In this document: positions 1-64,000 of the stretch, in pieces
Position numbering within the stretch: the first letter of the stretch is position 1
Layout of the letters: every line of letters begins with the position of its first letter
NCBI RefSeq assembly: GCF_900107965.1
Contig: NZ_FNVU01000005.1
Coordinates: 372,001 to 436,000 of the forward strand
Reading direction: 5' to 3'
Length of the DNA stretch: 64,000 bases
Source: Actinacidiphila yanglinensis
GTDB taxonomy: Bacteria > Actinomycetota > Actinomycetes > Streptomycetales > Streptomycetaceae
The notes under the pieces: generated by a model
Told to the model about the DNA's origin: nothing
The model's database searches: none
Seen by the model: the letters and a program-made list of their open reading frames with translations, nothing else
Made by a program: the position numbers and the translations under genes

Positions 1-758
1 TGGGTCAGGTTGCCGAAGTAGCGCAGCAGCAGGATGCGCCGCTCGCGCTCGGGTAGTTGCACCAGCAGATGCCGGACCAGGTCGCGGTGCTCGACGCCGT
101 TGAGCGCGGGGTCCTCGTAGCCGAGCCGGTCCAGCAGGCCGGGGGAGCCGTCGCCCTCCTGGGCGGCCTCCAGCGAGGTGGCGTGGTACGCGCGGCCGGC
201 CTCCAGGCAGGCCAGCACCTCGTCCTCGGACAGCCGGAGCCGCTCGGCGATCTCCGCGGTGGTCGGGGAGCGGCCGTGCAGCACCGTGAGGTCCTCGATC
301 GCCCCGCTGACCTGCACCCACAGCTCGTGCAGCCGGCGCGGCACGTGCACGGTGCGCACGTTGTCCCGGAAGTAGCGCTTGATCTCGCCGACCACGGTGG
401 GCATCGCGAAGGTGGGGAACTGCACCCCGCGGTCGGGGTCGAACCGGTCGATCGCGTTGATCAGGCCGATCGTGCCGACCTGGACCACGTCCTCCATGGG
501 TTCGTTGCGGCTGCGGAAGCGGGCGGCGGCGTACCGCACCAGCGGCAGGTTCACCTCGATCAGCGCGGCCCGCACCCGGCTGTGCTCGGGCGTACCCGGT
601 TCCAGCTCCACGATCTGGTCGAAGAGCACCTGGGTCAGCGCCCGCGCGTCGGCCGCGTTGCTGTTCGGCGCCCGCGTCCTGCCGCGCGGATACGTCGCTG
701 CCGGCGTTGACGCCGACGTTGACGCCGACGTTGACGTCGTTCGGGCCGGCACCGCCAC
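1..758 (-). CDS. SigB/SigF/SigG-family RNA polymerase sigma factor (3' end cut by window edge)
   Basis: Alternative sigma factor of the SigB/SigF/SigG group, which redirects RNA polymerase to stress or sporulation promoters. The translation shows region 2 ([12 protein letters not shown], then [20 protein letters not shown] and [19 protein letters not shown]), region 3 ([19 protein letters not shown]) and the start of region 4 ([19 protein letters not shown]), where the window ends; the rest of region 4.2 is missing. The start is a GTG at 758 or 752: GGGGAG at 763-768 is 4 nt from the first and 10 nt from the second. The N-terminal leader holds a Thr/Ser/Ala repeat encoded by three copies of a gttgacgccgac unit. 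No anti-sigma partner lies in the window. Family assignment is firm; the exact paralogue is not. Confidence 0.88.
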
Positions 759-860
759 ACCACTCCCCTTATCGGTCCACTCCAGCCTGCTGCGGGCACA
801 GCATCCGCCGAACATCCGTCAAAACGTCCAGCAAAGCGGTCATAGCATCACCATTCATGA

Positions 861-877
861 GTGCTTTGTGCAAGCAC
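861..877. promoter_or_regulatory. Inverted repeat upstream of the sigma factor gene
   Basis: Perfect 6-bp arms GTGCTT and AAGCAC separated by 5 nt, about 100 bp before the sigma factor start in a locally AT-richer stretch. The position fits an operator or promoter-proximal regulatory dyad; no regulator family is assigned. Confidence 0.3.
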
Positions 878-930
878 CGCATATTGCCGTGTTGTAGGAA
901 CGGACCCCGGCCCGGGGCGGCACGGAAAAG

Positions 931-954
931 CCCCCCGCCGGGGACGGCGGGGGG
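931..954 (-). terminator. Hairpin terminator after the Dabb gene
   Basis: Stem CCCCCCGCC / GGCGGGGGG with a 6-nt loop lies just past the stop of the leftward Dabb gene. On the minus strand a short T-rich run (CTTTTCC) follows. Confidence 0.65.
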
Positions 955-986
955 CCGGTGCGCACGGGTGTGCGACGGGGGCGGGG

Positions 987-1280
987 TCAGATCTCGTAGT
1001 CGGCGATCACCCAGGTGGCGAACTCCGACCAGGGGGCGACCGCCGCCTGGTGTGCGGGGTGTTCGAGATAGCGGGTCAGGGCGCCGGTGTCGGCGACGGA
1101 GGAGTTGATGGCGAAGTCGTAGGCGATCGGCCGGTCCGTCACGTTCCAGCCGCACTCCCAGGACACCACCTCGGGTACCTGCGCGCCGAGTTCCGCGAAG
1201 CCGCGGGCGCCCGCCACCACACGTTCCTCGTCCCGGCTCACGCCCTCGTTCAGCTTGAACAGCACCAGATGCCGGATCAT
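987..1280 (-). CDS. Dabb-family stress-responsive alpha/beta-barrel protein
   Basis: 97-residue protein that begins with the typical Dabb opening MIRHLVLFKLNEGVSRDEE and ends with a short barrel C-terminus (WSEFATWVIADYEI). Members are small dimeric ferredoxin-like barrels of mostly unknown function in bacteria. ATG at 1280 is chosen because GAGGAG precedes it by 5 nt; an upstream in-frame Met lacks such a site. The downstream hairpin at 931-954 suggests a single-gene unit. Whether it has enzymatic activity cannot be read from the sequence. Confidence 0.85.
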   Translation of the reverse strand: MIRHLVLFKLNEGVSRDEERVVAGARGFAELGAQVPEVVSWECGWNVTDRPIAYDFAINSSVADTGALTRYLEHPAHQAAVAPWSEFATWVIADYEI

Positions 1281-1308
1281 CGCCACTCCTCGCGTCTTCC
1301 TTCGGCCA

Positions 1309-1473
1309 TCAGTTGGCCAGGTCGTGCATGAACTGCCCAAGGCTCTTGGCGGCGTTCGAGATCCCGACGAACCCCACCTGCACAAGATCGGCTGCCCGGG
1401 CCGGCTGGTCGATGATCGTGTAGAGCACGAAGATCACCAGCACGTAGGTGGCGATCTTCCTCGCCTGCGCCAT
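1309..1473 (-). CDS. Small single-span membrane protein, function unknown
   Basis: 54-residue protein with a hydrophobic segment ATYVLVIFVLYTII after a short basic N-terminus (MAQARK), then a soluble tail DLVQVGFVGISNAAKSLGQF. The ATG at 1473 is supported by GGGAGG about 9 nt upstream. The segment could be an anchor or an uncleaved signal; a PARAAD stretch resembles a signal-peptidase site. It looks like a conserved Streptomyces small membrane protein. No function is proposed. It has its own upstream gap and ends 28 bp before the Dabb start, so the two may be cotranscribed. Confidence 0.7.
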   Translation of the reverse strand: MAQARKIATYVLVIFVLYTIIDQPARAADLVQVGFVGISNAAKSLGQFMHDLAN

Positions 1474-1625
1474 GCTCCTTGGCCTCCCAGCAGCGACTCG
1501 GCACCAGCGGTCACAAGTGTGCAATCGCCGAATTCTATCCGCCGTACGGAGTAACCAGACGACCGGACAGCATCATCATCCGCAAAAAATAAGAGGATCG
1601 CGAGGCCTTACGGGTGACGGCGCGA

Positions 1626-1655
1626 GGCCCCCGCCGGTCCGTTCCGGCGGGGGCC
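1626..1655 (-). terminator. Terminator of the phosphoesterase gene
   Basis: Perfect 12-bp stem GGCCCCCGCCGG / CCGGCGGGGGCC with a 6-nt loop, just past the stop of the gene ending at 1688. Confidence 0.7.
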
Positions 1656-1687
1656 CCGTGTCTACCTGCGGTGCGGCGGACGGACCG

Positions 1688-3664
1688 TCACTTCACCTCC
1701 GCCGTCCCGGCAGTGGTACCCGCACCGGATCCGGACGCCGCCGCGGACCCGGCCGTACGCCGGCGCCGGGCCAGCAGCCAGAAGGCCGCCGCGCCCGCGA
1801 CCAGCACGGCCGGCACCGACACGCCCGCGATCTCGGCGCCGCTCAGCCGGAAGTCGTCCGAGCGCGTCGCCGCCAGATCCGGACCCGCCGACCCGGAGGC
1901 ACCGCCGGCGCCCTTCCCGCCCGCCGACGCCGACGCCGCGTCCGGGCCGGAGGCGGTCGCCTTGGTCCGCGGGGCGACCCGATCCGAGCCGGGCAGGACC
2001 GTCATGCGCCCCGGCGCGACCTTGATCGGGACCTTCACCGCCACCGATCCGTCCGCGCCGAGCAGCACCGCGCGCTGCTGCGGCCTGGCGAAGTCGAACA
2101 TCGAGTCGAGCGAGCCCGCCTTCGCGTCGAACGAGCCGTCGCCGATCCGCCCGGTCCCCCAGTTGTCCTCGATGAAGCGCAGCACGGACGACTGGGTGGT
2201 CTGGGTGTGATCGATGTGGTTCTGCCTGCTGTAGGGCGAGATGACCAGCAGCGGCAGCCGCGGCCCCGGACCGCAGCGGTCCAGGTAGCCGGCGGATGCG
2301 GCCGGGCCGGAGGTGCACATCGCCGTGTCGGCGCCGGAGTCGGTGGAGCCGTTGCCGACCGGCGCGGCGACCTGGTCGTACCACCCGTCGGAGTCGTCGT
2401 AGGCGACGACCACCGCGGTGCTGGACCACTCCGGTGACTTCTGCAGGGCGTTGATCTCGCTGGTGAGGAAGTTCTGCTCGTCCAGCGGGTCGGAGTAGGC
2501 CGCGTGGCCGTCCTGGTACTCGCCGGCCTTCAGGAACGACACGGCCGGCAGGTTCCCCGCGGCCAGCGTGCGGTCGAAGTCGGTCAGGTCGTACTGGTGG
2601 TTGGCCTGGTCCTGGTGGCCGATCGCCGACGTCGACGTCGGCGGCAGGTGGTGCGGGTTGGCGGTGGACGCGAAGTACTGGAACGGCTCGTGGTGCGGCG
2701 AGTAGTCCACCGACGAGGCGCCGCCGACGTTGGCGTGGGTGGCGCCGCAGACCGCCTTGCCGCCTGGGGACGAGGTCGGCGCGAAGCCGCCCTGGAACCA
2801 GCCCCACGTGACGTTCCGGGCGTTCAGCAGGTCGCCGATGTTGCGGCCCTGCACGGCGGTGAGGTCGCTGGTCGAGGTGTGGTTGTTGTCCGAGCAGTCG
2901 TCGTACGCCGGGTCCGAGTCGCCGTAGACCGTGCCGACGCCGGTGGTCGGGTCGGGGCTGCGTACCGTGCCCGAGGCCGACGGGGAGCGCTGCGCGCCCG
3001 TGGTGGAGTCGACGGTGATGCCGCCGTGGGTCTGCCCGGAGATCAGGCCGAGCGCGCCGGGGGTGGACGGCCCGAACACGTCACCGAAGCTGTTGTCGCT
3101 GAGCGCGTAGTTCTGGGCGTAGTTCCACAGGGCCGTGACGGTGTTGCCGTCGTAGTAGTCCATGGTCAGGCCCGGGCTGCCGTACAGCCCCGAGCAGCGG
3201 TCGCTGCTGGTGTGCTGCACGAACTGGTCCATCGCGCCGTTGTCGTAGGCCTGCTGCTCGGGGGTGTAGCTGTGGTTCTGGTCGCAGGTCAGCGCCTCGG
3301 AGTCGGCCAGGCGCCGCGGCTGGTACTGGTTCGGGTTGGCGGTCAGCAGCTTGGAGCCGTCGCTGAGCAGGTTCACCGGCGTCTGCGTGCCGGGCGCCGC
3401 CGTGAAGGAGGTGCCGTCGGTGTTGGCGGCCTTGGGGTACGTCCCGAAGTAGTGGTCGAAGGAGACGTTCTCGTCGAAGAGCACGACGAGGTGCTTGATC
3501 GGGGAGGCGGTGGCCAGGGTGCCGGACGCGGGTGCCGCGGGGGTCGCCGACGCCGCGGGCGCGACCGTGAGCGCGGCGGCGAGCGTGACCGCGGCGGTCA
3601 GCGCCGTGGCCGCCAGCGCGCCGGGCAGGCGCCGCCCGCGGGGCCGCCGTGGTGCGAGGTGCAT
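1688..3664 (-). CDS. Secreted, membrane-anchored phosphoesterase (acid phosphatase/phospholipase C family)
   Basis: About 658 residues. Sec signal peptide (basic start, hydrophobic run, cleavage near ASATPAAP), then a PF04185-type phosphoesterase domain beginning IKHLVVLFDENVSFDHYFGT, with a later AYDDSDGWYDQV motif and LPLLVISPYSRQN, all typical of AcpA/PLC enzymes that hydrolyse phosphoesters. A Gly/Ala-rich linker leads to a C-terminal membrane span (VPAVLVAGAAAFWLLARRRR), so the enzyme is probably tethered outside the cell. Start ATG 3664 is the one directly before the signal peptide; ATGs at 3679 and 3724 are in frame. It follows the GH92 gene by about 60 bp on the same strand, so the two are probably one transcript. 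Substrate unknown. Confidence 0.85.
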   Translation of the reverse strand: MHLAPRRPRGRRLPGALAATALTAAVTLAAALTVAPAASATPAAPASGTLATASPIKHLVVLFDENVSFDHYFGTYPKAANTDGTSFTAAPGTQTPVNLLSDGSKLLTANPNQYQPRRLADSEALTCDQNHSYTPEQQAYDNGAMDQFVQHTSSDRCSGLYGSPGLTMDYYDGNTVTALWNYAQNYALSDNSFGDVFGPSTPGALGLISGQTHGGITVDSTTGAQRSPSASGTVRSPDPTTGVGTVYGDSDPAYDDCSDNNHTSTSDLTAVQGRNIGDLLNARNVTWGWFQGGFAPTSSPGGKAVCGATHANVGGASSVDYSPHHEPFQYFASTANPHHLPPTSTSAIGHQDQANHQYDLTDFDRTLAAGNLPAVSFLKAGEYQDGHAAYSDPLDEQNFLTSEINALQKSPEWSSTAVVVAYDDSDGWYDQVAAPVGNGSTDSGADTAMCTSGPAASAGYLDRCGPGPRLPLLVISPYSRQNHIDHTQTTQSSVLRFIEDNWGTGRIGDGSFDAKAGSLDSMFDFARPQQRAVLLGADGSVAVKVPIKVAPGRMTVLPGSDRVAPRTKATASGPDAASASAGGKGAGGASGSAGPDLAATRSDDFRLSGAEIAGVSVPAVLVAGAAAFWLLARRRRTAGSAAASGSGAGTTAGTAEVK

Positions 3665-3725
3665 GGTGGTTTCTCTCATGTCGGATGTGCCGGTCCTGCG
3701 GCCGGCCGTGGTGATGGTGCGCATC

Positions 3726-6700
3726 TCAGGACACCGCCAGCGACGTGGTGACGGTCCGGGTCGAGGTGCCGTCGGAGACCTTGACGGTGACCCGGTAGCG
3801 GCCCGGGGAGCGGTACGCGTGGCTGCCGAAGGCGGAGTAGTCGCCGGACGCGCCGAGCGCGAGCACCGTCGCGGTGCCGCTGTGGCCGTCGCCCCACTCG
3901 ACGCTGACCCGGTAGTCGGCCGCGCCGCCGCCCGCGCCGCCGGACAGCGTCACGAGGTCGGCGTTCACCTGGCGGCCGCTGTGGTCGGGAAGCACCGCAC
4001 TTGCCTGCAGAGGAGCCGCGTCCGCCGGCGAGGTGCCGATCGCGAACACGTGCATCACGCCGTTGTCGGTGGCGGTCGGCAGCGTGACGCTGGCGATCGT
4101 CTTCCAGGGGTCCAGCTTCTGCGGGCTGGTGCCGTAGACCATCGCGGGCGTGTTGTCCTGCGTGCCGTTGGCGTTGTCGCGGTGGGCGGTGGTCAGCACC
4201 GTGGTGTTGGCGCCCGAGGGCAGGTTGGGCGAGGTCCAGTCGTTGAGGTCGACCGGGACGTCCTGGTGCGTGCCGTCGGTGTAGTCGACCGACGCCATGC
4301 CGGCGGACGGACCGTTCGTGGCCGCCCCCAGGAAGGAGATCTGCCCCGCGCGCACCCCGCCCATGGCGATGGTCTGGCCGTGCGGGATCCAGTTGTCCGG
4401 TGCGCCCGCGGCCGTGTCCGGCCAGGTGTACGTCACCGATGTGCCCGGCAACGCGACCGTGGCGCCGGGCGCCGGCAGCAGCCCCGCCTGGTAGCTGTTG
4501 TTCGAGGCGTCGAAGCTGCCGGTGTCGCCCTCACCCGAGGGCGTCGCGCCGATGTTGTTGTAGGCGTCGCTGCCGTCGGAGAAGGACGGCGGGACGTCGT
4601 CCTTCCCGGTGCCCCAGCTGCCGGGGTGGTCCGACATCGTGAAGTCCACGGTGCCGCCCTTCTGCGCGAACGACTGCGGCAGCCAACTCGCCGAGCCGGC
4701 CCGGCCGTCCACCCGCATGCCGGTCACGTACCGGGAACTGTCGCTCTGCCCGGGCGCGTTGAGCGTGTACGTCCGGTGCGACGGGCCCGAGCTGGTGATC
4801 TTCACCGAGCTGAACGCCGGTCCCGACACGACCAGTTCGGAGCGGCCGTAGACCGCCGGGAACACGCCGATCGAGGACCACACGTACCAGGCGGACAGCG
4901 CGCCGAGGTCGTCGTTGCCGAACAGCCCGTCGGGGTCGTTGTCCGTCCACAGCGCGTCGCGGATCTCCTGGTTGACGTCCGCGGTGCGGTCCGGGCGGCC
5001 GATCCAGTTGTAGAGCTCCGGGTCCTGCGAGTCGATCTCGTTGGACATGTAGGCGTAGGGGCTGTTGGAGCCGGGGTTGGCCTGGGTGGAGCCGGGCGCG
5101 AGGTTGCTGAAGAACGCGTCCAGTTGCGCCTCCACCTGCGCGGCGCCGCCCTTCTTCGCGACCAGCCCGGCGATGTTCTGCGGCACCATCCAGCCGTACT
5201 GCGCGCCGCTGGCCTCCGCGAACTGCCCGGTGTTGACCTTGAGGTTCACCCCGCGGTCGAAGCCGTTCTTGTTGCGGGGCGCCAGCGCGTCCTGCCCGGT
5301 GTCGAAGAGGTTCTGCCAGCCCTGCGCGCGCTGCATGAACGTCCCGTAGGCGCTGTCGTCACCGAGGCGCTGCGCCATCTGCGCGATGCCGAAGTCGTCG
5401 ACCGTGTACTCCAGGTCGCTGGATGTCGGCCAGGCGATGCCGTTGGTGTCGCTGTCGAAGCCGAGCGCCGCGTACTGGTAGAAACCCTGGCGCCGGTTGG
5501 TGACCGGCACGCCGCCGGCGGGCGCGTTCGGGGCGTCGTTGGGCACCAGCGTCTGGCTGTCGACCATGCTCCGCAGCGCGCCGGCCCGGTCGTAGTCGGT
5601 CGCGCCGAACGCGTCCATGCTCGCCAGCACCGAGTCCAGCGAGTCGCCGTCCATCTTGTTCTGGGCGGAGTCGAGCATCGGCCAGTTGAACCAGCCCGCC
5701 TGCGTGGCGAGATCGGTGATCGACTGGTTCATGTCCGAGGCACGGTCCGGGAAGAGCAGCGCGATCAGCTGGGCCTCGTCGCGGTAGATGTCCCAGCCGG
5801 AGTACGTGGTGTACTCGTGGTGGCCGGGCTTCACCGCGTGGAGCTTGCCGTCGTAGCCGGTGTACTGCCCGTCGGCGTCGTCGAAGACGTTCGGGTGCAG
5901 GGTGGCGTGGTAGAGCGCGGTGTAGAAGGTCTCCAACTGCGCCGACCGCGCGGTGCCGGTGGGCTTCCCGCCGCCGACCCGGATCTGCCCGAGCGTGCTG
6001 TCCCACGTGCGGTGGGCGCTCGCGCGCAGCGCGTCGAAGCCCGTGTGGCCGACCTCGCTGTCGAGGTTGGCCCGCGCGCCGTCCGCGCTGACGTACGACA
6101 GCCCGATGTCCGCCACGGTGGTGCTGCCCGGCGCGAAGCTGACGAACGCGCCCGTGCCGTGGGCGGCGTTGGACGACGCCGACACGTCCGTCGAGGCGCC
6201 CAGGTCCACGACCGCGCTCTCCGCCGAGTCCTGCCAGGTGCCGGCGGCGGTGAAGGGCGTGGTGAAGCGGGCGTAGAAGTAGGCGGTGTAGGACGGGCCG
6301 ACCTTGCAGGTGGGCTGCACGGTCGTGCTGCCCTCGATGACATCGTTGCCAAGGATGCGCACGGTGGCGTGCGAACTGCCGTTCAGCGAGCCCGCGGTGT
6401 CGAAGACGAGCGTTCCGGACGCGGCCGAGGCGGGGAAGGTGAAGCGCGCGTCACCGGTCCGCGTGGTGGCGGTCAGCTCGCTCTTGATCCCGTTCCCGAG
6501 CGTCACCTGGTACGACCCGGGGGTCGCGCTCTCCTGCGCGTGGTCGAAGGAGGAGTAGTAGGACTTGATGCCGCTCGCACTCGGCACCGTGGGCAGCACC
6601 CCGCCGGGCAGCGCCCCCGCGTACGGGAAGACCGGGAAGTCCTCGGCGCCGTTGGTGCCCGCGCAGCCCGTCCCGGAGATCCGGTTCAGCGAGAAGCCGC

Positions 6701-7025
6701 GGATCTGGTCCGCGTCGTACTCGTAGCCGCCCTGGTTGGTGTAGCTGCCGCCCGCGGTGTTGTAGGTGGTGGGGTTGAAGTCGACCATCCCGAACGGGGT
6801 GGTGGCGCCCGGGGTGGTGTCCCCGTACGCCGACTCCGTCGTGTTGGCCGCGTGGTTGTCCTGGGTGCCGATGAACTCGTCGACGAGTGACGCGGGATCA
6901 CTCGTCGCCGCCCGGGCGGACGGAGCCGCCAGGGCCGGTGGCGCGGTGAGCCCGCCGACCCCGAAGGCGGCCAGCGCGAGTCCCGCGACGCCCACCCTCC
7001 AGGATCTGCCTGCGTGGAGAGCCAT
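3726..7025 (-). CDS. Secreted GH92 alpha-mannosidase with C-terminal PKD-like domain
   Basis: About 1,099 residues. Signal peptide ending near ALAAPSARA, then the GH92 N-terminal domain (DEFIGTQDNHAANTTE, TTPGATTPFGMVDFNP) and catalytic barrel with YSGWDIYRDEAQL, LYNWIGRPDRTADVNQ and GNDDLGALSAWYVWSSIGVF, the last carrying the conserved Asp pair. GH92 enzymes are calcium-dependent exo-mannosidases acting on mannans or N-glycan-type mannose chains. A C-terminal PKD-like module (SVEWGDGHSG, GSHAYRSPGRYRVTVKVSDG) may bind substrate or wall. ATG 7025 follows a GAGAAGAG element and directly precedes the signal peptide. Likely cotranscribed with the phosphoesterase. The linkage specificity cannot be deduced. 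Confidence 0.93.
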   Translation of the reverse strand: MALHAGRSWRVGVAGLALAAFGVGGLTAPPALAAPSARAATSDPASLVDEFIGTQDNHAANTTESAYGDTTPGATTPFGMVDFNPTTYNTAGGSYTNQGGYEYDADQIRGFSLNRISGTGCAGTNGAEDFPVFPYAGALPGGVLPTVPSASGIKSYYSSFDHAQESATPGSYQVTLGNGIKSELTATTRTGDARFTFPASAASGTLVFDTAGSLNGSSHATVRILGNDVIEGSTTVQPTCKVGPSYTAYFYARFTTPFTAAGTWQDSAESAVVDLGASTDVSASSNAAHGTGAFVSFAPGSTTVADIGLSYVSADGARANLDSEVGHTGFDALRASAHRTWDSTLGQIRVGGGKPTGTARSAQLETFYTALYHATLHPNVFDDADGQYTGYDGKLHAVKPGHHEYTTYSGWDIYRDEAQLIALLFPDRASDMNQSITDLATQAGWFNWPMLDSAQNKMDGDSLDSVLASMDAFGATDYDRAGALRSMVDSQTLVPNDAPNAPAGGVPVTNRRQGFYQYAALGFDSDTNGIAWPTSSDLEYTVDDFGIAQMAQRLGDDSAYGTFMQRAQGWQNLFDTGQDALAPRNKNGFDRGVNLKVNTGQFAEASGAQYGWMVPQNIAGLVAKKGGAAQVEAQLDAFFSNLAPGSTQANPGSNSPYAYMSNEIDSQDPELYNWIGRPDRTADVNQEIRDALWTDNDPDGLFGNDDLGALSAWYVWSSIGVFPAVYGRSELVVSGPAFSSVKITSSGPSHRTYTLNAPGQSDSSRYVTGMRVDGRAGSASWLPQSFAQKGGTVDFTMSDHPGSWGTGKDDVPPSFSDGSDAYNNIGATPSGEGDTGSFDASNNSYQAGLLPAPGATVALPGTSVTYTWPDTAAGAPDNWIPHGQTIAMGGVRAGQISFLGAATNGPSAGMASVDYTDGTHQDVPVDLNDWTSPNLPSGANTTVLTTAHRDNANGTQDNTPAMVYGTSPQKLDPWKTIASVTLPTATDNGVMHVFAIGTSPADAAPLQASAVLPDHSGRQVNADLVTLSGGAGGGAADYRVSVEWGDGHSGTATVLALGASGDYSAFGSHAYRSPGRYRVTVKVSDGTSTRTVTTSLAVS

Positions 7026-7403
7026 GTCCGGTTGCTCTTCTCTCTGTTCGTGACCGGACCGGCCTGAGGCGTCGTACGCGAGGCCGACCGGTCGGGTGGC
7101 CGAGCCGTACAAACGTGCGGAGTACACCTCATCGTGGGAACGCCCGGGTGAACAAGAGGGGGTGGATCACCGGCAGCCCGGCGGAATGTGCATGCCCCAG
7201 GCAATTCGGGGCGGCGGCGGCCGAAGCGGGGCGTTGCGGGAGGTGCGCGGGGGGACGGTGCGCGGCGTGGTGCGGTGGCTTGTGGTGGGTGGCGCGCGAC
7301 GCGCGCGCGGCGTCGTGCGGAGAAGGGCAGGCGCGGAGACGCGGAGACGCGGAGACGACGAAAGCCGGTGCGCTGGGAAGCGCACCGGCTTTCGGTCGAA
7401 GAG
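7026..7403. other. Non-coding gap between GH92 gene and tRNA-Ser
   Basis: 378 bp with no convincing gene. It must hold the GH92 promoter at its left side and contains the tRNA-Ser terminator at 7358-7394. Three tandem copies of the octamer GCGGAGAC lie just left of that hairpin. Confidence 0.6.
7358..7394 (-). terminator. Terminator of tRNA-Ser
   Basis: Long hairpin CGAAAGCCGGTGCGC / GCGCACCGGCTTTCG with a small loop, directly downstream of the minus-strand tRNA. Confidence 0.8.
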
Positions 7404-7490
7404 CGGTAGCGGTGGGATTTGAACCCACGGAGGAGTTGCCCCCTCACACGCTTTCGAGGCGTGCTCCTTAGGCCGCTCGGACACGCTACC
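7404..7490 (-). tRNA. tRNA-Ser (CGA anticodon)
   Basis: On the minus strand the acceptor arms GGTAGCG and CGCTACC pair, the anticodon stem-loop is CACGC-CTCGAAA-GCGTG (anticodon CGA, reads UCG), a long variable arm typical of class II tRNAs follows, and the T arm contains GTGGGTTCAAATCCCAC. Length about 87 nt with discriminator G; CCA is not encoded. Confidence 0.95.
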
Positions 7491-7521
7491 GGGAGAGAGC
7501 TTAGCCCACGGGAGGCGATGG

Positions 7522-7956
7522 TCAGAAATCGTTTGGACGGAAGAAGCGGGTGAGGAGGGTCGCACTCGGGCCGGGCAGCACCTCGGCGATCACCTCGGGG
7601 CGGTGGTTGAGGCGGCGGTCGCGGACCAGGTCCCACAGGGAACCCGCCGCGCCCGCCTTCGGATCGGGCGCGCCGTAGACCACCCGCTCCAGCCGGGACA
7701 GCACGATGGCGCCCGCGCACATCGTGCACGGCTCCAGGGTGACGGCCAGGGTGCAGTCGGTCAGCCGCCACCGGCCGAGGCCGGCGGCCGCGCGGCGGAT
7801 GGCCAGCACCTCGGCGTGGGCGGTCGGGTCGCCGGTGGCCTCGCGCTCGTTGTGCGCACGGGACAGCACCGAACCGTCGGGGGCCAGCACGACCGCGCCC
7901 ACCGGCACATCACCGGTGAGCGGGGCGTGCTCGGCCTCCGCCAGGGCGAGCCGCAT
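7522..7956 (-). CDS. tadA: tRNA-specific adenosine deaminase TadA (probably starts upstream at a CTG)
   Basis: Converts A34 to inosine in tRNA-Arg(ACG). The zinc site is complete: HAEV (His and catalytic Glu) and PCTMC (two Cys), with the usual DPTAHAEVLAIRRAA and SLWDLVRDRRLNHRPEV blocks. The ATG at 7956 gives 144 residues but has no ribosome-binding site, and streptomycete homologues carry a DPW...MRLAL extension that is present in frame here (DPWAPAMRLAL). The extension has no ATG or GTG; a CTG at 8010 lies 7 nt after GGAGG and overlaps the stop of the upstream gene as CTGA. The real product may be 162 residues. Cotranscribed with the gene at 8007-8558. Confidence 0.95.
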   Translation of the reverse strand: MRLALAEAEHAPLTGDVPVGAVVLAPDGSVLSRAHNEREATGDPTAHAEVLAIRRAAAGLGRWRLTDCTLAVTLEPCTMCAGAIVLSRLERVVYGAPDPKAGAAGSLWDLVRDRRLNHRPEVIAEVLPGPSATLLTRFFRPNDF

Positions 7957-8006
7957 GGCGGGTGCCCAGGGGTCCCGCAGGACGTCGGGTTCGGTGCCGG
8001 ACTGTG

Positions 8007-8558
8007 TCAGCGGACCGCCTCCAGTACGTCGGACGCCCCCAGCGCGTCGGCGATCTCGCCCAGGGCCTCCCCGGTCAGGGCGCCGTCGCCGCTCAGCGCG
8101 AGCAGTTCGGTGGCGCTCATGCCCAGGTCGGCCAGCAGTTCGGTCTCGCCGAGCGGGCCGGTCGGCACGTGGTCCTCGGAGGGCCCGGCTACGGAGTCCT
8201 CGTCGGTGTCGTCGGTATCGCCGTCCTCGGTGCCGTCGAGGTCGACAAGGTCGTCGAGGTCGTCCGCGTTCTCCGGGTCGCGGCCCAGCACCTCGTCGGT
8301 GAGCAGGATCTCCCCGTACGAGCTGCGGGCGGCGGCGGCCGCGTCGGACACATAGATCCTGGGGTCCTCTTCACCGTCGACCCGGATGACGCCGAACCAG
8401 GCGTCCTCCTGCTCGATGAAGACCAGAACCGTTTCCTCCTCGTCGCCGGCCGTACGAGCCAAGTCGCTCAGGTCGGCGAGGGTTTCCACATCGTCGAGAT
8501 CGGGTTCGCTCGCTTGCCAACCGTCCTCGGTGCGCGCGAGCAGTGCGGCGAAGTACAC
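8007..8558 (-). CDS. tRNA adenosine deaminase-associated protein
   Basis: 183-residue acidic protein that sits before tadA in actinobacteria. It starts MYFAALLARTEDGWQASEPDL and has an Asp-rich middle (DDLDDLVDLDGTEDGDTDD) and a helical C-terminus with LLADLGMSATELLAL. The GTG at 8558 follows GGGAGAG. Its stop overlaps the likely CTG start of tadA, which implies translational coupling. No enzymatic motif is visible and the biochemical role is unknown; the link to TadA rests on conserved adjacency. Confidence 0.85.
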   Translation of the reverse strand: MYFAALLARTEDGWQASEPDLDDVETLADLSDLARTAGDEEETVLVFIEQEDAWFGVIRVDGEEDPRIYVSDAAAAARSSYGEILLTDEVLGRDPENADDLDDLVDLDGTEDGDTDDTDEDSVAGPSEDHVPTGPLGETELLADLGMSATELLALSGDGALTGEALGEIADALGASDVLEAVR

Positions 8559-8907
8559 CGTGACTCTCCCACAGGTCTCAGGCCGTCCGGACCGGGTGGG
8601 TTCCCCACTTCCGGTTCATGAGGGTTCCATGATGGTCCCACCCACTCGGCATCGTGGCAGAAACAAGGGCGTTGCGAAGGGTCTTCGACACCGCGACGTG
8701 CCAGGACTTGGTCACTTCTCGGGAAAACCCCGATGTTGGCGGACCCCCGACCGGCCCCACCGGTCACTCGACCGCCATAAGCGGTCACGCTCCGCCGATC
8801 GCACCGGGGGCGTGAAGGGACGTGAAGAGACGTGAGGGGAGTGGAGCGGAGGCGCGAGGAGACCGCGCCGAGGCGCCTCCCTGTCGCCGGCGGAACCGGC
8901 GCGCGGG
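8559..8907. other. Non-coding gap
   Basis: About 350 bp without a convincing gene. It should hold the promoter of the tadA operon and the 3' end of the small basic protein gene; short GC hairpins (for example CGCCGG CGGA ACCGGCG near 8883-8900) could terminate the latter. No other element seen. Confidence 0.5.
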
Positions 8908-9123
8908 TCACCAGCGGAAGGTCCGCATCCGCATCTGCTGGCGCATCCGGGCCGCTCGGGCCCGGCGGGGCTTGACCCGGTCGCGGAGTTCCTTCGCCTC
9001 GTCCAGCTCGCGCAGGAACGCCGCGCGCTTGTGACGCCGCTCCAGCTCCCGTTCGCGCTGGGCCTGTGGAAGGGCTTTGGAGCCGCGTGCGCCGCCGCTG
9101 TCGCGGCCCGTCGTGTCCGGCAT
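8908..9123 (-). CDS. Small Arg-rich conserved protein, function unknown
   Basis: 71 residues, strongly basic: after a short Gly/Ser leader it is mostly a charged helix ([18 protein letters not shown], then [18 protein letters not shown]). Divergent from upp with about 140 bp between the starts. ATG 9123 was chosen because it lies close behind a GGGGAC element and the sequence before it reads as promoter rather than protein. Could bind nucleic acid, but no domain is recognised. Confidence 0.6.
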
Positions 9124-9250
9124 GAGTGCCACCGTCCCCGCGTCTGTGTCGCGATTCCCCGGGAACCTTCCCCCGAAGGGGCGGTTTACCCGTTCGCGAG
9201 CACAGAGGGCGAGGGTGAGGAGGGCTATCCGCGGACCCGAGGGGGCCGGA

Positions 9251-9256
9251 TACAGT
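9251..9256 (+). promoter_or_regulatory. -10 box of upp, predicted leaderless
   Basis: TACAGT ends 6 nt before the upp ATG, with no ribosome-binding site between them. Transcription would start at or next to the A of ATG. Confidence 0.5.
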
Positions 9257-9262
9257 CCTCCC

Positions 9263-9898
9263 ATGCGTCTCCACGTTGTCGACCACCCGCTGGTCGCGCA
9301 CAAGCTCACCACGCTGCGCGACCAGCGCACCGACTCGCCCACCTTCCGCCGGCTCGCCGACGAGCTCGTCACGCTGCTCGCCTATGAGGCGACCCGCGAC
9401 GTGCGGACCGAGCAGGTCGACATCTCCACCCCGGTCGCGCCCACCACCGGGGTGCGGCTGTCGTACCCGCGGCCGCTCGTGGTGCCGATCCTGCGGGCCG
9501 GGCTCGGCATGCTCGACGGGATGGTCCGGCTGCTGCCGACCGCCGAGGTCGGCTTCCTCGGCATGGTCCGCGACGAGGACACCCTCCAGGCCACGACGTA
9601 CGCCACGCGCATGCCCGAGGACCTGTCCGGGCGCCAGGTGTACGTGGTCGACCCGATGCTGGCCACCGGCGGCACCCTGGTCGCGGCGATACGCCTGCTG
9701 ATCGAGCGCGGCGCCGACGACGTCACCGCCCTCTGCCTGCTGGCCGCCCCCGAGGGGGTCGAGCTGATGGAGCGCGAACTCGCGGGCAAGCCCGTGACCG
9801 TCGTCACCGCGGCGGTCGACGAGCGGCTCAACGAGCGGGGGTTCATCGTCCCCGGCCTCGGCGACGCCGGTGACCGCCTCTACGGCACCGTCAGCTAG
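9263..9898 (+). CDS. upp: Uracil phosphoribosyltransferase
   Basis: 211 residues. Makes UMP from uracil and PRPP in pyrimidine salvage. The PRPP-binding loop is [14 protein letters not shown], with [16 protein letters not shown] and a C-terminal uracil-binding region [16 protein letters not shown], and overall length matches the family. The start is fixed by homology ([16 protein letters not shown]). A TANNNT box 6 nt before it and the lack of a Shine-Dalgarno site indicate a leaderless mRNA. Confidence 0.97.
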
Positions 9899-9939
9899 CC
9901 CCGGCTCGCACCTGCCGGCCCTGGTGGCCGGCCACGGCA

Positions 9940-10608
9940 CTAGCTCTTGTGTGTCGGGCCGGTCGAGGGGGTCGTGCAGACCGGCTTCGGCGGCGGCGGG
10001 TTCTCCGCGGTCACCCGGGCCGCGGCGGCCTGCGTGGGCGTGGAGAGCTTGGCGAAGGCGCTTCCGATCATCACGTCGACCGTGGTGCCCTTGCGCCGGG
10101 GATCGATCTTCACCGTGGAGCCGAGCACCTGGGTACCCGCCTCGCGCGCGGCCGCCTCCCCGGCCGGCCCGGCCACGATCAGCGCGGACTGGGTGACCTT
10201 CGCGTTGTACGGGTCGGGCGCGTTCCCGAACCGCTCCACCTTGAAGCCGCGGCTGGCGAACTGGTCGGCGGTGGATTTCGCGAGGCCGCCCCGGGTCGTC
10301 GCGTTGAGGACGTTCATCGTTACCTGCGTCGGCTGCGGCAGGGGCTTGGGCTTGCCGGTGGCCGTCGGGCTGGGCGTCGGCGCGCAGGAGGGCCTACTGG
10401 GCGCGGCGTTCGCCTTGGAGTCGTTGTCGTCACCGTTGAAGACATGGAAGAGCTGCAAGGCGCCCCAGCCGAAGAGGCCGAGTACGACTACCGCGGCGAT
10501 CAGGACGGTCACGAACCGTCCGCGTCGCTTCGGCGGGCGCATACGCGGATACGAGTTGCCCGTTACCCGGTACTTCCCGCCCATCCCGGAGGGCGTCAAC
10601 ATGCTCAT
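9940..10608 (-). CDS. Membrane protein with LytR C-terminal domain
   Basis: 222 residues: short basic cytoplasmic N-terminus, one span (FVTVLIAAVVVLGLFGWGAL), a Pro/Ser/Thr linker and a LytR_C domain (VTMNVLNATTRGGLAKSTAD, then FKVERFGNAPD). LytR_C domains accompany wall-polymer ligases of the LCP family; here the LCP catalytic part is absent, so this is a stand-alone extracytoplasmic domain. A TACGCT box ends 6 nt before ATG 10608, with no ribosome-binding site, so a leaderless start is likely. Convergent with upp. Role probably in envelope assembly, by inference. Confidence 0.85.
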   Translation of the reverse strand: MSMLTPSGMGGKYRVTGNSYPRMRPPKRRGRFVTVLIAAVVVLGLFGWGALQLFHVFNGDDNDSKANAAPSRPSCAPTPSPTATGKPKPLPQPTQVTMNVLNATTRGGLAKSTADQFASRGFKVERFGNAPDPYNAKVTQSALIVAGPAGEAAAREAGTQVLGSTVKIDPRRKGTTVDVMIGSAFAKLSTPTQAAAARVTAENPPPPKPVCTTPSTGPTHKS

Positions 10609-10614
10609 GAGCGC

Positions 10615-10620
10615 AGCGTA
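10615..10620 (-). promoter_or_regulatory. -10 box of the LytR_C gene, predicted leaderless
   Basis: TACGCT on the minus strand followed by 6 nt and the ATG. Confidence 0.45.
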
Positions 10621-10629
10621 AGCGGATTG

Positions 10630-10926
10630 TCAGTCCATCTCCAGGACCCGAGCGTGCAGCACCTGCCGCTGCTGGAGTGCCGCGCGCACCGCGCGGTGCA
10701 GCCCGTCCTCCAGATAGAGGTCGCCCTGCCACTTCACGACGTGTGCGAACAGGTCGCCGTAGAACGTGGAGTCCTCCGCCAGGAGTGTCTCCAGGTCGAG
10801 CTGTCCCTTGGTGGTCACCAACTGGTCCAGCCGCACGGGACGTGGGGCGACGTCCGCCCACTCGCGCGTGCTCACCCGGCCGTGGTCCGGGTACGGCCGC
10901 CCGTTTCCGATGCGCTTGAAGATCAC
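10630..10926 (-). CDS. Small conserved actinobacterial protein, often annotated VapB-like
   Basis: 98 residues starting MIFKRIGNGRPYPDHGR. The C-terminal half LYLEDGLHRAVRAALQQR resembles the DGxHR loop of ParB-like folds. Homologues are often labelled 'VapB family antitoxin', but no toxin gene is adjacent, so that label is doubtful. The GTG start at 10926 is preceded by TAGGCT and 6 nt, suggesting a leaderless message. Its stop is about 20 bp before the LytR_C start; the -10 box of that gene lies in the gap, so both can be transcribed separately. Confidence 0.75.
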   Translation of the reverse strand: MIFKRIGNGRPYPDHGRVSTREWADVAPRPVRLDQLVTTKGQLDLETLLAEDSTFYGDLFAHVVKWQGDLYLEDGLHRAVRAALQQRQVLHARVLEMD

Positions 10927-10932
10927 ACGGAA

Positions 10933-10938
10933 AGCCTA
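10933..10938 (-). promoter_or_regulatory. -10 box of the 10630-10926 gene, predicted leaderless
   Basis: TAGGCT on the minus strand, 6 nt before the GTG start, no Shine-Dalgarno sequence. Confidence 0.45.
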
Positions 10939-11246
10939 CCGGCCCGGCTTGTCCGGGCGCAGCCTCGACGCAGGGATGGCGTGCAGCCGAATTACCCATA
11001 GGCGTACGAAAGGTTGAACCTGCCCGGTTCGGCCGTCAGTGTGGCGGGGCTTCCGCCGGGGTGACGACCCCCCGGAGGCAGGGCCGGTGACGCGGCGACG
11101 GTTCCGGGACGGCGGGGTGACGAGGCGATGGCAGCGCGATGGCGTTCTGGTGCTGCGGTGTGACGGTGTGACGATCTGACGGCGAGGCGGCCGGACGCTC
11201 CGGACGCGGCGACCTGACGCCCGGACATCTGCCGGCCCCCGCGCGG
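10939..11246. other. Non-coding gap
   Basis: About 310 bp between two leftward genes. An open frame runs through it on the minus strand, but its composition looks like out-of-frame GC-rich DNA and it has no ribosome-binding site. No other feature seen. Confidence 0.45.
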
Positions 11247-12140
11247 TCAGCCGCTCGCGGCGTACAGCAGCGCCCTGGTCGGCGGGTGGGTCGCCCGCGA
11301 CGGCGGCCAGATGAGCCGCAGGTGCAGCGTCGGGGTGCGCAGCGGCAGCGCGGCCAGGGCGCCGGAGGCCACCTCGTCGGCCACGGCGAACGACGGCAGC
11401 AGTGCGATGCCCATCCCGCGCCGGGCCCAGGCGCGCATCACCGCGACGCTGCCCGCGTGCACCCGCTCCACGCCCGGCCCGCACAACCGGTCGGCGGCGA
11501 GGGCGAAGGAGCAGGCGGAACTGACGTTGACCAGCAGCCGCTCCCCTCGCAGGTCCGCCGGGGCGAGCCGATCCGCGGTCGCGTGCCGGTGCCCGGGGGC
11601 GGCGACCAGCATCAGCGGCACCGGCTCCAGGTCCAGGAACTCCAGGTCGGTGCCCGAGGGCAGCGGGAAGCCGAGGCCGCCGAGGGAGTCGCCGGCGTCC
11701 AGCACCAGGGCCGCGTCGAGTTCCCCGGCGGCGACGGACGCCAGCAGCGCGGAGCGGTCGGCCTGCGAGGTGACGTCGACGGCCAGCTCGGGCCGGCGGG
11801 CGGCGAGCCGTTCCAGGATGCCGGGCACGATGGCGGCGGCGATGGACTCCAGCGCGCCGAGCCGTACCGCCGTCCGCTGCCGGCCCGCGTCGACCACCTC
11901 GCGGCGGGCCTGCTCGGCCTGCTCCAGCAGCCGCCGGCTCCACACCAGCAGCCGCTCACCGGCCGGGGTGAGCCGCATTCCGCGCGGCAGCCGTTCGAAC
12001 AGCTCGACGCCGAGCGACTGCTCCAGCGTGCGGACCGCCTGCGATACGGAGGACGGGGCCAGCCCGAGACGTACCGCGGCCTCCGTCACGCTTCCGGTGC
12101 CGACGACGGCCTCGAAGGTCCGCAACTGCCGCAGCTCCAT
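11247..12140 (-). CDS. LysR-family transcriptional regulator
   Basis: 297 residues from ATG 12140. N-terminal winged helix (MELRQLRTFEAVVGTGSVTE, SSVSQAVRTLEQSLGVELF) and a periplasmic-binding-like effector domain. Divergent from an MFS exporter, so it probably controls it, and a T-N11-A dyad lies between them. An in-frame extension to ATG 12311 would add 57 residues of collagen-like Gly-X-Y composition (GTAGAAGIAGTSGTSGASG); it begins only 8 bp from the dyad, which would leave no room for a promoter there, so the short form is preferred. Neither start has a clear ribosome-binding site. Effector unknown. Confidence 0.9.
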   Translation of the reverse strand: MELRQLRTFEAVVGTGSVTEAAVRLGLAPSSVSQAVRTLEQSLGVELFERLPRGMRLTPAGERLLVWSRRLLEQAEQARREVVDAGRQRTAVRLGALESIAAAIVPGILERLAARRPELAVDVTSQADRSALLASVAAGELDAALVLDAGDSLGGLGFPLPSGTDLEFLDLEPVPLMLVAAPGHRHATADRLAPADLRGERLLVNVSSACSFALAADRLCGPGVERVHAGSVAVMRAWARRGMGIALLPSFAVADEVASGALAALPLRTPTLHLRLIWPPSRATHPPTRALLYAASG

Positions 12141-12318
12141 GCCAGATGCGCCTGAGGTGCCGGATGTGCCTGCGATGCCCGCAGCGCCTGCGGTGCCCGG
12201 GCTGCCCGCGTCGCCCGCGCTGTCCCTGGTCACGGTGGCGCCCGCGGTGCGAGCCGTGCGCGTCGTGCCGGACGGGCCGGGCGCCGCCCCTCGCTTCGTC
12301 ATGCCCGCCATCGTCGCA

Positions 12319-12333
12319 TTCGGTTCCGCCGAA
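12319..12333. promoter_or_regulatory. Putative LysR box between lysR-type gene and MFS gene
   Basis: Imperfectly spaced dyad TTCGG-TTCCG-CCGAA containing the LysR T-N11-A signature, about 60 bp before the MFS start. Confidence 0.4.
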
Positions 12334-12391
12334 CGGAGAGTGCGAGCCAGGCGGTGGAGCGCGGCGCGGGCGCGGCGGGAGGGTGCGGGGC

Positions 12392-13792
12392 ATGTCGCAC
12401 ACGCTTCCGCCTACCCTGCCGCCCCAGGCGGCGCCGCCCGCGCCGCGCACCGGGCCCGCTCTGCTCGGCATCGCCCTCGGGTACTTCATGGTGCTGCTCG
12501 ACACCACCGTGCTGTCCGTCGCCGAGCCCGACCTGGCGCGCTCGCTGGGCAGTTCGACCGTCGGGCTGCAGTGGGTGGTGACCGGCTACACCGTCGCGTT
12601 CGGCGCGCTGCTGCTGTCGGCGGGCGCGGTCGGCGACCGTTACGGGGCGCACCGGGTGTTCCGCGCGGGTGTCGCCGCCTTCGGCGCCGGGTCGCTGCTC
12701 AGCGTGTGCGCGCCCGGGCTGTGGACGCTGGTGGGGCTGCGGGCGGTGCTCGGGGTGGCCGCGGCGGCCTGCGTGCCCAGCTCCATGGCGATGATCACCC
12801 GGCTGTATCCGGAACCGGCCCGCCGGGCCCGCGCGGTGGCCGTGTGGGCCGCGGTGAGCGGGGCGGCGCTGGCGGCGGGTCCGATCGCGGGCGGGCTGCT
12901 GGTCGCGCTGGCGGGATGGCGGGCGGTGTTCGTGGTGAACGTGCCGCTCGCCGTGGTGGTGCTCGCCCTGGTCGCCGGTCCCTCGGTGCGCTGCCCGCGC
13001 GGGGAGCGCCGGATCGACTGGGGCGGCCAGCTCGCCGCGTGCGCGGCGCTCGCGCTCACCACGGACGCGCTGATCGCCTTCGGCGCGCACGCGGCCGTGC
13101 ACGGAGCCTGGTCGGCGGCCGGCGCGGTCGCCGCGGGTGCGCTCTTCGCGCGGCGGGAGCGGCGCAGCGCCTCGCCGGTGCTGGTACCGGCGGTGCTGCG
13201 GGCGCCCGGGATGGCGCCGATGCTCGCGGCGGGCGCGGCCGTCGGGTTCGCCCTCACCGCGGTGCTGTTCGTACTGCCGCTGTTCCTCCAGGCCACGCGC
13301 GGCTACGGCACGGTGGCCGCCGGGGCCGCCTTCCTGCCGCTGACCCTGCCCACGGCGGTCAACCCGCTGCTGGTGACGGGGCGGCTGGTGGCCCGGCTCG
13401 GGCCGGACCGGCCGGTACGGGCGGGGCTGGCGCTGCTCGTGGCGGCGGGCGGCGTGATGGCGGGTGCGGCGGGGGCGGGGGCGCCGTACCCGGTGCTCGC
13501 GGTGGGGCTGTGCGCGGCGGGCTGCGGCGTCTCGCTGGCGCTGCCCGCGCTGACCACCGCCGTGATCACGCTCGCCCCGCCCGGGTCGGCGGGTGCGGCC
13601 GGCGGCCTGCTCAACGCGGTCCGCCAGCTCGGGGCGACCCTCGGCGTCGCGGTGCTGGGCGCCTTCGTCGCGGTGCACCCCTCCGCCCGGGGCGCTGCCT
13701 GCGGCCTGCTGCTGCCGGCGCCGGCCTGTGCACTCGCTGTGGTCCTGTCCCTCGTCCTGCGTGCGGCGCGCTCCCGCCGCGCCGGCGCCTGA
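12392..13792 (+). CDS. MFS drug-efflux transporter (DHA2/EmrB-QacA-like)
   Basis: 466 residues, 12-14 hydrophobic spans. Family motifs: LDTTVLSVAEPDL in the first span (motif D1), GDRYGAHRVFRAG in the first cytoplasmic loop (motif A), and a motif-C-like GGLLVALAGWRAVFVVNVPL. Such proton antiporters export hydrophobic drugs or secondary metabolites. ATG 12392 follows GGGAGG by 9 nt. Divergent from the LysR-type regulator. The substrate is unknown, and no biosynthetic cluster is next to it. Confidence 0.92.
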   Translation: MSHTLPPTLPPQAAPPAPRTGPALLGIALGYFMVLLDTTVLSVAEPDLARSLGSSTVGLQWVVTGYTVAFGALLLSAGAVGDRYGAHRVFRAGVAAFGAGSLLSVCAPGLWTLVGLRAVLGVAAAACVPSSMAMITRLYPEPARRARAVAVWAAVSGAALAAGPIAGGLLVALAGWRAVFVVNVPLAVVVLALVAGPSVRCPRGERRIDWGGQLAACAALALTTDALIAFGAHAAVHGAWSAAGAVAAGALFARRERRSASPVLVPAVLRAPGMAPMLAAGAAVGFALTAVLFVLPLFLQATRGYGTVAAGAAFLPLTLPTAVNPLLVTGRLVARLGPDRPVRAGLALLVAAGGVMAGAAGAGAPYPVLAVGLCAAGCGVSLALPALTTAVITLAPPGSAGAAGGLLNAVRQLGATLGVAVLGAFVAVHPSARGAACGLLLPAPACALAVVLSLVLRAARSRRAGA

Positions 13793-13912
13793 GCTCCGCC
13801 GGGGCGGGCCCGCCGGGGGTGGGCACCCCTCCGTCTCCGTACGCACTCGCTTGAATCGCCGATCCGGCGACCTGCGGGCAGGGTGGACGTACGACCACGA
13901 GGAGGGACGCCG

Positions 13913-15628
13913 ATGCAGCCCGACGTTCCGCCGCTCGGCAACGCGGTCTGGCAGGTGCTGCTGGACGGCACGCGGGCGGGCGTGGCGCTGCTCGACCGCG
14001 AACTGCGCTTCCTGTACGTGAACCCGGCGCTGGCCGAGATCAACGGGGTCGACGCCGACGCGCACCTCGGGCGGCACCTGGCGGAGGTGGTGCCGGGCGT
14101 CGACTTCGACGAGCAGATCCTGCGCAGCGTGCTGGCCGACGGCGTGCCGCGCGAGGTGTCCTCCAGCGGGCAGACCCGGGCGGACTCCGCGCACGCCAGG
14201 CGCTACTGGAACGGCTGCTGCCACCGGGTCACGGACGACGCCGGCGGGGTGCTGGGGGTGGGCCTGGTGCTGCTGGAGGTGAGCGAGGACCGGGAGACCC
14301 AGCGCGAGCTGGAGCGGGCCAGGGAGCGGCTGCTCGTCCTGGACGCGGCGGCGGTGCGGATCGGCTCCACGCTGGAACTGGAGCAGACCTGCCAGGAGCT
14401 GGTGGACCTGCTGGTCGAGGTGCTGGCCGACACCGCGGCGGTGGAGGTCCTCTCGACAGGCCGCAGGGACGGGCACCGGCCGCCGCCGCACGGCACCGTC
14501 CGGCTGCGCCGGGCCGCGATGAGCGCCCGCCCCGCGCTGCGTGCGGTGGTCGCGGGCTTCGGCGAGCCCGGGGAGTACGTCGACTACCAGCCCGGCTCGG
14601 CGATCCCGCGCTGCCTGGAGACGGGCCGCCCGATCCGGATGAACCTGCTGCCCGACGAGGAGCTGAGCCGGTCCGCGCCGAATCCCGAACGGGTGGCCGC
14701 CTACCGGGCGGCGGGCATCCACTCCGCGCTGATCGTGCCGCTGGCCGCGCGCGGCGAGCAGATCGGCACGGTGACGATGATCAGGGCCGGGGACTCGCCC
14801 GGCTTCGACGACGAGGATGTGGCCGTGGCCGGTGCGCTCGCCGAGCGGGCCGCGATCAGCCTGGACAACGCCCGCCGCTACACCCGGGAGCACGGCATCG
14901 CGGTGGAGCTGCAGCGCGCCCTGCTGGCCGCGCCCGGCACCCCGAACCCGCGGGTCGACGTGGCGTCCCGCTACCTGCCGGCGGGCGCCAACGACCTGGT
15001 CGGCGGGGACTGGTTCGACACGCTCGCGCTGCCCGGCGGGCTGACGCTGCTGGCGATGGGCGACGTGATGGGCCACGGGATCGGCGCCGCGGTCGAGATG
15101 AGCCACTACCGGTCGATGCTGCGGGTCGGCGCCAGCGAGGGGGACGCGCCGGACCGGGTGCTGCGCCGCATCGACCGGCTGCTGTCGGCCGGGGGCGCCG
15201 AGCGGCCCGCGACCTGCCTGCTCGCGATCGCCGACCCGCTGCGCGGCGCCGCCTGGTTCGCCAGCGCGGGCCACCTGCCGCCCGCCGTCGTCTCGCCGGA
15301 CGGGCGGGTGCAGCTGCTCGACGTGCCGCCCGGCCCGCCGCTGGGCGCGGACCTCCGCGGTTCCTACGAGACGGTCTACGCGCCCTGGCCGCCCGGGCAC
15401 ACCCTGCTGCTGTACACCGACGGCCTGGTGGAGCGGCGCAGCGAGGACATCGACGCGTCGCTCGCCCGGCTGGCCGGGCTGAAGCTGCCGCACGCCGACG
15501 GGCCGCTGGACGCGCTGCTGGGACAGGTGGTGAGCCGGCTGGCGCCGGACGCGGCCGAGGACGACGTGGCGGTGCTGGCCGCGCGGGCGGCGCCCGGGCA
15601 CGGGCCGAGGCGCGAGCCCGCGCGGTAG
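13913..15628 (+). CDS. PAS-GAF-SpoIIE (PP2C) serine phosphatase
   Basis: 571 residues with PAS (about 15-120: GVALLDRELRFLYVNPALAE), GAF (about 145-330: LIVPLAARGEQIGTVTMI) and a SpoIIE-type PP2C domain (about 350-560: DVASRYLPAGANDLVGGDWF, MGDVMGHGIGAAVEMS, TLLLYTDGLVERR, EDDVAVLAAR). Such proteins dephosphorylate anti-anti-sigma factors and so link a sensed signal to a SigB/SigF-type sigma factor, as encoded at the left edge of the window; a direct link is only inference. ATG 13913 follows GAGGAGGGA. No kinase (HATPase) domain is fused. Single-gene unit. Confidence 0.93.
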   Translation: MQPDVPPLGNAVWQVLLDGTRAGVALLDRELRFLYVNPALAEINGVDADAHLGRHLAEVVPGVDFDEQILRSVLADGVPREVSSSGQTRADSAHARRYWNGCCHRVTDDAGGVLGVGLVLLEVSEDRETQRELERARERLLVLDAAAVRIGSTLELEQTCQELVDLLVEVLADTAAVEVLSTGRRDGHRPPPHGTVRLRRAAMSARPALRAVVAGFGEPGEYVDYQPGSAIPRCLETGRPIRMNLLPDEELSRSAPNPERVAAYRAAGIHSALIVPLAARGEQIGTVTMIRAGDSPGFDDEDVAVAGALAERAAISLDNARRYTREHGIAVELQRALLAAPGTPNPRVDVASRYLPAGANDLVGGDWFDTLALPGGLTLLAMGDVMGHGIGAAVEMSHYRSMLRVGASEGDAPDRVLRRIDRLLSAGGAERPATCLLAIADPLRGAAWFASAGHLPPAVVSPDGRVQLLDVPPGPPLGADLRGSYETVYAPWPPGHTLLLYTDGLVERRSEDIDASLARLAGLKLPHADGPLDALLGQVVSRLAPDAAEDDVAVLAARAAPGHGPRREPAR

Positions 15629-15781
15629 GCACCGCGATCGCCCGGGTTACGCGAGCGGTAAGGCCCGCGATTCAGGGAGCACACCCCTTACCGCCGGGTC
15701 CGGCGGCCTTGTTAGCCTCGGAGGTGCACGCGCCGCTGGTGCCCCGCGATCCCGTGTCGAGGCGTATCGAGGAGTGACCCC

Positions 15782-16237
15782 GTGACCGAACGCAAGCCGC
15801 CAGGCGTTTCCTTCGAGACCTGGACCGACCGGCAGATCCGCGAGGCCGAGGAGCGCGGTGACTTCGCGAACCTCCCCGGCCGGGGAAAGCCGCTCGCCTC
15901 GCTGAACACCCCCTACGACGAGCTGTGGTGGGTCAAGGGCAAGATGCAGCGCGAGGGGCTGTCCTTCCTGCCGCCCTCGCTGGTGCTGCGCAAGGAGGCC
16001 GAGGACGTGGTCGACGCCGTCGCCGAGGCCCGGTCCGAGCGGCAGGTGCGGGCGATCATCACGGCGGTCAACGAGAAGATCGAGGCCGCGATCCGCCGGC
16101 CCCTGGAGGGCCCGCCGCTGAACCTGAAGCCGTTCGACGTGGAGCAGGTCGTCGCGGACTGGCGGGAGCGCCGGGCGGGCGGCGACGGACCCGCGGGTGA
16201 CGGCCCCGCGCCGGGCGGGCGGCAGCCGGCGGGCTGA
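15782..16237 (+). CDS. DUF1992 (DnaJ-homologue subfamily C member 28-like) protein
   Basis: 151 residues. Contains the family core: RQIREAEERGDFANLPGRGK with the GKPL turn, LRKEAEDVVDAVAEA and INxxI-type helix (ITAVNEKIEAAIRRPLEG). Bacterial members are small cytosolic proteins of unknown role related to the C-terminal region of DNAJC28; no J domain is present. GTG 15782 follows GAGGAG. The C-terminal Gly/Pro tail is low-complexity. A 9-bp dyad GCGGTAAGG / CCTTACCGC (15655-15694) lies upstream. Confidence 0.85.
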   Translation: MTERKPPGVSFETWTDRQIREAEERGDFANLPGRGKPLASLNTPYDELWWVKGKMQREGLSFLPPSLVLRKEAEDVVDAVAEARSERQVRAIITAVNEKIEAAIRRPLEGPPLNLKPFDVEQVVADWRERRAGGDGPAGDGPAPGGRQPAG

Positions 16238-16331
16238 GCGCCCCGGGCCGCACCCGGGAGTGGACCCGCGTCCGATGCGCCGTCGCGGGCGGGGAGTTCC
16301 GGCGGGCCGTGCCGCCTGATAGGCATGGCCC

Positions 16332-16916
16332 GTGCGATTCGACGCGGTACCCAAGCCGCCGCCCGTCGAGGCCAGACCGCGGGACGAGCGCGGCTACCCG
16401 GTTCCCGCGATCACGCCGTGGCAGGGCGAGCAGCCGCAGTTCGCGCTCACCGACCATGCGCGCAGCGCGGACTGCGCGCGGCACCGGCTGTGCTCGGTGT
16501 GCGGCACCCCGATGCCGCGCGGCCCGGTCTGGCGGGTGGTGGGCGCCGCCGAGGCCGAGGCGATCGCCGACGCGCGCGCGGCGGGCCGCCCGTACCGCAA
16601 CCTCGCGCCGACCACCGAGGGCCCCGGGCACCGGGCATGCATGCTCTATGCCTCGATGGTCTGCCCGTACCTGGCCCGGCCCAACGCCCGCCGTGGCGCG
16701 GACGCCGAACACCCCGACGGCATGACCGCGCACGTCGTGCGGGGCGCGACGCGCGGGGTGCTGGGCGCGGTGGTCGGCTTCGCGGAGTTCGAGTACGCGG
16801 TGACCGCGCAGCGCACGCTCTTCCGCTTCCTGGACGTGGTGGAGTTCCTGCCGCACGAGACGGCCGACACCCACCTCGGCGCGCTGCGGGCCGCGCTCGA
16901 CGACCCGGAGGTGTGA
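16332..16916 (+). CDS. Conserved cysteine-containing protein, function unknown
   Basis: 194 residues. Cysteines and histidines cluster in SADCARHRLCSVCG and GHRACMLYASMVCPYLARP, a layout that could hold zinc or an iron-sulfur cluster. No known domain is recognised. The GTG start is preceded by TAGGCA and 6 nt, close to the leaderless pattern seen in other genes here, and has no ribosome-binding site. It lies between the DUF1992 gene and the sigma factor operon, with gaps on both sides. Confidence 0.7.
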   Translation: MRFDAVPKPPPVEARPRDERGYPVPAITPWQGEQPQFALTDHARSADCARHRLCSVCGTPMPRGPVWRVVGAAEAEAIADARAAGRPYRNLAPTTEGPGHRACMLYASMVCPYLARPNARRGADAEHPDGMTAHVVRGATRGVLGAVVGFAEFEYAVTAQRTLFRFLDVVEFLPHETADTHLGALRAALDDPEV

Positions 16917-16993
16917 CCCAGGTCTCACCTTGCGCGTGCAGCAGACGCGACCGCTTTCCCGTCGAGGAGGGGTGACAGGAAGGGAGGGGGAGC

Positions 16994-17587
16994 GTGGAGC
17001 TGGCAACCGAGTACCTGATGCGGGTCCGACGCGGTGAGCCCGGGCGGGCGGAGGCCGAGTCCGATGCGGGGTCCTACGAGGACTTCCACGACTTCGTCGT
17101 CGCCCGGTCGGCCGCACTGTTCCGCGGGGCGCTGGTCCTGACGGGAAACCGTGAGGCCGCGGAGGACCTGGCCCAGGAGACCCTGGAGCGGGCCTGCCGG
17201 AAGTGGCGCACCATCGCCGCCAAGGACACACCGGACGCCTACGTGCGGCGGATCATGGTGAACCTGGCCAACGACCGGTGGCGGCGGTTCCGCCGTACGG
17301 TCCCGCACCAGGACGGCGCCGACCGGGCCGCCCCCGGGGACCAGTTCGGGCAGGTCGACATGAGGGACCAGCTGATCCGGGCCCTTCAGGGCCTGCCGAT
17401 GCGGATGCGGACGGTCGTGGTGCTGCGGTACATCCACGACCTGTCCGACGACGAGATCGCGGCCGACCTGAGGATCTCGCCGAGCACCGTGCGGTCCCAG
17501 CTCGCCCGCGGCATCGACAAGCTCAGAGGCCAGTTCCCCGCACTCCCCGGCCCTTCATCCCGGCAGCCCACGGAAGGAACCCGATGA
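16994..17587 (+). CDS. SigE-family ECF RNA polymerase sigma factor
   Basis: 197 residues: region 2 (FVVARSAALFRGALVLTGNR, AEDLAQETLERACRKW) and region 4 (LPMRMRTVVVLRYIHDLSDD, LRISPSTVRSQLARGIDKLR). This belongs to the actinobacterial SigE/SigM-like ECF group. GTG 16994 sits behind a long GGGAGGGGGA ribosome-binding site. Its TGA overlaps the next gene as ATGA, so sigma factor and putative anti-sigma protein are coupled. Confidence 0.92.
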   Translation: MELATEYLMRVRRGEPGRAEAESDAGSYEDFHDFVVARSAALFRGALVLTGNREAAEDLAQETLERACRKWRTIAAKDTPDAYVRRIMVNLANDRWRRFRRTVPHQDGADRAAPGDQFGQVDMRDQLIRALQGLPMRMRTVVVLRYIHDLSDDEIAADLRISPSTVRSQLARGIDKLRGQFPALPGPSSRQPTEGTR

Positions 17588-18081
17588 GCACACACGGTTC
17601 GCGGCCTTCCGGCTGCACACCTTTCGAGCAGGAACTGGTGAACGCCATGAAGGACTTCATGAACACCGCCGAGACACCGCACTTCGACACGGCCGCCATC
17701 GCGCGCGGGGCCCGCCGCAAGCGGGCCACGGCCATCGCGGGCATCGCCACCGCCCTCGTCGTGGCCGGCGCGGGCACCGCACTGGCCGCCGGAGCCACCG
17801 GCGGCAGTTCGCACACCACCCAGCGGACCGCCGCGGCCACCGCTGACAGCACTACCTTGCTTGTCCGCACCAGCGACGGCACGGCCACGGAGCAGTTGGC
17901 CGGTGTGAGTTCGGCGAGGGCCAGGGTGGCGCTCGTCCACTTCGGTCTCACGCCGACGTTCACCCGGGTCCGGAAGGCCGACTGCTCGAAGCCGGAGGAT
18001 GCGGTGGTCCTGGTCTCGCCGCACGCCCCGACGGTCGTCCACGCGGGGGACACCGTTCTCGTGACCACCTGCTACCGCTGA
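17584..18081 (+). CDS. Putative membrane anti-sigma/sensor protein with PASTA-like outer domain
   Basis: 165 residues: N-terminal cytoplasmic helix (FEQELVNAMKDFMNTAETP, ARGARRKRATA), one span (IAGIATALVVAGAGTALAAG), a Thr/Ser linker, and an outer domain whose pattern matches PASTA repeats: GVSSARARVALVHFGL, then APTVVHAGDTVLVTTC. Two cysteines could form a disulfide. PASTA domains bind peptidoglycan fragments or beta-lactams in PknB kinases. Overlap with the sigma factor by ATGA suggests it is the membrane partner. Both the PASTA call and the anti-sigma role are inferred from pattern and context; no zinc-finger anti-sigma motif is present. Confidence 0.65.
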   Translation: MSTHGSRPSGCTPFEQELVNAMKDFMNTAETPHFDTAAIARGARRKRATAIAGIATALVVAGAGTALAAGATGGSSHTTQRTAAATADSTTLLVRTSDGTATEQLAGVSSARARVALVHFGLTPTFTRVRKADCSKPEDAVVLVSPHAPTVVHAGDTVLVTTCYR

Positions 18082-18154
18082 CCCCGGCAGAGCCCGGACC
18101 CCGGCAGAACCGGGCACAAGGCGGCCTGACAGGGCCGGCCTGACAGCACGGAGA

Positions 18155-18185
18155 GTGGTGGCCCCGTCGGAACCGGGGCCACCAC
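18155..18185. terminator. Bidirectional terminator
   Basis: Perfect 12-bp stem GTGGTGGCCCCG / CGGGGCCACCAC between the sigma operon and the convergent lipoprotein gene. Confidence 0.75.
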
Positions 18186-18233
18186 CCCCGCATTCCACCA
18201 CGCCCGCCCGAACGGGCCCCGCGCGAGGGGAGT

Positions 18234-19235
18234 TCAGGAGGTGCGGAAGGCCGGCAGACCCTTGTAGTCGGAGACCTTCACCGGCGACCCCGTGCCGTCG
18301 AGACGCACCTCGACGATCCCGGCCGGGGTCCGCGCGGCGACCACGTCCCCGGCGGGCGAGAACGCCGGCTCGGTGTAGTCGGTGGTCGCGCCGGGCGTGA
18401 GGTCCTTGAACGTCGGGCCGTTGTTCGTGCCCCGGTCCAGGAACAGGTGGTCGTGGCCGTCGACCGAGCGGACGAAGACGATGTCCTCCATGGCGTCCGC
18501 GGACATCGCCGGCTCGGAGCCGGTGGTGACCGCCGAGCCCTGCTGCCGGATGTTGTCGTCCCGGATGTAGACCTTGCCGGTGCCGGGGTTGGCGTAGGCC
18601 GCCGCGCCGTTGGAGCCCGCGTTCGGCCAGATGTTGCCGGTGGCGGGCAGCGGGTCGGGGTGGTCGCTCGGCAGTTCGTTGAGGCCGATCGGCTGCGGGG
18701 CGCCGCCGGTGGCCGGCACGCTCTCCAGCTTCGTGGTGCCGCCCGACTGCGCCGCGAACATCAGGTTGTCCAGCGCGGTGAGGCCGTTGGCGGGGTCCGC
18801 CTTGCGCGTCTGCCAGGTCGGGTGCGACCAGGTCTGCCCGCCCGGGTTCTTCGCGACGACCACCCGGCCGCTCCCGTCGGGGTCGCTCACCACGAGGTCG
18901 CCGTCGCCGTCCACGAAGGCGGCCTTGGTGCCGTCCGGGGACCAGGACAGGTCGCGCACCAGGGTGCCGAAGTCGACGCGGGTGCCGTTCATGACGACGT
19001 ACCGGGTGCCGTCGCTGATCGTCAGCCCGCCGTGCGCGGTGCCGTTGAGCGCGGAGGAGGAGGTGACCGGCTTCACGGGGGCGGTCGGGGCGCCCGTGGT
19101 CGCGGGCGGCGTGGTGCCGTCCGCGGTGGGGTCGTCCGGTCCGCACCCCGACAGCAGCAGGGCGGCGCCGGTGACACCGGCGGTCAGGGCGATGGCGGCA
19201 GCGGTGCCGCGGCGGCGGCGTATGGGCGCGGGCAT
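18234..19235 (-). CDS. TolB-like beta-propeller lipoprotein
   Basis: 333 residues. Lipoprotein signal with lipobox LLLSGC (Cys about 31), a Thr/Pro linker, then repeats of the PD40/WD40-like type: LSWSPDGTKAAFVDGDGDLV, PAMSADAMEDIVFVRSVDG, PAFSPAGDVVAARTPAG. The fold is probably a beta-propeller outside the membrane that binds ligands or partner proteins. The ATG follows GGGGGAA. Not part of an obvious transporter operon. Partner unknown. Confidence 0.85.
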   Translation of the reverse strand: MPAPIRRRRGTAAAIALTAGVTGAALLLSGCGPDDPTADGTTPPATTGAPTAPVKPVTSSSALNGTAHGGLTISDGTRYVVMNGTRVDFGTLVRDLSWSPDGTKAAFVDGDGDLVVSDPDGSGRVVVAKNPGGQTWSHPTWQTRKADPANGLTALDNLMFAAQSGGTTKLESVPATGGAPQPIGLNELPSDHPDPLPATGNIWPNAGSNGAAAYANPGTGKVYIRDDNIRQQGSAVTTGSEPAMSADAMEDIVFVRSVDGHDHLFLDRGTNNGPTFKDLTPGATTDYTEPAFSPAGDVVAARTPAGIVEVRLDGTGSPVKVSDYKGLPAFRTS

Positions 19236-19563
19236 CTCGGTTCCCCCATGAACGATGAGACGGAGCGGTGGCGGTGAACCACCTGTGGGGGCAGCGTGTC
19301 AAGGCGACTTCCCGGCCCTGTGCGGTGGTTGTCACGACCGGGCAACAGCGCGGGCACGCCCCGGACGGTCCGTCACCTGCGTCCCTCAGGCCCCTGGCCA
19401 CCCGTCAACCGGGGTCCGTACGAACGGGAGGCCGCCGCCGGGATGGGCGGCCCGGACACGCGGCCCGGATGTGCCGGTCCACCTGCGGGTGAACGCGGTG
19501 GACGGAGGCTGACGCTCGGCGCCGCGGGCGTACCCTGCGGCGGGTTCGGACGTTGTACCGATC
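19236..19563. other. Non-coding gap between divergent genes
   Basis: 328 bp holding the promoters of the lipoprotein gene (left) and the small secreted protein (right). TACCCT near 19529-19534 is a possible -10 box for the latter. No gene or strong repeat seen. Confidence 0.5.
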
Positions 19564-19830
19564 ATGAACGTATTCCGCATCCTCACCACCGCCGCGGCCG
19601 GCTCCTTCGTGCTGGCCGCCGCCGCGGCCCCCGCCGTGCAGGCCGCCGACCTCAGTTCCACCCTCGCGAGCACCGCGGTGACCGCCTCCGACGCCGGAGC
19701 CCAGGCCGGAGGTGCCGCCACCGGGGTGATCCAGCAGTCCGGGGTCGGGTCCAAGGTCGACGCCGTGCACAAGGCGGTCCAGGCCGGGTCCGACGCGGTG
19801 AGCGCGGGCAACGAACTGGTCGGCGGCTGA
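19564..19830 (+). CDS. Small secreted protein
   Basis: 88 residues. Sec signal peptide (VFRILTTAAAGSFVLAAAAA, cleavage near AVQAAD) and a mature part of about 60 residues rich in Ala, Ser, Val and Gly without cysteine. It resembles in size and composition the secreted protein at 38903-39301 in the rodlin region (Q-KAV-D-shared pattern), but relatedness cannot be shown by eye. First of three exported-protein genes (19.6-22.1 kb) on this strand, ending in a chaplin. Function unknown. Confidence 0.65.
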   Translation: MNVFRILTTAAAGSFVLAAAAAPAVQAADLSSTLASTAVTASDAGAQAGGAATGVIQQSGVGSKVDAVHKAVQAGSDAVSAGNELVGG

Positions 19831-19878
19831 CCGCTCCCCGCACCGGCGGGACATCACCGCCCGAGCACGGCCCGTACG

Positions 19879-19915
19879 AGAAGGGGCGCCCCTCCCACCG
19901 GAGGAGCGCCCCTTC
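19879..19915. terminator. Bidirectional terminator
   Basis: Long stem GAAGGGGCGCcCCTCC / GGAGGaGCGCCCCTTC with a 4-nt loop between two convergent genes. Confidence 0.8.
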
Positions 19916-20005
19916 GCCGTCTGTTCCCCGGTTCCCCCGTCGCCTCGGCCGCCGGTCCGTGTGCCCGCCCGGGCCGCACCCGTCCCACCCGGGCGAGCAC
20001 ACCGC

Positions 20006-20506
20006 TCAGCGGTTGAGACTGCCCGCCGGGACCCGGAAGTGGGCCGCGGTGCTCAGGACCTCCTCGTCGGCGGCGAACGCGCGCAGCTCCTCCTCGGTGA
20101 TCCGGGCGCCCGGCACCCCCTCGGGCCACGGGCGGCTGGCCAGGATGACGTGGACCGACCCGCGGGCCCGGGCGGCGGCCGTCCACTGGTCCGGCACCGG
20201 ACAGGTCACCTTGAGGTAAGGCATCGTCAGCACCGCCTTGTCGGCCGCGACGAGCAGCCGCACGTCGAACTTCTGGACCTGAGCGACGTCCAGGACGGTG
20301 CCGCCCACCGGCAGGCCGATCTCCCGCGCGGCCTCGAGCACCGCCTCCTGCCCGGCAGCGGGGCCGTCCACCCCGTCGCCGAGGGAGTAGGCCAGCAGGA
20401 ACGCGATGTCCTCGCCGTCCTCGTGGGCGCCGGCCCACGGGATCACCACGAGGGTGCCCATCCGGCTCTGGAGCGACGACGTGGACGCGGTATTGGTCTG
20501 GCTCAT
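20006..20506 (-). CDS. DUF5949 family protein
   Basis: 166 residues. Matches the streptomycete DUF5949 pattern: GTLVVIPWAGAHEDGEDIAF, LLAYSLGDGVDGPAA, VTCPVPDQWTAAARARG, ASRPWPEGVPGARITEEELR, EEVLSTAAHFRVPAGSL. Function unknown; no signal peptide or membrane span. TAGGGT lies 7 nt before ATG 20506 with no ribosome-binding site, again the leaderless pattern. Confidence 0.85.
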   Translation of the reverse strand: MSQTNTASTSSLQSRMGTLVVIPWAGAHEDGEDIAFLLAYSLGDGVDGPAAGQEAVLEAAREIGLPVGGTVLDVAQVQKFDVRLLVAADKAVLTMPYLKVTCPVPDQWTAAARARGSVHVILASRPWPEGVPGARITEEELRAFAADEEVLSTAAHFRVPAGSLNR

Positions 20507-20803
20507 GCGCGGGACCCTAACGGTCCACCGGCGCCGGACCGCGCCGATGTCACCTCTGCGGGCGACTCCCGGGCCCCGGATTCGCCCGTTCGAGGAAGCG
20601 CGCGGGCCGGTGCGCGCACCCCCAACGGCCTATCTCGGCCCCGCCGGTGGTGAACGGCCGAACCCCGGCCACCCGCAGCCGACTTGCGCGGGCGCCGGGC
20701 CGCGCACCCGCGGCCCGTGGGTGCCGCTCGGTTGCGGGCGCAGGTGGCCTTTTCGACGGTGGTCGAGGTATCAGCTCCACCCCCCACGAAGGGAAACCGT
20801 CCG

Positions 20804-21517
20804 ATGCACAGCCTTCGCACCACCGGTGTGGTCGTCTCCGCCGCGCTCGTCGCCGCTCTCGCGGGCGGCGCGGTCGGGACCGCGTCCGCCGACACCCCGC
20901 GCCACCACTCCGCCGCCGCCCAGCCGGCGGCCCCCAAGGCGCAGGCCGACGCGGCCACGCTGCTCGCCCAGGCCAAGACGCTCGGCAACCTGGGCGGGGT
21001 GCTCGCCCCGGTCACCACGCTGGTCCAGGACGCGCTGGCCACGCCCGTCTCGAAGGACAAGGTGACGTCGGACGTCACCGCCGCCACGAACGCGATCGCC
21101 GCGGCGAAGTCGGCGCTCCCCGCCGCCTCCTCGGCCCCGGCCGCGCCCAACGCCCCGGCCGCTCCCGCAGCGCCCGATGCTCCCGCTGCTCCGGCCGCCC
21201 CCGCGGCCCCCGATGCTCCCGCCGCTCCGGCCGCCCCCGCGGCTCCGGCTGCGCCGGCCGCCACCACCCGGACCGTGCACCCGCGGGCCGCCGCCGACGT
21301 GCAGTCCGACGCCCTCGCCGCCCTCCAGACCGCGGTCGACTCGCTGAGCAAGGCCGTCACGGCGGGCGACGTGGCCGGCACGGTCACCGCCGCCACCGCG
21401 GTCATCACCGGCCTGGTCAACGTCGCCGTCGCCACGGTGCTCGGCGGCGGCCTGCCCGCGCCCAACCTGCCGGGGCTGCCGGCGCTCCCGTCGCTGCCCA
21501 CCACCCCGACCCTGTGA
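20804..21517 (+). CDS. Secreted Ala/Pro-repeat protein
   Basis: 237 residues. Sec signal peptide (cleavage near GTASADTP), two helical Ala-rich blocks (LLAQAKTLGNLGGVLAPVTT and QSDALAALQTAVDSLSKAVT) separated by about 45 residues of AP-rich repeat (APAAPDAPAAPAAPAAPDAP), and a Pro/Leu tail LPALPSLPTTPTL. The repeat looks like an extended spacer through the wall or hyphal matrix. No sorting signal or enzyme motif. ATG 20804 follows AAGGGAAA. The next gene on the strand is a chaplin, which suggests a surface role (inference). Confidence 0.7.
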   Translation: MHSLRTTGVVVSAALVAALAGGAVGTASADTPRHHSAAAQPAAPKAQADAATLLAQAKTLGNLGGVLAPVTTLVQDALATPVSKDKVTSDVTAATNAIAAAKSALPAASSAPAAPNAPAAPAAPDAPAAPAAPAAPDAPAAPAAPAAPAAPAATTRTVHPRAAADVQSDALAALQTAVDSLSKAVTAGDVAGTVTAATAVITGLVNVAVATVLGGGLPAPNLPGLPALPSLPTTPTL

Positions 21518-21773
21518 CGACCTCTCCGCGCTGACCGCGCGCACCTGGCTCGCCGCCCGCCGCCTTCGTGAGGAGGAACGGGCCGCGGGCCGCGTGCGTG
21601 CCCGGGCCCGCCCGTATTCATCCCCGCGGCCCATTCCGCCCGCCCCGCAGCGGAATTCCCACCGATTCGGCTCAACCTGCGTGACCATTGCTGATCCCGG
21701 GCGTTGCCCAAGGAGTCAAAAGCCGCAGCGTTGCGGTAATTCTCATCTTGTCGGACGTCCCAGGGAGATCTTG

Positions 21774-22064
21774 ATGTCGCGTATCGCGAAGGCCATGGCC
21801 CTCACCGCCGCCGCAGGTGCTGCGCTGGCCGCCGGCGCGGGTGTGGCTTCGGCCGACGCCGGTGCCGGGGCCGCAGCGGCCGGCTCGCCGGGTGTGGTGT
21901 CCGGCAACGTCGCCGAGGTGCCGGTGCACGTTCCGGTGGACGTGTGCGGCGACACCATCGACGTCGTCGGCCTGCTCAACCCGGCGTTCGGCGCCCAGTG
22001 CGAGAACAGCTCGTCGCACGGTGGCGGCAGCAACTGGGACAGCAACGGCGGCGGCGAGTACTGA
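21774..22064 (+). CDS. Short chaplin with Gly/Ser-rich tail
   Basis: 96 residues. Signal peptide cleaved near GVASADA, then one chaplin domain: GSPGVVSGNVAEVPVHVPVD, VCGDTIDVVGLLNPAFGAQC, with the two conserved cysteines. Chaplins are secreted amyloid-forming proteins that coat aerial hyphae and lower surface tension. An 18-residue hydrophilic tail SSSHGGGSNWDSNGGGEY after the domain is unusual for short chaplins. Its place beside melC2-melC1 matches the chpG locus of S. coelicolor (from memory). ATG follows GGGAGA. A terminator follows directly. Confidence 0.93.
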   Translation: MSRIAKAMALTAAAGAALAAGAGVASADAGAGAAAAGSPGVVSGNVAEVPVHVPVDVCGDTIDVVGLLNPAFGAQCENSSSHGGGSNWDSNGGGEY

Positions 22065-22081
22065 GCCGCACCCGCCCAGCC

Positions 22082-22118
22082 GAACGGCCCCTGCCTCCGC
22101 ACGAGGCCGGGGCCGTTC
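22082..22118 (+). terminator. Chaplin terminator
   Basis: Stem GAACGGCCCC / GGGGCCGTTC enclosing a second small stem (GCCTC / GAGGC). Confidence 0.75.
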
Positions 22119-22192
22119 CCCCGCCGGCCACGGAACCTCGGCGAAGTCACCTCTGCCGAGGAGCCGCTGGCCGGCCCCTCCGTAACTCGTGT

Positions 22193-22668
22193 GTCAGCCC
22201 GCTGTTTTTCGGGTCGGGCTTCCTGCTCGTTCCCTGCGCGGTCGGTCCCTTCCGGGAGAGTGGGCGATCGCGGGTGAGGGCGGACCGGCCACTCCGGGAA
22301 CTCGGGCGTCAGCCCGCTGTTTTTCGGGTCGGGCTTCCTGCTCGTTCCCTGCGCGGTCGGTCCCTTCCGGGAGAGTGGGCGATCGCGGGTGAGGGCGGAC
22401 CGGCCACTCCGGGAACTCGGGCGTCAGCCCGCTGTTTTTCGGGTCGGGCTTCCTGCTCGTTCCCTGCGCGGTCGGTCCCTTCCGGGTCGGGCTGCTTCCG
22501 GGAGAGTGGGCGGTCGCGGGTGAGGGCGGACCGGCCACTCCGGGAACTCGGGCGTCAGCCCGCAGTTCCACGGGTCGGGCCTCCTACTCGTTCCCTGCGC
22601 GGCCGGTCCCTTCCGGGAGAGTGGGCGATCGCGGGTGAGGGCGGACCGGCCACTCCGGGAACTCGTGC
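22193..22668. repeat. Four tandem copies of a 115-bp repeat behind melC2
   Basis: Units begin at about 22193, 22308, 22423 and 22554. Copies 1-3 are almost identical; copy 3 has a 16-bp internal duplication (131 bp) and copy 4, next to melC2, is the most diverged. Each unit starts with GTCAGCCC, the reverse complement of the melC2 stop region, and ends with CACTCCGGGAACTCG. The unit length is not a multiple of three, so no frame is kept. Each carries GAGTGG / CCACTC arms about 25 nt apart. This is a minisatellite in the gap between melC2 and the chaplin. Confidence 0.95.
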
Positions 22669-22669
22669 G

Positions 22670-23539
22670 TCAGCCCTCTTCATAGGTGTAGTACTTGCGG
22701 TGATCCAGCACCACCGACGGCTTCACGTTGAACGGCGGCATCGGCTCGGTGAGGCTGATCACGCGGCCGTGTTCCGGGTCGCTCGCCTTGAGCGGCTTCG
22801 CCGGGAGGAAGCCGGACTTCGGGTGCTTGCGCTGCCAGCGGGTCCAGATGAGGTCGATGAAGGCGTGGTGCAGCCAGAAGACCGGGTCGTTGGGCGAGGA
22901 CCCGCCGATCATGTGGCCGCCCACCCACTGGTGCACCCGGTTGTGCAGGTAGCCGCCCTCGGTGTCGCTGACGGTCCAGCCCTCCATGGTGTTCCGCAGC
23001 CCCTTCGTGCTCGGCGCGGAGTTCCACGGCGCGGTGTCGTAGGTCGCGGTCTCGAGCGCGTCGTTCAGCTCGGCGGCGGTCGGCAGCACGATCGGGCGGT
23101 CGGGGCGGCCCATGTTGCGGGTGAGGTAGTTCTCCCGCGTGACGCCGTAGGTGATCGGCCAGTTGCCGGTCTGGTACGCGAACGGGCCGGTCGTCACCTG
23201 GCCGTCGCTGGAGCGGCCGTTGCCGCCCATGAAGTCGGCGTCCCACAGGGCCGAGGTCGGGGAGCGGTCGGCGGTCCAGTCCCAGTACGGGATGGTGACG
23301 TCGGGGTCGATCATCTGCAGCTCGTGCTCGAAGACCAGCAGGAACTGCCGGTGCCACGGGAAGAAGGTGGGGGCCATGTGCGCCACCCGCAGCCCGGTCT
23401 CCCCGTCGGCGGTGAAGTACTGGGTGTGCAGCTTGACGTACTTGTCGTAGCCGCCGCTCTGCTTGAGCTTCAGCACGGCCTGCACGAAGCGGGAGCGCTG
23501 GGCGCTGGTCAGGTTCCGCTGGTTCTTCCGTGTGTACAC
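22670..23539 (-). CDS. melC2: Tyrosinase MelC2
   Basis: 289 residues. Type-3 copper monophenol oxidase that oxidises tyrosine to dopaquinone for melanin. All six copper ligands are visible: CuA His38, His54 and His63 (KLHTQ, VAHMAP, FPWHR) and CuB His199, His203 and His225 (YLHNRVHQWVGG, FWLHHAFID). It lacks its own signal peptide, as usual, since MelC1 carries it to the Tat system. GTG 23539 opens MYTRKNQRNLTSAQRS. It follows melC1 by 27 bp. The stop codon touches the 115-bp repeat array. Confidence 0.97.
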   Translation of the reverse strand: MYTRKNQRNLTSAQRSRFVQAVLKLKQSGGYDKYVKLHTQYFTADGETGLRVAHMAPTFFPWHRQFLLVFEHELQMIDPDVTIPYWDWTADRSPTSALWDADFMGGNGRSSDGQVTTGPFAYQTGNWPITYGVTRENYLTRNMGRPDRPIVLPTAAELNDALETATYDTAPWNSAPSTKGLRNTMEGWTVSDTEGGYLHNRVHQWVGGHMIGGSSPNDPVFWLHHAFIDLIWTRWQRKHPKSGFLPAKPLKASDPEHGRVISLTEPMPPFNVKPSVVLDHRKYYTYEEG

Positions 23540-23566
23540 AGGTGCGCTCCCTCGACGCTCGGTCGG

Positions 23567-24001
23567 TCAGTGGTGGTGCGCCGCGGCGGCATCGGCCAGC
23601 TGGGCGCCCCCGATCACGTCGACCGCACCACGGGCGGTGGCCAGCGGGGTCGGGTAGGACTGGTAGTGGTCGGCCATGCTGATGAAGCTGCCGTCGAACC
23701 GGCGCATCGCGCCCAGCGGCCGCCCGTCGACGAGCAGCAGCAGGCCGCTCGCGTCGGTCGAGGTGAAGCCCTGGATGCGCCGGCCGCGGTAGACCTCGTC
23801 GAACAGCGGGGTACTCACGCCCTCGCCGGTTCCTGCGGTCACGCCGGACTTCCCGTCCGAGCCCGCGGGGACCTCCCCGCCCGGTGCCTGGTCCGCGGCC
23901 GGCTGCCCGGCCGCGAGCATCGGCCGCAACGCGATCGCGGTGCCCGAGACGGCGGCGGCGGTGGTCAGCCCGGTCCTGAGCACTCTCCTGCGTGACACCA
24001 T
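23567..24001 (-). CDS. melC1: Tyrosinase co-factor/copper chaperone MelC1
   Basis: 144 residues. Twin-arginine signal (VSRRRVLRTGLTT), Gly/Ala-rich linker, then the MelC1 core: FDEVYRGRRIQGF, LLLLVDGRPLGAMRRFDGSF, DHYQSYPTPLATARGAVDVI, and a terminal HHH. MelC1 binds apo-tyrosinase, inserts copper and carries it through Tat. First gene of the melC operon. Confidence 0.95.
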   Translation of the reverse strand: MVSRRRVLRTGLTTAAAVSGTAIALRPMLAAGQPAADQAPGGEVPAGSDGKSGVTAGTGEGVSTPLFDEVYRGRRIQGFTSTDASGLLLLVDGRPLGAMRRFDGSFISMADHYQSYPTPLATARGAVDVIGGAQLADAAAAHHH

Positions 24002-24381
24002 GCCCGGCTCCTCTCGTCGGTCCCCCTCGGCTCCCCCGCCGGCCGTGGCTCTCGTCGATGGTCCTCGGCTCCCGGCCGCGGTTCATCTTGCCTCGTACGG
24101 CTGAGAATCCCGGCATTGCAGCCGATTATCAGCAAGGGTGATCCCGGAATTCATCCGGCCGAGTGATATCGCTGCGAGGGCGTGGCGTGTAATGAGATGG
24201 AAATGGATTCCGCCGTGGGTACGGGAGTTGGGGTCGGATGAGGCGATCGTATGTCCTTCCGACCATTTGCAGCACCGCCGCGCCCAGGTCGCCGAATCCG
24301 CGCGCGCCATTTCTTCGTACGTTATGACTGTCGCTCAGGAGGCGCGTCCGGGGCGTCCTTGCCGGCGAACGAGGAGTGGCC
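24002..24381. other. Intergenic region with divergent promoters (melC1 and GH26 gene)
   Basis: 380 bp, less GC-rich than the rest of the window, with AT-rich runs such as near 24120-24200 and 24310-24330. No gene accepted. It must carry the melC promoter and the GH26 promoter. Confidence 0.55.
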
Positions 24382-25506
24382 ATGGCCGATCGGCACCAGT
24401 GGTGGTCGAGGGGGAGAGTCGCGGCGGTCACGGTCGCGCTCCTGGTGTGCGGCGTGACGGCGTCGCGGCTCGGGGACGGCCCGGCCGGCAGCGGACCGCT
24501 GGGCACGGCGGCCCACGGCAGCCCGGTGGCCGCGCACGCGCGCGCGTCGTCGGCGCCGGGAACCCGGTCCGCCGGGGCCACCGGTGTGGTGCCGCCGCTG
24601 GGGGCGTTCACCGACTCCGGCAGCAAGGGCGTCGAGAGCCTCGGCGGGCTGCAGAACTGGCTCGGCGGCACCGAGGTGAGCGTCGCCCACACCTACCTGC
24701 CGGGCGACGACTGGAGCAGCATCGAGGGCGACGGGGCCCTGCTCCGCCCGTGGGCCCGGTGGACCCGCGCCGAGCCCGGCCGGCTCTTCGTGCTCAACGT
24801 GCCGATGCAGGCCGACAACGAGGGCGGGGTCCCCGACGGCGAGGTGCGCGACCTCATCGAGCAGGGCGCCGGCGGCGCGAACGACGTGCACTTCACCCGG
24901 CTTGCCCGGCAACTGGTGCGGCTCGGCGTCCCCGACACCGTGATCGTGCTCGGCTGGGAGATGAACGGCACCACGTACACCCACCGCTGCGGCCCCGACC
25001 CCGCCGGCTGGAAGACGTACTGGAACCGGGTGGTCGCTGCCATGCGGGCCGTCCCCGGCCAGCACTTCCGCTTCGACTTCGCCCCCAACCGCGGCCAGGA
25101 CGCGATCGCCTGGACCGCGTGCTACCCCGGGGACGCCACCGTCGACATCATCGGCATGGACTCCTACGACCAGCCGCCGGGGTCGACCTTCCACGACCAG
25201 GTCACCGAGCCGTACGGGCTGCAGGAGCAGGTCGACTTCGCGGCCGAGCACAAGAAGGCGATCTCCTACCCGGAGTGGGGCCTGTTCACGAACGGCGACG
25301 ATCCCGACTACATGAGCCTGATGCTCGGCTGGATCATCGCCCACCACCCGCTGTACCAGACGATCACCGACTACTGCCCGCACGGCGTGTGGAAGTGCGA
25401 CCAGAACCCCAAGTCGTCCGAGGTGTACCGGTCGCTGCTGTTCGGGCGGAAGACCGCGGCCGTCGCCGCGCCGCACGCCCCGACCCGGTCCACCGGCCAC
25501 AAGTGA
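24382..25506 (+). CDS. Secreted or membrane-anchored GH26 glycoside hydrolase
   Basis: 374 residues. N-terminal hydrophobic segment (VAAVTVALLVCGVTA), then a GH26 TIM barrel. The acid/base Glu is probably E193 in VLGWEMNG and the nucleophile E298 in SYPEWG. The family contains beta-mannanases, beta-1,3-xylanases and exo-mannobiohydrolases. ATG 24382 is 5 nt behind GAGGAG. It lies between melC and the polysaccharide operon, so it might trim an own or foreign glycan; that is inference. Confidence 0.85.
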   Translation: MADRHQWWSRGRVAAVTVALLVCGVTASRLGDGPAGSGPLGTAAHGSPVAAHARASSAPGTRSAGATGVVPPLGAFTDSGSKGVESLGGLQNWLGGTEVSVAHTYLPGDDWSSIEGDGALLRPWARWTRAEPGRLFVLNVPMQADNEGGVPDGEVRDLIEQGAGGANDVHFTRLARQLVRLGVPDTVIVLGWEMNGTTYTHRCGPDPAGWKTYWNRVVAAMRAVPGQHFRFDFAPNRGQDAIAWTACYPGDATVDIIGMDSYDQPPGSTFHDQVTEPYGLQEQVDFAAEHKKAISYPEWGLFTNGDDPDYMSLMLGWIIAHHPLYQTITDYCPHGVWKCDQNPKSSEVYRSLLFGRKTAAVAAPHAPTRSTGHK

Positions 25507-25549
25507 GGTCCTGACCTGCCCGTACTTGCTCTGACCTGCGACGACACGG

Positions 25550-25575
25550 CCGATCCGGTTTTCCCGCCGGATCGG
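25550..25575 (+). terminator. GH26 terminator
   Basis: Perfect 9-bp stem CCGATCCGG / CCGGATCGG with an 8-nt loop containing TTTT. Confidence 0.75.
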
Positions 25576-25653
25576 TCACATCTCCCGGCGGCGCTTCGTC
25601 ACTGCGGTGGAGGCACCGAAGGGGCGCCTCCGGGAGACCCGAGGAGAGCAGTC

Positions 25654-26112
25654 ATGCAGGCACGGATGAAGAACCCGGCGCAGATCATTCCCGCGGCGAT
25701 GCCCGCCATCGTGGAGGTGTTCAAGGCGGCCGGCAGCAGCGGGGTCGAGCACTCCACCATGGAACTGGTGCACCTGCGGGCGAGCCAGATCAACGGGTGC
25801 AGCGCCTGCGTCGACGCCGGGGTGCGCAACGCCCGCAAGGCGGGCGTCACGGACGAGCAGCTCGGCGCGGTCGCCGCCTGGCGCGAGGCGCCGTACTTCT
25901 CCGACGCGCAGCGCGCGGCGCTGGCGCTGACCGAGGCGGCGACCCGGCTCGCCGACAATCCGGCGGGCGTCTCCGACGAGATCTGGGAGGAGGCGGCGCG
26001 GCACTACACGGAGGAGCAGCTCGCCGGGATCACCCTCATGATCGGGGTCACCAACCTCTTCAACCGCCTCAACGCGACGACCCGTCAGGTGGCCGGTGAG
26101 GGTGCCTGGTAG
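25654..26112 (+). CDS. Carboxymuconolactone decarboxylase/AhpD-like protein
   Basis: 152 residues. The CxxC active site is in SQINGCSACVDAGVRNARKA, typical of AhpD-type small oxidoreductases that reduce peroxidase partners; MELVHLRASQ and LTEAATRLAD complete the core. The ATG follows GAGGAGAG. The last 44 bp overlap tail to tail with the acetyltransferase gene of the polysaccharide operon. Not a true carboxymuconolactone decarboxylase by context. Confidence 0.9.
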   Translation: MQARMKNPAQIIPAAMPAIVEVFKAAGSSGVEHSTMELVHLRASQINGCSACVDAGVRNARKAGVTDEQLGAVAAWREAPYFSDAQRAALALTEAATRLADNPAGVSDEIWEEAARHYTEEQLAGITLMIGVTNLFNRLNATTRQVAGEGAW

Positions 26113-27391
26113 CCGGTGCGGCCTTCCCCGCCGGGGCCTCGCGTGACCGCCGCCGGCGCCGCAGTTCGCGCAGTGCGGCGCGGAGGGCGGCCAGCGCCCG
26201 GCGGGTGAGGAGGGAGGGCAGGGACCGGCGGGTGGACAGCAGCAGCCGGGTGTTGGAGGTGGGGACGGGGCGCCAGTGGGACTTGTGGGGCTCGGCGCCC
26301 CTGAGCATGCTGTGGACGGGCCGGTCGGCGGCACTGGTGAGGCGGGCGCCGTGCCGGGTGAGGAGGGTGTTGAGGTCGACCTTGGCCGCGCTCAGGGCGG
26401 GGAGGTCGGCGCCGTAGAGGTAACCGCCGGCCAGGGCGGGCGACAGGACGGTGAGGTTCACGGCGACCACCGCGCCGCGCAGCCGGAACTCGGTGAGCAG
26501 CGCCTCGCCGGATTCCGTCATCAGGGCGCAGGCGTGGGAGAGGTGCGCGGCGAAGCGGGGCCGGAGGTGCTCGGGGGTGACGCCCCGGCCCTCCCACTGC
26601 GCGGCGTGCAGCCGCAGCATCGTGGCGACGGCGGCGGGCACGTCCGCGGCGGGCACGTCGTGCTCCTGGATGCCGGCGGCGTCGATCTTGCGCAGGTTGG
26701 AGCGGATGCGCTGGCCGCGTGAACTGCCCACCCGGGCGATGAGTTCGGACATCGGGCCACCGGGCAGTTCCAGGCACTCGGAGTCGGCGAGCATCCGCTT
26801 GGGGCCGGGCCACAGGTCGTACAGCCGCCCGGCGGCGCCGCCCGGGGGCACCTCGCCCAGGTCGACCAGCGAGCCCCGGGACGCCCGGCGCATCCCCCGC
26901 ACCAGGGCGGCGGCCACCGCCTCGCCGCCCGCGCCGGGGTCGACGAGCGCGTCGGAGAAGTCCGTGACGGCGCCGCCGAGCGGGACGAGGGCCGGCAGCG
27001 GGCGGTAGGTGCGCATCAGCGCGAACGCGCCCACCAACTCCCCTTGGCCGCCGGACTCCGTGCCCTCCCCGGCCGGGTCGCCGCCGCGCCGCACCAGGAC
27101 GATCCGCAGCCGCCCCGGCCGGCCGTACCAGAGCCACCACGAGTACAGCCAGCCGTGGCTCTGGAACGGGGTGGCCCGCGGGCAGGCGCGGTGCAGGCGC
27201 GCCCACTGCGGGGCGAGCGCGGCGAACTCGCCGGGGTCGCGGCAGATGTGGACGTCGAGTCCGGCCGCCATGGCCGGTGCCGAAGCGTCCGTCGGGTGAG
27301 CGGCGCCGGTCGGCGGTGCCTCCGGAGTCCTCGGGCGAGGGGTGCCGGTGACGGCCGGGGGCGCCTGCGTGTCGGGGCCTTCCACGCTCAC
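26069..27391 (-). CDS. GNAT/FemAB-like acetyltransferase, last gene of the polysaccharide operon
   Basis: 440 residues. A Thr/Pro-rich N-terminus of about 45 residues precedes a BioF2/FemAB-like double GNAT region: FQSHGWLYSWWLWYGRPGRL, SRGQRIRSNLRKIDAAG, LSAAKVDLNTLLTRHGARL. Enzymes of this type acylate or aminoacylate sugars or lipid-linked intermediates and are common in extracellular glycan loci. GTG 27391 overlaps the previous stop as GTGA and has no strong ribosome-binding site, so translation is probably coupled. The very basic C-terminus (RRRRRSRE) could contact the membrane surface. Confidence 0.85.
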   Translation of the reverse strand: MSVEGPDTQAPPAVTGTPRPRTPEAPPTGAAHPTDASAPAMAAGLDVHICRDPGEFAALAPQWARLHRACPRATPFQSHGWLYSWWLWYGRPGRLRIVLVRRGGDPAGEGTESGGQGELVGAFALMRTYRPLPALVPLGGAVTDFSDALVDPGAGGEAVAAALVRGMRRASRGSLVDLGEVPPGGAAGRLYDLWPGPKRMLADSECLELPGGPMSELIARVGSSRGQRIRSNLRKIDAAGIQEHDVPAADVPAAVATMLRLHAAQWEGRGVTPEHLRPRFAAHLSHACALMTESGEALLTEFRLRGAVVAVNLTVLSPALAGGYLYGADLPALSAAKVDLNTLLTRHGARLTSAADRPVHSMLRGAEPHKSHWRPVPTSNTRLLLSTRRSLPSLLTRRALAALRAALRELRRRRRSREAPAGKAAPATRHPHRPPDGSSR

Positions 27392-28068
27392 ACCGCCGCG
27401 CGTTCGGGCCGGGGTTCGGACGGGTGGACCGACGGGGCCGGCAGCGCGGTGCGGGCCGGCTCGCCGTCCTCGCGCCGGGGCCGGACCAGCAGGACGAGGG
27501 CGCCGAGCAGGCCGCCCGCGCTCGCGCCGACCGCGCCCGACAGCGTCGCGGACGGGGAGGAGGGCGCGGCGGGGGCGGCGGCGGGGGAGAAGACGAGCAG
27601 CCGGACGCCGGTGCTCGCGGAGTCGCGGTTGCCGGTGGCCGCCAGCGAGCGGGCCACGCCGTTGGCGATGGTGGCGGCGGTCCGCGCCCGGGACGAGCTG
27701 CCGGTGACCGAGATCATCGGGGCGTCCGGTGAAGTGGCCGCCTGCACGTGACCCTTGAGGTCGGCGGCGGCGGTGTGGGTGGCGGCCTGGGCGCCGGCCA
27801 GCACCGCGGAGCCGGTGACGATCCGGCCGTACGCCTGCGCGAAGCCGAGCGCGGTCGTCGCGTCGGTGCCCTTCTGCGGTACGACCATCACGTACCCGGT
27901 GGCGGCGTACTGCGGGGTGGCGGCGAGCCCGTAGCCGAGGCCGCCGAGCAGCCCGATGCCGATGCCCAGCGGCACCGGCAGCCAGCGCGGCAGCGCGCGT
28001 CGTGGCGCGCGCCGCCTGCGGTCCTGCGGGTCGCTGGTGTCGCCGGTGTGGTTCACGGTGTGTCTCAC
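27388..28068 (-). CDS. Wzz-like polysaccharide chain-length regulator without kinase domain
   Basis: 226 residues. N-terminal span (WLPVPLGIGIGLLGGLGYGL), an outer domain of about 110 residues (GYVMVVPQKGTDATTALGFA, MISVTGSSSRARTAATIANG), a second span (LSGAVGASAGGLLGALVLLV) and a short tail. This is the two-span layout of Wzz/Wzc-type co-polymerases that set chain length with the Wzy polymerase. The bacterial tyrosine kinase part is missing and none is encoded nearby. GTG 28068 overlaps the previous stop. Confidence 0.82.
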   Translation of the reverse strand: MRHTVNHTGDTSDPQDRRRRAPRRALPRWLPVPLGIGIGLLGGLGYGLAATPQYAATGYVMVVPQKGTDATTALGFAQAYGRIVTGSAVLAGAQAATHTAAADLKGHVQAATSPDAPMISVTGSSSRARTAATIANGVARSLAATGNRDSASTGVRLLVFSPAAAPAAPSSPSATLSGAVGASAGGLLGALVLLVRPRREDGEPARTALPAPSVHPSEPRPERAAV

Positions 28069-29291
28069 TTCTGCGCGGGTGTCGGGGTGGTGGGTTCGGC
28101 GGTGGCCGCGGGTGCAGCGGGTGCCGCGGGCGGTGCCTGCGGGGGTGTGGCGGCCCGGGCCGGGTGGGGTACGGTCGCTGCTGCTTCCTGCCGGTGGGGC
28201 CGCGGACGGTGCCGCTCGCCCGCCTCGGCGTACAGCGCCATGACGCGCTGCGCGGTGCGGGCGATGTGGTAGATCCCGACGGCCGCCGGGACGGGCAGCC
28301 GGCGCGGTCCCGCGCGATGCTCCGCGGCCAGTGCGGCGGGCAGTTCGCCCAGGTCGATCCGGCGGGTGCCGGGCGCGTCCTCGGCGGGCAGGTCCTCCAC
28401 GGCGGGGCAGGCCGTGTGGAGCACGGGCAACCCGGCGGCCAGTGCCTCGACCACCGCAAGCCCGAACGCCTCCTCGGCGGAGGCCGAGACGAACAGGTCC
28501 ATGGCGGCCAGCAGCGCGGGCACGTCGGGGCCGCTGGAGTCGGTGACGTGCACCCGGTGCTGGAGGTTCAGGCGGTGCACGAGCCGCAGCAGCGGCACCC
28601 GTTCGGGTCCGTCGCCGGCCAGCACCAGGTGGCTGCCGGGCACGTCGGCGACCGCCCGGACCAGCGCGTCGAACCGCTTTCCCGGCACCTGCCGGCCGAC
28701 CCCGCCGACCACGTACGCGTCCTCGGGGATGCCGAGCCGGACCCGGGCGGCGGAGCGCACCTTCGGGTCGAAGCGGAAGGGCTCCGGGTCGATGCCGTTG
28801 GGCGCGAGGTGCACGCGCTCGCGGGGCACGCCCCAGCGCACCAGCCGCTCCGCGACGGTCGTGGACACCGCGAGGGTGCCGTGGCCGAGCCGTTCGGTGG
28901 CGCGGTACAGGGCGCGGGTGCCGAGGGTCAGCGGGCGGCCCTCGATCTGGGTGGCGCCCAGCGAGTGCTCGGTGGCCACGACGGTGCGGACGCCGGCCAG
29001 CCGCGCGGCGAGCCGCCCGTAGACACAGGCCCGGTACAGGTGGGTGTGCACCACGTCGTAGCGGCCGGCGCGGATGAGCGCGGTGAGCGGGCGCAGCACG
29101 CCCACGTCGCGGTTCCCGGTCATCCCCAGGTGGTGCACCCGGACGCCGTCCGCCTGGATCGCGTCGGCCACCGGGCCGGGGTCGGTGAGTGTGAGCACCT
29201 CGCAGTCGGCCTCCAGGTGCGGGAGCAGCAGGCGCAGTTGCTGCTCCGCGCCGCCGACGTTGAGGCCGGTGATGACGTGCAGGACCCTCAT
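28065..29291 (-). CDS. Glycosyltransferase family 4 (GT-B fold)
   Basis: 408 residues. Opens MRVLHVITGLNVGGAEQQLR with the GGAE loop; the C-terminal donor domain has VGRQVPGKRFDALVRAV and the EX7E element EEAFGLAVVEALAAGLPV. It should transfer a sugar from a nucleotide donor to the lipid-linked repeat unit at the inner membrane face. The last 40 residues form a Pro/Ala/Thr tail. ATG 29291 overlaps the previous stop (ATGA) and follows GGAGG. Confidence 0.92.
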   Translation of the reverse strand: MRVLHVITGLNVGGAEQQLRLLLPHLEADCEVLTLTDPGPVADAIQADGVRVHHLGMTGNRDVGVLRPLTALIRAGRYDVVHTHLYRACVYGRLAARLAGVRTVVATEHSLGATQIEGRPLTLGTRALYRATERLGHGTLAVSTTVAERLVRWGVPRERVHLAPNGIDPEPFRFDPKVRSAARVRLGIPEDAYVVGGVGRQVPGKRFDALVRAVADVPGSHLVLAGDGPERVPLLRLVHRLNLQHRVHVTDSSGPDVPALLAAMDLFVSASAEEAFGLAVVEALAAGLPVLHTACPAVEDLPAEDAPGTRRIDLGELPAALAAEHRAGPRRLPVPAAVGIYHIARTAQRVMALYAEAGERHRPRPHRQEAAATVPHPARAATPPQAPPAAPAAPAATAEPTTPTPAQK

Positions 29292-30076
29292 GCCGTGCCT
29301 CCTGCCGGCACGGATCCGGCGGGGAGCGGGGCGAGCCGGGGCCGCCGCACCCGGTGCAGCAGCCGTTTGGCGTGCAGCCGGGGGGAGTTGTCGGCCTGGC
29401 CCACGTACGCGCGTGGCAGCGCGTGGCCGCATGCCAGCGGCCCGGGGTCGACCGCGCAGGCGTAGTCGTATCCGGCCCGCCGGACCGCGGCCACGGTGCG
29501 CGGGTCGACCGCGCCGTAGGGGTGGCAGAAGCCGGCCGGGACGCTGCCGGTGATCTCCGCCAGCAGCCGCCTGCTCTCCTGGAGTTCGGCGTCGAGTTCG
29601 TGGTCGTCCAGGGTGGTCAGGTCGCGGTGCAGCAGGCCGTGCGAGCCGATCTCCATGCCGGCGGACCGCGCCCGCCGGATGCCGTCGGCGGTGAGCAGCT
29701 GCTTGCGCGGGCCTTCCGGGTCCCAGACGTTGCTGCCGCCGAGCCGGCCGGGCAGCGCGAACACGGTCGCGGTGTGGCCGTACTCGCGCAGCAGCGGCAC
29801 CGCCTCGGTGAGGAAGTCGGCGTAGCCGTCGTCGAAGGTCAGCCCGACCAGCCGGGCGGCTCGGCCGCGGGCCCGGGCGGTCAGCAGCTCGCGCATGCTG
29901 ACGCCGGTCAGGCCGTGCCGGCGCAGCCAGCGCAGCTGGCGCGCGAGCCGGTCCGGGGTCACCGTGACCAGGTACGGGTCGCCGGCCCGGCGGTCGCCCA
30001 CCGAGTGGTACATCAGCGTCCAGGGTGCCGGGCGGCCGGTGTGGACACCCGCGGGGAGGAGGAGGTCAGCGGTCAT
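29288..30076 (-). CDS. Polysaccharide deacetylase (NodB-homology, CE4)
   Basis: 262 residues. NodB motifs: LVGLTFDDGYADF (catalytic and metal Asp), EIGSHGLLHRDL (metal His pair, SHxxxH) and FCHPYGAVDP. Enzymes of this class remove N- or O-acetyl groups from polymers. There is no signal peptide, so it either acts in the cytoplasm on precursors or leaves by a non-classical route; this is unusual for CE4 enzymes acting on finished polymer. ATG 30076 overlaps the previous stop (ATGA). Confidence 0.9.
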   Translation of the reverse strand: MTADLLLPAGVHTGRPAPWTLMYHSVGDRRAGDPYLVTVTPDRLARQLRWLRRHGLTGVSMRELLTARARGRAARLVGLTFDDGYADFLTEAVPLLREYGHTATVFALPGRLGGSNVWDPEGPRKQLLTADGIRRARSAGMEIGSHGLLHRDLTTLDDHELDAELQESRRLLAEITGSVPAGFCHPYGAVDPRTVAAVRRAGYDYACAVDPGPLACGHALPRAYVGQADNSPRLHAKRLLHRVRRPRLAPLPAGSVPAGGTA

Positions 30077-31863
30077 GGACGGCCCTTCCGTGTGACGATG
30101 GCGAGCAGGTCGGGGACTTCGGGCACCCGGGCGGCGAGCGCGGCCGCGGCGAACACCGCGGGCACCGCCACCGCGCAGGCGGCCACGGCGACCGCCGGGT
30201 CCGGCAGCCGGTGCGCCAGCGCCCACCCGGCGGCGGTCGCGCACAGCGCGGCCAGCGCGATCCGCGCGATGCGGGGCGCCACGGCCCGGGCCCGGACGGC
30301 GACGGTGTGGGCGCCCAGGCCGCGCAGCAGCAGGGCGGCCGTGACGGTGATGCCGAGCGCGTTGCCGGCCGCGATGCCGTACACGCCCCACGGCCCGGCG
30401 GCGGCCGCGTCGGTGACCACGGTGACGAGCAGGCCCAGCGCCATCGCGGCGGCCGGGTACCAGGTCGGGCCGGCCGCCGAGAAGTACGGCCGGACCAGGG
30501 CGCCCACCAGGCTCTGGCCGAGCAGGCCGAGGGCGTAGACCCGCATCACCGTCGCGGTGGCCGCGGTGTCGGCGGCGGTGAACTCGCCGCGCTGGAAGAG
30601 GACGTCGATGATCTGCGGGGCGCACGCGACCACGTAGGCGGTGCCGAGCAGCACCACCAGGCAGGCGAGCGCCAGGTCGCGTTCGACCCGCTGCCTGGCC
30701 TGCTCCAGGTCGCCGCCGGCCAGCGCCCGCGACAGGACCGGGAAGGTGACCGTCACGATCATCACCGACAGCGCCATCGGCAACTGGGCGACCTTCTCCG
30801 CGTAGTTGAGGTGCGAGATCGCCCCTGCGGGGAGCGGTGCGGCGAAGAACCGCTCGACCAGCACCTGTGCCTGCCGGCTGAGGGTGAACACGACGACCGG
30901 GGCGAGCAGCGCCAGTCCGAGCGGGTTGCCCGGGACCGGCCCGGCCGGGCCGGGCGGCGTGGCGCGCAACACCTGGACGAAGGACGGCAGTTGGACGGCG
31001 ATCATCAGCGCGCCGCCGACCGCGACCCCGGCGGCGGCCGCCTTCACGCCGAGCCTGCCGTGCAGGGCGAGGAGCACGGCGACGATGCCGGTGTTGTACG
31101 CGATGTAGATCGCGGCGGGTGGCACGAAGCGGCGGTGCGCGCGCAACGCGGCGCTGAGGTAGCCGGCGACGCCGAAGGTGAGCACGGTCAGCGCGGTCAG
31201 CCGGGTGCACGCCACGGCGGTGGCCGGGTCGGCGAGGCCGGGGGCGAGGACGCGGACGACCCAAGGGGCGCCCGCGGCGAGCGCGGCGGTCAGCACCGCG
31301 AGCGCGGCGAGCAGGCGCGGCAGGGTGCCGCGCACCAGGGAGCGCGTGCCGTCGCCGCGGGCGAGGACCGCGCTGAAGGCGGGCACCATCAGCAGCGCCA
31401 TCGCGTCCTCGATCAGGACCGTCGCCGCGATCTCGGGGATCGTCCACGCCACGAGGAAGGCGTCGCTCTCCGCGCCGGCGCCGAACAGGTGGGCGATGCC
31501 CTGGTCGCGGACGAGGCCGAGGACGGAGCCGGCGACGCTCAGCCCCGCGGTGACCGCCGCCGCGTGTGCCATGCGCGAGGGGCGCGGCGCCGCGTGCGCG
31601 CCGCGGGTGCGGGGCGGGCGTACCTCGATCGGCTCGGGCGGCAGCGCCCAGACGTCGGGCGGGTCGGGGAGGAAGGCCGATCCGGCGGACGGGTGGGCCG
31701 GGTGGAAGGAGTCGGCCGGGTGGGTCCACAGGTCGTAGGGGGCTCCGTCGACGCTTCCCGCGGCGTGCGGGTCCGGCGCCGCCTGCCGCGCCGGCCTCCT
31801 CCAGGGTTCCGCGTCCTCGGGCGGGCCCTCGCCCGCGGGCCGCGGGACCTCCGTGCTCGTCAT
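30073..31863 (-). CDS. MurJ/MviN-family lipid-linked oligosaccharide flippase (Wzx role)
   Basis: 596 residues with about 14 membrane spans starting MAHAAAVTAGLSVAGSVLGL at residue 98. Typical MOP-superfamily segments include GLVRDQGIAHLFGAGAESDA and LNYAEKVAQLPMALSVMIVT. In this operon it most likely flips the undecaprenyl-linked repeat unit, like Wzx, and is not the housekeeping lipid II flippase. The first 97 residues form a Pro-rich, probably disordered cytoplasmic tail with HPADSFHPAHPSAGSAF. ATG 31863 overlaps the previous stop. Confidence 0.88.
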   Translation of the reverse strand: MTSTEVPRPAGEGPPEDAEPWRRPARQAAPDPHAAGSVDGAPYDLWTHPADSFHPAHPSAGSAFLPDPPDVWALPPEPIEVRPPRTRGAHAAPRPSRMAHAAAVTAGLSVAGSVLGLVRDQGIAHLFGAGAESDAFLVAWTIPEIAATVLIEDAMALLMVPAFSAVLARGDGTRSLVRGTLPRLLAALAVLTAALAAGAPWVVRVLAPGLADPATAVACTRLTALTVLTFGVAGYLSAALRAHRRFVPPAAIYIAYNTGIVAVLLALHGRLGVKAAAAGVAVGGALMIAVQLPSFVQVLRATPPGPAGPVPGNPLGLALLAPVVVFTLSRQAQVLVERFFAAPLPAGAISHLNYAEKVAQLPMALSVMIVTVTFPVLSRALAGGDLEQARQRVERDLALACLVVLLGTAYVVACAPQIIDVLFQRGEFTAADTAATATVMRVYALGLLGQSLVGALVRPYFSAAGPTWYPAAAMALGLLVTVVTDAAAAGPWGVYGIAAGNALGITVTAALLLRGLGAHTVAVRARAVAPRIARIALAALCATAAGWALAHRLPDPAVAVAACAVAVPAVFAAAALAARVPEVPDLLAIVTRKGRP

Positions 31864-33272
31864 CGGGCGGGCCCGTCGGCGGAGTGGAGGGCCCACCAGG
31901 CGGTGAGGCCGAGCAGGACGGCGGTGAGGGTGGTGGAGGGGCCGCCGATGTCGGCGTAGAGGAAGTCGACGGACTGCCACAGCAGGAGGCCGACGGCGGC
32001 GAGCCCGGGGGCGACGGCGCCGCCGGAGCCGAGGGCGCGCGGCGCGCGGCGCGCGCGGTGCAGGCGGGCGGTGCCGGCCGCGAGGAGGGCGGCCCAGGAC
32101 CCGGTCAGCAGCGCGCAGCCGAGGAGGCCCTGCTCGGAGAGGGTGAGCAGGTACATGTTGTGCGGGGAGAGCAGGGGTTCGCGGGTGAACGTCTGCCCGG
32201 CGCCGGCGGTGTCGCTCCCGGAGTCGAGGGCGAGGGAGGCGTGGGAGTCGCGCTCGTCGGGGAAGCGTTTGAGGCCGACCCCGGTGGCGGGGTGCTCGCG
32301 CCACATCGACAGGGCGGCCGACCAGAGGGTGTAGCGGTCGGTGACGGACTGGTCGGGCGCGTCGGTGACCTGGGTGATGCTGTCCAGGCGCTGGGTGATC
32401 ATCTGGGAGCCGACCCCGACCCCGCCGACCAGGAGCACCGCGCAGGCGGCGAGCACCCCGAGGACGCGAAGGGCCTGCCGCCACCCGGCGAGCAGCGTCA
32501 TCGCGGTGAGGGCGAGCGCGGTCGCGATCCATGTGCCGCGGCTGAAGGACACGGTGAGCGGCACCAGGAGCAGGGCGGCGCAGACGGCCGCCCCGGTGCG
32601 TACCGCGCGGCGGCCGGGCGCGAGGGCGTACCCCGCGGCGATGACCAGGCCGTACGCGACGACCGTGGCCATGCCCATGATGTCGGAGGGCCCGAACGTG
32701 CCGACCGCGCGGACGTCCTCGCCCTGGTACGAGGCGCCGGTGCCGGTGGCGTACTGCCACACCCCGATCCCACCCTGGACCAGCGCGAGGGCGACCACCG
32801 CGCCCGCGACCACCGCGAAGTCGCGCCGGTCGCGCAGGAGGAGCACCAGCGCGGCGGGCACGAGCACGAACACCTGGGCGTAGCGCAGGAATCCGGTCAC
32901 CCCGGCGCCGGGGTCGGGCGAGGTGATCGCCGCGACCGCGAAGCCCACCACGGGCGCGCCGAGCACGATCGCCGCGGCCGGGGTGAGCAGCCGCCGGCGG
33001 TCGCGCAACAGGCGGACGGCGCAGGCGAGTACGAGCACCGCGGAGGCGGCGTCGGCGGGGGTGACCTTCCCGGAGGTGGTGACGTCCCCCGGGGTGACCG
33101 GCGCGGCCAGCAGGGCGATGGTCGCGAGGGCGGGCAGCAGGTGGGCGTACGGGGCGAGCCGGCGGAGCAGCGGTGCGGGCGCCGCTGCGCGCGGGGGCGC
33201 CGGTACGGGTGCCGGCCCGCCGCGGTGGGTGGCGGGGGCGGTGCGGCCCGGCAGCGCGGGGGTCCAGGTCAT
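31860..33272 (-). CDS. O-antigen ligase/Wzy-type polymerase
   Basis: 470 residues with about 12 spans and a large loop (TDRYTLWSAALSMWREHPAT, GLKRFPDERDSH, LSPHNMYLLTLSEQG) that carries the Arg/Glu-rich signature of Wzy_C/WaaL proteins. It should polymerise or ligate lipid-linked glycan units outside the membrane. The N-terminal 35 residues are Pro/Ala-rich. Its ATG overlaps the previous stop as TGATG. Confidence 0.88.
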   Translation of the reverse strand: MTWTPALPGRTAPATHRGGPAPVPAPPRAAAPAPLLRRLAPYAHLLPALATIALLAAPVTPGDVTTSGKVTPADAASAVLVLACAVRLLRDRRRLLTPAAAIVLGAPVVGFAVAAITSPDPGAGVTGFLRYAQVFVLVPAALVLLLRDRRDFAVVAGAVVALALVQGGIGVWQYATGTGASYQGEDVRAVGTFGPSDIMGMATVVAYGLVIAAGYALAPGRRAVRTGAAVCAALLLVPLTVSFSRGTWIATALALTAMTLLAGWRQALRVLGVLAACAVLLVGGVGVGSQMITQRLDSITQVTDAPDQSVTDRYTLWSAALSMWREHPATGVGLKRFPDERDSHASLALDSGSDTAGAGQTFTREPLLSPHNMYLLTLSEQGLLGCALLTGSWAALLAAGTARLHRARRAPRALGSGGAVAPGLAAVGLLLWQSVDFLYADIGGPSTTLTAVLLGLTAWWALHSADGPAR

Positions 33273-35296
33273 CAGCTACCGCCGAACCGGAAGAACGAGG
33301 TCGCGGTGCGGACGAGGATCGCGATGTCCTGCCACAGCGACCAGCTGTCGATGTAGTGGTTGTCGAACCGGGCGCGGTCCGGGATGGAGGTGTCGCCGCG
33401 CAGGCCGTTCACCTGGGCGAGGCCGGTGATGCCGGCCGGCATCCGGTGCCGGTCCTGGTAGCCGGGCAGTTCGCCGCTGAACTTCTCCACGAAGAAGGGG
33501 CGTTCGGGGCGCGGCCCGACCAGGCTCATGTCGCCGCGCAGCACGTTCCAGAACTGCGGCAGCTCGTCCAGCGAGGTGCGGCGCAGCAGCCGGCCGACCG
33601 CGCTCATCCGGTGGTCGTGGGCGACGTTCCAGCGGGTCGCTGCCTCCTGGTCGTCGGCCGGCCGCAGGGTGCGGAACTTCAGCAGGGTGAACGGCCGCCC
33701 GCCCAGGCCGATCCGCTCCTGCCGGAACAGCACGCCCGGCCCGTCCGCGAGGCGCACCGCCAGCGCGCATCCGGCCAGAGCGGGTGCCGCCGCGGTGAGC
33801 GCGAGCCCGGAGAGCACGATGTCCAGCGCCCGCTTGCCGCGCCGCCCGGCGCCGCGCCCGCCCGCCATCGGGCGGCACGCGTAACCCCACAGGTGCGGCG
33901 GTGCGATCCGGCCGGGCGCGTCCGCGCCGGTGGCCTCCGGCCGGTGTCCGGCCGGGTCGACCTGCCAGATCCGGCAGCCGTGCGCGGCCAGCAGCGCGAC
34001 GGCCCGCTCCGTGGCGGGCCCGGCCGGTCCGACCACCACCGCGTGCCGCACCGCCTCGCGCACGGCGATCCGGGCGATGTCCGCGGCGGCGGTCGTGACG
34101 AGGTGGGGGAGGGCAGCGGGGACACCGGGGGCGAACTGGCCGGGCGGACCGGGGGGATACGGCGCGGGCGCGCCCGGTACGGCGAGCGCCTCGGCCTTCG
34201 CCGTGCGGCGGGCGAGGGATTCGCGGAGGTGGGGCCCCGGCGGGTGGGCGAAGCCCGGGAACACCGGTGCGGCGAGGTCGTGCCCGCCGGGACCGGAGGG
34301 GGGTGCCGGGGCGGTGATCACCACCGGGGCGAGGCCGTATTCGGGGTGGGCGCGCAGCGCCGCGGCGAGGTCCTGCGCGGCCGGTGCGGCACCGATGACG
34401 AGGGTGCGGGCCGGAGTGCGGCGCGCGCGGTGCCGGTGCAGACGGTGCGCGAGGGCGCGCAGGAAGACGGCCGCGCATCCGGTCAGCGCGGTGGCGTCGA
34501 GGAGTTGGGACCAGCCCAGCGCACCGTGCGGCGCGGTCGCGGCGGTCGCGGCGGCGGCCAGCCCCCAGGCGAGGACGGTGCCCAGCGCGATCGCCGGCAC
34601 CTCGTCCAGCGCGGCGGGCGTGAGCGCCGGCCGGTAGAGCCCGGCTCTTCGGTGGGCGGCGAGCAGCACGCACAGCAGGACGGCGGGCAGCACCGGGTTC
34701 CCGGCGAACCCGACCGTGCACAGCCCGAACAGTCCGGCCAGGCAGTCCGCCGCGGCGAGCACGCCGCCGCGCGACAGCCGGCCCGCGAGGGCCGGCGGGC
34801 GGGCGTCCGGGGCCGGTCCGGCCGCGCGGTCGCCCCGCTCGGGCGCCGCGGGCCGGGCACCGGCGCCCGCCTCCGGCCGGGCGTGCGGCTGGGGGACGAC
34901 GAGCCGCAGATCGGGCTCGTCGGTGCGGTCGGGGGCCGTCGCCGGGACGTGCCGCTGGGCCGGGTCGCCCGCGGTGGGCGCCGTTCCGAAGCCCGGCCCG
35001 GGAGGGGCCGGCGCCGGGGTGAACTCGCCATAGGGGAAGCCGGGTGGGGCCGCGGCCCCCGCACCGGCGGCCGCTCCCGGAATGGCGCCAGTTCCGTACG
35101 GGTCGCCGTACGCCGTGTCGCCGAAGGCGGGGCCCGGGTAGGCGGCGCCGGGGTAGACGGCGCCGGGGTACGCCGCGCCCGGGTAGACCGCATCGCCGTA
35201 TGCCGCGTCGCCGTACGGCGGGAGGCCGGTCTCGGGCCAGGGCGGCGGGGCGATGTCGTGCGGGACCGAGTGGTCCGGGGTCGAGGGGCGGTTCAC
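33272..35296 (-). CDS. Polyprenyl glycosylphosphotransferase (WbaP/CpsE-like initiating enzyme)
   Basis: 674 residues. The C-terminal 200 residues form the bacterial sugar transferase domain (RRGKRALDIVLSGLALTAAA, FTLLKFRTLRP, LRRTSLDELPQFWNVLRGDM, SLVGPRPE), which loads a sugar-1-phosphate on undecaprenyl phosphate. Before it come four spans and a nucleotide-binding-like middle domain (TLVIGAAPAAQDLAAALRA). The N-terminal 180 residues are low-complexity with repeats of AYGDAVYPGAAYPGAVYPGA type. GTG 35296 overlaps the previous stop as GTGA. Confidence 0.92.
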   Translation of the reverse strand: MNRPSTPDHSVPHDIAPPPWPETGLPPYGDAAYGDAVYPGAAYPGAVYPGAAYPGPAFGDTAYGDPYGTGAIPGAAAGAGAAAPPGFPYGEFTPAPAPPGPGFGTAPTAGDPAQRHVPATAPDRTDEPDLRLVVPQPHARPEAGAGARPAAPERGDRAAGPAPDARPPALAGRLSRGGVLAAADCLAGLFGLCTVGFAGNPVLPAVLLCVLLAAHRRAGLYRPALTPAALDEVPAIALGTVLAWGLAAAATAATAPHGALGWSQLLDATALTGCAAVFLRALAHRLHRHRARRTPARTLVIGAAPAAQDLAAALRAHPEYGLAPVVITAPAPPSGPGGHDLAAPVFPGFAHPPGPHLRESLARRTAKAEALAVPGAPAPYPPGPPGQFAPGVPAALPHLVTTAAADIARIAVREAVRHAVVVGPAGPATERAVALLAAHGCRIWQVDPAGHRPEATGADAPGRIAPPHLWGYACRPMAGGRGAGRRGKRALDIVLSGLALTAAAPALAGCALAVRLADGPGVLFRQERIGLGGRPFTLLKFRTLRPADDQEAATRWNVAHDHRMSAVGRLLRRTSLDELPQFWNVLRGDMSLVGPRPERPFFVEKFSGELPGYQDRHRMPAGITGLAQVNGLRGDTSIPDRARFDNHYIDSWSLWQDIAILVRTATSFFRFGGS

Positions 35297-36516
35297 CGGG
35301 CGGGCACCTCGACGTCCTGGAGCGGCGAGGGACGGGTCGCGGGCGGTGGCGCGAGCGACGTGTACAACGCGCCGACGGCCGCGGCGGTGCCGCGGACGTC
35401 ATGGCGGGCGCGGACGTCGGCGAGGGCGCGCAGCCCGGTGGCGGTACGGGTCGCGGGGTCGGTGAGCAGCCGCAGCAACGCGCCGGCGAGCGCGGCCGGT
35501 TCCTCCGGCGGCACGACGCACAGCTCGGTGTCGGCGGCGGGCAGCGCCTCGCGGGCGCCGCTGACGTCGGTGGCCACGACCGGCCGCGCGCACGCCATCG
35601 CCTCCAGCGGCGCGAGCGCCATCCCCTCCCAGCGGGAGGGCTGCACCACCACGTCGGCGGCCTGGTACCAGGGCAGCGTGTCGGCCGCGGCCCCGGCGAA
35701 CAGCACACCCGGGGGAGCGTCGTGCAGCAGCCGCTGCCGGTCCGGGCCGTCGCCGACCAGCGCCAGGCATGCCGTGGGCAGTCGCGCGACCACCGCGGAC
35801 CAGGCGCGCAGCAGGACGTCCTGGCCCTTCTGCGGGCACAGCCGCCCCACGCACACGACCAGCGGGGTCTCGTCGTCGAGGCCGGCGAGCGCGGGCAGTG
35901 CCGCCCGCGCGGAAGAGTGCCGCAGCGGCGGGCGGAAGCGGGCGGTGTCGACGCCGTTGGGGACGACCGCCCAGTCGGCCCGTACCCCGTGCCGCACCCC
36001 GGAGTCGCGTTCGGCGGCGCTGACGCACAGCACGCGGTGCGTCCAGCGGGTGGCCGCCCGCTCCCAGCGCAGCGCCGCCCGGGCGGCCGGGCCGGACACC
36101 GCGTCGTAGGACCAGGCGTGCGGCTGGAAGACGGTGGGGACGCGGCCCCTGGCGGCCAGCCGGCCGGCGAGTCCCGCCTTGGAGCTGTGCAGGTGCAGCA
36201 GGTCGGGGCCGGCGGCGCGGATCAGCCGGGCGACGGACCGGACTTCGGCGGGCAGCGCGGCGCCGGGCGAGCGGCGGGCGGGCCAGGGCATCACCTGCGC
36301 GCCGCGGTCCGCGGCGGCCGGGCCGAGGTCCCCGCCGGGCGGGCAGGCCACCACGACCCGCGCCCCCTGGGCGGCCTGCGCGCGCACCAGGTCGGCGACG
36401 ACGCGGGCCACCCCGCCGTCCACCGGCTGCGCCACGTGCAGCACCGTCAGTCCGTCGAGCCGTGGCCCGTCGGCTCCGGGGGCCGACGGGTCCTGGTCGT
36501 CTTGGTCTTGCGGCAT
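35293..36516 (-). CDS. Glycosyltransferase family 4, first gene of the polysaccharide operon
   Basis: 407 residues. N-terminal domain with LTVLHVAQPVDGGVARVVAD and LLHLHSSKAGLAGRLAA; C-terminal domain with VVCVGRLCPQKGQDVLLRAW and the EX7E motif WEGMALAPLEAMACARPVVA. Adds a sugar to the lipid-linked repeat unit. ATG 36516 is behind AAGGGAAC; the in-frame ORF upstream lacks a site and enters the promoter region. All eight genes to 26069 follow with overlapping stops and starts. Confidence 0.92.
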   Translation of the reverse strand: MPQDQDDQDPSAPGADGPRLDGLTVLHVAQPVDGGVARVVADLVRAQAAQGARVVVACPPGGDLGPAAADRGAQVMPWPARRSPGAALPAEVRSVARLIRAAGPDLLHLHSSKAGLAGRLAARGRVPTVFQPHAWSYDAVSGPAARAALRWERAATRWTHRVLCVSAAERDSGVRHGVRADWAVVPNGVDTARFRPPLRHSSARAALPALAGLDDETPLVVCVGRLCPQKGQDVLLRAWSAVVARLPTACLALVGDGPDRQRLLHDAPPGVLFAGAAADTLPWYQAADVVVQPSRWEGMALAPLEAMACARPVVATDVSGAREALPAADTELCVVPPEEPAALAGALLRLLTDPATRTATGLRALADVRARHDVRGTAAAVGALYTSLAPPPATRPSPLQDVEVPAR

Positions 36517-36958
36517 CGCGCGCCGTTCCCTTTCTCCGGGACCCGGAGACGTCCGAGGTCCGGTAGGTACCGCGGTCCGCCGATCGGTCGGGGTGGTCGC
36601 CCCGAGCACCGGTGGGCGGTGATCAGCGGATCGCGTGCAATCAACGAATAGCGTGCCTGTCAGGTAATCCCCTTGAATCCTCAGCACACGGTCGCAGACG
36701 ACCCCAGGTAACTCACGCAGGACGCGCGGCACCGCGGACAGCTGCTGTGAGCTGCCCGTTTCTTATGACCATCGGATTTGACCTGCGGGAGGGTGTGCCG
36801 GGGTCACATGCCGATATTCACTCGTGTGGGGGAATGTGTAATGCACGATGATCGGCAGCGATCCGTTCGGGTGAAGGATCATTACCAACCGGCGGTCACG
36901 CTGTTGATCAGACCGGACCCTGGTACCGGGGCCCGCTCTCTTCCCAGAAGGACCAATC
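36517..36958. other. Divergent promoter region: polysaccharide operon and rodlin
   Basis: 442 bp with no gene. It contains AT-rich patches (36640-36670, 36755-36780, 36815-36850). TGCCGAT (about 36809) and ATCGGCA (about 36851) form a wide inverted repeat, and GATCC / GGATC a small one near 36868-36889. It must hold the promoters of the eight-gene operon and the rodlin gene, which could therefore be coregulated. Confidence 0.55.
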
Positions 36959-37369
36959 GTGATCAAGAAGCTCCTCGCCACGGCCGCCGTCGCCGCCTCG
37001 CTCGCGGGTGTCTCCGCGACGGTCGCGCCCGGCGCGATGGCCATCGGCGACGAACAGGGCACCACCACCGCCAACGGCAACGGCTCCGAGCAGAGCTACG
37101 GCAACACGTACACCAGCGGTGTGATGAGCCCGTCGTTCGCGCTGGTCCAGGGATCGCTCAACAAGCCCTGCATCGCCCTGCCGGCCAAGGCGAACCTCGG
37201 CTCGCTCGTCGGCGTCGTGCCGATCAGCGTCCAGGACCTGAACGTGCTGACGTCGCCGCAGAACCAGCAGTGCACCGAGAACTCCACCCAGTCGCAGGGC
37301 GACGAGCCGCTGTCGCACATCCTGGACGACCTGCCGATCCTGTCCGGCAACGGCACGGCCAACCACTGA
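36959..37369 (+). CDS. Rodlin (first copy)
   Basis: 136 residues. Signal peptide cleaved near GAMAIGDEQ, then the rodlin domain: EQGTTTANGNGSEQSYGN, ALVQGSLNKPCIALPAKANL, QDLNVLTSPQNQQCTENSTQ, with two conserved cysteines. Rodlins (RdlA/RdlB) are secreted aerial-hypha and spore surface proteins that help organise chaplin fibrils into paired rodlets. GTG 36959 follows AAGGA by 8 nt. Highly similar to the copy at 39458-39868; both lie on the plus strand and flank two chaplins. Confidence 0.96.
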   Translation: MIKKLLATAAVAASLAGVSATVAPGAMAIGDEQGTTTANGNGSEQSYGNTYTSGVMSPSFALVQGSLNKPCIALPAKANLGSLVGVVPISVQDLNVLTSPQNQQCTENSTQSQGDEPLSHILDDLPILSGNGTANH

Positions 37370-37376
37370 CGCCTTT

Positions 37377-37449
37377 GACGGCGGGCCCGTCCCGCCGTCG
37401 GGCGCTGCGTACGGCCCCGGCCCCGCGCTGTCGGGTGCACCGGGGCCGT
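37377..37449 (+). terminator. Tandem terminators after the first rodlin
   Basis: Two hairpins: GACGGCGGG / CCCGCCGTC (37377-37399) and ACGGCCCCGG / CCGGGGCCGT (37411-37449). Confidence 0.75.
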
Positions 37450-37789
37450 CGCCGTAGGGAGAACGAGCCGGAGCTTCCGGAACCGCTGGGAACCGCCGGA
37501 ACGGCCCGGGCGGCACGTCGACCGGGTGGTCCGGAATTCACCCGCACCCTTTTCCGTACCGGCGCCGGGTCGTGATTTCCCGGCGGCGTCCGCTCGCGCC
37601 TTTCCGGTGTGAGGAATTTCCGCGCCCATTCGGGTGGATGGTGTACTCCGGGGGCCGTTCGGGAGTTTCCTCGGCACAAGTGCCATCGTTGATCCGGTCG
37701 GCAGCGGTGTGCTCGGGCGAGGAATTGCCCGGCGGCCGTCACGAAGGCCGTGGCGGTGCACGACGCCGTTTCCGGAAAAGGAGTTCACC
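37450..37789. other. Upstream region of the short chaplin gene
   Basis: 340 bp, no gene accepted. Short AT-rich runs near 37550-37625 and 37660-37700 are the likely promoter area of the chaplin gene. Confidence 0.45.
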
Positions 37790-38029
37790 GTGAAGTTCTC
37801 GAAGATCGCAGCGGTCGCCGCCGGCACCCTCATGGCAGCCGGTGCCGCTGTCCCCGCGTTCGCCAACTCCGGCGCCGATGCGGTCGACGCCGGCTCCCCG
37901 GGCGTGCTGTCGGGCAACGTCATCCAGGTCCCGGTGCACGTGCCGGTCAACCTGTGCGGCGACACCGTCGACGTCATCGGGCTGCTGGACCCGGCGTTCG
38001 GCTCCACCTGCGTCGACGCCGACAACTGA
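37790..38029 (+). CDS. Short chaplin
   Basis: 79 residues: signal peptide (KIAAVAAGTLMAAGAAVPAF) followed almost at once by one chaplin domain (GSPGVLSGNVIQVPVHVPVN, LCGDTVDVIGLLDPAFGSTC). The LLDPAFG variant replaces the common LLNPAFG. Two cysteines present. GTG 37790 follows AAGGAG. Similar in build to ChpD-H. Secreted, self-assembles at the hyphal surface. Confidence 0.96.
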   Translation: MKFSKIAAVAAGTLMAAGAAVPAFANSGADAVDAGSPGVLSGNVIQVPVHVPVNLCGDTVDVIGLLDPAFGSTCVDADN

Positions 38030-38173
38030 CGTCCGCCTGCGGGGCGGTGACAGCGCCTTGATCAGGTACCGCCCCGGAGCGCCGGATCCGTCCGCGCCCC
38101 GGGGCGGTGCGTCTGGCGGGGGCGCGCGGACCAGCCGCGCGTTCCTGGAGAAGCGAAGCCGAAAGAAGAATCG

Positions 38174-38665
38174 ATGCGACACATCCTGAGCCGGAGCCTG
38201 CTGACCGTCGCTGCCGCGAGCAGCGTGATGGCCGTGACAGGGGGGTACGCGCAGGCGGATGCGGGGGGCGGGAGCACATCGACCGGATCGCCCGGCATCC
38301 TGTCGGGCAACTCGGTGGACGTTCCGGTGCATGCGCCGGTCAACGTGTGCGGCGACAGCGTCGACGCAGTCGGGCTGCTGAACCCCGCGTTCGGCAGTTC
38401 CTGCGGCAACGACGCGTCCCCCGCGCCGACCACCCCGCCGCGGCAGGTCCCCCCGCCGCGCACCGAGCAGGTTCCGCCGGCGCCCGAGGCGCCCCCGGTC
38501 AAGCCGGTCGTGGTGCACCAGCGGCTGGCGGAGACCGGGCTCGACCACCGCGAGATCGGTCTCGCGAGCGCGCTCGGCGCGGCGCTGCTGCTGGGCGGCG
38601 CGGTGCTCTACCGGCGTTCCCAGAGCGCCTCCCGGGCCGCGCGCGCCACCGCCCGTACGCGCTGA
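38174..38665 (+). CDS. Wall-anchored chaplin with one chaplin domain and LAETG sorting signal
   Basis: 163 residues. Signal peptide (cleavage near GYAQADA), one chaplin domain (GSPGILSGNSVDVPVHAPVN, VCGDSVDAVGLLNPAFGSSC), a Pro-rich wall spacer (APTTPPRQVPPPRTEQVPPA), the class-E sortase motif LAETG, a membrane span (IGLASALGAALLLGGAVLYR) and a basic tail (RRSQSASRAAR). Classical long chaplins ChpA-C have two chaplin domains before the anchor; this one has only one. A GAAAGAAG site precedes the ATG. It sits 145 bp after the short chaplin. Confidence 0.95.
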   Translation: MRHILSRSLLTVAAASSVMAVTGGYAQADAGGGSTSTGSPGILSGNSVDVPVHAPVNVCGDSVDAVGLLNPAFGSSCGNDASPAPTTPPRQVPPPRTEQVPPAPEAPPVKPVVVHQRLAETGLDHREIGLASALGAALLLGGAVLYRRSQSASRAARATARTR

Positions 38666-38902
38666 CGGTGTTCCGGCGCAGGACGGAAAAATGCCTTTCG
38701 TCACTGAAAGGTGATTAGTAGGAGAACTGCGCCAAGGTTCCGCACGTACGAGTGATTGTCCTTGCTGTCCTTCTGTTTCCGTTTCCTGTCGATCGGCGCG
38801 GTCGTTGTGCACGGCGCCGGACTTCGGCGTCCGACGGCGTTCCACGGCTGCTCGACTTCCCAGGGTCGAGCCGCCGGCTTTCGGCTCAGGAAAGGGTGGC
38901 AA

Positions 38903-39301
38903 GTGAAGTACTCAAAGGTTGCGGCAGTACTGGCCGGTTCGGTGATGGCGGCCGGGATGGCCGCACCGGCCTTTGCCGCTGACAGCACCGGATCGCCCAT
39001 CTCGGCCGACGACATGTCGAGGATGCCCACCAGCATCAACGGCGGGGTGGACCAGGCGCTGAGCGAGCAGCCGGTGCAGAAGGCGGTCGACGACACGGCC
39101 GTCGGGTCCACCCTCCAGAAGGGGCAGGACGCCGCGCACGCCGCGGGCTCCGCGCTGTCCGGAGCGCCCGGTGCGACCGGAGCGAACGGCCCCGCCGCTG
39201 CGCAGCCCGGCAGTTCGCCGCTCGGTGGTCTGCCGCTGAACGGGCTGCCGCTGGGCGGCCTGCTGGGCGGGCTGCCGCTGAGCGGCCTGCCGCTGGGCTG
39301 A
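38903..39301 (+). CDS. Small secreted protein with GLPL repeats
   Basis: 132 residues. Chaplin-like signal peptide (KYSKVAAVLAGSVMAAGMAA), a polar helix-prone middle (INGGVDQALSEQPVQKAVDD, LQKGQDAAHAAGSALSG), and a C-terminal repeat LGGLPLNGLPLGGLLGGLPL. No cysteine and no chaplin or rodlin motif. The GTG at 38903 follows AGGAAAGGG. The signal peptide is close to that of the chaplin at 37790, which together with location suggests coexport. Repeats of this sort may promote assembly, but the function is unknown. Confidence 0.75.
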   Translation: MKYSKVAAVLAGSVMAAGMAAPAFAADSTGSPISADDMSRMPTSINGGVDQALSEQPVQKAVDDTAVGSTLQKGQDAAHAAGSALSGAPGATGANGPAAAQPGSSPLGGLPLNGLPLGGLLGGLPLSGLPLG

Positions 39302-39457
39302 TCCGCCCGCCCCCCTGCCGTACCGACTTCCCGGTCCTTCTCGGCCGACTTATCCCCCGTCGGAGTGAAAGACCGGAACCAAACCCCGCTGGAGCGGTTG
39401 ATCAATTCGCTCCAGACCTTCCAGAACAGTGCGCCAAGCACCAAAAAAGGAACACAA

Positions 39458-39868
39458 ATGATCAAGAAGATGCTTGCCGGTGCTGCTCTCGCCGCGTCGG
39501 TCGTCGCAGTCGGCGCCACCGCCGCCCCGCAGGCCATGGCGGTCGGCAACGACGAGGGCACCACCACGGTGGACGGCAACGGCGCCGAGCAGGCGTTCGG
39601 CAACACCATGACCAGTGGCACCGAGAGCCCCGACCTGGGCCTGGTCCAGGGCACCCTGAACAAGCCCTGCGTCGGCCTGCCGCTCAAGGCGAACGTCGGT
39701 TCGCTGGTCGGCCTGGTCCCGATCACCGCCCAGGACATCAACGTGCTGACCTCGCCGCAGAACGAGCAGTGCACGGAGAACTCCAGCCAGATCCAGGGCG
39801 ACGAGCCGGTCTCGCACGTCCTGAGCGACATCCCGGTGCTCTCCGCCAACGGTGCGGGCAACCACTGA
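39458..39868 (+). CDS. Rodlin (second copy)
   Basis: 136 residues, same length as the first rodlin. Signal peptide cleaved near QAMAVGNDE; EGTTTVDGNGAEQAFGN, LVQGTLNKPCVGLPLKANVG, DINVLTSPQNEQCTENSSQI, and a shared GNH C-terminus. ATG follows AAAAAAGGAAC. In S. coelicolor rdlA and rdlB are neighbours in opposite orientation; here the copies are parallel with three genes between them. Confidence 0.96.
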   Translation: MIKKMLAGAALAASVVAVGATAAPQAMAVGNDEGTTTVDGNGAEQAFGNTMTSGTESPDLGLVQGTLNKPCVGLPLKANVGSLVGLVPITAQDINVLTSPQNEQCTENSSQIQGDEPVSHVLSDIPVLSANGAGNH

Positions 39869-39893
39869 CCCGTTCCCGGTCACACCCTGGCAA

Positions 39894-39933
39894 CCGGCCG
39901 GTGAGGCTCGCGTCCGCGAGCCGAGCCGGCCGG
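39894..39933 (+). terminator. Terminator after the second rodlin
   Basis: Two nested stems: outer CCGGCCGG / CCGGCCGG and inner GGCTCGCG / CGCGAGCC. Confidence 0.75.
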
Positions 39934-40045
39934 CTGCTCCTCCGCTCGGGCCGCCGGCCTTCCCCCCTCGCCGGCGGCCCGTTCGCATGCCCGGGTCCCG
40001 CGCGCGCCCACCGGCGGTGTCGGTGCCCGCGGCTACGGTGAACCC

Positions 40046-40600
40046 ATGGCGAAGACCACCTACTTCACCGCGACCAGCATCGACGGCCGTATCGCCGACC
40101 CGGCCGGTTCCCTCGACTGGCTCTTCGAGGTCGAGCAGCGCGAGGACCGCTTCGCGCCCTTCTTCGCCGGCGTCGGCGCCTTCGCCACCGGCGCGACCAC
40201 CTACACATGGGTGCTGGAGCACGAGAAGGTGCTGGAGCGGCCCGACAAGTGGCAGGGGTGGTACGGCAGTACGCCGTGCTGGGTCTTCACCCACCGGGAC
40301 CTGCCGGCCGTGCCCGGCGCCGACATCACCTTCGTGCGCGGCGACGTCCGCCCGGTGCACGCGGCGATGGCCGCGGCCGCCGGGGACCGCGCGATCTGGC
40401 TGGTCGGCGGCGGCGAGCTGGCCGGCGCGTTCGCCGACGCGGGACTGCTCGACGAGATCGTGCTCGGGGTCGCGCCGGTCCTCCTGGGCGGCGGCGCCCC
40501 GCTGCTGCCGCGCCGGCTGACCGCCTCCCGGCTCACCCTCACCGCCGCCGAGCAGTCCGGCCAGTTCGCCTACCTCACCTACGCGGTCGGCCGGCCCTGA
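40046..40600 (+). CDS. RibD C-terminal/dihydrofolate reductase-like protein
   Basis: 184 residues. Opens KTTYFTATSIDGRIADPAGS and has TGATTYTWVLEHE and WLVGGGELAGAFADAGLLDE, the NADPH-binding signature of the RibD_C/DHFR-like family. Stand-alone members are usually uncharacterised NADPH reductases, not true folate enzymes. TACGGT lies 6 nt before the ATG with no ribosome-binding site, so the message is probably leaderless. No operon partner. Confidence 0.88.
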   Translation: MAKTTYFTATSIDGRIADPAGSLDWLFEVEQREDRFAPFFAGVGAFATGATTYTWVLEHEKVLERPDKWQGWYGSTPCWVFTHRDLPAVPGADITFVRGDVRPVHAAMAAAAGDRAIWLVGGGELAGAFADAGLLDEIVLGVAPVLLGGGAPLLPRRLTASRLTLTAAEQSGQFAYLTYAVGRP

Positions 40601-40742
40601 GGCGCGGGGGGACCGGGAGCGGCGCCCCCGGCCCATCCGGGCGCACCCGGCGCATCCGGTGAACGTCCGGCGGCGCACCCGGCATGTGCGGCCCACCCGG
40701 CGGAGCGCCCGGGAGCGGTGAACCCGCCCGGCGGGCGTCGGC

Positions 40743-40772
40743 GCCAGGTCAGTAGAGTCCTGCTGACCTGGC
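40743..40772. promoter_or_regulatory. Perfect dyad around the cobL -10 box
   Basis: Arms GCCAGGTCAG and CTGACCTGGC (10 bp, perfect) with a 10-nt centre TAGAGTCCTG. TAGAGT fits a -10 box, so a bound regulator would block cobL transcription. It could also fold as a short hairpin in RNA transcribed from further upstream. Confidence 0.5.
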
Positions 40773-40799
40773 CCGCTCCCCGACCCCGAGGTGTCCCGC

Positions 40800-42050
40800 G
40801 TGATCTCCGCCCCCACCCCGGTGACCGTCGTCGGCATCGGCGCCGACGGCTGGGACGGGCTGCCCGAGGAGTCCCGCGCGGCCCTGCGCGACGCTGACGC
40901 GGTGATCGGCGGTCCCCGCCAACTCGACCTGCTGCCACCGGAGTGCGCCGTCGCACGCGTGCCCTGGCCGTCGCCGCTGCGCCCGGCCGTGCCCGGGCTG
41001 CTGGCCGCATACGCCGGCCGCCGGCTCGCGGTGCTGGCCAGCGGCGACCCCTTCTTCCACGGCATCGGCCGCACCCTGGCCGAGGTGCTCGGCCCGGACA
41101 CGCTCCGCGTGCTGCCGCACCCCTCGTCGGTCGCCTACGCCTGCGCCCGGCTCGGCTGGCCGGTCGAGGACACCGCGGTGATCAGCGCGGTCGGCCGCCC
41201 GGTGGCCGCGCTGGCCGCCGCCCTGCACCACGGCCGCCGGCTGGTCGTGCTCAGCGCGGGCGCGGCCACCCCCGGCGAGGTCGCCGCGCTGCTGCGTGAC
41301 CGCGGCTACGGGCCCAGCCGGCTGCGGGTGCTGGAGCAACTGGGCGGCGCCCGCGAGCGCGTCGCGGCCGACGGCACCGCCGACGGCTGGGCGCCGGCCC
41401 CCGGCGACCCGCTGAACGTCGTCGCCGTCGAATGCCGTCGCGCCCCGGACGCGTTGCGGCTCGGCGCGGTGCCCGGGCTGCCGGACGAGGCGTACGACCA
41501 CGACGGGCAGCTCACCAAGCGCCACGTGCGGGCCGTCACGCTGGCCGCGCTCGCCCCCGCGCCCGGCGAGCTGCTCTGGGACGTCGGCGGCGGCTCCGGC
41601 GCGATCGCGATCGAGTGGATGCGCACGCACCCCTCGTGCCGCGCGGTCACCGTCGAGCGCGACCCGGTCCGCGCCGCCCGGATCGCCGCGAACGCCGAGC
41701 GGCTCGGCGTGCCGGGGCTGCGTGTCGTGACCGGCGCCGCGCCCGCCGCACTGGCCGGACTCCCGTCCCCCGACGCCGTGTTCGTCGGGGGCGGCCTCAC
41801 CGCCGCCGGGCTGCTCGACGCCTGCTGGGACGCACTGCCCGCGGGCGGCCGGCTCGTCGCCAACACCGTCACCCTCGAGTCCGAGGCGCTGCTGGCCGCC
41901 CGCTACCGGCGGCACGGCGGCGACCTCGTCCGGCTCGGCGTCGCCCACGCGGCACCCGTCGGCGCCTTCACCGGCTGGCGCCAGGCGATGCCGGTCACCC
42001 AGTGGTCGGCGGTCAAGCCGGCCGGCCCCCCAGGAGCGGACCAGACATGA
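40800..42050 (+). CDS. cobL: Precorrin-6Y C5,15-methyltransferase (decarboxylating), CobL
   Basis: 416 residues: N-terminal CbiE-type methylase (VTVVGIGADGWDGLPEESRA, LASGDPFFHGIGRTLAEVLG) and C-terminal CbiT-type SAM domain (LLWDVGGGSGAIAIEWMRTH). It methylates C5 and C15 and removes the acetate side-chain carboxyl at ring C, giving precorrin-8X. GTG 40800 is 8 nt behind GAGG; a GTG at 40791 is possible. Its stop overlaps cobM as ATGA. Confidence 0.95.
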   Translation: MISAPTPVTVVGIGADGWDGLPEESRAALRDADAVIGGPRQLDLLPPECAVARVPWPSPLRPAVPGLLAAYAGRRLAVLASGDPFFHGIGRTLAEVLGPDTLRVLPHPSSVAYACARLGWPVEDTAVISAVGRPVAALAAALHHGRRLVVLSAGAATPGEVAALLRDRGYGPSRLRVLEQLGGARERVAADGTADGWAPAPGDPLNVVAVECRRAPDALRLGAVPGLPDEAYDHDGQLTKRHVRAVTLAALAPAPGELLWDVGGGSGAIAIEWMRTHPSCRAVTVERDPVRAARIAANAERLGVPGLRVVTGAAPAALAGLPSPDAVFVGGGLTAAGLLDACWDALPAGGRLVANTVTLESEALLAARYRRHGGDLVRLGVAHAAPVGAFTGWRQAMPVTQWSAVKPAGPPGADQT

Positions 42051-42790
42051 CCGTGTACTTCATCGGCGCCGGGCCCGGCGCCGCCGACCTCATCACGGTG
42101 CGCGGCGCGCGGCTGCTCGCGTCCTGCCAGGTGTGCCTCTACGCCGGGAGCCTGGTGCCGCGCGAGCTGCTCGCCGACTGCCCGGCCGGGGCCGAACTGG
42201 TCGACACCGCCCGCCTGGACCTCGACGAGATCACCGCGGCGCTGGTCCGCGCGCACCGCGACGGGCACGACGTGGCGCGGCTGCACTCCGGCGACCCGTC
42301 GGTGTTCAGCGCGGTGGCCGAGCAGATGCGCCGGCTCGACGCGGCGCGCGTGCCCTACGAAGTGGTGCCGGGGGTACCGGCGTTCGCCGCCGCGGCGGCC
42401 GCGCTGAAGCGGGAGCTGACCGTGCCGGCGGTCGGGCAGACGGTGGTCCTCACCCGGGTCGCGCAGCGCGCCACCCCCATGCCGCCCGGCGAGGACCTGC
42501 CGACCCTCGCCGCCAGCGGAGCGCTGCTCGTGCTGCACCTTGCCACGGGCTACGTCGACCGCGTCGTCGAGGAGTTGCTGCCGCACTACGGCGCCGGCTG
42601 CCCGGCCGCGGTGGTCGCCTACGCCAGCCGCCCGGACGAGGTGGTGCTGCGCGGCACCCTCGGGACGATCGCGGAACAGGTCCACGCCGCGGGTATCCGC
42701 CGTACCGCGGTCATCATCGTCGGCCGCACCCTGGCCGCGGAGTCCTTCCCGGACAGTCACCTGTACTCCACGGCCCGCCCGCGCGACTGA
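42047..42790 (+). CDS. cobM: Precorrin-4 C11-methyltransferase CobM
   Basis: 247 residues. Family motifs VYFIGAGPGAADLITVRGAR, LHSGDPSVFSAVAEQMRRLD, YEVVPGVPAFAAAAAAL and the late GTLGTIAEQVHAAGIRRTAV. Adds the C11 methyl of the corrin ring using SAM. Coupled to cobL through ATGA. A 7-bp hairpin CCCGCGC / GCGCGGG spans its stop codon and may serve as terminator. Confidence 0.95.
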   Translation: MTVYFIGAGPGAADLITVRGARLLASCQVCLYAGSLVPRELLADCPAGAELVDTARLDLDEITAALVRAHRDGHDVARLHSGDPSVFSAVAEQMRRLDAARVPYEVVPGVPAFAAAAAALKRELTVPAVGQTVVLTRVAQRATPMPPGEDLPTLAASGALLVLHLATGYVDRVVEELLPHYGAGCPAAVVAYASRPDEVVLRGTLGTIAEQVHAAGIRRTAVIIVGRTLAAESFPDSHLYSTARPRD

Positions 42791-42835
42791 GCGCGGGGGC
42801 GGGCCGCGGACGTGCGACCGTGCGGACGTGGTGGG

Positions 42836-43249
42836 TCAGTTCAGCGCGACCGGCGCGGGGGCCCCGTAGAAGGTGATCGCCGGCCAGCCCCTGCTCTGCG
42901 CGTACGCGGACAGGGCGTTGGCGATCTCCAGCGGGGTGACGTCGTAGGCCGCCGGGGCCTCGGTGCACTGCACGGTGAAGGTGATGCTGAGGTTGCTGTT
43001 GTCCTCGCCCCCGGGCAGGGTCGGGCTGACGTTGCCGGTGAAGGTGGTGCCGAACGGGAAGTCCGCGGTGGAGGCGCCGGCCTGCTGGGCGTGGGCCGTC
43101 GCGGGTGCGGTGTGCGGTGCGCTCGCCGATGCCGTCTCGCCGGGCTGTGCGGCCTGGGCGGACTGCGCCGTGGCCGCCGTCGCGAGGATCGTGCCCGCCG
43201 CGGCGGTGCCGGTATAGCCCAGAACGGAACGCCGGGAAATCCCTGACAT
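42836..43249 (-). CDS. Tat-exported small protein, function unknown
   Basis: 137 residues. Twin-arginine signal ISRRSVLGYTGTAAAGTILA with cleavage near SAQAAQP, a Thr/Ala/His linker, and a 70-residue domain TADFPFGTTFTGNVSPTLPG, LSITFTVQCTEAPAAYDVTP, ANALSAYAQSRGWPAITFYG. One cysteine. No family recognised. It lies between cobM (convergent) and cbiD (same strand, 75 bp upstream), so it may share the cbiD transcript. A role in cobalt or corrin handling would be speculation. Confidence 0.7.
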   Translation of the reverse strand: MSGISRRSVLGYTGTAAAGTILATAATAQSAQAAQPGETASASAPHTAPATAHAQQAGASTADFPFGTTFTGNVSPTLPGGEDNSNLSITFTVQCTEAPAAYDVTPLEIANALSAYAQSRGWPAITFYGAPAPVALN

Positions 43250-43324
43250 GGTGCCCCCCTTGCTGTCGGTGCCGGCCCGCCCCCTGCGAACCGGTGTACG
43301 AACTCGCTTGATCCTAGGCAGAGT

Positions 43325-44464
43325 TCACCGCTCGCGACGCGGAATGGCGCACTTCGGATCGGCCCGGCCGACCACCTGGCCGGCGCGGTCGATGCAGAGC
43401 ACGTCGAGCGTGACGGGGGCGCCGCGGAGGACCGCGAGCGCCTGGTCGCGGGCGGTGCGGGCCACCTCGTCGCCGAGGGGAACCCCGTCCGCCGTGGCGA
43501 GTTGGAGGGCGCCGAGCGCGGTGTTGGCGCCCTCGATCGCGGTGGCGAGGGCACTGCCGGCGCCCGCGGCGCGGGCGAGGCCGGCCAGGTGCGGCAGGTC
43601 GACCTGGGAGCGGGCCGAGTGCAGGTCGAGGTGACCGGCGGCGAGCTTGGACAGCTTCGCGAAGCCCCCGCAGAGGGTGAGCCGGTCGACGGGGTGGCGG
43701 CGCACGTACTTCAGGACCGCGCCCGCGAAGTCGCCCATGTCCAGCAGCGCGTCCAGCGGCAGGCCGTACTCCGCGGTGACCGTCTTCTCCGAGGTGGCGC
43801 CGGTGCATCCGGCCAGGTGGGTACGGCCCGCGGCCCGGGCCACGTCCACCCCGCGCCGGATCGAGTCGATCCACGCCGAGCAGGAGTACGGCACCACGAT
43901 GCCGGTGGTGCCGAGGATGGAAAGACCCCCGAGAATGCCCAGCCGGATGTTCCACGTGGAACGTGCGATCTGCTCCCCGCCGTCCACCGAGACGGTGATC
44001 TCCACGTCGCCGGCGTCGCCGTGGCGCGCCGCCACCTCGGCGATGTGGTCGCGCATCATCTGCCGCGGCACCGGGTTGATCGCCGGCTCGCCCACCTCCA
44101 GCGGCAGCCCGGGACGGGTGACCGTACCGACGCCGGGACCGGCCCGGAAGACCACCCCGGAACCGGCGGGCAAGCGCCGTACGGTGGCCCGGATCAGCGC
44201 GCCGTGCGTCACGTCCGGGTCGTCCCCGGCGTCCTTGACCACGCCCGCCATCGCCGTGCCGTCCGCCAACTCCTCGACGGCCAGCGCGAACGCGGGGGTC
44301 TGGCCGCGCGGCAGGGTGATCGTCACCGGGTCGGGGAAGTCGCCCGCCAGCAGTGCGGTGTACGCCGCCGTGGCGGCGGCGGTCGCGCAGGCACCGGTCG
44401 TCCAGCCGGGCCGCAGCCCGGTGTGCTTGAGTTGGGCGCTGCGGCCGCCCTCGACCCCGCTCAC
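43325..44464 (-). CDS. cbiD: Cobalt-precorrin-5B C1-methyltransferase CbiD
   Basis: 379 residues. Signature blocks LRPGWTTGACATAAATAAY, SILGTTGIVVPYSCSAWIDS, HLAGCTGATSEKTV and LCGGFAKLSKLAAGHLDLHS. CbiD is the C1-methylase of the anaerobic (early cobalt) route and takes the place of CobF; here it coexists with CobG and CobN of the aerobic route. GTG 44464 is used; the in-frame upstream ATG at 44524 would extend towards the divergent cobK. The two starts are 111 bp apart and share a control region. Confidence 0.93.
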   Translation of the reverse strand: MSGVEGGRSAQLKHTGLRPGWTTGACATAAATAAYTALLAGDFPDPVTITLPRGQTPAFALAVEELADGTAMAGVVKDAGDDPDVTHGALIRATVRRLPAGSGVVFRAGPGVGTVTRPGLPLEVGEPAINPVPRQMMRDHIAEVAARHGDAGDVEITVSVDGGEQIARSTWNIRLGILGGLSILGTTGIVVPYSCSAWIDSIRRGVDVARAAGRTHLAGCTGATSEKTVTAEYGLPLDALLDMGDFAGAVLKYVRRHPVDRLTLCGGFAKLSKLAAGHLDLHSARSQVDLPHLAGLARAAGAGSALATAIEGANTALGALQLATADGVPLGDEVARTARDQALAVLRGAPVTLDVLCIDRAGQVVGRADPKCAIPRRER

Positions 44465-44575
44465 GCGGGCACGCCCCAGCCGGTGCGGACCCGGTTCCGC
44501 ACCCGCGCCCGTACGTCCGCGCACCCGCTCGGCGTCATGCCCGCTCCCGACCGCTCACGGAAGGAACGTACCGCC

Positions 44576-45319
44576 GTGCACGTGCTGATCCTCGGCGGGA
44601 CCACCGAGGCCCGCGAACTCGCCGGGCTGCTGGCCGCGCGCTCGCCCGCCACCGCGGTGACCAGTTCGCTCGCCGGGCGGGTCGCCGCACCCCGGCTGCC
44701 GCCGGGCGAGGTGCGGATCGGCGGGTTCGGCGGCGCGGCGGGCCTGGCCGGCTGGCTGCGGCGGCACGCGGTGGACGCCCTCGTCGATGCCACCCACCCC
44801 TTCGCCGACACCATGAGCCGCCACGCGGCCGAGGCCGCCGCGCTGACCGGGGTGCCGCTGCTGGCGCTGCGCCGCCCCGGCTGGACGCCGGTGGCGGGCG
44901 ACCGCTGGCACCCGGCGGACTCCCTTGCACACGCCGCGGAGGTGCTGCCCGCCCTCGGCGCCCGGGTGTTCCTCACCACCGGACGCACCGGGCTGGCCGC
45001 GTTCGCCGGGCTGGACGACCTGTGGTTCCTGGTGCGGTCCGTGGACCCGCCGCAGGGGGCGGTGCCGCGCCGGATGCAGGTGCTGCTGGACCGGGGGCCG
45101 TTCACGGTGGCGGGGGAGGCGGCGCTGCTGCGGGAGCACCGGATCGCCGTGGTGGTGACCAAGGACAGCGGTGGCGCGGCGACCGCGGGGAAGCTGGTGG
45201 CGGCCCGGGAGGCGGGAGTGCCCGTGGTGGTGGTGCGCCGGCCGCCCGCGGTGGCGGGGGTGGAGGTGGCCGAGGACGCGGAGCGGGCGGCCCGGTGGGT
45301 GCGCGAACGGACCGGCTGA
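44576..45319 (+). CDS. cobK: Precorrin-6A reductase CobK
   Basis: 247 residues. NADPH-dependent reductase converting precorrin-6A to 6B, just before CobL acts. Motifs VLILGGTTEARELAGLLA, ALVDATHPFADTMSRHAA and VTKDSGGAATAGKLVAAREA. GTG 44576 follows AAGGAAC. Convergent with cobIJ; the only plus-strand gene between cbiD and cobG. The stop of cobIJ opposite lies in a 12-bp palindrome GGCCCTAGGGCC. Confidence 0.93.
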   Translation: MHVLILGGTTEARELAGLLAARSPATAVTSSLAGRVAAPRLPPGEVRIGGFGGAAGLAGWLRRHAVDALVDATHPFADTMSRHAAEAAALTGVPLLALRRPGWTPVAGDRWHPADSLAHAAEVLPALGARVFLTTGRTGLAAFAGLDDLWFLVRSVDPPQGAVPRRMQVLLDRGPFTVAGEAALLREHRIAVVVTKDSGGAATAGKLVAAREAGVPVVVVRRPPAVAGVEVAEDAERAARWVRERTG

Positions 45320-45388
45320 GTACGCGCCGGCGGCGGGACGGCGGGGGACGCGGTGGCGGCCATGGTCGCGGGGAGGGCGCGGCAGGCC

Positions 45389-47014
45389 CTAGGGCCGGGG
45401 GTAGGTGCGCGGCGTCCAGACCACCTGCTCGCCGTCACCGCGCACCACGGTCCTGGTCCGGGACGAGCCGACGATGAGCAGGGTGCGCATGTCGACCTCG
45501 GCCGGGTCCAGGTCGGCGAGCCGGATGATCCGTATCTCCTCGGCCGTTCCGCCGACGTCGCGGGCGACCACCACGGGGGTGTCGGGGGCGCGGTGCTCCA
45601 GCAGGAGTTCGCGTGCCTTGGCCACCTGCCAGGTGCGGCTCTTCGACCCGGGGTTGTACAGCGCGAGCACCAGGTCCGCGGAGGCGGCCGCGCGCAGCCG
45701 CTCGGCGATGACCTCCCACGGCTTGAGCCGGTCCGACAGGGACAGCGCCGCGTAGTCGTGGCCGAGCGGCGCTCCGACCCGCGCGGCGGCGGCGTTCGCC
45801 GCGGTCACGCCGGGCAGCACCCGGATCGGCACGTCCTGGTACGGCGGCTGCGAGGCCGCCTCCACCACGGCGGTGGCCATGGCGAACACCCCCGGGTCGC
45901 CGCCGGACACCACCGCCACCCGGCGCCCCCTGCGGGCGAGTTCCAGGGCGAACTGGGCGCGCTCGTCCTCCACCCGGTTGTCGGTGCCGTGCCGGCGCTG
46001 GCCGGGTCTGACCGGCACCCGGTCCAGGTAGGTGGTGTAGCCGACCAGGTCGTCCGCCGCGGCGAGGGCGCCGCGGGTCTCGGGCGTCAGCCACAGCGGC
46101 CCGGCCGGACCGGTACCGACGACCACCACGTGCCCGGCCGCACCCTCGCCGTTCCGCTCGTCCCCGTCCGTGGCGGGACCGGGTCCTTCCGCGCCGTCCT
46201 GCGCCTCGCTCGCCGCCCGGGCGGCGGGGACCACCGCGCCGCCCCGGCTCGGCAGCACCGCCACCGCGAAGTACGGCACCGACTCCGGGTCCACCGCGGC
46301 GAGTTCGGTGATCCGCTCGCCCGCCATCGTGGCCCGCTCGACGTACCGCGCCTCCGCCAGCCGGCCCGAGCGCTCCAGCGCCCGGCGCACCGCGGGGAAG
46401 GTACGGCCGAGCTTCAGCACCACCGCCGTGTCGGCCGCCGCCAGCCGCGCCGTGAGCTCCTCCTCCGGCAGGGTGCCGGGCAGGACGGTCAGTGCCTCCT
46501 CGCCCTCCACCAGCGGCGTGCCCAGTCGCGCGGACGCCCCCGCCAGCGAGGTCACCCCCGGCACGACCTCCGCCGGGTACCGCCCGGCCAGCCGTTTGTG
46601 CATGTGCATGTACGACCCGTAGAACAGCGGGTCGCCCTCCGCCAGCACCGCGACACTCCGCCCCGCGTCCAGGTGCGCCGCGAGCCGCGCCGCCGCCTGC
46701 TCGTAGAACTCCTCCATCGCGCCCTGGTAGCCGCCCGGGTGGTCGGTCGTCTCCGTCGTGACCGGGTAGACCAGCTTCTCCTCGATCTGCCCGTCGCGCA
46801 GGTACGCCGACGCGATGCCCCGCGCGATCGACCGGCCGTGCCGCGCGCTGTGGTACGCCACGACGTCGGCCGCCGCGATCACCTCCACCGCCCGCACGGT
46901 CAGCAGCTTCGGGTCGCCGGGCCCGAGGCCGACCCCGTAGAGCCGCCCCACGCCCGCCTCTCGCGGCGGGGCGGCGGCGGTGGATGCCGGGTCGGGGGAC
47001 ACAGGGGCGCTCAT
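45389..47014 (-). CDS. cobIJ: Fused precorrin-2 C20-/precorrin-3B C17-methyltransferase CobIJ
   Basis: 541 residues with two methylases. CobI half (about 20-250): [40 protein letters not shown]. Linker (about 255-295) Gly/Ala/Asp-rich. CobJ half (about 296-540): [59 protein letters not shown]. The fusion is usual in actinobacteria and couples the C20 and C17 methylations around CobG. ATG 47014 overlaps the cobH stop as ATGA. Confidence 0.95.
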
Positions 47015-47697
47015 TCTTCCTCGCTCGCGATCGCGTTGAGAGCGGCTGCCGCGATGGCGCTGCCGCCGCGCCGGCCGTGGACGACCAGGTGGTCGAGGGC
47101 CGACGGGTGGGTGGTGAGGGCCTGCTTGGACTCGGCGGCGCCGACGAAGCCGACCGGGACGCCGATGACGGCGGCCGGGCGCGGCGCGCCGTCGGCGACG
47201 AGTTCGAGCAGCCGGAACAGTGCGGTGGGCGCGTTGCCGATGGCGACGACCGCTCCGTCCAGCCGGTCCCGCCACAGCTCCAGGGCGGCCGCGGTGCGGG
47301 TGGTGCCGAGCCGGGCGGCGAGCGCCGGCACGGACGGGTCGCCGAGCGTGCAGATGACCTCGTTGTCGGCGGGCAGCCGCTTGCGGGTCACGCCGCTGGC
47401 GACCATCGCCGCATCGCACAGGATCGGCGCTCCCGCCCGCAGCGCCGCCCGGGCGCGCGCGACCGCGTCCGGTGTCCAGGCGAGGTCGGCCACCAGGTCG
47501 ACCATGCCGCAGGCGTGGATCATCCGGACCGCGACCTGGGCGACGTCGGCGGGCAGCCCGCCGAGATCGGCCTCGGCGCGGATGGTGGCGAAGGAGCGGC
47601 GGTAGATGGCCGCGCCGTCCTTCTCGTAGGCGAAGTCGGGGAAGTCCGCGAGGTCCGGGGACACCGGGGGCTCAGGGGGCACGGTCGTCTCGCTCAT
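47011..47697 (-). CDS. cobH: Precorrin-8X methylmutase CobH
   Basis: 228 residues. Moves the C11 methyl to C12, producing hydrogenobyrinate. Motifs [37 protein letters not shown] with the catalytic His, and [20 protein letters not shown] overlaps the cobG stop; coupled between cobG and cobIJ. Confidence 0.95.
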
Positions 47698-49175
47698 TCG
47701 GTCAGCGCGCCGCGGCGCGCCGCCGCCACGGTGGCGACGAGGTCGGAAGGGCGGGGGTGGGTGCCACCGGTCACGGCGCCCGCGCGGAACAGGTCCACGC
47801 GGTAGCCGTCGGGGGTGGCGACGATGTCGACACGGTCGCCGGTACGGGGCCGGCCGCAGCCGCGGGAGCAGCCGGACCAGTAGACGGGCAGCGGCCGCAC
47901 GCGGGGGTCGCCGGGTTCGCCGGGTTCGCCGGCGGCTCCGCGGACGAAGGCGGCCGCGTCCGCCCGCACGTCGGCGAGCGACTTCGCGCACCCGGGCCGC
48001 CCGGCGCACGCGCCGACGCCGACCCACGGGGAAGCCGTGTCCGTCACCAGTCCGGCCGCCGCGAGGACGGCCAGCTCCTCCCGGGCGCGGCCCGCGGGCA
48101 CGCCGGGGACGACGGCGCCGCGCCACGGGGTGAGCCGCAGTTGCGCGGCCGGGGTGCGGGCGGCGAGCGCGGTCAGGGCACGCCAGGCGGCGGGGGTGAG
48201 GCGCCCGAGCGGGGCGAGGACCGACAGGGCGAGCGGGCCGCCCGGGTCGTCCGGGTGCGGGACGGCGCCGAGGGCCGGGGGCGCCGCCGACCCGGCCTCT
48301 CCCCGGGTGCCGTCGCGAGGCGCGGTGGCGGGGGGTGGGCCGGAGGTGGTGGACGCGGGGAACGGGGGTGAGGCGGCGGACGCCGGGGACGCCGGAGATG
48401 CGGCAAGACGGCTGGCGAGGGCGGCGGTGAGGCCCGCGCCGCGGTCGGGCAGCTCGGCCACCCGCCACGCGGTCGGCTCGCCCCCGTCGGGCGCGGCCGC
48501 CGCCGGGAACGCCTCCGCGGCGAGCAGGGCGGCCCGGGGCGCGTCGCCGGCCGGAAGGCGGAGGGGCGCGTTGCGGCCGATCCGCAGCAGAGCGGCTCCA
48601 TCCGGCGCCGCGCGCAGTGTCACGTCGGGTGCGAGCGAGGCGACGTCGCCGCGCCCGTCGTCCAGGGCGAAGAGGAACCGTCCGGACAGCGCCGCGGCCG
48701 CGGGGCTGCCGCACAGCAGCTCGTCCAGCGCCCGCACCCACTCCCCCACGTCCAGGTGCCCGCGCCCGTCGAGCCCGGACAGGGGGGAGGCGACGATGTT
48801 CCGTACCCGTTCGTGCGGGACGGACGGCAGCAGCCCTGCCCCGTCCAGCAGTTGGGCCAGCTCGGCGGCGCAGTCCGGGGCCAGGCCGCGCAGTTGGACG
48901 TTGCCGCGCGAAGTGAGATGGACGTCACCGTCGCCCCACCGCCGGGCCGCCTCGCCCAGCCGCTCCGCCTGCGCGGCGCCGAGCAGCCCGCCGGGCAGCC
49001 GGATCCGGGCCAGCGCGCCGTCGTCCGCTGTGTGCAGCCGCAGCGCGCCCGGGCAGGCGTCCGCCCGCTCCCGCGCCCTCGGCGCGCCGCCGCCCGCCTG
49101 CGCGTTGCCGTCCGCCGGGCATGCCGCGGCGTCCGGCCGGGGCGGCCGGAGGGGCTGGTCGGGGGCGGTGGGCAT
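47694..49175 (-). CDS. cobG: Precorrin-3B synthase CobG
   Basis: About 493 residues. Siroheme/4Fe-4S mono-oxygenase acting with O2 to make precorrin-3B. N-terminal ferredoxin-like half ([36 protein letters not shown]) and C-terminal cluster cysteines in [16 protein letters not shown] and [12 protein letters not shown]. An Ala/Pro/Ser-rich insert of about 55 residues separates the halves. ATG 49175 is taken because TATGCT lies 7 nt before it and no ribosome-binding site exists; GTG 49193 is in frame. First gene of cobG-cobH-cobIJ. Confidence 0.92.
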
Positions 49176-49182
49176 GGCGGCG

Positions 49183-49188
49183 AGCATA
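49183..49188 (-). promoter_or_regulatory. -10 box of cobG, predicted leaderless
   Basis: TATGCT on the minus strand, 7 nt before ATG 49175. The cobG message would therefore carry no leader and no riboswitch. Confidence 0.45.
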
Positions 49189-49254
49189 CCCACCGTGCTG
49201 TGAATCGGATGATCTGCCGAGGGGCGGCGGCGCTTACTATGCTCACGTGCGGGC

Positions 49255-49395
49255 CATCAGGTCCGCCATCGCCGCAGACGGCGACAGGGGAGGAAGCCCG
49301 GTGCGAATCCGGCGCGGTCCCGCCACTGTGAACTTTGCCACCAGGGTCTCCCCGGTGGCGGGGTGAGCCAGGAACTCCCGCCGTCCGACCACCGC
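49255..49395 (+). ncRNA. Cobalamin riboswitch upstream of cobN
   Basis: The leader contains the B12 box and core of the class: GGGGAGGAAGCCCGGTGCGA, AATCCGGCGCGGTCCCGCCA followed by CTGTGAA, and the late GTGAGCCAGGAACTCCCGCC. Order and spacing fit a cobalamin aptamer. A likely -10 box TACTAT lies at 49235-49240. The end of the aptamer is about 40 nt before the cobN GTG, so binding of adenosylcobalamin probably hides the ribosome-binding site. Confidence 0.93.
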
Positions 49396-49429
49396 CCGGG
49401 GCGTGGACACCCCGAGGAAGGGTAGCGCC

Positions 49430-52400
49430 GTGACCGGATCATCCGAGTTGTCCCGTTCTGCCGACCAGGGACGCCCCGAGCGGATCGCACTGCTGAGCAC
49501 GTCCGACACGGACCTGCTGAGCGCGCGGGCGGCGGGCGGCCCGGTTCCGTACCGCTTCGGCAATCCCGCCCGGCTCGTCCTGGACGACCTGCCGGAACTG
49601 CTGGACGGCGCCGGCCTGGTGGTCGTCCGGCTGCTCGGCGGGGTGCGGGCGTGGCAGGAGGGGCTGGACACGGTGCGCGCCACCGGCCTGCCCGTGGTGG
49701 TGCTGAGCGGTGAACAGGCCCCGGACGCCCAGCTGATGGCGGCGTCGACGGTGCCGGTGGGCATCGCCGCCGAAGCGCACGCGTACCTGGCGCACGGCGG
49801 CCCCGCCAACCTCGAACAGCTCGCCCGCTTCCTGTCGGACACGGTGCTGCTCACCGGCCACGGCTTCGAGCCGCCCGCACCGGCGCCGTCCTGGGGCCGG
49901 TTGGAGCGCCGTACGGACACGGCCTCCCATGCACGCGACGCTCCCGCCGTCGCGGTGCTCTACTACCGCGCCCACCACATGAGCGGGAACACCGCCTTCG
50001 TGGCGGCCCTGTGCGACGCGATCGAGGCGGGCGGCGGCCGGGCCCTGCCGTACTACGTCGCCTCCCTGCGCAGCCCCGAGCCGGAACTCGTCGCCGAACT
50101 CGGCGCCGCCGACGTGATCGTCACCACCGTCCTCGCCGCCGGGGGCACCCGCCCCGCCGAGGCGTCCGCCGGGGGCGACGACGAGGCGTGGGACGCGGGA
50201 GCGCTCACCGGCCTGGACGTGCCCGTGCTCCAGGCCCTGTGCCTGACCGGCTCGCGCGCCGCCTGGCTGGAGAGCGACGAGGGGGTCTCCCCGCTGGACG
50301 CCGCCACCCAGATCGCGGTGCCGGAGTTCGACGGGCGGCTGATCACCGTCCCGTTCTCGTTCAAGGAGGTCGACGCCGACGGCCTGCCCGCCTACGTCGC
50401 CGACCCCGAACGTGCCGCCCGGGTGGCGGGCATCGCCCTGCGGCATGCCCGGCTGCGCCACATACCCCCGGCCCGCAAGCGCCTGGCCCTGGTGCTGTCC
50501 GCCTATCCGACCAAGCACTCCCGCATCGGCAACGCCGTCGGCCTGGACACCCCGGCGAGCGCGATGGCCCTGCTGCGCCGGCTGCGCGAGGAGGGCTACG
50601 ACTTCGGCCCCGACCCGGTCCCGGGCCTCGACGACGGCGCGGCGGCGCAGGACACCACAGCGCCCCGGAACTCCGACGCGCCGCAGGACACCCACGACCC
50701 CGACGCGGCCCCGGACGGCGCGGCGGGCAGCGCCCCGCACCCGGGCGACGCCCTCATCCGCGCCCTCATCGACGCCGGCGGCCACGACCAGGACTGGCTC
50801 ACCGAGGAGCAGTTGGCCCGCAACCCGGTCCGGGTACCGGCCGCCGACCACCGCCGCTGGTACGCGACCCTCCCGCGGGAACTGCGCGAGTCCGTGGAGC
50901 GGCACTGGGGCCCGCCGCCCGGCGAGCTGTTCGTGGACCGCAGCCGCGACCCCGAGGGCGACATCGTGCTCGCCGCGCTCCGGTACGGGAACCTGCTGGT
51001 CCTCATCCAGCCGCCGCGCGGCTTCGGCGAGAACCCGATCGCGATCTACCACGACCCCGACCTGCCGCCCTCGCACCACTACCTGGCGGCGTACCACTGG
51101 ATCTCCGCGCCCGTCGAGGACGGCGGGTTCGGCGCCGACGCGATGATCCACCTCGGCAAGCACGGCAACCTGGAGTGGCTGCCCGGCAAGAACGCCGGCC
51201 TGTCCGCCGCCTGCGGCCCGGACGCGGTACTCGGCGACCTGCCGCTGATCTACCCGTTCCTGGTCAACGACCCGGGCGAGGGCACTCAGGCCAAGCGCCG
51301 CGCGCACGCCACCCTCATCGACCACCTGGTGCCGCCGATGGCCCGCGCCGACTCCTACGGCGACATCGCCCGCCTCGAACAGCTCATGGACGAGCACGCC
51401 CAGATCGCCGCCATGGACCCGGCGAAACTGCCGGCCATCCGCGCCCAGATCTGGACCCTGATCCAGGCCGCCCGGCTCGACCACGACCTCGGCCTGGCCG
51501 ACCGCCCCGACGACGAGGGGTTCGACGACTTCCTGCTGCACGTCGACGGCTGGCTCTGCGAGATCAAGGACGCCCAGATCCGGGACGGCCTGCACGTGCT
51601 CGGCGGCGCCCCGGCCGGCGCCGCGCGGGTCGACCTGGTGCTGGCGATCCTGCGCGCCCGGCAGATCTGGGGCGGCACGGCGGCCCTGCCCGGGCTGCGC
51701 GAGGCCCTCGGCCTGGACGAGTCGGCCCCCACCCGCACCGCCGCCGACGCCGTCGAGGAGCGCGCCCGCGCCCTGGTCCAGGCGATGGAGGACGCGGGCT
51801 GGGACCCGGCCGCCGTCCCCGGGATCGCCGCCGGGCTGGGCGAACAGGTCGCCGCCGTCCTGGAGTTCGCCGCCCGCGAGGTGGTCCCCCGGCTGGCCGC
51901 GACCACCGCCGAGCTCGACCGCACCGTGCACGCGCTGGCCGGCGGCTTCGTGCCGGCCGGGCCGTCGGGCTCGCCGCTGCGCGGCCTGGTCAACGTGCTG
52001 CCCACCGGCCGCAACTTCTACTCCGTCGACCCCAAGGCGGTGCCCTCGCGGCTCGCCTGGGAGACCGGGCAGGCCCTCGCCGACTCCCTGCTGGCCCGCT
52101 ACCGCGCCGACAACGGCGACTGGCCCGCGTCCGTGGGCCTGTCCCTGTGGGGCACGTCCGCGATGCGCACCGCGGGCGACGACATCGCCGAGGCGCTGGC
52201 CCTGCTCGGCATCCGCCCGGTGTGGGACGACGCCTCCCGCCGCGTCACCGGCCTGGAGGCCGTGCCGGCGGACGAGCTCGGCCGCCCGCGGATCGACGTC
52301 ACCCTGCGCATCTCCGGCTTCTTCCGGGACGCCTTCCCGCACACCGTCGCGCTCCTGGACGACGCGGTCCGGCTGGCCGCCTCCCTCGACGAGCCCGACG

Positions 52401-53215
52401 ACCTCAACCACGTCCGCGCGCACACCCGCGCCGACCTCGCCGAGCACGGCGACGAGCGCCGCGCCACCACCCGCATCTTCGGTTCCCGCCCGGGCACGTA
52501 CGGCGCCGGGCTGCTCCAGCTGATCGACTCCCGCGACTGGCGCACCGACGCCGACCTCGCCGAGGTCTACACCGTCTGGGGCGGCTACGCCTACGGCCGG
52601 GGGCTGGACGGCCGCCCGGCGCGCGGCGAGATGGAGACCGCCTACCGCCGGATCGCCGTCGCCGCGAAGAACACCGACACCCGCGAGCACGACATCGCCG
52701 ACTCCGACGACTACTTCCAGTACCACGGCGGCATGGTCGCCGCGGTCCGGGCGCTGCGCGGCACCGCCCCCGAGGCGTACATCGGCGACTCCACCCGGCC
52801 CGAGACCGTCCGCACCCGCACCCTGGTCGAGGAGACCTCCCGCGTCTTCCGCGCCCGCGTGGTCAACCCGCGCTGGATCGAGGCGATGCGCCGGCACGGC
52901 TACAAGGGCGCCTTCGAACTCGCCGCCACCGTCGACTACCTCTTCGGCTACGACGCGACCACCGGCGTCGTCGCCGACTGGATGTACGACCGGATCACCG
53001 AGGCGTACGTCCTCGACCCCGCCAACCGCGCCTTCCTCCAGGACGCCAACCCCTGGGCGCTGCACGGCATCGCGGAACGCCTGCTGGAGGCCGAGTCCCG
53101 CGGCATGTGGGCCGAACCCGACCCCGAGGTGCTCGCCGCGCTCCGCCAGGTCTACCTGGACACCGAGGGCGACCTCGAAGGCGGCGCCGACGGCGGCGAC
53201 CCGTCCGACGGGTGA
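49430..53215 (+). CDS. cobN: Cobaltochelatase subunit CobN
   Basis: 1,261 residues. Large ATP-dependent chelatase subunit (ChlH/BchH-like) that inserts cobalt into hydrogenobyrinate a,c-diamide in the aerobic route. Motifs IGNAVGLDTPASAMALLRRL, IHLGKHGNLEWLPGKNAGLS, NPRWIEAMRRHGYKGAFELA. A 30-residue Asp/Ala/Pro-rich insert lies near residues 400-440. GTG 49430 follows AGGAAGGG by 7 nt. CobS and CobT partners are not in the window; a magnesium-chelatase-type pair elsewhere may serve. Under riboswitch control. Confidence 0.95.
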   Translation: MTGSSELSRSADQGRPERIALLSTSDTDLLSARAAGGPVPYRFGNPARLVLDDLPELLDGAGLVVVRLLGGVRAWQEGLDTVRATGLPVVVLSGEQAPDAQLMAASTVPVGIAAEAHAYLAHGGPANLEQLARFLSDTVLLTGHGFEPPAPAPSWGRLERRTDTASHARDAPAVAVLYYRAHHMSGNTAFVAALCDAIEAGGGRALPYYVASLRSPEPELVAELGAADVIVTTVLAAGGTRPAEASAGGDDEAWDAGALTGLDVPVLQALCLTGSRAAWLESDEGVSPLDAATQIAVPEFDGRLITVPFSFKEVDADGLPAYVADPERAARVAGIALRHARLRHIPPARKRLALVLSAYPTKHSRIGNAVGLDTPASAMALLRRLREEGYDFGPDPVPGLDDGAAAQDTTAPRNSDAPQDTHDPDAAPDGAAGSAPHPGDALIRALIDAGGHDQDWLTEEQLARNPVRVPAADHRRWYATLPRELRESVERHWGPPPGELFVDRSRDPEGDIVLAALRYGNLLVLIQPPRGFGENPIAIYHDPDLPPSHHYLAAYHWISAPVEDGGFGADAMIHLGKHGNLEWLPGKNAGLSAACGPDAVLGDLPLIYPFLVNDPGEGTQAKRRAHATLIDHLVPPMARADSYGDIARLEQLMDEHAQIAAMDPAKLPAIRAQIWTLIQAARLDHDLGLADRPDDEGFDDFLLHVDGWLCEIKDAQIRDGLHVLGGAPAGAARVDLVLAILRARQIWGGTAALPGLREALGLDESAPTRTAADAVEERARALVQAMEDAGWDPAAVPGIAAGLGEQVAAVLEFAAREVVPRLAATTAELDRTVHALAGGFVPAGPSGSPLRGLVNVLPTGRNFYSVDPKAVPSRLAWETGQALADSLLARYRADNGDWPASVGLSLWGTSAMRTAGDDIAEALALLGIRPVWDDASRRVTGLEAVPADELGRPRIDVTLRISGFFRDAFPHTVALLDDAVRLAASLDEPDDLNHVRAHTRADLAEHGDERRATTRIFGSRPGTYGAGLLQLIDSRDWRTDADLAEVYTVWGGYAYGRGLDGRPARGEMETAYRRIAVAAKNTDTREHDIADSDDYFQYHGGMVAAVRALRGTAPEAYIGDSTRPETVRTRTLVEETSRVFRARVVNPRWIEAMRRHGYKGAFELAATVDYLFGYDATTGVVADWMYDRITEAYVLDPANRAFLQDANPWALHGIAERLLEAESRGMWAEPDPEVLAALRQVYLDTEGDLEGGADGGDPSDG

Positions 53216-53298
53216 CCCCCGCGCCCGGGCGGACCCGCCCGTAGGATCACCGGGAGCCGCCGCGCCGGGACCCGGCGCCCAGACCAGGAGGAGCCGCC

Positions 53299-54249
53299 GT
53301 GTCGTTGCGAGTCGCCGTACTGGACGACTACCAGCAGGTCGCCGAGTCGCAGGCCGACTGGTCCGGGCGGCTGCCCGGCGCCGAGACGGTCTTCTTCCCC
53401 CGGCACATCGCCGACCCGGACGAACTGGTCGCCGCCCTCGCGCCGTTCGACGTGGTGGTGGCGATGCGCGAGCGCACCGCCTTCCCGCGCGAGGTGCTGC
53501 GGCGGCTTCCCCGGCTGCGGCTCCTGGTCACCACCGGCATGCGCAACGCCTCCCTCGACGTGGCCGCGGCGGCCGAATTCGGCGTGCTGGTGTGCGGCAC
53601 CGGCGGGTACCCGACCGGCACCTCGGAGCTGACCTGGGCGATGATCCTCGGCCTGGTGCGCGGGGTGGCCGGCGACGACGCCCGGGTCCGGGCCGGCGGC
53701 TGGCAGCAGCGGGTCGCGCCCGACCTGTCCGGCGAGGTGCTGGGCATCGTCGGCCTCGGCCGGCTCGGCACCCAGGTGGCCGCGGTGGGCGCCGCGTTCG
53801 GCATGGACGTCGTCGCCTGGAGCCCGCACCTCACCGCCGAGCGCGCCGCGGAGGGCGGCGCCCGGCTGGTCGGCAAGGACGAGTTGTTCGCGACCGCGAA
53901 GGTCGCCACCGTGCACATGGTGCTCGCCGAGGGCACCCGCGGCCTGATCGGCGACGCCGAACTGGGCGCCATGCGGGCCGGCTCCTACCTCGTCAACACC
54001 TCGCGCTTCGGGCTGATCGAGGAGGAGGCGCTGCGCCGCGCGCTGGCCGGGGACCGGCCGGCCGGGGTCGGGCTGGACGTCTTCGACGTCGAGCCGCTGC
54101 CCGACGGCCACTGGCTGCGCACCGCCCCCCGCACCCTGCTCTCGCCGCACATGGGCTACGTCACCGAGCAGACGTACCGGATCTTCTACGGCGACGCGGT
54201 CGAGGACATCGCGGCCTGGCAGGCGGGCGCGCCCGTACGGACCCTGTGA
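53299..54249 (+). CDS. D-2-hydroxyacid dehydrogenase family protein
   Basis: 316 residues. Two-domain NAD-binding fold: LGIVGLGRLGTQVAAVGAAF (Rossmann GxGxxG), NTSRFGLIEEEALRRALAGD, VGLDVFDVEPLPDGHWLR and the catalytic His in LLSPHMGYVTEQ. Reduces 2-keto acids or oxidises the hydroxyacid; substrate unknown. GTG 53299 follows AGGAGGAG. A possible -10 box TAGGAT lies near 53242. Confidence 0.9.
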   Translation: MSLRVAVLDDYQQVAESQADWSGRLPGAETVFFPRHIADPDELVAALAPFDVVVAMRERTAFPREVLRRLPRLRLLVTTGMRNASLDVAAAAEFGVLVCGTGGYPTGTSELTWAMILGLVRGVAGDDARVRAGGWQQRVAPDLSGEVLGIVGLGRLGTQVAAVGAAFGMDVVAWSPHLTAERAAEGGARLVGKDELFATAKVATVHMVLAEGTRGLIGDAELGAMRAGSYLVNTSRFGLIEEEALRRALAGDRPAGVGLDVFDVEPLPDGHWLRTAPRTLLSPHMGYVTEQTYRIFYGDAVEDIAAWQAGAPVRTL

Positions 54250-54288
54250 CCTGACAGGTCCCGGGGGAGTCCGTACGGGCGCGCCGGT

Positions 54289-54307
54289 GGCCCGCGTCCT
54301 GCGGGCC
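54289..54307. terminator. Bidirectional hairpin
   Basis: GGCCCGC / GCGGGCC with a 5-nt loop between the convergent dehydrogenase and protease genes. Confidence 0.6.
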
Positions 54308-54333
54308 GGACGGGTGGTGCGGGTCGTGCGGGG

Positions 54334-55584
<1,251 letters not shown>

Positions 55585-55788
55585 TCGTGCTCCGTGAGGG
55601 CGTGGGGGGAGATGCGGAGGGCGGCGCGATCGTCCGGACGCGCGGTGCACGCGTGCCCGGCGGGCGCCGCCCACCACCATCCGCCGCCGCCGCGGCAGCC
55701 TCCCGGCCCGACACACCGGCACGCCTGCGCGTCAGCCGATCGGGCGGCACGACCCTCCGGCCAGGTGGGCGCGCCGTGCGGGGCCGTC

Positions 55789-56343
55789 CTACATGCCCGC
55801 CTTCGCCAGCAGGTCGCGGGCCCCGCGCGCGTCGATCGCCTCGGCGAGTTCGCGCAGCGCGCCCCGGTCGGCGAGCAGTCCCGCGGTGTGCGCGTGACGG
55901 GCGCCCCGGTCGAGTGCGTGCCACAGGAACGGGTTCGCGAGCAGTACGCCCGCCTCCACCGACACCACGCCGCCGAACGCGTCGCGCAGCACCACCCGTC
56001 GGTCTATGGCACCCAGGAACCGGGCCGACACCAGGTAGTCCGTGTACACGCGGCGCCTGCGCAGCAGGCCGCGCACCTCCAGCCAGCCCTCGCCCGTGGT
56101 GGTCCGCTCCGGCAGCAGGATCGCGAAGAGCGCCACCGCGAACACCAGCCACAGGACGAGCCGGGCGGGGTCGAGCGTGCCGTCCCAGGCATCCAGTGCG
56201 AGTGCCGCGGCAAGGACCGTCACCGCGGCGGCGTAGGCCGTCCGGCGCCGTCCGGCCCACGCGCGGTCGTGCGCGGTGGCAGGGCCGTCAGCGTCCCCGA
56301 CCCGGGGCCGGGGGACCGTGCCGGAGTACTCGCCGCGTCCCAT
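55789..56343 (-). CDS. PH-like domain membrane protein
   Basis: 184 residues. Two adjacent spans (TAYAAAVTVLAAALALDAWD and LVLWLVFAVALFAILLP) and a following PH-like domain (GWLEVRGLLRRRRVYTDYLV, RRVVLRDAFGGVVSVEAGVL, NPFLWHALDRGARHAH). Bacterial PH-domain membrane proteins have unknown roles. ATG 56343 has TAGCGT 7 nt upstream and no ribosome-binding site: leaderless pattern. Confidence 0.78.
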   Translation of the reverse strand: MGRGEYSGTVPRPRVGDADGPATAHDRAWAGRRRTAYAAAVTVLAAALALDAWDGTLDPARLVLWLVFAVALFAILLPERTTTGEGWLEVRGLLRRRRVYTDYLVSARFLGAIDRRVVLRDAFGGVVSVEAGVLLANPFLWHALDRGARHAHTAGLLADRGALRELAEAIDARGARDLLAKAGM

Positions 56344-56350
56344 GGTGCCG

Positions 56351-56356
56351 ACGCTA
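56351..56356 (-). promoter_or_regulatory. -10 box of the PH-like gene, predicted leaderless
   Basis: TAGCGT on the minus strand followed by 7 nt and ATG. Confidence 0.4.
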
Positions 56357-56499
56357 GGTTTCGCCCCGGCCCGGGGGCCGGGCCTTGACGCCCCCCTGAC
56401 GCGGGGCGCGGTCTTACTGACAGCTTCTTTACGCCTGCGTGGCCAGGTCGGGGGCCCCGCCGCCGGATCGGGTGGCAGGACACCGCCCCGCCGGGCCGG

Positions 56500-56600
56500 C
56501 GCCGGGCGGGAGGGAGCGGTGCGGGCCGGTCCTGACATCCCGGCCCGTACCGCCCGGCGAAGGGGCGTCCTGGTGCGGCGCGGACGTGGCACCAGGACGC
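56500..56600. other. Nested hairpin cluster downstream of the GH16 gene
   Basis: CGCCGGGCGG (56500-56509) pairs with CCGCCCGGCG (56550-56559) and encloses CGGGCCGG / CCGGCCCG (56522-56547). Directly next is GCGTCCTGGTGC / GCACCAGGACGC (56565-56600). All arms are perfect. With the terminator at 56610-56634 this makes four strong helices in about 135 bp without a gene. Confidence 0.7.
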
Positions 56601-56609
56601 GTGGCCGAT

Positions 56610-56634
56610 CGGTCCCCGGCGGAACCGGGGACCG
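56610..56634 (-). terminator. GH16 terminator
   Basis: Perfect 10-bp stem CGGTCCCCGG / CCGGGGACCG with a 5-nt loop, a few bases past the GH16 stop. Confidence 0.75.
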
Positions 56635-56637
56635 GGA

Positions 56638-58542
56638 TCAGCTGCCGTAGACCTGGAACTCCCACAGCGAGTAGCCGTACTGCGTGGCGCGCTGCGTGCC
56701 GTACAGGCGCACGTAGCGGCCCGATCCGGTGACCGCCAGCGTCTGGTCGCCGCCGGTCCCGCTGGTGGTGGAGTAGACGGAGGTCCAGTTCTGGCCGTCG
56801 GGTGAGGTCTGGATCTGGAACGCCGTGCCGTAGGCGGTCTCCCAGTTCAGCTCGACCTTGCCGATCGTGTGGGTGGCTCCGAGGTCGACCTGGAGCCACT
56901 GCGGGTCGGAGAAGCCGCTGGACCACCGGGTGCCGGCGTTGCCGTCGACCGCCGCGGACGCCGGGAAGCTGCCGTTCTCCGTCGAGGATGCGGTGGCGGT
57001 CCTGCCCTGCGACAGCAGCGTGCCCGTACCGCCGCCGGGATTGCTGCCGCCGGACGGCGTGCCGTACAGGGCCAGTTCGTAGAGCGAGTCACCGTACTGG
57101 CTGGCTCTCGCGGTCGCGTAGACCCGGACGTAGCGCCCTGTGGTGTTCAGCGCGGTGTCCTGGAGGTCCTGCGGGCTGTTGCTGTTGGTGTACGCGGTCG
57201 TCCAGTTCTGGCCGTCGGCGGACACCTGTAGCTGGTAGGCCGCTGCGGCGGCCGCCTCCCAGGTCAGGCTCGCGTGGGTCAGCTGGTAGGACTGGCCGAG
57301 GTCGACCTGGAGCCACTGCGGGTCGGAGAAGCCGCTCGACCAGCGGGTGGAGATGTTGCCGTCGGTCGCGTTGGACGCCGGGAAGTCCGCGCTCTCGTTG
57401 GAGGACGACGTGGTCGGCTTGCCCTGCGCGATGTTCGCGCCGAGGTCGCCCGCGGCCGGCTTGTTGTAGACGGCCACGTAGTCGATGTTCATCTGGCCGC
57501 CGGACGCGGTCGCGGACGTCGGACCGCCGCCGAAGGCACCCGGGAAGGCGCCGCCGATCGCCAGGTCGAAGATCACGTAGTAGCTGTGGTCGACCGCGTT
57601 GGCCCAGGTGGTGGCGTCCACCTGGCTGGAGTTGACGGTGAAGTAGTTGGCGCCGTCGAGGTAGTAGCGGATCTGCTCGGGCGACGTCGAGCGGTCGATC
57701 TCCACCGCGTAGGTGTGGTATCCGGTCTGGCATCCCGAGCAGGCGCGCTCACCGGAACCGATGCCGGTCGACTCGTTGCACGGGCCGCCCGGGCTGACCC
57801 CGCAGTGCAGGGTGCCGAACACCGAGCTGCGGGCGTTGATGTCCTCCATGATGTCGACCTCGCCGGAGCCGGGCCAGCCGACACCGACCCGCAGCGGCGA
57901 GCCCAGCATCCAGAACGCCGGCCAGTAGCCCGCGCCGGTCGTGGTGTTGAGGTTCGGCTGCTGGATCGACGCCTGGATGCGCACCACGCCGCCCGGCCGC
58001 GCGCCGAACCCGTCCGCCTGGGTCTCGACCCGGCCGGAGGTCCAACCGGAGTTCGGGTCGGTGCCGGAGTGCAGCGCCTTCAGCACCAGGTGGCCGTTGC
58101 CGTCCGTGTAGACGTTGGACGTGCTGTTGGTCGTGGTCTCGATCTCGCCGGTGCCGAAGTTCGCGCCGGCGCCGTCGTCGTAGCGCCATGTCCCGGTGTC
58201 CAGCGCGGAGTTGGCGGCGCCGCTGAAGTCGTCGCTCCAGGTGGTGCTGAACCCGGACGGTGCGGCCGGCACGTCCGAGGGTGCGGCCGCGGGGCGGGCG
58301 GCGGCCGGTGCCGCGGCCGCCTTCGCGCTCGCGTCGGCCATCGCGGACGGCGAACCGGCCAGGGCGAGGCCGGTGAACGCCGCGACCGCGGCGATCAGCC
58401 CGACCATGACCCGGCCGCGGCGCAGCCGGGTCCGCGGTGCCGATGCGCCCGCCGTTCCCGATGTGCCGGGTACGACAGGTGGGGTCTGCGGTGACCTTCG
58501 TCGATGGCGCGACGCTGTCCCGCGCGTGTCTGGGGTGGACAT
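56638..58542 (-). CDS. Secreted GH16 beta-glucanase with two discoidin-like domains
   Basis: 634 residues. Long basic N-terminus and signal segment (VGLIAAVAAFTGLALAGSPS), GH16 catalytic domain (about 95-350; active-site motif GSGEVDIMEDIN with two Glu around an Asp), then two F5/8 type C (discoidin) domains (about 365-495 and 505-634) sharing GNISTRWSSGFSDPQWLQVD-type sequence. GH16 members with this motif cleave beta-1,3- or mixed-linked glucans. Repeats of the discoidin modules suggest duplication and carbohydrate binding. ATG follows GGGAGG. A 16-bp palindrome lies about 120 bp upstream. Confidence 0.93.
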   Translation of the reverse strand: MSTPDTRGTASRHRRRSPQTPPVVPGTSGTAGASAPRTRLRRGRVMVGLIAAVAAFTGLALAGSPSAMADASAKAAAAPAAARPAAAPSDVPAAPSGFSTTWSDDFSGAANSALDTGTWRYDDGAGANFGTGEIETTTNSTSNVYTDGNGHLVLKALHSGTDPNSGWTSGRVETQADGFGARPGGVVRIQASIQQPNLNTTTGAGYWPAFWMLGSPLRVGVGWPGSGEVDIMEDINARSSVFGTLHCGVSPGGPCNESTGIGSGERACSGCQTGYHTYAVEIDRSTSPEQIRYYLDGANYFTVNSSQVDATTWANAVDHSYYVIFDLAIGGAFPGAFGGGPTSATASGGQMNIDYVAVYNKPAAGDLGANIAQGKPTTSSSNESADFPASNATDGNISTRWSSGFSDPQWLQVDLGQSYQLTHASLTWEAAAAAAYQLQVSADGQNWTTAYTNSNSPQDLQDTALNTTGRYVRVYATARASQYGDSLYELALYGTPSGGSNPGGGTGTLLSQGRTATASSTENGSFPASAAVDGNAGTRWSSGFSDPQWLQVDLGATHTIGKVELNWETAYGTAFQIQTSPDGQNWTSVYSTTSGTGGDQTLAVTGSGRYVRLYGTQRATQYGYSLWEFQVYGS

Positions 58543-58660
58543 GCGTCCTCCCTTTCCTTCCGCTGTGGGGGGTGTGGGGGTTTGTGTGTGGGGGATGGGG
58601 GGTTGCGTGCAGTCCCGTTCGGATCCGATCGCGCAGCGTCCGAACGGCGTGCGAGCATGC

Positions 58661-58676
58661 CTGAGAGCGCTCTCAG
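58661..58676. promoter_or_regulatory. LacI/CebR-type operator before the GH16 gene
   Basis: Perfect 16-bp palindrome CTGAGAGCGCTCTCAG. It matches the CebR-type consensus TGGGAGCGCTCCCA except for one symmetric change. LacI-family repressors sensing oligosaccharides bind such sites in Streptomyces, so induction by glucan fragments is likely. Confidence 0.7.
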
Positions 58677-58868
58677 AACGCTCCCCCAGGAGAATCGGCC
58701 CTCGCTCCGAGCGGTGTCAAGGGAACGGCAACGTTTACGGAATCGCGCGGCAAACGTGGACGGAACCGCGGTGGCCGCCGGCCGGCCGTACCGCCGCCCG
58801 AGCGCCGCACCTTCCCTGAGGCCGCGCCAACTCTCGTTGCGTCGCGACCGGTTGGCGGGGCGGCGGCA

Positions 58869-59330
58869 TCAGTCCAGGCAGAACTCGTTGCCCTCGGGGT
58901 CGGTCATCACGAGGAAGCCGGCGCTCATCGGCGGCGCGGGCTCGTGGCGGCGCACCCGGGTCGCGCCCAGCGCGACGAGCCGGTCGCACGCGGCCTCCAG
59001 CGCCGCCATCCGCTCCTCCCCCGCGAGTCCGGGAGCCGCGCGGACGTCGAGGTGCACCCGGTTCTTGGCGACCTTGCCCTCCGGCACCCGCTGGAAGAAG
59101 ATCCGGGGGCCGCGACCCTCCGGGTCCTCGACGGCCGACCCCGCGTTGCGCTCCTCCTCCGGCACGCCCGCCCGATCGAGGAACGCGTCCCACGCGGCCA
59201 GCGGGTCGGCTCCCTCGGGCAGGTCGACACCGGGCGGGCCGGGGTGGACGTAGCCGAGCGCCTCGCGCCAGAAGGACGACAGCGCCTGCGGGTCGTGGGC
59301 GTCGAAGGTGACCTGGATCTCGCGGCTCAC
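58869..59330 (-). CDS. VOC/glyoxalase-like protein
   Basis: 153 residues: VQVTFDAHDPQALSSFWREA-like opening (here IQVTFDAHDPQALSSFWREA), PRIFFQRVPEGKVAKNRVHL, and FLVMTDPEGNEFCLD at the end, the pattern of streptomycete glyoxalase-superfamily proteins with a VOC fold. Substrate unknown. GTG 59330 overlaps the DinB stop (GTGA) and follows GGAGG, so the two genes are coupled. Confidence 0.88.
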   Translation of the reverse strand: MSREIQVTFDAHDPQALSSFWREALGYVHPGPPGVDLPEGADPLAAWDAFLDRAGVPEEERNAGSAVEDPEGRGPRIFFQRVPEGKVAKNRVHLDVRAAPGLAGEERMAALEAACDRLVALGATRVRRHEPAPPMSAGFLVMTDPEGNEFCLD

Positions 59331-59969
59331 CGGATTCCTCCGCTCGTGGGGGCGTGCGCCTGGTGCCGGTAGAGGTCGCGCAGCAGGCAGACCTCGGACA
59401 GATGGTGGATCAGCTCGCGGTGGATGTGCAGCACCAGGTCGGCCATGGGCGCGTCGGGGAAGGGCTCCTCCGCCCCCACCGGGACCCGCAGCCCCTCGTC
59501 GCCGAGCCGGGCCACCCCCGCGAGCCACAGGTCGAGTTGGGCCTCCAGCTGGCCGAGCGCGGCGTCCGCGCCGCCGGCGTACTCCCAGGTGGCGGGTGAC
59601 GCCGCCGGTGCGCCGAAGTGCGCGGCGTTGCGCGCGGCCAGCACGCCGGCGACGACGTGGCCGAGCCGCCAGGCGATCGGTGGTGAAGGGCGCCGGCACC
59701 GAGCCGGGGTACGCGTCGTCCAGGAGGAAGTCGCCGGCCCCGAGCTGTCGTGGCCGCCCCGTGCCTTCGCCGCCGCCGGAGCGACCCCGCGCCGTGGGAT
59801 TCCCCGGGGGAGCGCCCTCGCGCCGCCGTACACTCCAGGCGTCCGGCACCGGGGACCAGAAGTACTCGTCGTCGGTGAGGCCGGCGAGCCGTGCGCGGAG
59901 CTGATGGTTCCAGTGGAACTCCCACTGCTCGCGCAGTGCCCGGTTCCAGTCCACTCCTGTCGTGCCCAT
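59327..59969 (-). pseudogene. DinB-family protein gene with a single-base frameshift
   Basis: The first half (GTTGVDWNRALREQWEFHWN, LTDDEYFWSPVPDAWSVRRR) and second half (IAWRLGHVVAGVLAARNAAH, LHIHRELIHHLSEVCLLRDL) of one DinB protein lie in different frames. They meet near 59676-59682, where removing one base from CACCGATCGCC restores TTIAWRLG. The span is 643 bp, one more than a multiple of three. The unshifted frame runs on through the VOC gene and would give a 366-residue product. Either a real mutation or a sequence error. DinB proteins of this kind are metal-binding four-helix bundles, some of them thiol transferases. Confidence 0.8.
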
Positions 59970-60060
59970 GGAGCCACCCTGGCATCCCGCGCGGGGGCAG
60001 TGGGAGTCGTTCTTCCGGTCGGTGGCGGTGCCGGTCGGTGGCGGTCGGGGCGGATCGGGG

Positions 60061-60083
60061 TTGACCCTCGACCCGGTCGAGGG
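60061..60083 (+). promoter_or_regulatory. MerR-type promoter dyad
   Basis: TTGACC is followed by the perfect dyad CCCTCGAC-CCG-GTCGAGGG, the usual layout of a MerR operator in an overlong spacer. It lies directly before the MerR/clamp gene, so autoregulation is likely. Confidence 0.6.
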
Positions 60084-60110
60084 AGGAGATTCACGCGAGT
60101 GGAGAGCGGG

Positions 60111-61232
60111 ATGCGCAGTATCGGCGAGATGGCGCGGGACAGCGGCCTGGGCGTGAGCGCCCTAAGGTTCTACGACGGCGCGGGCGTGCTGGTCCCCGCG
60201 CGGGTGGACCCGGCCAGCGGGTACCGCTGGTACGGCCCCGGGCAGCTCGCCGAGGCGCGGCTGCTGGCGCGGCTGCGCCGGACCGGCATGCCGCTGGCGG
60301 ACGTCCGGCTGGTGCTCGCCGCGTGGTCCGGCGCGGACACCGACCTGGTACGGACGCTGCTCGACGCGCACCTGCGCCGTCTCGAACGCGGGCTGTCCGA
60401 GGCCCGCGCCGCGCTCTCCACGGTCCGCGCACTTCTCGAACACCGGGAGAACCCCATGACGTCATTCCGCACCCCGACCGTGAGTCTCACGGTCGCCGCC
60501 GACGAGCTGGCCGCGGCGCTGGACGCGGTCCGCTTCGCCGCCAGCACCGACCCCGAACTGCCGGTGCTCGGCGGTGTGCTCTTCGACACCGAGGACGACG
60601 CGCTCCGGGTGGTGGCCACCGACCGCTACCGGATGGCCGTCGCCCGGGCCGGTGCGAGCGGGCACGACGGGCCGCGCGCGCAGTTCGTCGTGCCCGCGCC
60701 GGTCGCCGACGCGATGCGGGCGCTGCTCACCGGCAGCGGCGGCGGCGACGGGGGCGTCCGGCTCTCCGTCGCGGACGGCCGGGTGGTGCTGGAGGCGGGG
60801 GACCGCCAGGCGGCCGGCCGGTGCCTCGACCACGACTTCCCCGACTACCGCCGGCTCGCGGCCCTGCCGCCGGGGACGCGCACGCTCGTCGACGTCGCGG
60901 CCCTGCGCGCGGCGGTGCGCGGCGGACCGGTCCGCGCCGGCGACCCGGGCGAGGAGGGCGGCACCGCCCGCGATCTCAGCCTGCTCGAGATCACCGCCGA
61001 CGGCACCGTGGCCGTCGTGGACGAGGGGGACGGCGCCGGCAGGGACCGGATCGCGGTCGACCGCGACTACCTGCTGGACGCGCTGGACGCGCTGGCGGCC
61101 GGTACGCGGGAACGGCTGGTCGTGGAGTTCGGCGCCCCCACGGCGCCGATCGCGTTCCGCCGCGTCGACGAGGACGGGGCCGAGGAAGGGGACGCCTTCT
61201 CGCTGCTGATGCCGGTCCGCCTGGAGGACTGA
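60111..61232 (+). CDS. MerR-type DNA-binding domain fused to DNA polymerase III beta-clamp-like domains
   Basis: 373 residues. Residues 1-110: MerR winged helix and coiled coil (SIGEMARDSGLGVSALRFYD, YRWYGPGQLAEARLLARLRR, LRRLERGLSEARAALSTVRA). Residues 115-373: sequence like clamp domains 2 and 3 of DnaN: LPVLGGVLFDTEDDALRVVA, TDRYRMAVARA, DHDFPDYRRLAALPPGTRTL, IAVDRDYLLDALDALAAGTR, and the end LLMPVRLED matching the MPxRL C-terminus of DnaN. Clamp domain 1 is absent. ATG 60111 is used; GTG 60099 is also possible behind GGGAGGAG. Such fusions are known in Streptomyces annotations; their function is unclear. Confidence 0.88.
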   Translation: MRSIGEMARDSGLGVSALRFYDGAGVLVPARVDPASGYRWYGPGQLAEARLLARLRRTGMPLADVRLVLAAWSGADTDLVRTLLDAHLRRLERGLSEARAALSTVRALLEHRENPMTSFRTPTVSLTVAADELAAALDAVRFAASTDPELPVLGGVLFDTEDDALRVVATDRYRMAVARAGASGHDGPRAQFVVPAPVADAMRALLTGSGGGDGGVRLSVADGRVVLEAGDRQAAGRCLDHDFPDYRRLAALPPGTRTLVDVAALRAAVRGGPVRAGDPGEEGGTARDLSLLEITADGTVAVVDEGDGAGRDRIAVDRDYLLDALDALAAGTRERLVVEFGAPTAPIAFRRVDEDGAEEGDAFSLLMPVRLED

Positions 61233-61245
61233 GCGACGGGCCCGG

Positions 61246-61266
61246 CCGGCGGGGGCGACCCGCCGG
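61246..61266. terminator. Bidirectional terminator
   Basis: CCGGCGGG / CCCGCCGG with a 5-nt loop between the convergent MerR/clamp and fur genes. Confidence 0.65.

Positions 61267-64000
<2,734 letters not shown>

Follow-up and report, generated by a model that had tools for sequence, protein, structure and literature searches.

A probable Wzx/Wzy-type exopolysaccharide operon beside the chaplin and rodlin genes of Actinacidiphila yanglinensis

On balance we favor the reading that a block of eight genes in Actinacidiphila yanglinensis serves a dedicated Wzx/Wzy-type exopolysaccharide pathway that has a hydrolase of its own, and that in Actinacidiphila the operon is transcribed from a promoter of the chaplin/rodlin type, so that its polymer would be laid down when the sheath is built. 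The reading draws on which genes and domains are present, on their conserved order, on the joint occurrence with a GH26 gene and on a common promoter-like element, all of which are reported here.

In the window, the whole 64,000-nucleotide stretch that was analyzed, eight open reading frames, genes A to H, run on the minus strand from an ATG at 36516 to a stop at 26069. All seven junctions overlap: A/B, F/G and G/H as GTGA, B/C as TGATG, and C/D, D/E and E/F as ATGA. F/G and G/H each also offer another in-frame GTG start a few codons further on (28056 and 27385). The original prediction had described an eight-gene overlapping operon between melC and the rodlin and chaplin genes, and both the junctions and the family matches agree with that description. 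In a survey of 57 aligned loci, five of them duplicates of others, the start codon nearest the previous stop was preferred, which biases the counts towards overlap; the four-base A/B overlap was found in 55 loci, and overlap was found at C/D in 52, at E/F and F/G in 46 each, at G/H in 44 and at B/C in 15, while D/E had the ATGA form in 16 and overlapped otherwise in another 40. Of 72 long loci that are distinct from one another, 70 keep the A-to-H order. Overlapping gene ends are frequent in high-GC operons, and they do not imply the "fixed stoichiometry" that had been claimed from them; we do not retain that claim.

Domain assignments bear out the view that the block holds the core activities of a Wzx/Wzy-type polysaccharide pathway. 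GT4 glycosyltransferases are encoded by gene A (35293..36516, minus strand, start ATG at 36516; Pfam Glyco_trans_1_4, 1.4e-35, and Glyco_transf_4, 2.4e-32) and gene F (28065..29291, minus strand; Glyco_transf_4, 1.8e-25). Gene B (33272..35296, minus strand; Bac_transf, 3e-61) encodes an initiating polyprenyl glycosylphosphotransferase, which passes the NCBIfam model for EPS enzymes of this kind (TIGR03025) with 310.8 bits against a cut-off of 295.55. For gene G (27388..28068, minus strand), a small protein, the label of Wzz-like chain-length protein is a weak assignment: a Pfam search gave no match, and the NCBIfam match to chain-length determinant TIGR01006 is 29 bits, with a cut-off of 296. 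Gene C (31860..33272, minus strand) encodes a membrane protein of the Wzy/O-antigen-ligase type that passes Pfam Wzy_C (2e-19; 70.3 versus 31.7 bits), and by family it is predicted to be a Wzy-type polymerase. Might C instead be a ligase, the operon serving to glycosylate a secreted protein or to decorate the cell wall with a short oligosaccharide? Its best NCBIfam match, to putative O-glycosylation ligase TIGR03097, points that way at 51.2 bits, below the cut-off of 188.1. However, C is accompanied by a Wzz-like protein and a secreted polysaccharide hydrolase, and in three relatives C and the flippase gene D form a single open reading frame (L074 and L114 were confirmed to have both domains), a fusion that fits Wzx/Wzy coupling. 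We regard a ligase role as improbable.

Gene D (30073..31863, minus strand) encodes a MurJ-type flippase, the proposed Wzx. It passes Pfam MurJ (1.4e-61, 208.9 bits) and falls just below the NCBIfam MurJ equivalog cut-off (231.6 versus 235.55), and its counterparts in relatives fall short of it too (216.8 in L053 and 208.2 in L074); because it misses that cut-off, we rejected D as a true lipid II flippase. The window protein matched no Wzx family. Two full MurJ proteins are encoded elsewhere in the genome (400.8 and 443.4 bits), and D is a third, diverged protein of the type. Gene E (29288..30076, minus strand) encodes a CE4-type polysaccharide deacetylase (Polysacc_deac_1, 4.6e-27) in which residues D82, D83, H146 and H150 are at least 95% conserved over 78 alignment rows; neither an export signal nor a membrane segment is predicted for it. 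Gene H (26069..27391, minus strand; Acetyltransf_6, 5.6e-17) encodes an acyl/aminoacyl transferase of the FemX fold, a tandem GNAT. A search of PDB sequences with the H profile gave zero matches; for its AlphaFold model (mean pLDDT 83.5) the best solved folds include FemX, FemA, the aminoacyl-tRNA-dependent Sba18 and MprF. Because a deacetylase and a FemX-fold transferase are both present, a modified amino-sugar polymer is plausible, and it may be charged, as had been predicted. One could also take the operon to modify peptidoglycan, as D, E and H are each similar to peptidoglycan enzymes: D would be a MurJ-type flippase for lipid II, E would deacetylate peptidoglycan, and H would build cross-bridges in the manner of FemX. 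That pathway would have no role for B and C, the genome already has its two full MurJ proteins, and E has no predicted means of export or membrane anchoring; we consider peptidoglycan modification very improbable.

We propose that the exopolysaccharide pathway has a ninth part, gene I (24376..25506, plus strand), which is convergent with H and encodes a secreted GH26-type glycoside hydrolase. It passes Pfam Glyco_hydro_26 with 24.3 bits against a cut-off of 20.2, and the top matches of its structure model are GH26 TIM-barrel folds, lichenases and mannanases. E195 and E300, which are presumably the two catalytic Glu of GH26, are invariant in 20 aligned sequences. Among 121 genomes of the family, in sets compiled by hand from listings that leave some no-match genomes unnamed, 89 have both the Wzy gene (C) and the GH26 gene, 29 have neither, and 3 have one alone. 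The GH26 gene lies within 5 kb of the block in 68 of the 72 long loci. It was absent from the original prediction, and it is the partner most strongly associated with the block. Since its enzyme is expected to cut the polymer, this constant partner offers a handle for identifying that polymer.

How would the pathway operate? Each enzymatic step is inferred, as are the identity of the sugars, the sigma factor, the timing and the location. B would place the first sugar phosphate on undecaprenyl phosphate, and A and F, as retaining GT4 enzymes, would extend it to a short repeat of about three sugars. E, apparently cytoplasmic, would remove an N-acetyl group, and H would acylate or aminoacylate the freed amine. 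The lipid-linked repeat would then be flipped by D and polymerized by C, with G influencing length, and the secreted enzyme I would trim or release the polymer. In Actinacidiphila the operon would be transcribed from an ECF promoter of the chaplin/rodlin type, predicted to be that of sigma-BldN, and hence the polymer would be laid down while the hydrophobic sheath is being built.

Chaplins and rodlins are well studied, and genes for both adjoin the block. Divergent from gene A is a gene (36959..37369, plus strand) that we take, from its sequence and its relatives, to be a rodlin, here rodlin 1; family models gave no match to it. A second rodlin lies at about 39458-39868. Two chaplin genes fall within 37784..38665 on the plus strand (ChpA-C, 3.9e-25 and 1e-22), the short chaplin at about 37784-38029, its start being approximate, and the other at 38174-38665. 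On the far side are genes for tyrosinase MelC2 and its cofactor MelC1 (22670..24001, minus strand; family model matches), with the GH26 gene and one of the carboxymuconolactone-decarboxylase type separating melC from H. A comparison of this interval across genomes had been set beforehand. It upheld a stable neighborhood in two genera, as 57 of 63 long loci from Actinacidiphila and Streptomyces have a chaplin or rodlin gene in the examined stretch around the block, and it went against a wider one, as all 8 loci examined in four further genera lack chaplins, rodlins and melC near the block. The sheath neighborhood is likewise missing in Actinomycetospora. Is the polymer then a general exopolysaccharide of vegetative growth, adhesion or biofilm, with the chaplin, rodlin and melanin genes an inherited neighborhood and not a sign of common function? 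The eight loci favor that idea; the retention of the neighborhood in both Actinacidiphila and Streptomyces, in spite of their different block arrangements, speaks against it.

The promoter regions bear on the same question. The element TTACC-N16-CGTTG upstream of the operon (36642..36667, minus strand) is the sole perfect match in the window, and a motif scan found matching elements, each with one mismatch, upstream of rodlin 1 (36882..36906, plus strand) and of the short chaplin (37666..37691, plus strand). A de novo search recovered the same dyad ahead of the rodlin and chaplin genes as well as ahead of gene A. In a set from which rows below 200 bits and five duplicate loci had been dropped, TTACC-N15/16-CGTTG occurs within one mismatch in 21 of 27 Actinacidiphila gene A upstreams, versus 0.25 expected (one of the 21, L037, has it at a different position), which argues against a general exopolysaccharide, and at 1 of 48 loci outside Actinacidiphila, which argues for one. 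We found no published sigma-BldN consensus, and the element is likened to the chaplin and rodlin upstreams alone; in Actinacidiphila the operon's predicted element is the same as that of the chaplin and rodlin genes and fits a sigma-BldN regulon. An element common to the operon and the coat-protein genes makes joint production possible, and in Actinacidiphila the polysaccharide and coat proteins may be made together. The proposed tie of the glycan to melanin found no support; the element precedes tyrosinase genes in 1 of 43 cases, a count from the uncleaned scan, which had a few rows where the A query matched gene F. Two other candidates for control of the operon were set aside, the first of them kept as a lead. 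A site at 36859..36874 (plus strand) resembles, with one mismatch, the published BldM-WhiI (group II) consensus (PMC4125116); it lies 85 bases upstream of rodlin and faces it, other gene A upstreams have no consistent copy, and it more likely serves rodlin than the operon. In Streptomyces, a similar promoter sequence, TGACC-N16-CGTT (L077, L107-L109), falls inside the end of an upstream gene.

The pathway is almost confined to the Streptomycetaceae in our sample (13 of 396 genomes of the phylum). At the family level we rejected a dependence of the block on rodlins: a rodlin is present in 45 of 90 genomes with the Wzy gene versus 11 of 31 without it (Fisher p = 0.21, n = 121), as a general exopolysaccharide would predict. 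Against this stands Actinacidiphila, where 5 of 35 genomes are without the block, the GH26 ortholog and rodlin alike. Those five keep their chaplins, so the polymer is not required for having chaplins. An in-place deletion of the block was not seen in G026, G008 and G010, where 20 kb were compared on the matching side of CobL: none of the block-adjacent window genes is there, and the only matches, weak ones, are to distant window proteins. The synteny comparisons of block-carrying loci do not include the block-positive Actinacidiphila genomes G017 and G033, whose contigs are broken. The predicted co-expression with the sheath is supported in Actinacidiphila by the common element, which other lineages lack. 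The link between operon and sheath is real but lineage-specific, and we consider a purely general exopolysaccharide possible, if somewhat doubtful.

A bolder version of the sheath reading, which we think rather unlikely, is that the polymer, under sigma-BldN control, constitutes a so far unrecognized layer of saccharide in the sheath of aerial hyphae and spores. Its amino sugars would be deacetylated and then aminoacylated by a FemX-type enzyme, chaplins and rodlins would assemble on it, and its own GH26 enzyme would cut it at dispersal.

How does the operon compare with known systems? Genes A, B, C, E and F do match NCBIfam models of XrtA/PEP-CTERM exopolysaccharide loci, but every score falls well short of its curated cut-off (TIGR03088, 128.6 versus 409.05; TIGR03097, 51.2 versus 188.1; TIGR03013, 190.9 versus 393.35; TIGR03006, 29.5 versus 276.2), and we rejected that identity. 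The closest characterized cluster, judged by gene content and not by sequence comparison, is wps-3 of Actinoplanes missouriensis (AMIS_58080-AMIS_58180), which also has GT4, Wzx-, Wzy- and Wzz-type proteins, a polysaccharide deacetylase and a BioF2-like acyltransferase, and is transcribed during sporangium formation (PMC13390465). Unlike the A-H block, it has an aminotransferase, a monooxygenase, a dioxygenase and a different Wzx domain, and the available part of that report names no GH26 enzyme. Deletion of wps-3 gave no mutant phenotype in that study, which counts against the role proposed for our operon. The imp cluster of A. missouriensis offers a precedent for the pairing with a hydrolase: like genes A-I, it adjoins a gene for a secreted hydrolase, gimB, whose product digests the matrix polysaccharide of this spore-forming species; its hydrolase is of GH5, it has GT2 and Alg6/Alg8-type genes, and no deacetylase or FemX-type protein is named in the available part of the account (PMC12691653).

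In the literature searched we found no paper specific to the operon, and the papers checked for locus tags name melanin, chaplin, rodlin or unrelated genes and none from the block. The operon looks ordinary in content, is widely conserved and is apparently unstudied, and a glycan partner from a neighboring operon, in one genus seemingly co-regulated, is undescribed in that literature. Streptomyces also makes surface glycans through matAB (poly-beta-1,6-GlcNAc) and cslA/glxA (a cellulose-like tip glucan). Both are synthase-dependent systems, and to our knowledge neither has Wzx/Wzy genes. If our favored reading is true, a Wzx/Wzy-type surface polymer would be added to these known synthase-type glycans.

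The eight genes of the exopolysaccharide block run along the minus strand from 36516 (A, first) down to 26069 (H, last), and all seven junctions overlap in the window sequence (7/7). The original prediction of a completely overlapping eight-gene operon is thus borne out, as is its position, with tyrosinase on one side and rodlins and chaplins on the other. Domain searches assign A and F to GT4, B to the exopolysaccharide polyprenyl glycosylphosphotransferases (score above the curated cut-off), C to Wzy_C, D to MurJ, E to the polysaccharide deacetylases, G weakly to the chain-length determinants and H to Acetyltransf_6. In structure comparison the predicted fold of H is nearest to FemX, FemA, MprF and aminoacyl-tRNA-dependent synthases, so that the label FemAB-like is fair. 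E lacks a predicted membrane segment and its catalytic residues are conserved.

Is D the lipid II flippase? Probably not, judging by sequence, because two full MurJ proteins, both well above the MurJ cut-off, are encoded elsewhere in the source genome (L001, 958-3327, and L002, 208-2715, both minus strand). In three relatives C and D form a single ORF of 1016 to 1210 codons (L074, L096 and L114, with Wzy and MurJ-type domains both confirmed in L074 and L114), which links D to the polymerase. At another locus, L059, flippase and deacetylase genes (D and E) are a single ORF.

The best reading of the operon is a Wzx/Wzy-type pathway, whose steps we infer from protein families. The product would be a short repeat, roughly three sugars long, deacetylated by E, N-acylated or aminoacylated by H, exported by D with C, and cleaved by the product of gene I, a proposed ninth member. 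According to two reports, Actinoplanes clusters with a neighbouring hydrolase can produce a developmental matrix (PMC12691653, PMC13390465), although deletion of wps-3, the Actinoplanes cluster closest to the window operon in content, gave no phenotype (PMC13390465).

The operon is real, conserved and ordinary in kind; apparently it is unstudied. Of 72 distinct long loci, 70 keep the order A-B-C-D-E-F-G-H, the exceptions being L073, from an assembly with many undetermined bases, and L074 (Actinomycetospora), where A is placed after H. The C profile matches in 13 of 396 phylum genomes. The window's family accounts for 11; the short loci of the other two hold C and G relatives and, in one, a piece of H.

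Gene I (24376-25506), between the tyrosinase genes (melC) and H and convergent with H, encodes a secreted GH26-type hydrolase. Its structural model matches GH26 lichenases and mannanases; all 20 aligned sequences share E195 and E300. In an even draw of 121 genomes across the family, C occurs in 90 and I in 91 (both 89, neither 29, only C 1, only I 2). Of the 72 distinct long loci, 68 have GH26 no farther than 5 kb from H; the two genes are neighbours as a rule, with exceptions, since in genus g3 the GH26 relative is often elsewhere in the genome (e.g. G068).

A chaplin or rodlin relative was found within the stretch examined in 30 of 35 long loci, mostly of Streptomyces, in 22/22 further Actinacidiphila loci and in 5/6 loci of g9, probably Streptomyces, and in 0/8 loci of g3, g10, g11 and g14 and 0/1 of Actinomycetospora. 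In Actinacidiphila, rodlin/chaplin genes come first, followed by A to H, GH26 and melC; some Streptomyces carry melC and chaplins on the side of A, and GH26, chaplins and rodlins on that of H. The arrangements of the module thus differ while the neighbours are retained. For Streptomyces coelicolor, the literature gives chpF as SCO2705 and chpA, chpD and rdlA as SCO2716 to SCO2718, and the operon would lie between them.

When dyads were counted without bias in the upstream regions of rodlins, short chaplins and A, all three sets yielded the same one. Scored as TTACC-N15/16-CGTTG within one mismatch, this promoter-like element precedes A at 21 of 27 loci in Actinacidiphila, where 0.25 would be expected, and 17 of these copies are perfect; in the same genus it precedes rodlin 1 in 14/27, the short chaplin in 13/27 and the long chaplin in 0/26; in other lineages it precedes chaplins in 20/30, rodlins in 0/10 and A in 1/48. 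Control upstreams gave GH26 0/56, MelC2 1/43, B 1/72, C 0/77 and F 0/79. Within the window only the operon has a perfect copy (36667 to 36642); one-mismatch copies number nine (1.6 expected), and rodlin 1, the short chaplin and a sheath-like gene account for three of these. Sigma-BldN is the natural candidate, because it drives the chaplin and rodlin genes of S. venezuelae, as PMC4125116 and PMC4255298 report; no published sigma-BldN consensus was found in the literature consulted. The proposed surface glycan of aerial growth keeps its link to the sheath genes in Actinacidiphila, as a testable regulatory prediction, but not as a family-wide rule. The proposed melanin link has found no support beyond position.

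Among 35 same-genus genomes C is present in 29, and H, rodlin and a GH26 ortholog (identity 62% or more; a thirty-first match is weak) in 30 each. All four are absent from the same five (G008, G010, G014, G026, G030), in which between 5 and 9 chaplin domains remain. In G016, which is 71% complete, C alone is missing. This co-loss, which could be a single event, is a genus-level pattern, since rodlin presence does not track the block across the family (45/90 with, 11/31 without).

Several minor features were noted. In one Actinacidiphila group (L101-L105) a further rodlin and a relative of the window's secreted protein 20684-21517 lie between GH26 and H, placing rodlins on both sides of the block. 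A gene for a DUF3344-like secreted protein lies immediately 5' of A in some Streptomyces loci; in L077 (6085-7260, plus strand) its score of 25.5 bits narrowly misses the cut-off of 27.2. The carboxymuconolactone-decarboxylase-type gene at 25654-26112 (plus strand), convergent on H and overlapping its end, occurs only in the window and L080 among the long loci compared for arrangement. Between the chaplins and rodlin 2, the gene at 38756-39301 (plus strand) has a one-mismatch promoter-like element at 38782-38807; its product is secreted, with a leader like that of chaplins, no Pfam match and a mature start probably near 38904. A GH92-type glycosidase with PKD-like repeats (3726-7127, minus strand) adjoins a phosphoesterase gene (1688-3724, minus strand).

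Follow-up and report, generated by a model that had tools for sequence, protein, structure and literature searches.

A MerR–DnaN fusion protein of Streptomyces and its relatives as a candidate sensor and decoy for clamp-pocket ligands

In the TipA system, one gene with two start codons gives rise to a long form, TipAL, which activates its own promoter upon thiopeptide binding, and to a short form, TipAS, which predominates and sequesters the drug (PMC7762955). The MerR-like antibiotic-binding protein AlbA is made as a full-length (AlbAL) and a short (AlbAS) in-frame product, the short form neutralizing the drug (PMC6078987). Among the ligands of the sliding clamp DnaN, griselimycin and mycoplanecin are made by actinomycetes and bind the clamp pocket; their producers carry a second dnaN (griR, mypR), for which a role in self-resistance has been proposed (PMC10817943). 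The window, a stretch of 64,000 nucleotides from Actinacidiphila yanglinensis, contains on its forward strand a single open frame of 373 amino acids (60111-61232) in which the DNA-binding domain of a MerR regulator is followed by a long helix and by domains II and III of DnaN. A literature search returned no description of a MerR–DnaN fusion and nothing on S. coelicolor SCO1180, which was considered as a possible homologue. The TipA/AlbA plan, taken together with the existence of natural pocket ligands whose producers hold a second dnaN, led us to propose that the protein works as a TipA-like, self-activating one-gene sensor and decoy for a ligand of the clamp pocket, with the half-clamp as ligand domain, a reading that we regard as fairly probable.

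Architecture of the fusion protein and its client pocket

The initial annotation had read a MerR winged helix and coiled coil into residues 1-110 and DnaN domains 2 and 3 into residues 115-373. Both readings held. MerR_1 was matched at residues 3-71 and a helix was modeled at residues 77-113; the clamp fold spans residues 121-371 and comprises domains II and III, and the motifs DFPDYRRL and MPVRL were both found in the protein. A missed stop codon or a frameshift between two genes was ruled out, because most of the homologues at 58 loci are full-length single frames, with few partial or broken ones. The MerR–DnaN fusion gene is thus confirmed as real. The coordinates of its features are given in Table 1, in which residues are counted from the ATG at 60111.

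The start codon was reassigned. The ATG at 60111, used in the first reading, has no ATG counterpart in 7 of 88 relatives. Four codons upstream, at 60099, GTG is found in 84 and ATG in 2 of the same 88 sequences, and we therefore take GTG 60099 as the probable true start. The -10-like hexamer lies so close to this codon that transcription would begin near it, and the full-length message is therefore probably leaderless.

Table 1. Features of the MerR–DnaN fusion locus, in window coordinates
Feature	Position	Strand	Basis or remark
-35 box TTGACC, own promoter	60061..60066	+	TTGAC kept in the group A alignment
Putative operator dyad within the promoter spacer, CCCTCGACC-C-GGTCGAGGG	60065..60083	+	9-nt arms, 1-nt gap
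-10-like hexamer GAGATT (family consensus CAGAGT)	60086..60091	+	conserved alignment, 19-bp spacer
Full-length MerR-clamp coding sequence	60099..61232	+	conserved GTG start, 377 aa, probably leaderless transcript
MerR winged-helix DNA-binding domain, residues 3-71	60117..60323	+	PF13411 (MerR_1), E 1.6e-11
Long dimerisation helix/coiled coil, residues 77-113	60339..60449	+	helix in AlphaFold2 model
Internal Shine-Dalgarno GGGAGAA (family aGGGAGAAc)	60445..60451	+	within codons R112-E113-N114
Predicted short isoform, clamp domains II-III, 258 aa	60456..61232	+	internal ATG, residue 116
Clamp domain II, residues 122-245	60474..60845	+	PF02767 (DnaN central domain) at residues 128-245, E 1.8e-18; fold match
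TDRYRM segment of the pocket, residues 170-175 (E. coli T172-L177)	60618..60635	+	no variation at T170 or R174 among 47 diverse homologues
FPDYRRL segment of the pocket, residues 243-249 (E. coli F241-V247)	60837..60857	+	P244 98% conserved, R247 invariant
Clamp domain III, residues 256-372	60876..61226	+	TIGR00663 to model end; superposes up to clamp residue 366
LMPVRL segment of the pocket, residues 366-371 (E. coli V361-L366)	61206..61223	+	M367 and P368 invariant

An AlphaFold2 model, computed from an alignment of 47 homologues, had a mean pLDDT of 90.2 and a pTM of 0.73, with pLDDT below 50 solely at residues 116-118, the linker from the helix to the clamp fold. Its top Foldseek matches were all sliding clamps, and superposition on DnaN with VIA-align placed residues 121-371 in the clamp fold, on residues 123-366 of the E. 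coli clamp (Z 25.9, rmsd 2.4 Å over 228 residues). Because the VIA-align match covers mainly residues 121-371, the MerR half was judged from Pfam and PDB sequence matches. TIGR00663 aligned residues 109-371 to model positions 110-367, i.e. to domains II and III, with a score of 84.8 bits, which is below its cut-off of 137.65. In both comparisons domain I is missing, as had been noticed at the outset; the genuine dnaN of the host is encoded elsewhere (G000:C20:200601-201371) and shows 32% identity to the fusion. E. coli L273, which we take to be a ring-contact residue, aligns to arginine in 27 of the 47 homologues, in a loose part of the alignment, and the ring contact thus looks lost as well, in agreement with the earlier expectation that no normal ring would form. 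Lacking domain I and scoring short of the DnaN cut-off, the fusion is in our judgment no functional clamp; its domain content and its promoter place it in the MerR family. Although we propose that it works like TipA, it is not a member of the TipA class, because the TipAS domain (PF07739) was absent from the Pfam matches up to an E value of 1 and the C-terminal part consists of clamp domains II-III. Purifying selection acts on both domains: dN/dS was 0.24-0.58 in the clamp part and, apart from a value of 0.38 in the closest pair, 0.17-0.32 in the MerR part.

The client pocket of the clamp lies between domains II and III, the part that had been noted as kept. Sixteen pocket positions were compared. 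T172, R152, P242, R246, V247 and M362 were taken from PMC3335792 and P363 from PMC7261172. The other positions are ones generally known from clamp–peptide structures. Fusion and host DnaN are identical at 14 of the 16 positions, compared to 58 of 215 (27%) elsewhere and to 7 of 16 between host and E. coli DnaN, figures that are to be read with the pocket being the best-conserved part of DnaN for other reasons too, and with host likeness reflecting in part a shared actinobacterial ancestry. The pocket is therefore retained, and it mirrors that of the host clamp. Among 47 diverse homologues of the fusion, conservation was 0.84 in pocket columns versus 0.61 in the rest (p 2.6e-5), and five of the eight invariant clamp residues fall in the pocket (L153, T170, R174, M367 and P368; p 2.8e-5). 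The clamp fold could instead be a mere scaffold for an unrelated ligand, its pocket being retained for folding; the pocket motifs double as structural cores in DnaN, and pocket positions 154, 177 and 360 vary within the family. We consider this improbable, given that the pocket is significantly more conserved than its surroundings and matches the host clamp, not that of E. coli. We share the initial suggestion that the clamp fold is used as a ligand domain; the ligand itself we infer from the systems described above.

Promoter, operator and internal start

All 88 sequences of the close set of relatives (group A) have TTGAC before Met1, at 50 nt in 81 of them and at 49-53 nt in the rest. Between this -35 box and the -10-like hexamer lies a dyad with fully (100%) complementary arms, a putative operator, whose pattern TTGACCCTC[GA]A is present in 87 of the 88 relatives. 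A dyad had been placed at 60061-60083 before; it is indeed there, with its true extent at 60065-60083, and the bases from 60061 to 60066 are the -35 box. A spacer of 19-20 bp with a dyad is a hallmark of MerR-regulated promoters (PMC9909328). The candidate promoter at 60061-60091 shows this arrangement, conserved, with a 19-bp spacer, and an ordinary sigma-70 promoter scan (16-18 nt pattern) gave no match. A terminator scan returned none. The sequence 5' of TTGACC differs among relatives whose promoter is conserved. A second set of 11 sequences (group B, L143-L155), whose C-terminus is of the 'TTLxMP' type, forms a divergent MerR-clamp subfamily in which the pocket and a promoter of autoregulated type are kept, the latter in its own version, TTGACCTTC[AG], in all 11 members. 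The two members of group B that were scanned both contained MerR_1 and PF02767.

With a 23-base operator pattern, which weak or half-site targets elsewhere could escape, the scan of the own genome at 0-1 mismatch returned one site, the promoter of the fusion gene. In each of 15 carrier genomes the operator precedes the fusion gene, at 0-1 mismatch in 14 and at 2 mismatches in G010, and the sole extra site at 0-1 mismatch, in G205, lies within an unrelated coding sequence. Nine non-carrier genomes had no operator at 0-1 mismatch. A 2-mismatch site in the non-carrier G048, considered as another target, was rejected as a deletion remnant of the fusion gene itself. The sole evident target of the regulator thus appears to be, essentially, its own gene, so that the effector would have to be the fusion protein itself. 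Regulation of neighboring genes was likewise discarded, no neighbor being common to the 58 loci.

A second translation start is predicted within the gene. Of the 88 group A sequences, 84 have ATG and 2 have GTG as the codon for residue 116, and a Shine-Dalgarno core stands just 5' of this codon in 87; two distant members have no start codon at this site. The Shine-Dalgarno sequence is written with rare codons, AGG at R112 (61 of 88), CTA at L108 (51 sequences) and CGA at R106. Synonymous constraint reaches its maximum at residues 105-112 (1.58 versus a mean of 0.43), where third-position GC drops from about 0.90 to 0.67. Predicted pairing with the anti-Shine-Dalgarno sequence amounted to -7.7 kcal/mol, versus a mean of -4.9 kcal/mol for synonymous-codon nulls, and none of 60 null sets reached it. 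When all in-frame starts were scanned, the one at residue 116 was best by energy in 55 of 88 sequences; other methionine-rich columns had hardly any Shine-Dalgarno (7, 60, 202 and 367) or weaker matches (152 and 175). The internal start is therefore strong, yet not the sole candidate in every sequence. Residue 293, with its AGG-rich codon (KL 2.81), was considered as the site of a further internal signal and dismissed, as the codon table gave no consistent pattern of Shine-Dalgarno plus start there.

The predicted product of the internal start, residues 116-373, corresponds exactly to the clamp fold, and the conserved Shine-Dalgarno and ATG would release the half-clamp as a separate protein. 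In the group B members viewed, no methionine aligned with M116; the short form thus appears to be a feature of group A, and a free decoy may not be general.

Operator and internal start both bear on the initial idea that the fusion, sitting on promoters, recruits clamp clients such as polymerases or repair factors to DNA. Client pocket and DNA-binding domain are both intact, as such a role would demand. At 0-1 mismatch, however, the operator is found essentially once per genome, at the fusion's own promoter, the neighboring genes are not conserved, and an internal start that drops the DNA-binding domain makes little sense for a recruiter. We consider recruitment very improbable and did not retain it.

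Occurrence, loss and genomic surroundings

The 58 homologous loci in our collection of genome contigs are nearly all from Streptomyces, most of them full length and mostly 62-73% identical. In the genus 10 of 35 genomes were carriers, and in the order 55 of the 246 that were sampled. Elsewhere in the class, other families have full-length copies that are more divergent (about 34-51%), and in the sample of the phylum full-length fusions occurred solely in the class of the source, Actinomycetes, the other matches listed being DnaN or MerR parts alone. Copies carried on plasmids are annotated as 'MerR family transcriptional regulator'. A phage or viral origin was considered and rejected, the matches being weak ones to the MerR part alone.

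Several copies are broken: one has two TGA codons (G138), one is in pieces (G148) and two have split frames (L069 and L071). At L187, in the G048 genome counted as a non-carrier, a deletion has left the conserved promoter directly in front of the 3' end of the clamp part. Because such broken copies exist, the gene is, to judge from these loci, dispensable and sometimes lost. At two loci of Streptomyces griseosporeus, L042 and L048, the copies have 97.7% identity along 1133 bases; the similarity sets in at the -35 box and ends with the stop codon. As it runs exactly between these limits, promoter and gene behave as a unit.

Across the 58 loci none of the neighboring genes is conserved, and no biosynthetic or efflux gene is held in common. 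In the window, the fusion is preceded by a DinB-superfamily-like gene on the reverse strand (59327-59969) that is split over two frames, with its start in one frame and its C-terminal part (59327-59644) in another, either a pseudogene or a sequencing error. Downstream lie a Fur-family regulator (PF01475) on the reverse strand (61267-61683) and, divergent from it, a catalase-peroxidase-like gene on the forward strand (61931-64000), an ordinary arrangement.

The half-clamp could also be an interference protein that, when induced, competes for the polymerase or other clients and so acts as a growth brake, not as a toxin decoy. With its intact pocket, the predicted free form would indeed compete with DnaN for clients. 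Against a brake of this kind stand the lack of a partner antidote or conserved neighbor and the accessory distribution with its broken copies, and we give it little credence compared to a sensor and decoy.

Some further proteins contain one of the two parts. In the genome of the window, another unusual fusion joins MerR to a protein phosphatase 2C domain (L002, G000:C29:107822; PF13672, E 1.6e-9), and L156 resembles it. In several relatives, extra DnaN-domain proteins, in open frames of 403-557 amino acids, were found at G012:C2, G013:C63, G019:C3, G022:C218, G002:C92 and G034:C2, some of them on small contigs that may be plasmids. None of them matched the query with the fusion at 1e-30, and MerR fusions of the present family are therefore unlikely among them.

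Proposed mechanism and comparison with known systems

Starting from anatomy, promoter, internal start signal and pocket as read from the sequence, we picture the circuit as follows. MerR regulators are dimers that activate transcription by distorting the DNA. The full-length dimer would sit on the operator in its own promoter, and a ligand of the clamp pocket, for instance an antibiotic of the griselimycin or mycoplanecin type or another clamp-binding inhibitor, would turn it into an activator. By way of the internal start, the single transcript would then yield some sensor and much free half-clamp. The free half-clamps would sequester the ligand and spare the true DnaN, and in the lack of domain I and of the ring contact they should not work as clamps themselves.

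The ligand could be a drug or a clamp-binding protein. If it is an antibiotic, a link drawn by analogy, the system would amount to target mimicry: the MerR regulator would carry a replica of the site at which a clamp antibiotic binds, detect the antibiotic with it and thereupon flood the cell with free half-clamps from the internal start, one gene being sensor, switch and antidote. This more specific version is plausible, and we put it forward tentatively. With the same anatomy, the signal could instead be a phage or host clamp-binding protein, such as a translesion polymerase factor with a clamp-binding motif, which the half-clamp would buffer and whose free amount the regulator would gauge. 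The pocket of true clamps binds short peptides (PMC7261172), it is conserved in the fusion family, and a complex of a clamp with the inhibitor protein Gp168 (7evp) was among the structural matches. With its patchy and scattered distribution and a layout of one gene that putatively regulates itself, the fusion is nevertheless closer to the drug-sensing TipA and AlbA than to a housekeeping circuit, and no common neighbor of any kind was seen at the 58 loci, which makes a protein signal rather unlikely.

To our knowledge, the MerR proteins reported to sense drugs do so through binding domains dedicated to that task (TipAS, GyrI-like, AlbAS). In the fusion, sensing would fall to a portion of an essential replication protein that includes the pocket targeted by clamp antibiotics. 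Clamp inhibitors are a class under study against tuberculosis. If the proposal of a sensor and decoy is true, many soil Streptomyces hold a standing answer to such inhibitors, and promoter plus gene would make a ready biosensor for new clamp-binding compounds. The fusion also offers a natural half-clamp with which pocket binding can be studied without the ring.

Of the known systems, DnaN itself shares with the fusion the fold and pocket of domains II-III; the fusion differs in having no domain I, in a ring contact that is apparently lost, in its score below the TIGR00663 cut-off and in being joined to a MerR half. GriR and MypR are, like the fusion, products of clamp-related extra genes, with a link to clamp inhibitors that is shown or proposed for them and that we suggest for the fusion. 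They are dnaN genes inside biosynthetic clusters, whereas the fusion is a regulator with a half-clamp and no common neighborhood: domain I is missing and the 58 loci have no conserved neighbors, so that it is not a complete second dnaN in a clamp-inhibitor cluster. AlbA is made from one frame as a long and a short protein, as we predict for the fusion; AlbAS, however, is a helical, tandem TipAS-like domain, whereas the fusion would carry a copy of part of its putative target. In the TipA class (TipAL/TipAS of Streptomyces lividans; SkgA), a MerR half precedes the ligand domain, the gene is autoregulated and a short isoform is made; the fusion has the MerR half and a putative ligand domain behind it, and from its sequence autoregulation and a short isoform are predicted for it. 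The ligand domain is TipAS (PF07739) in the TipA class and clamp domains II-III in the fusion.
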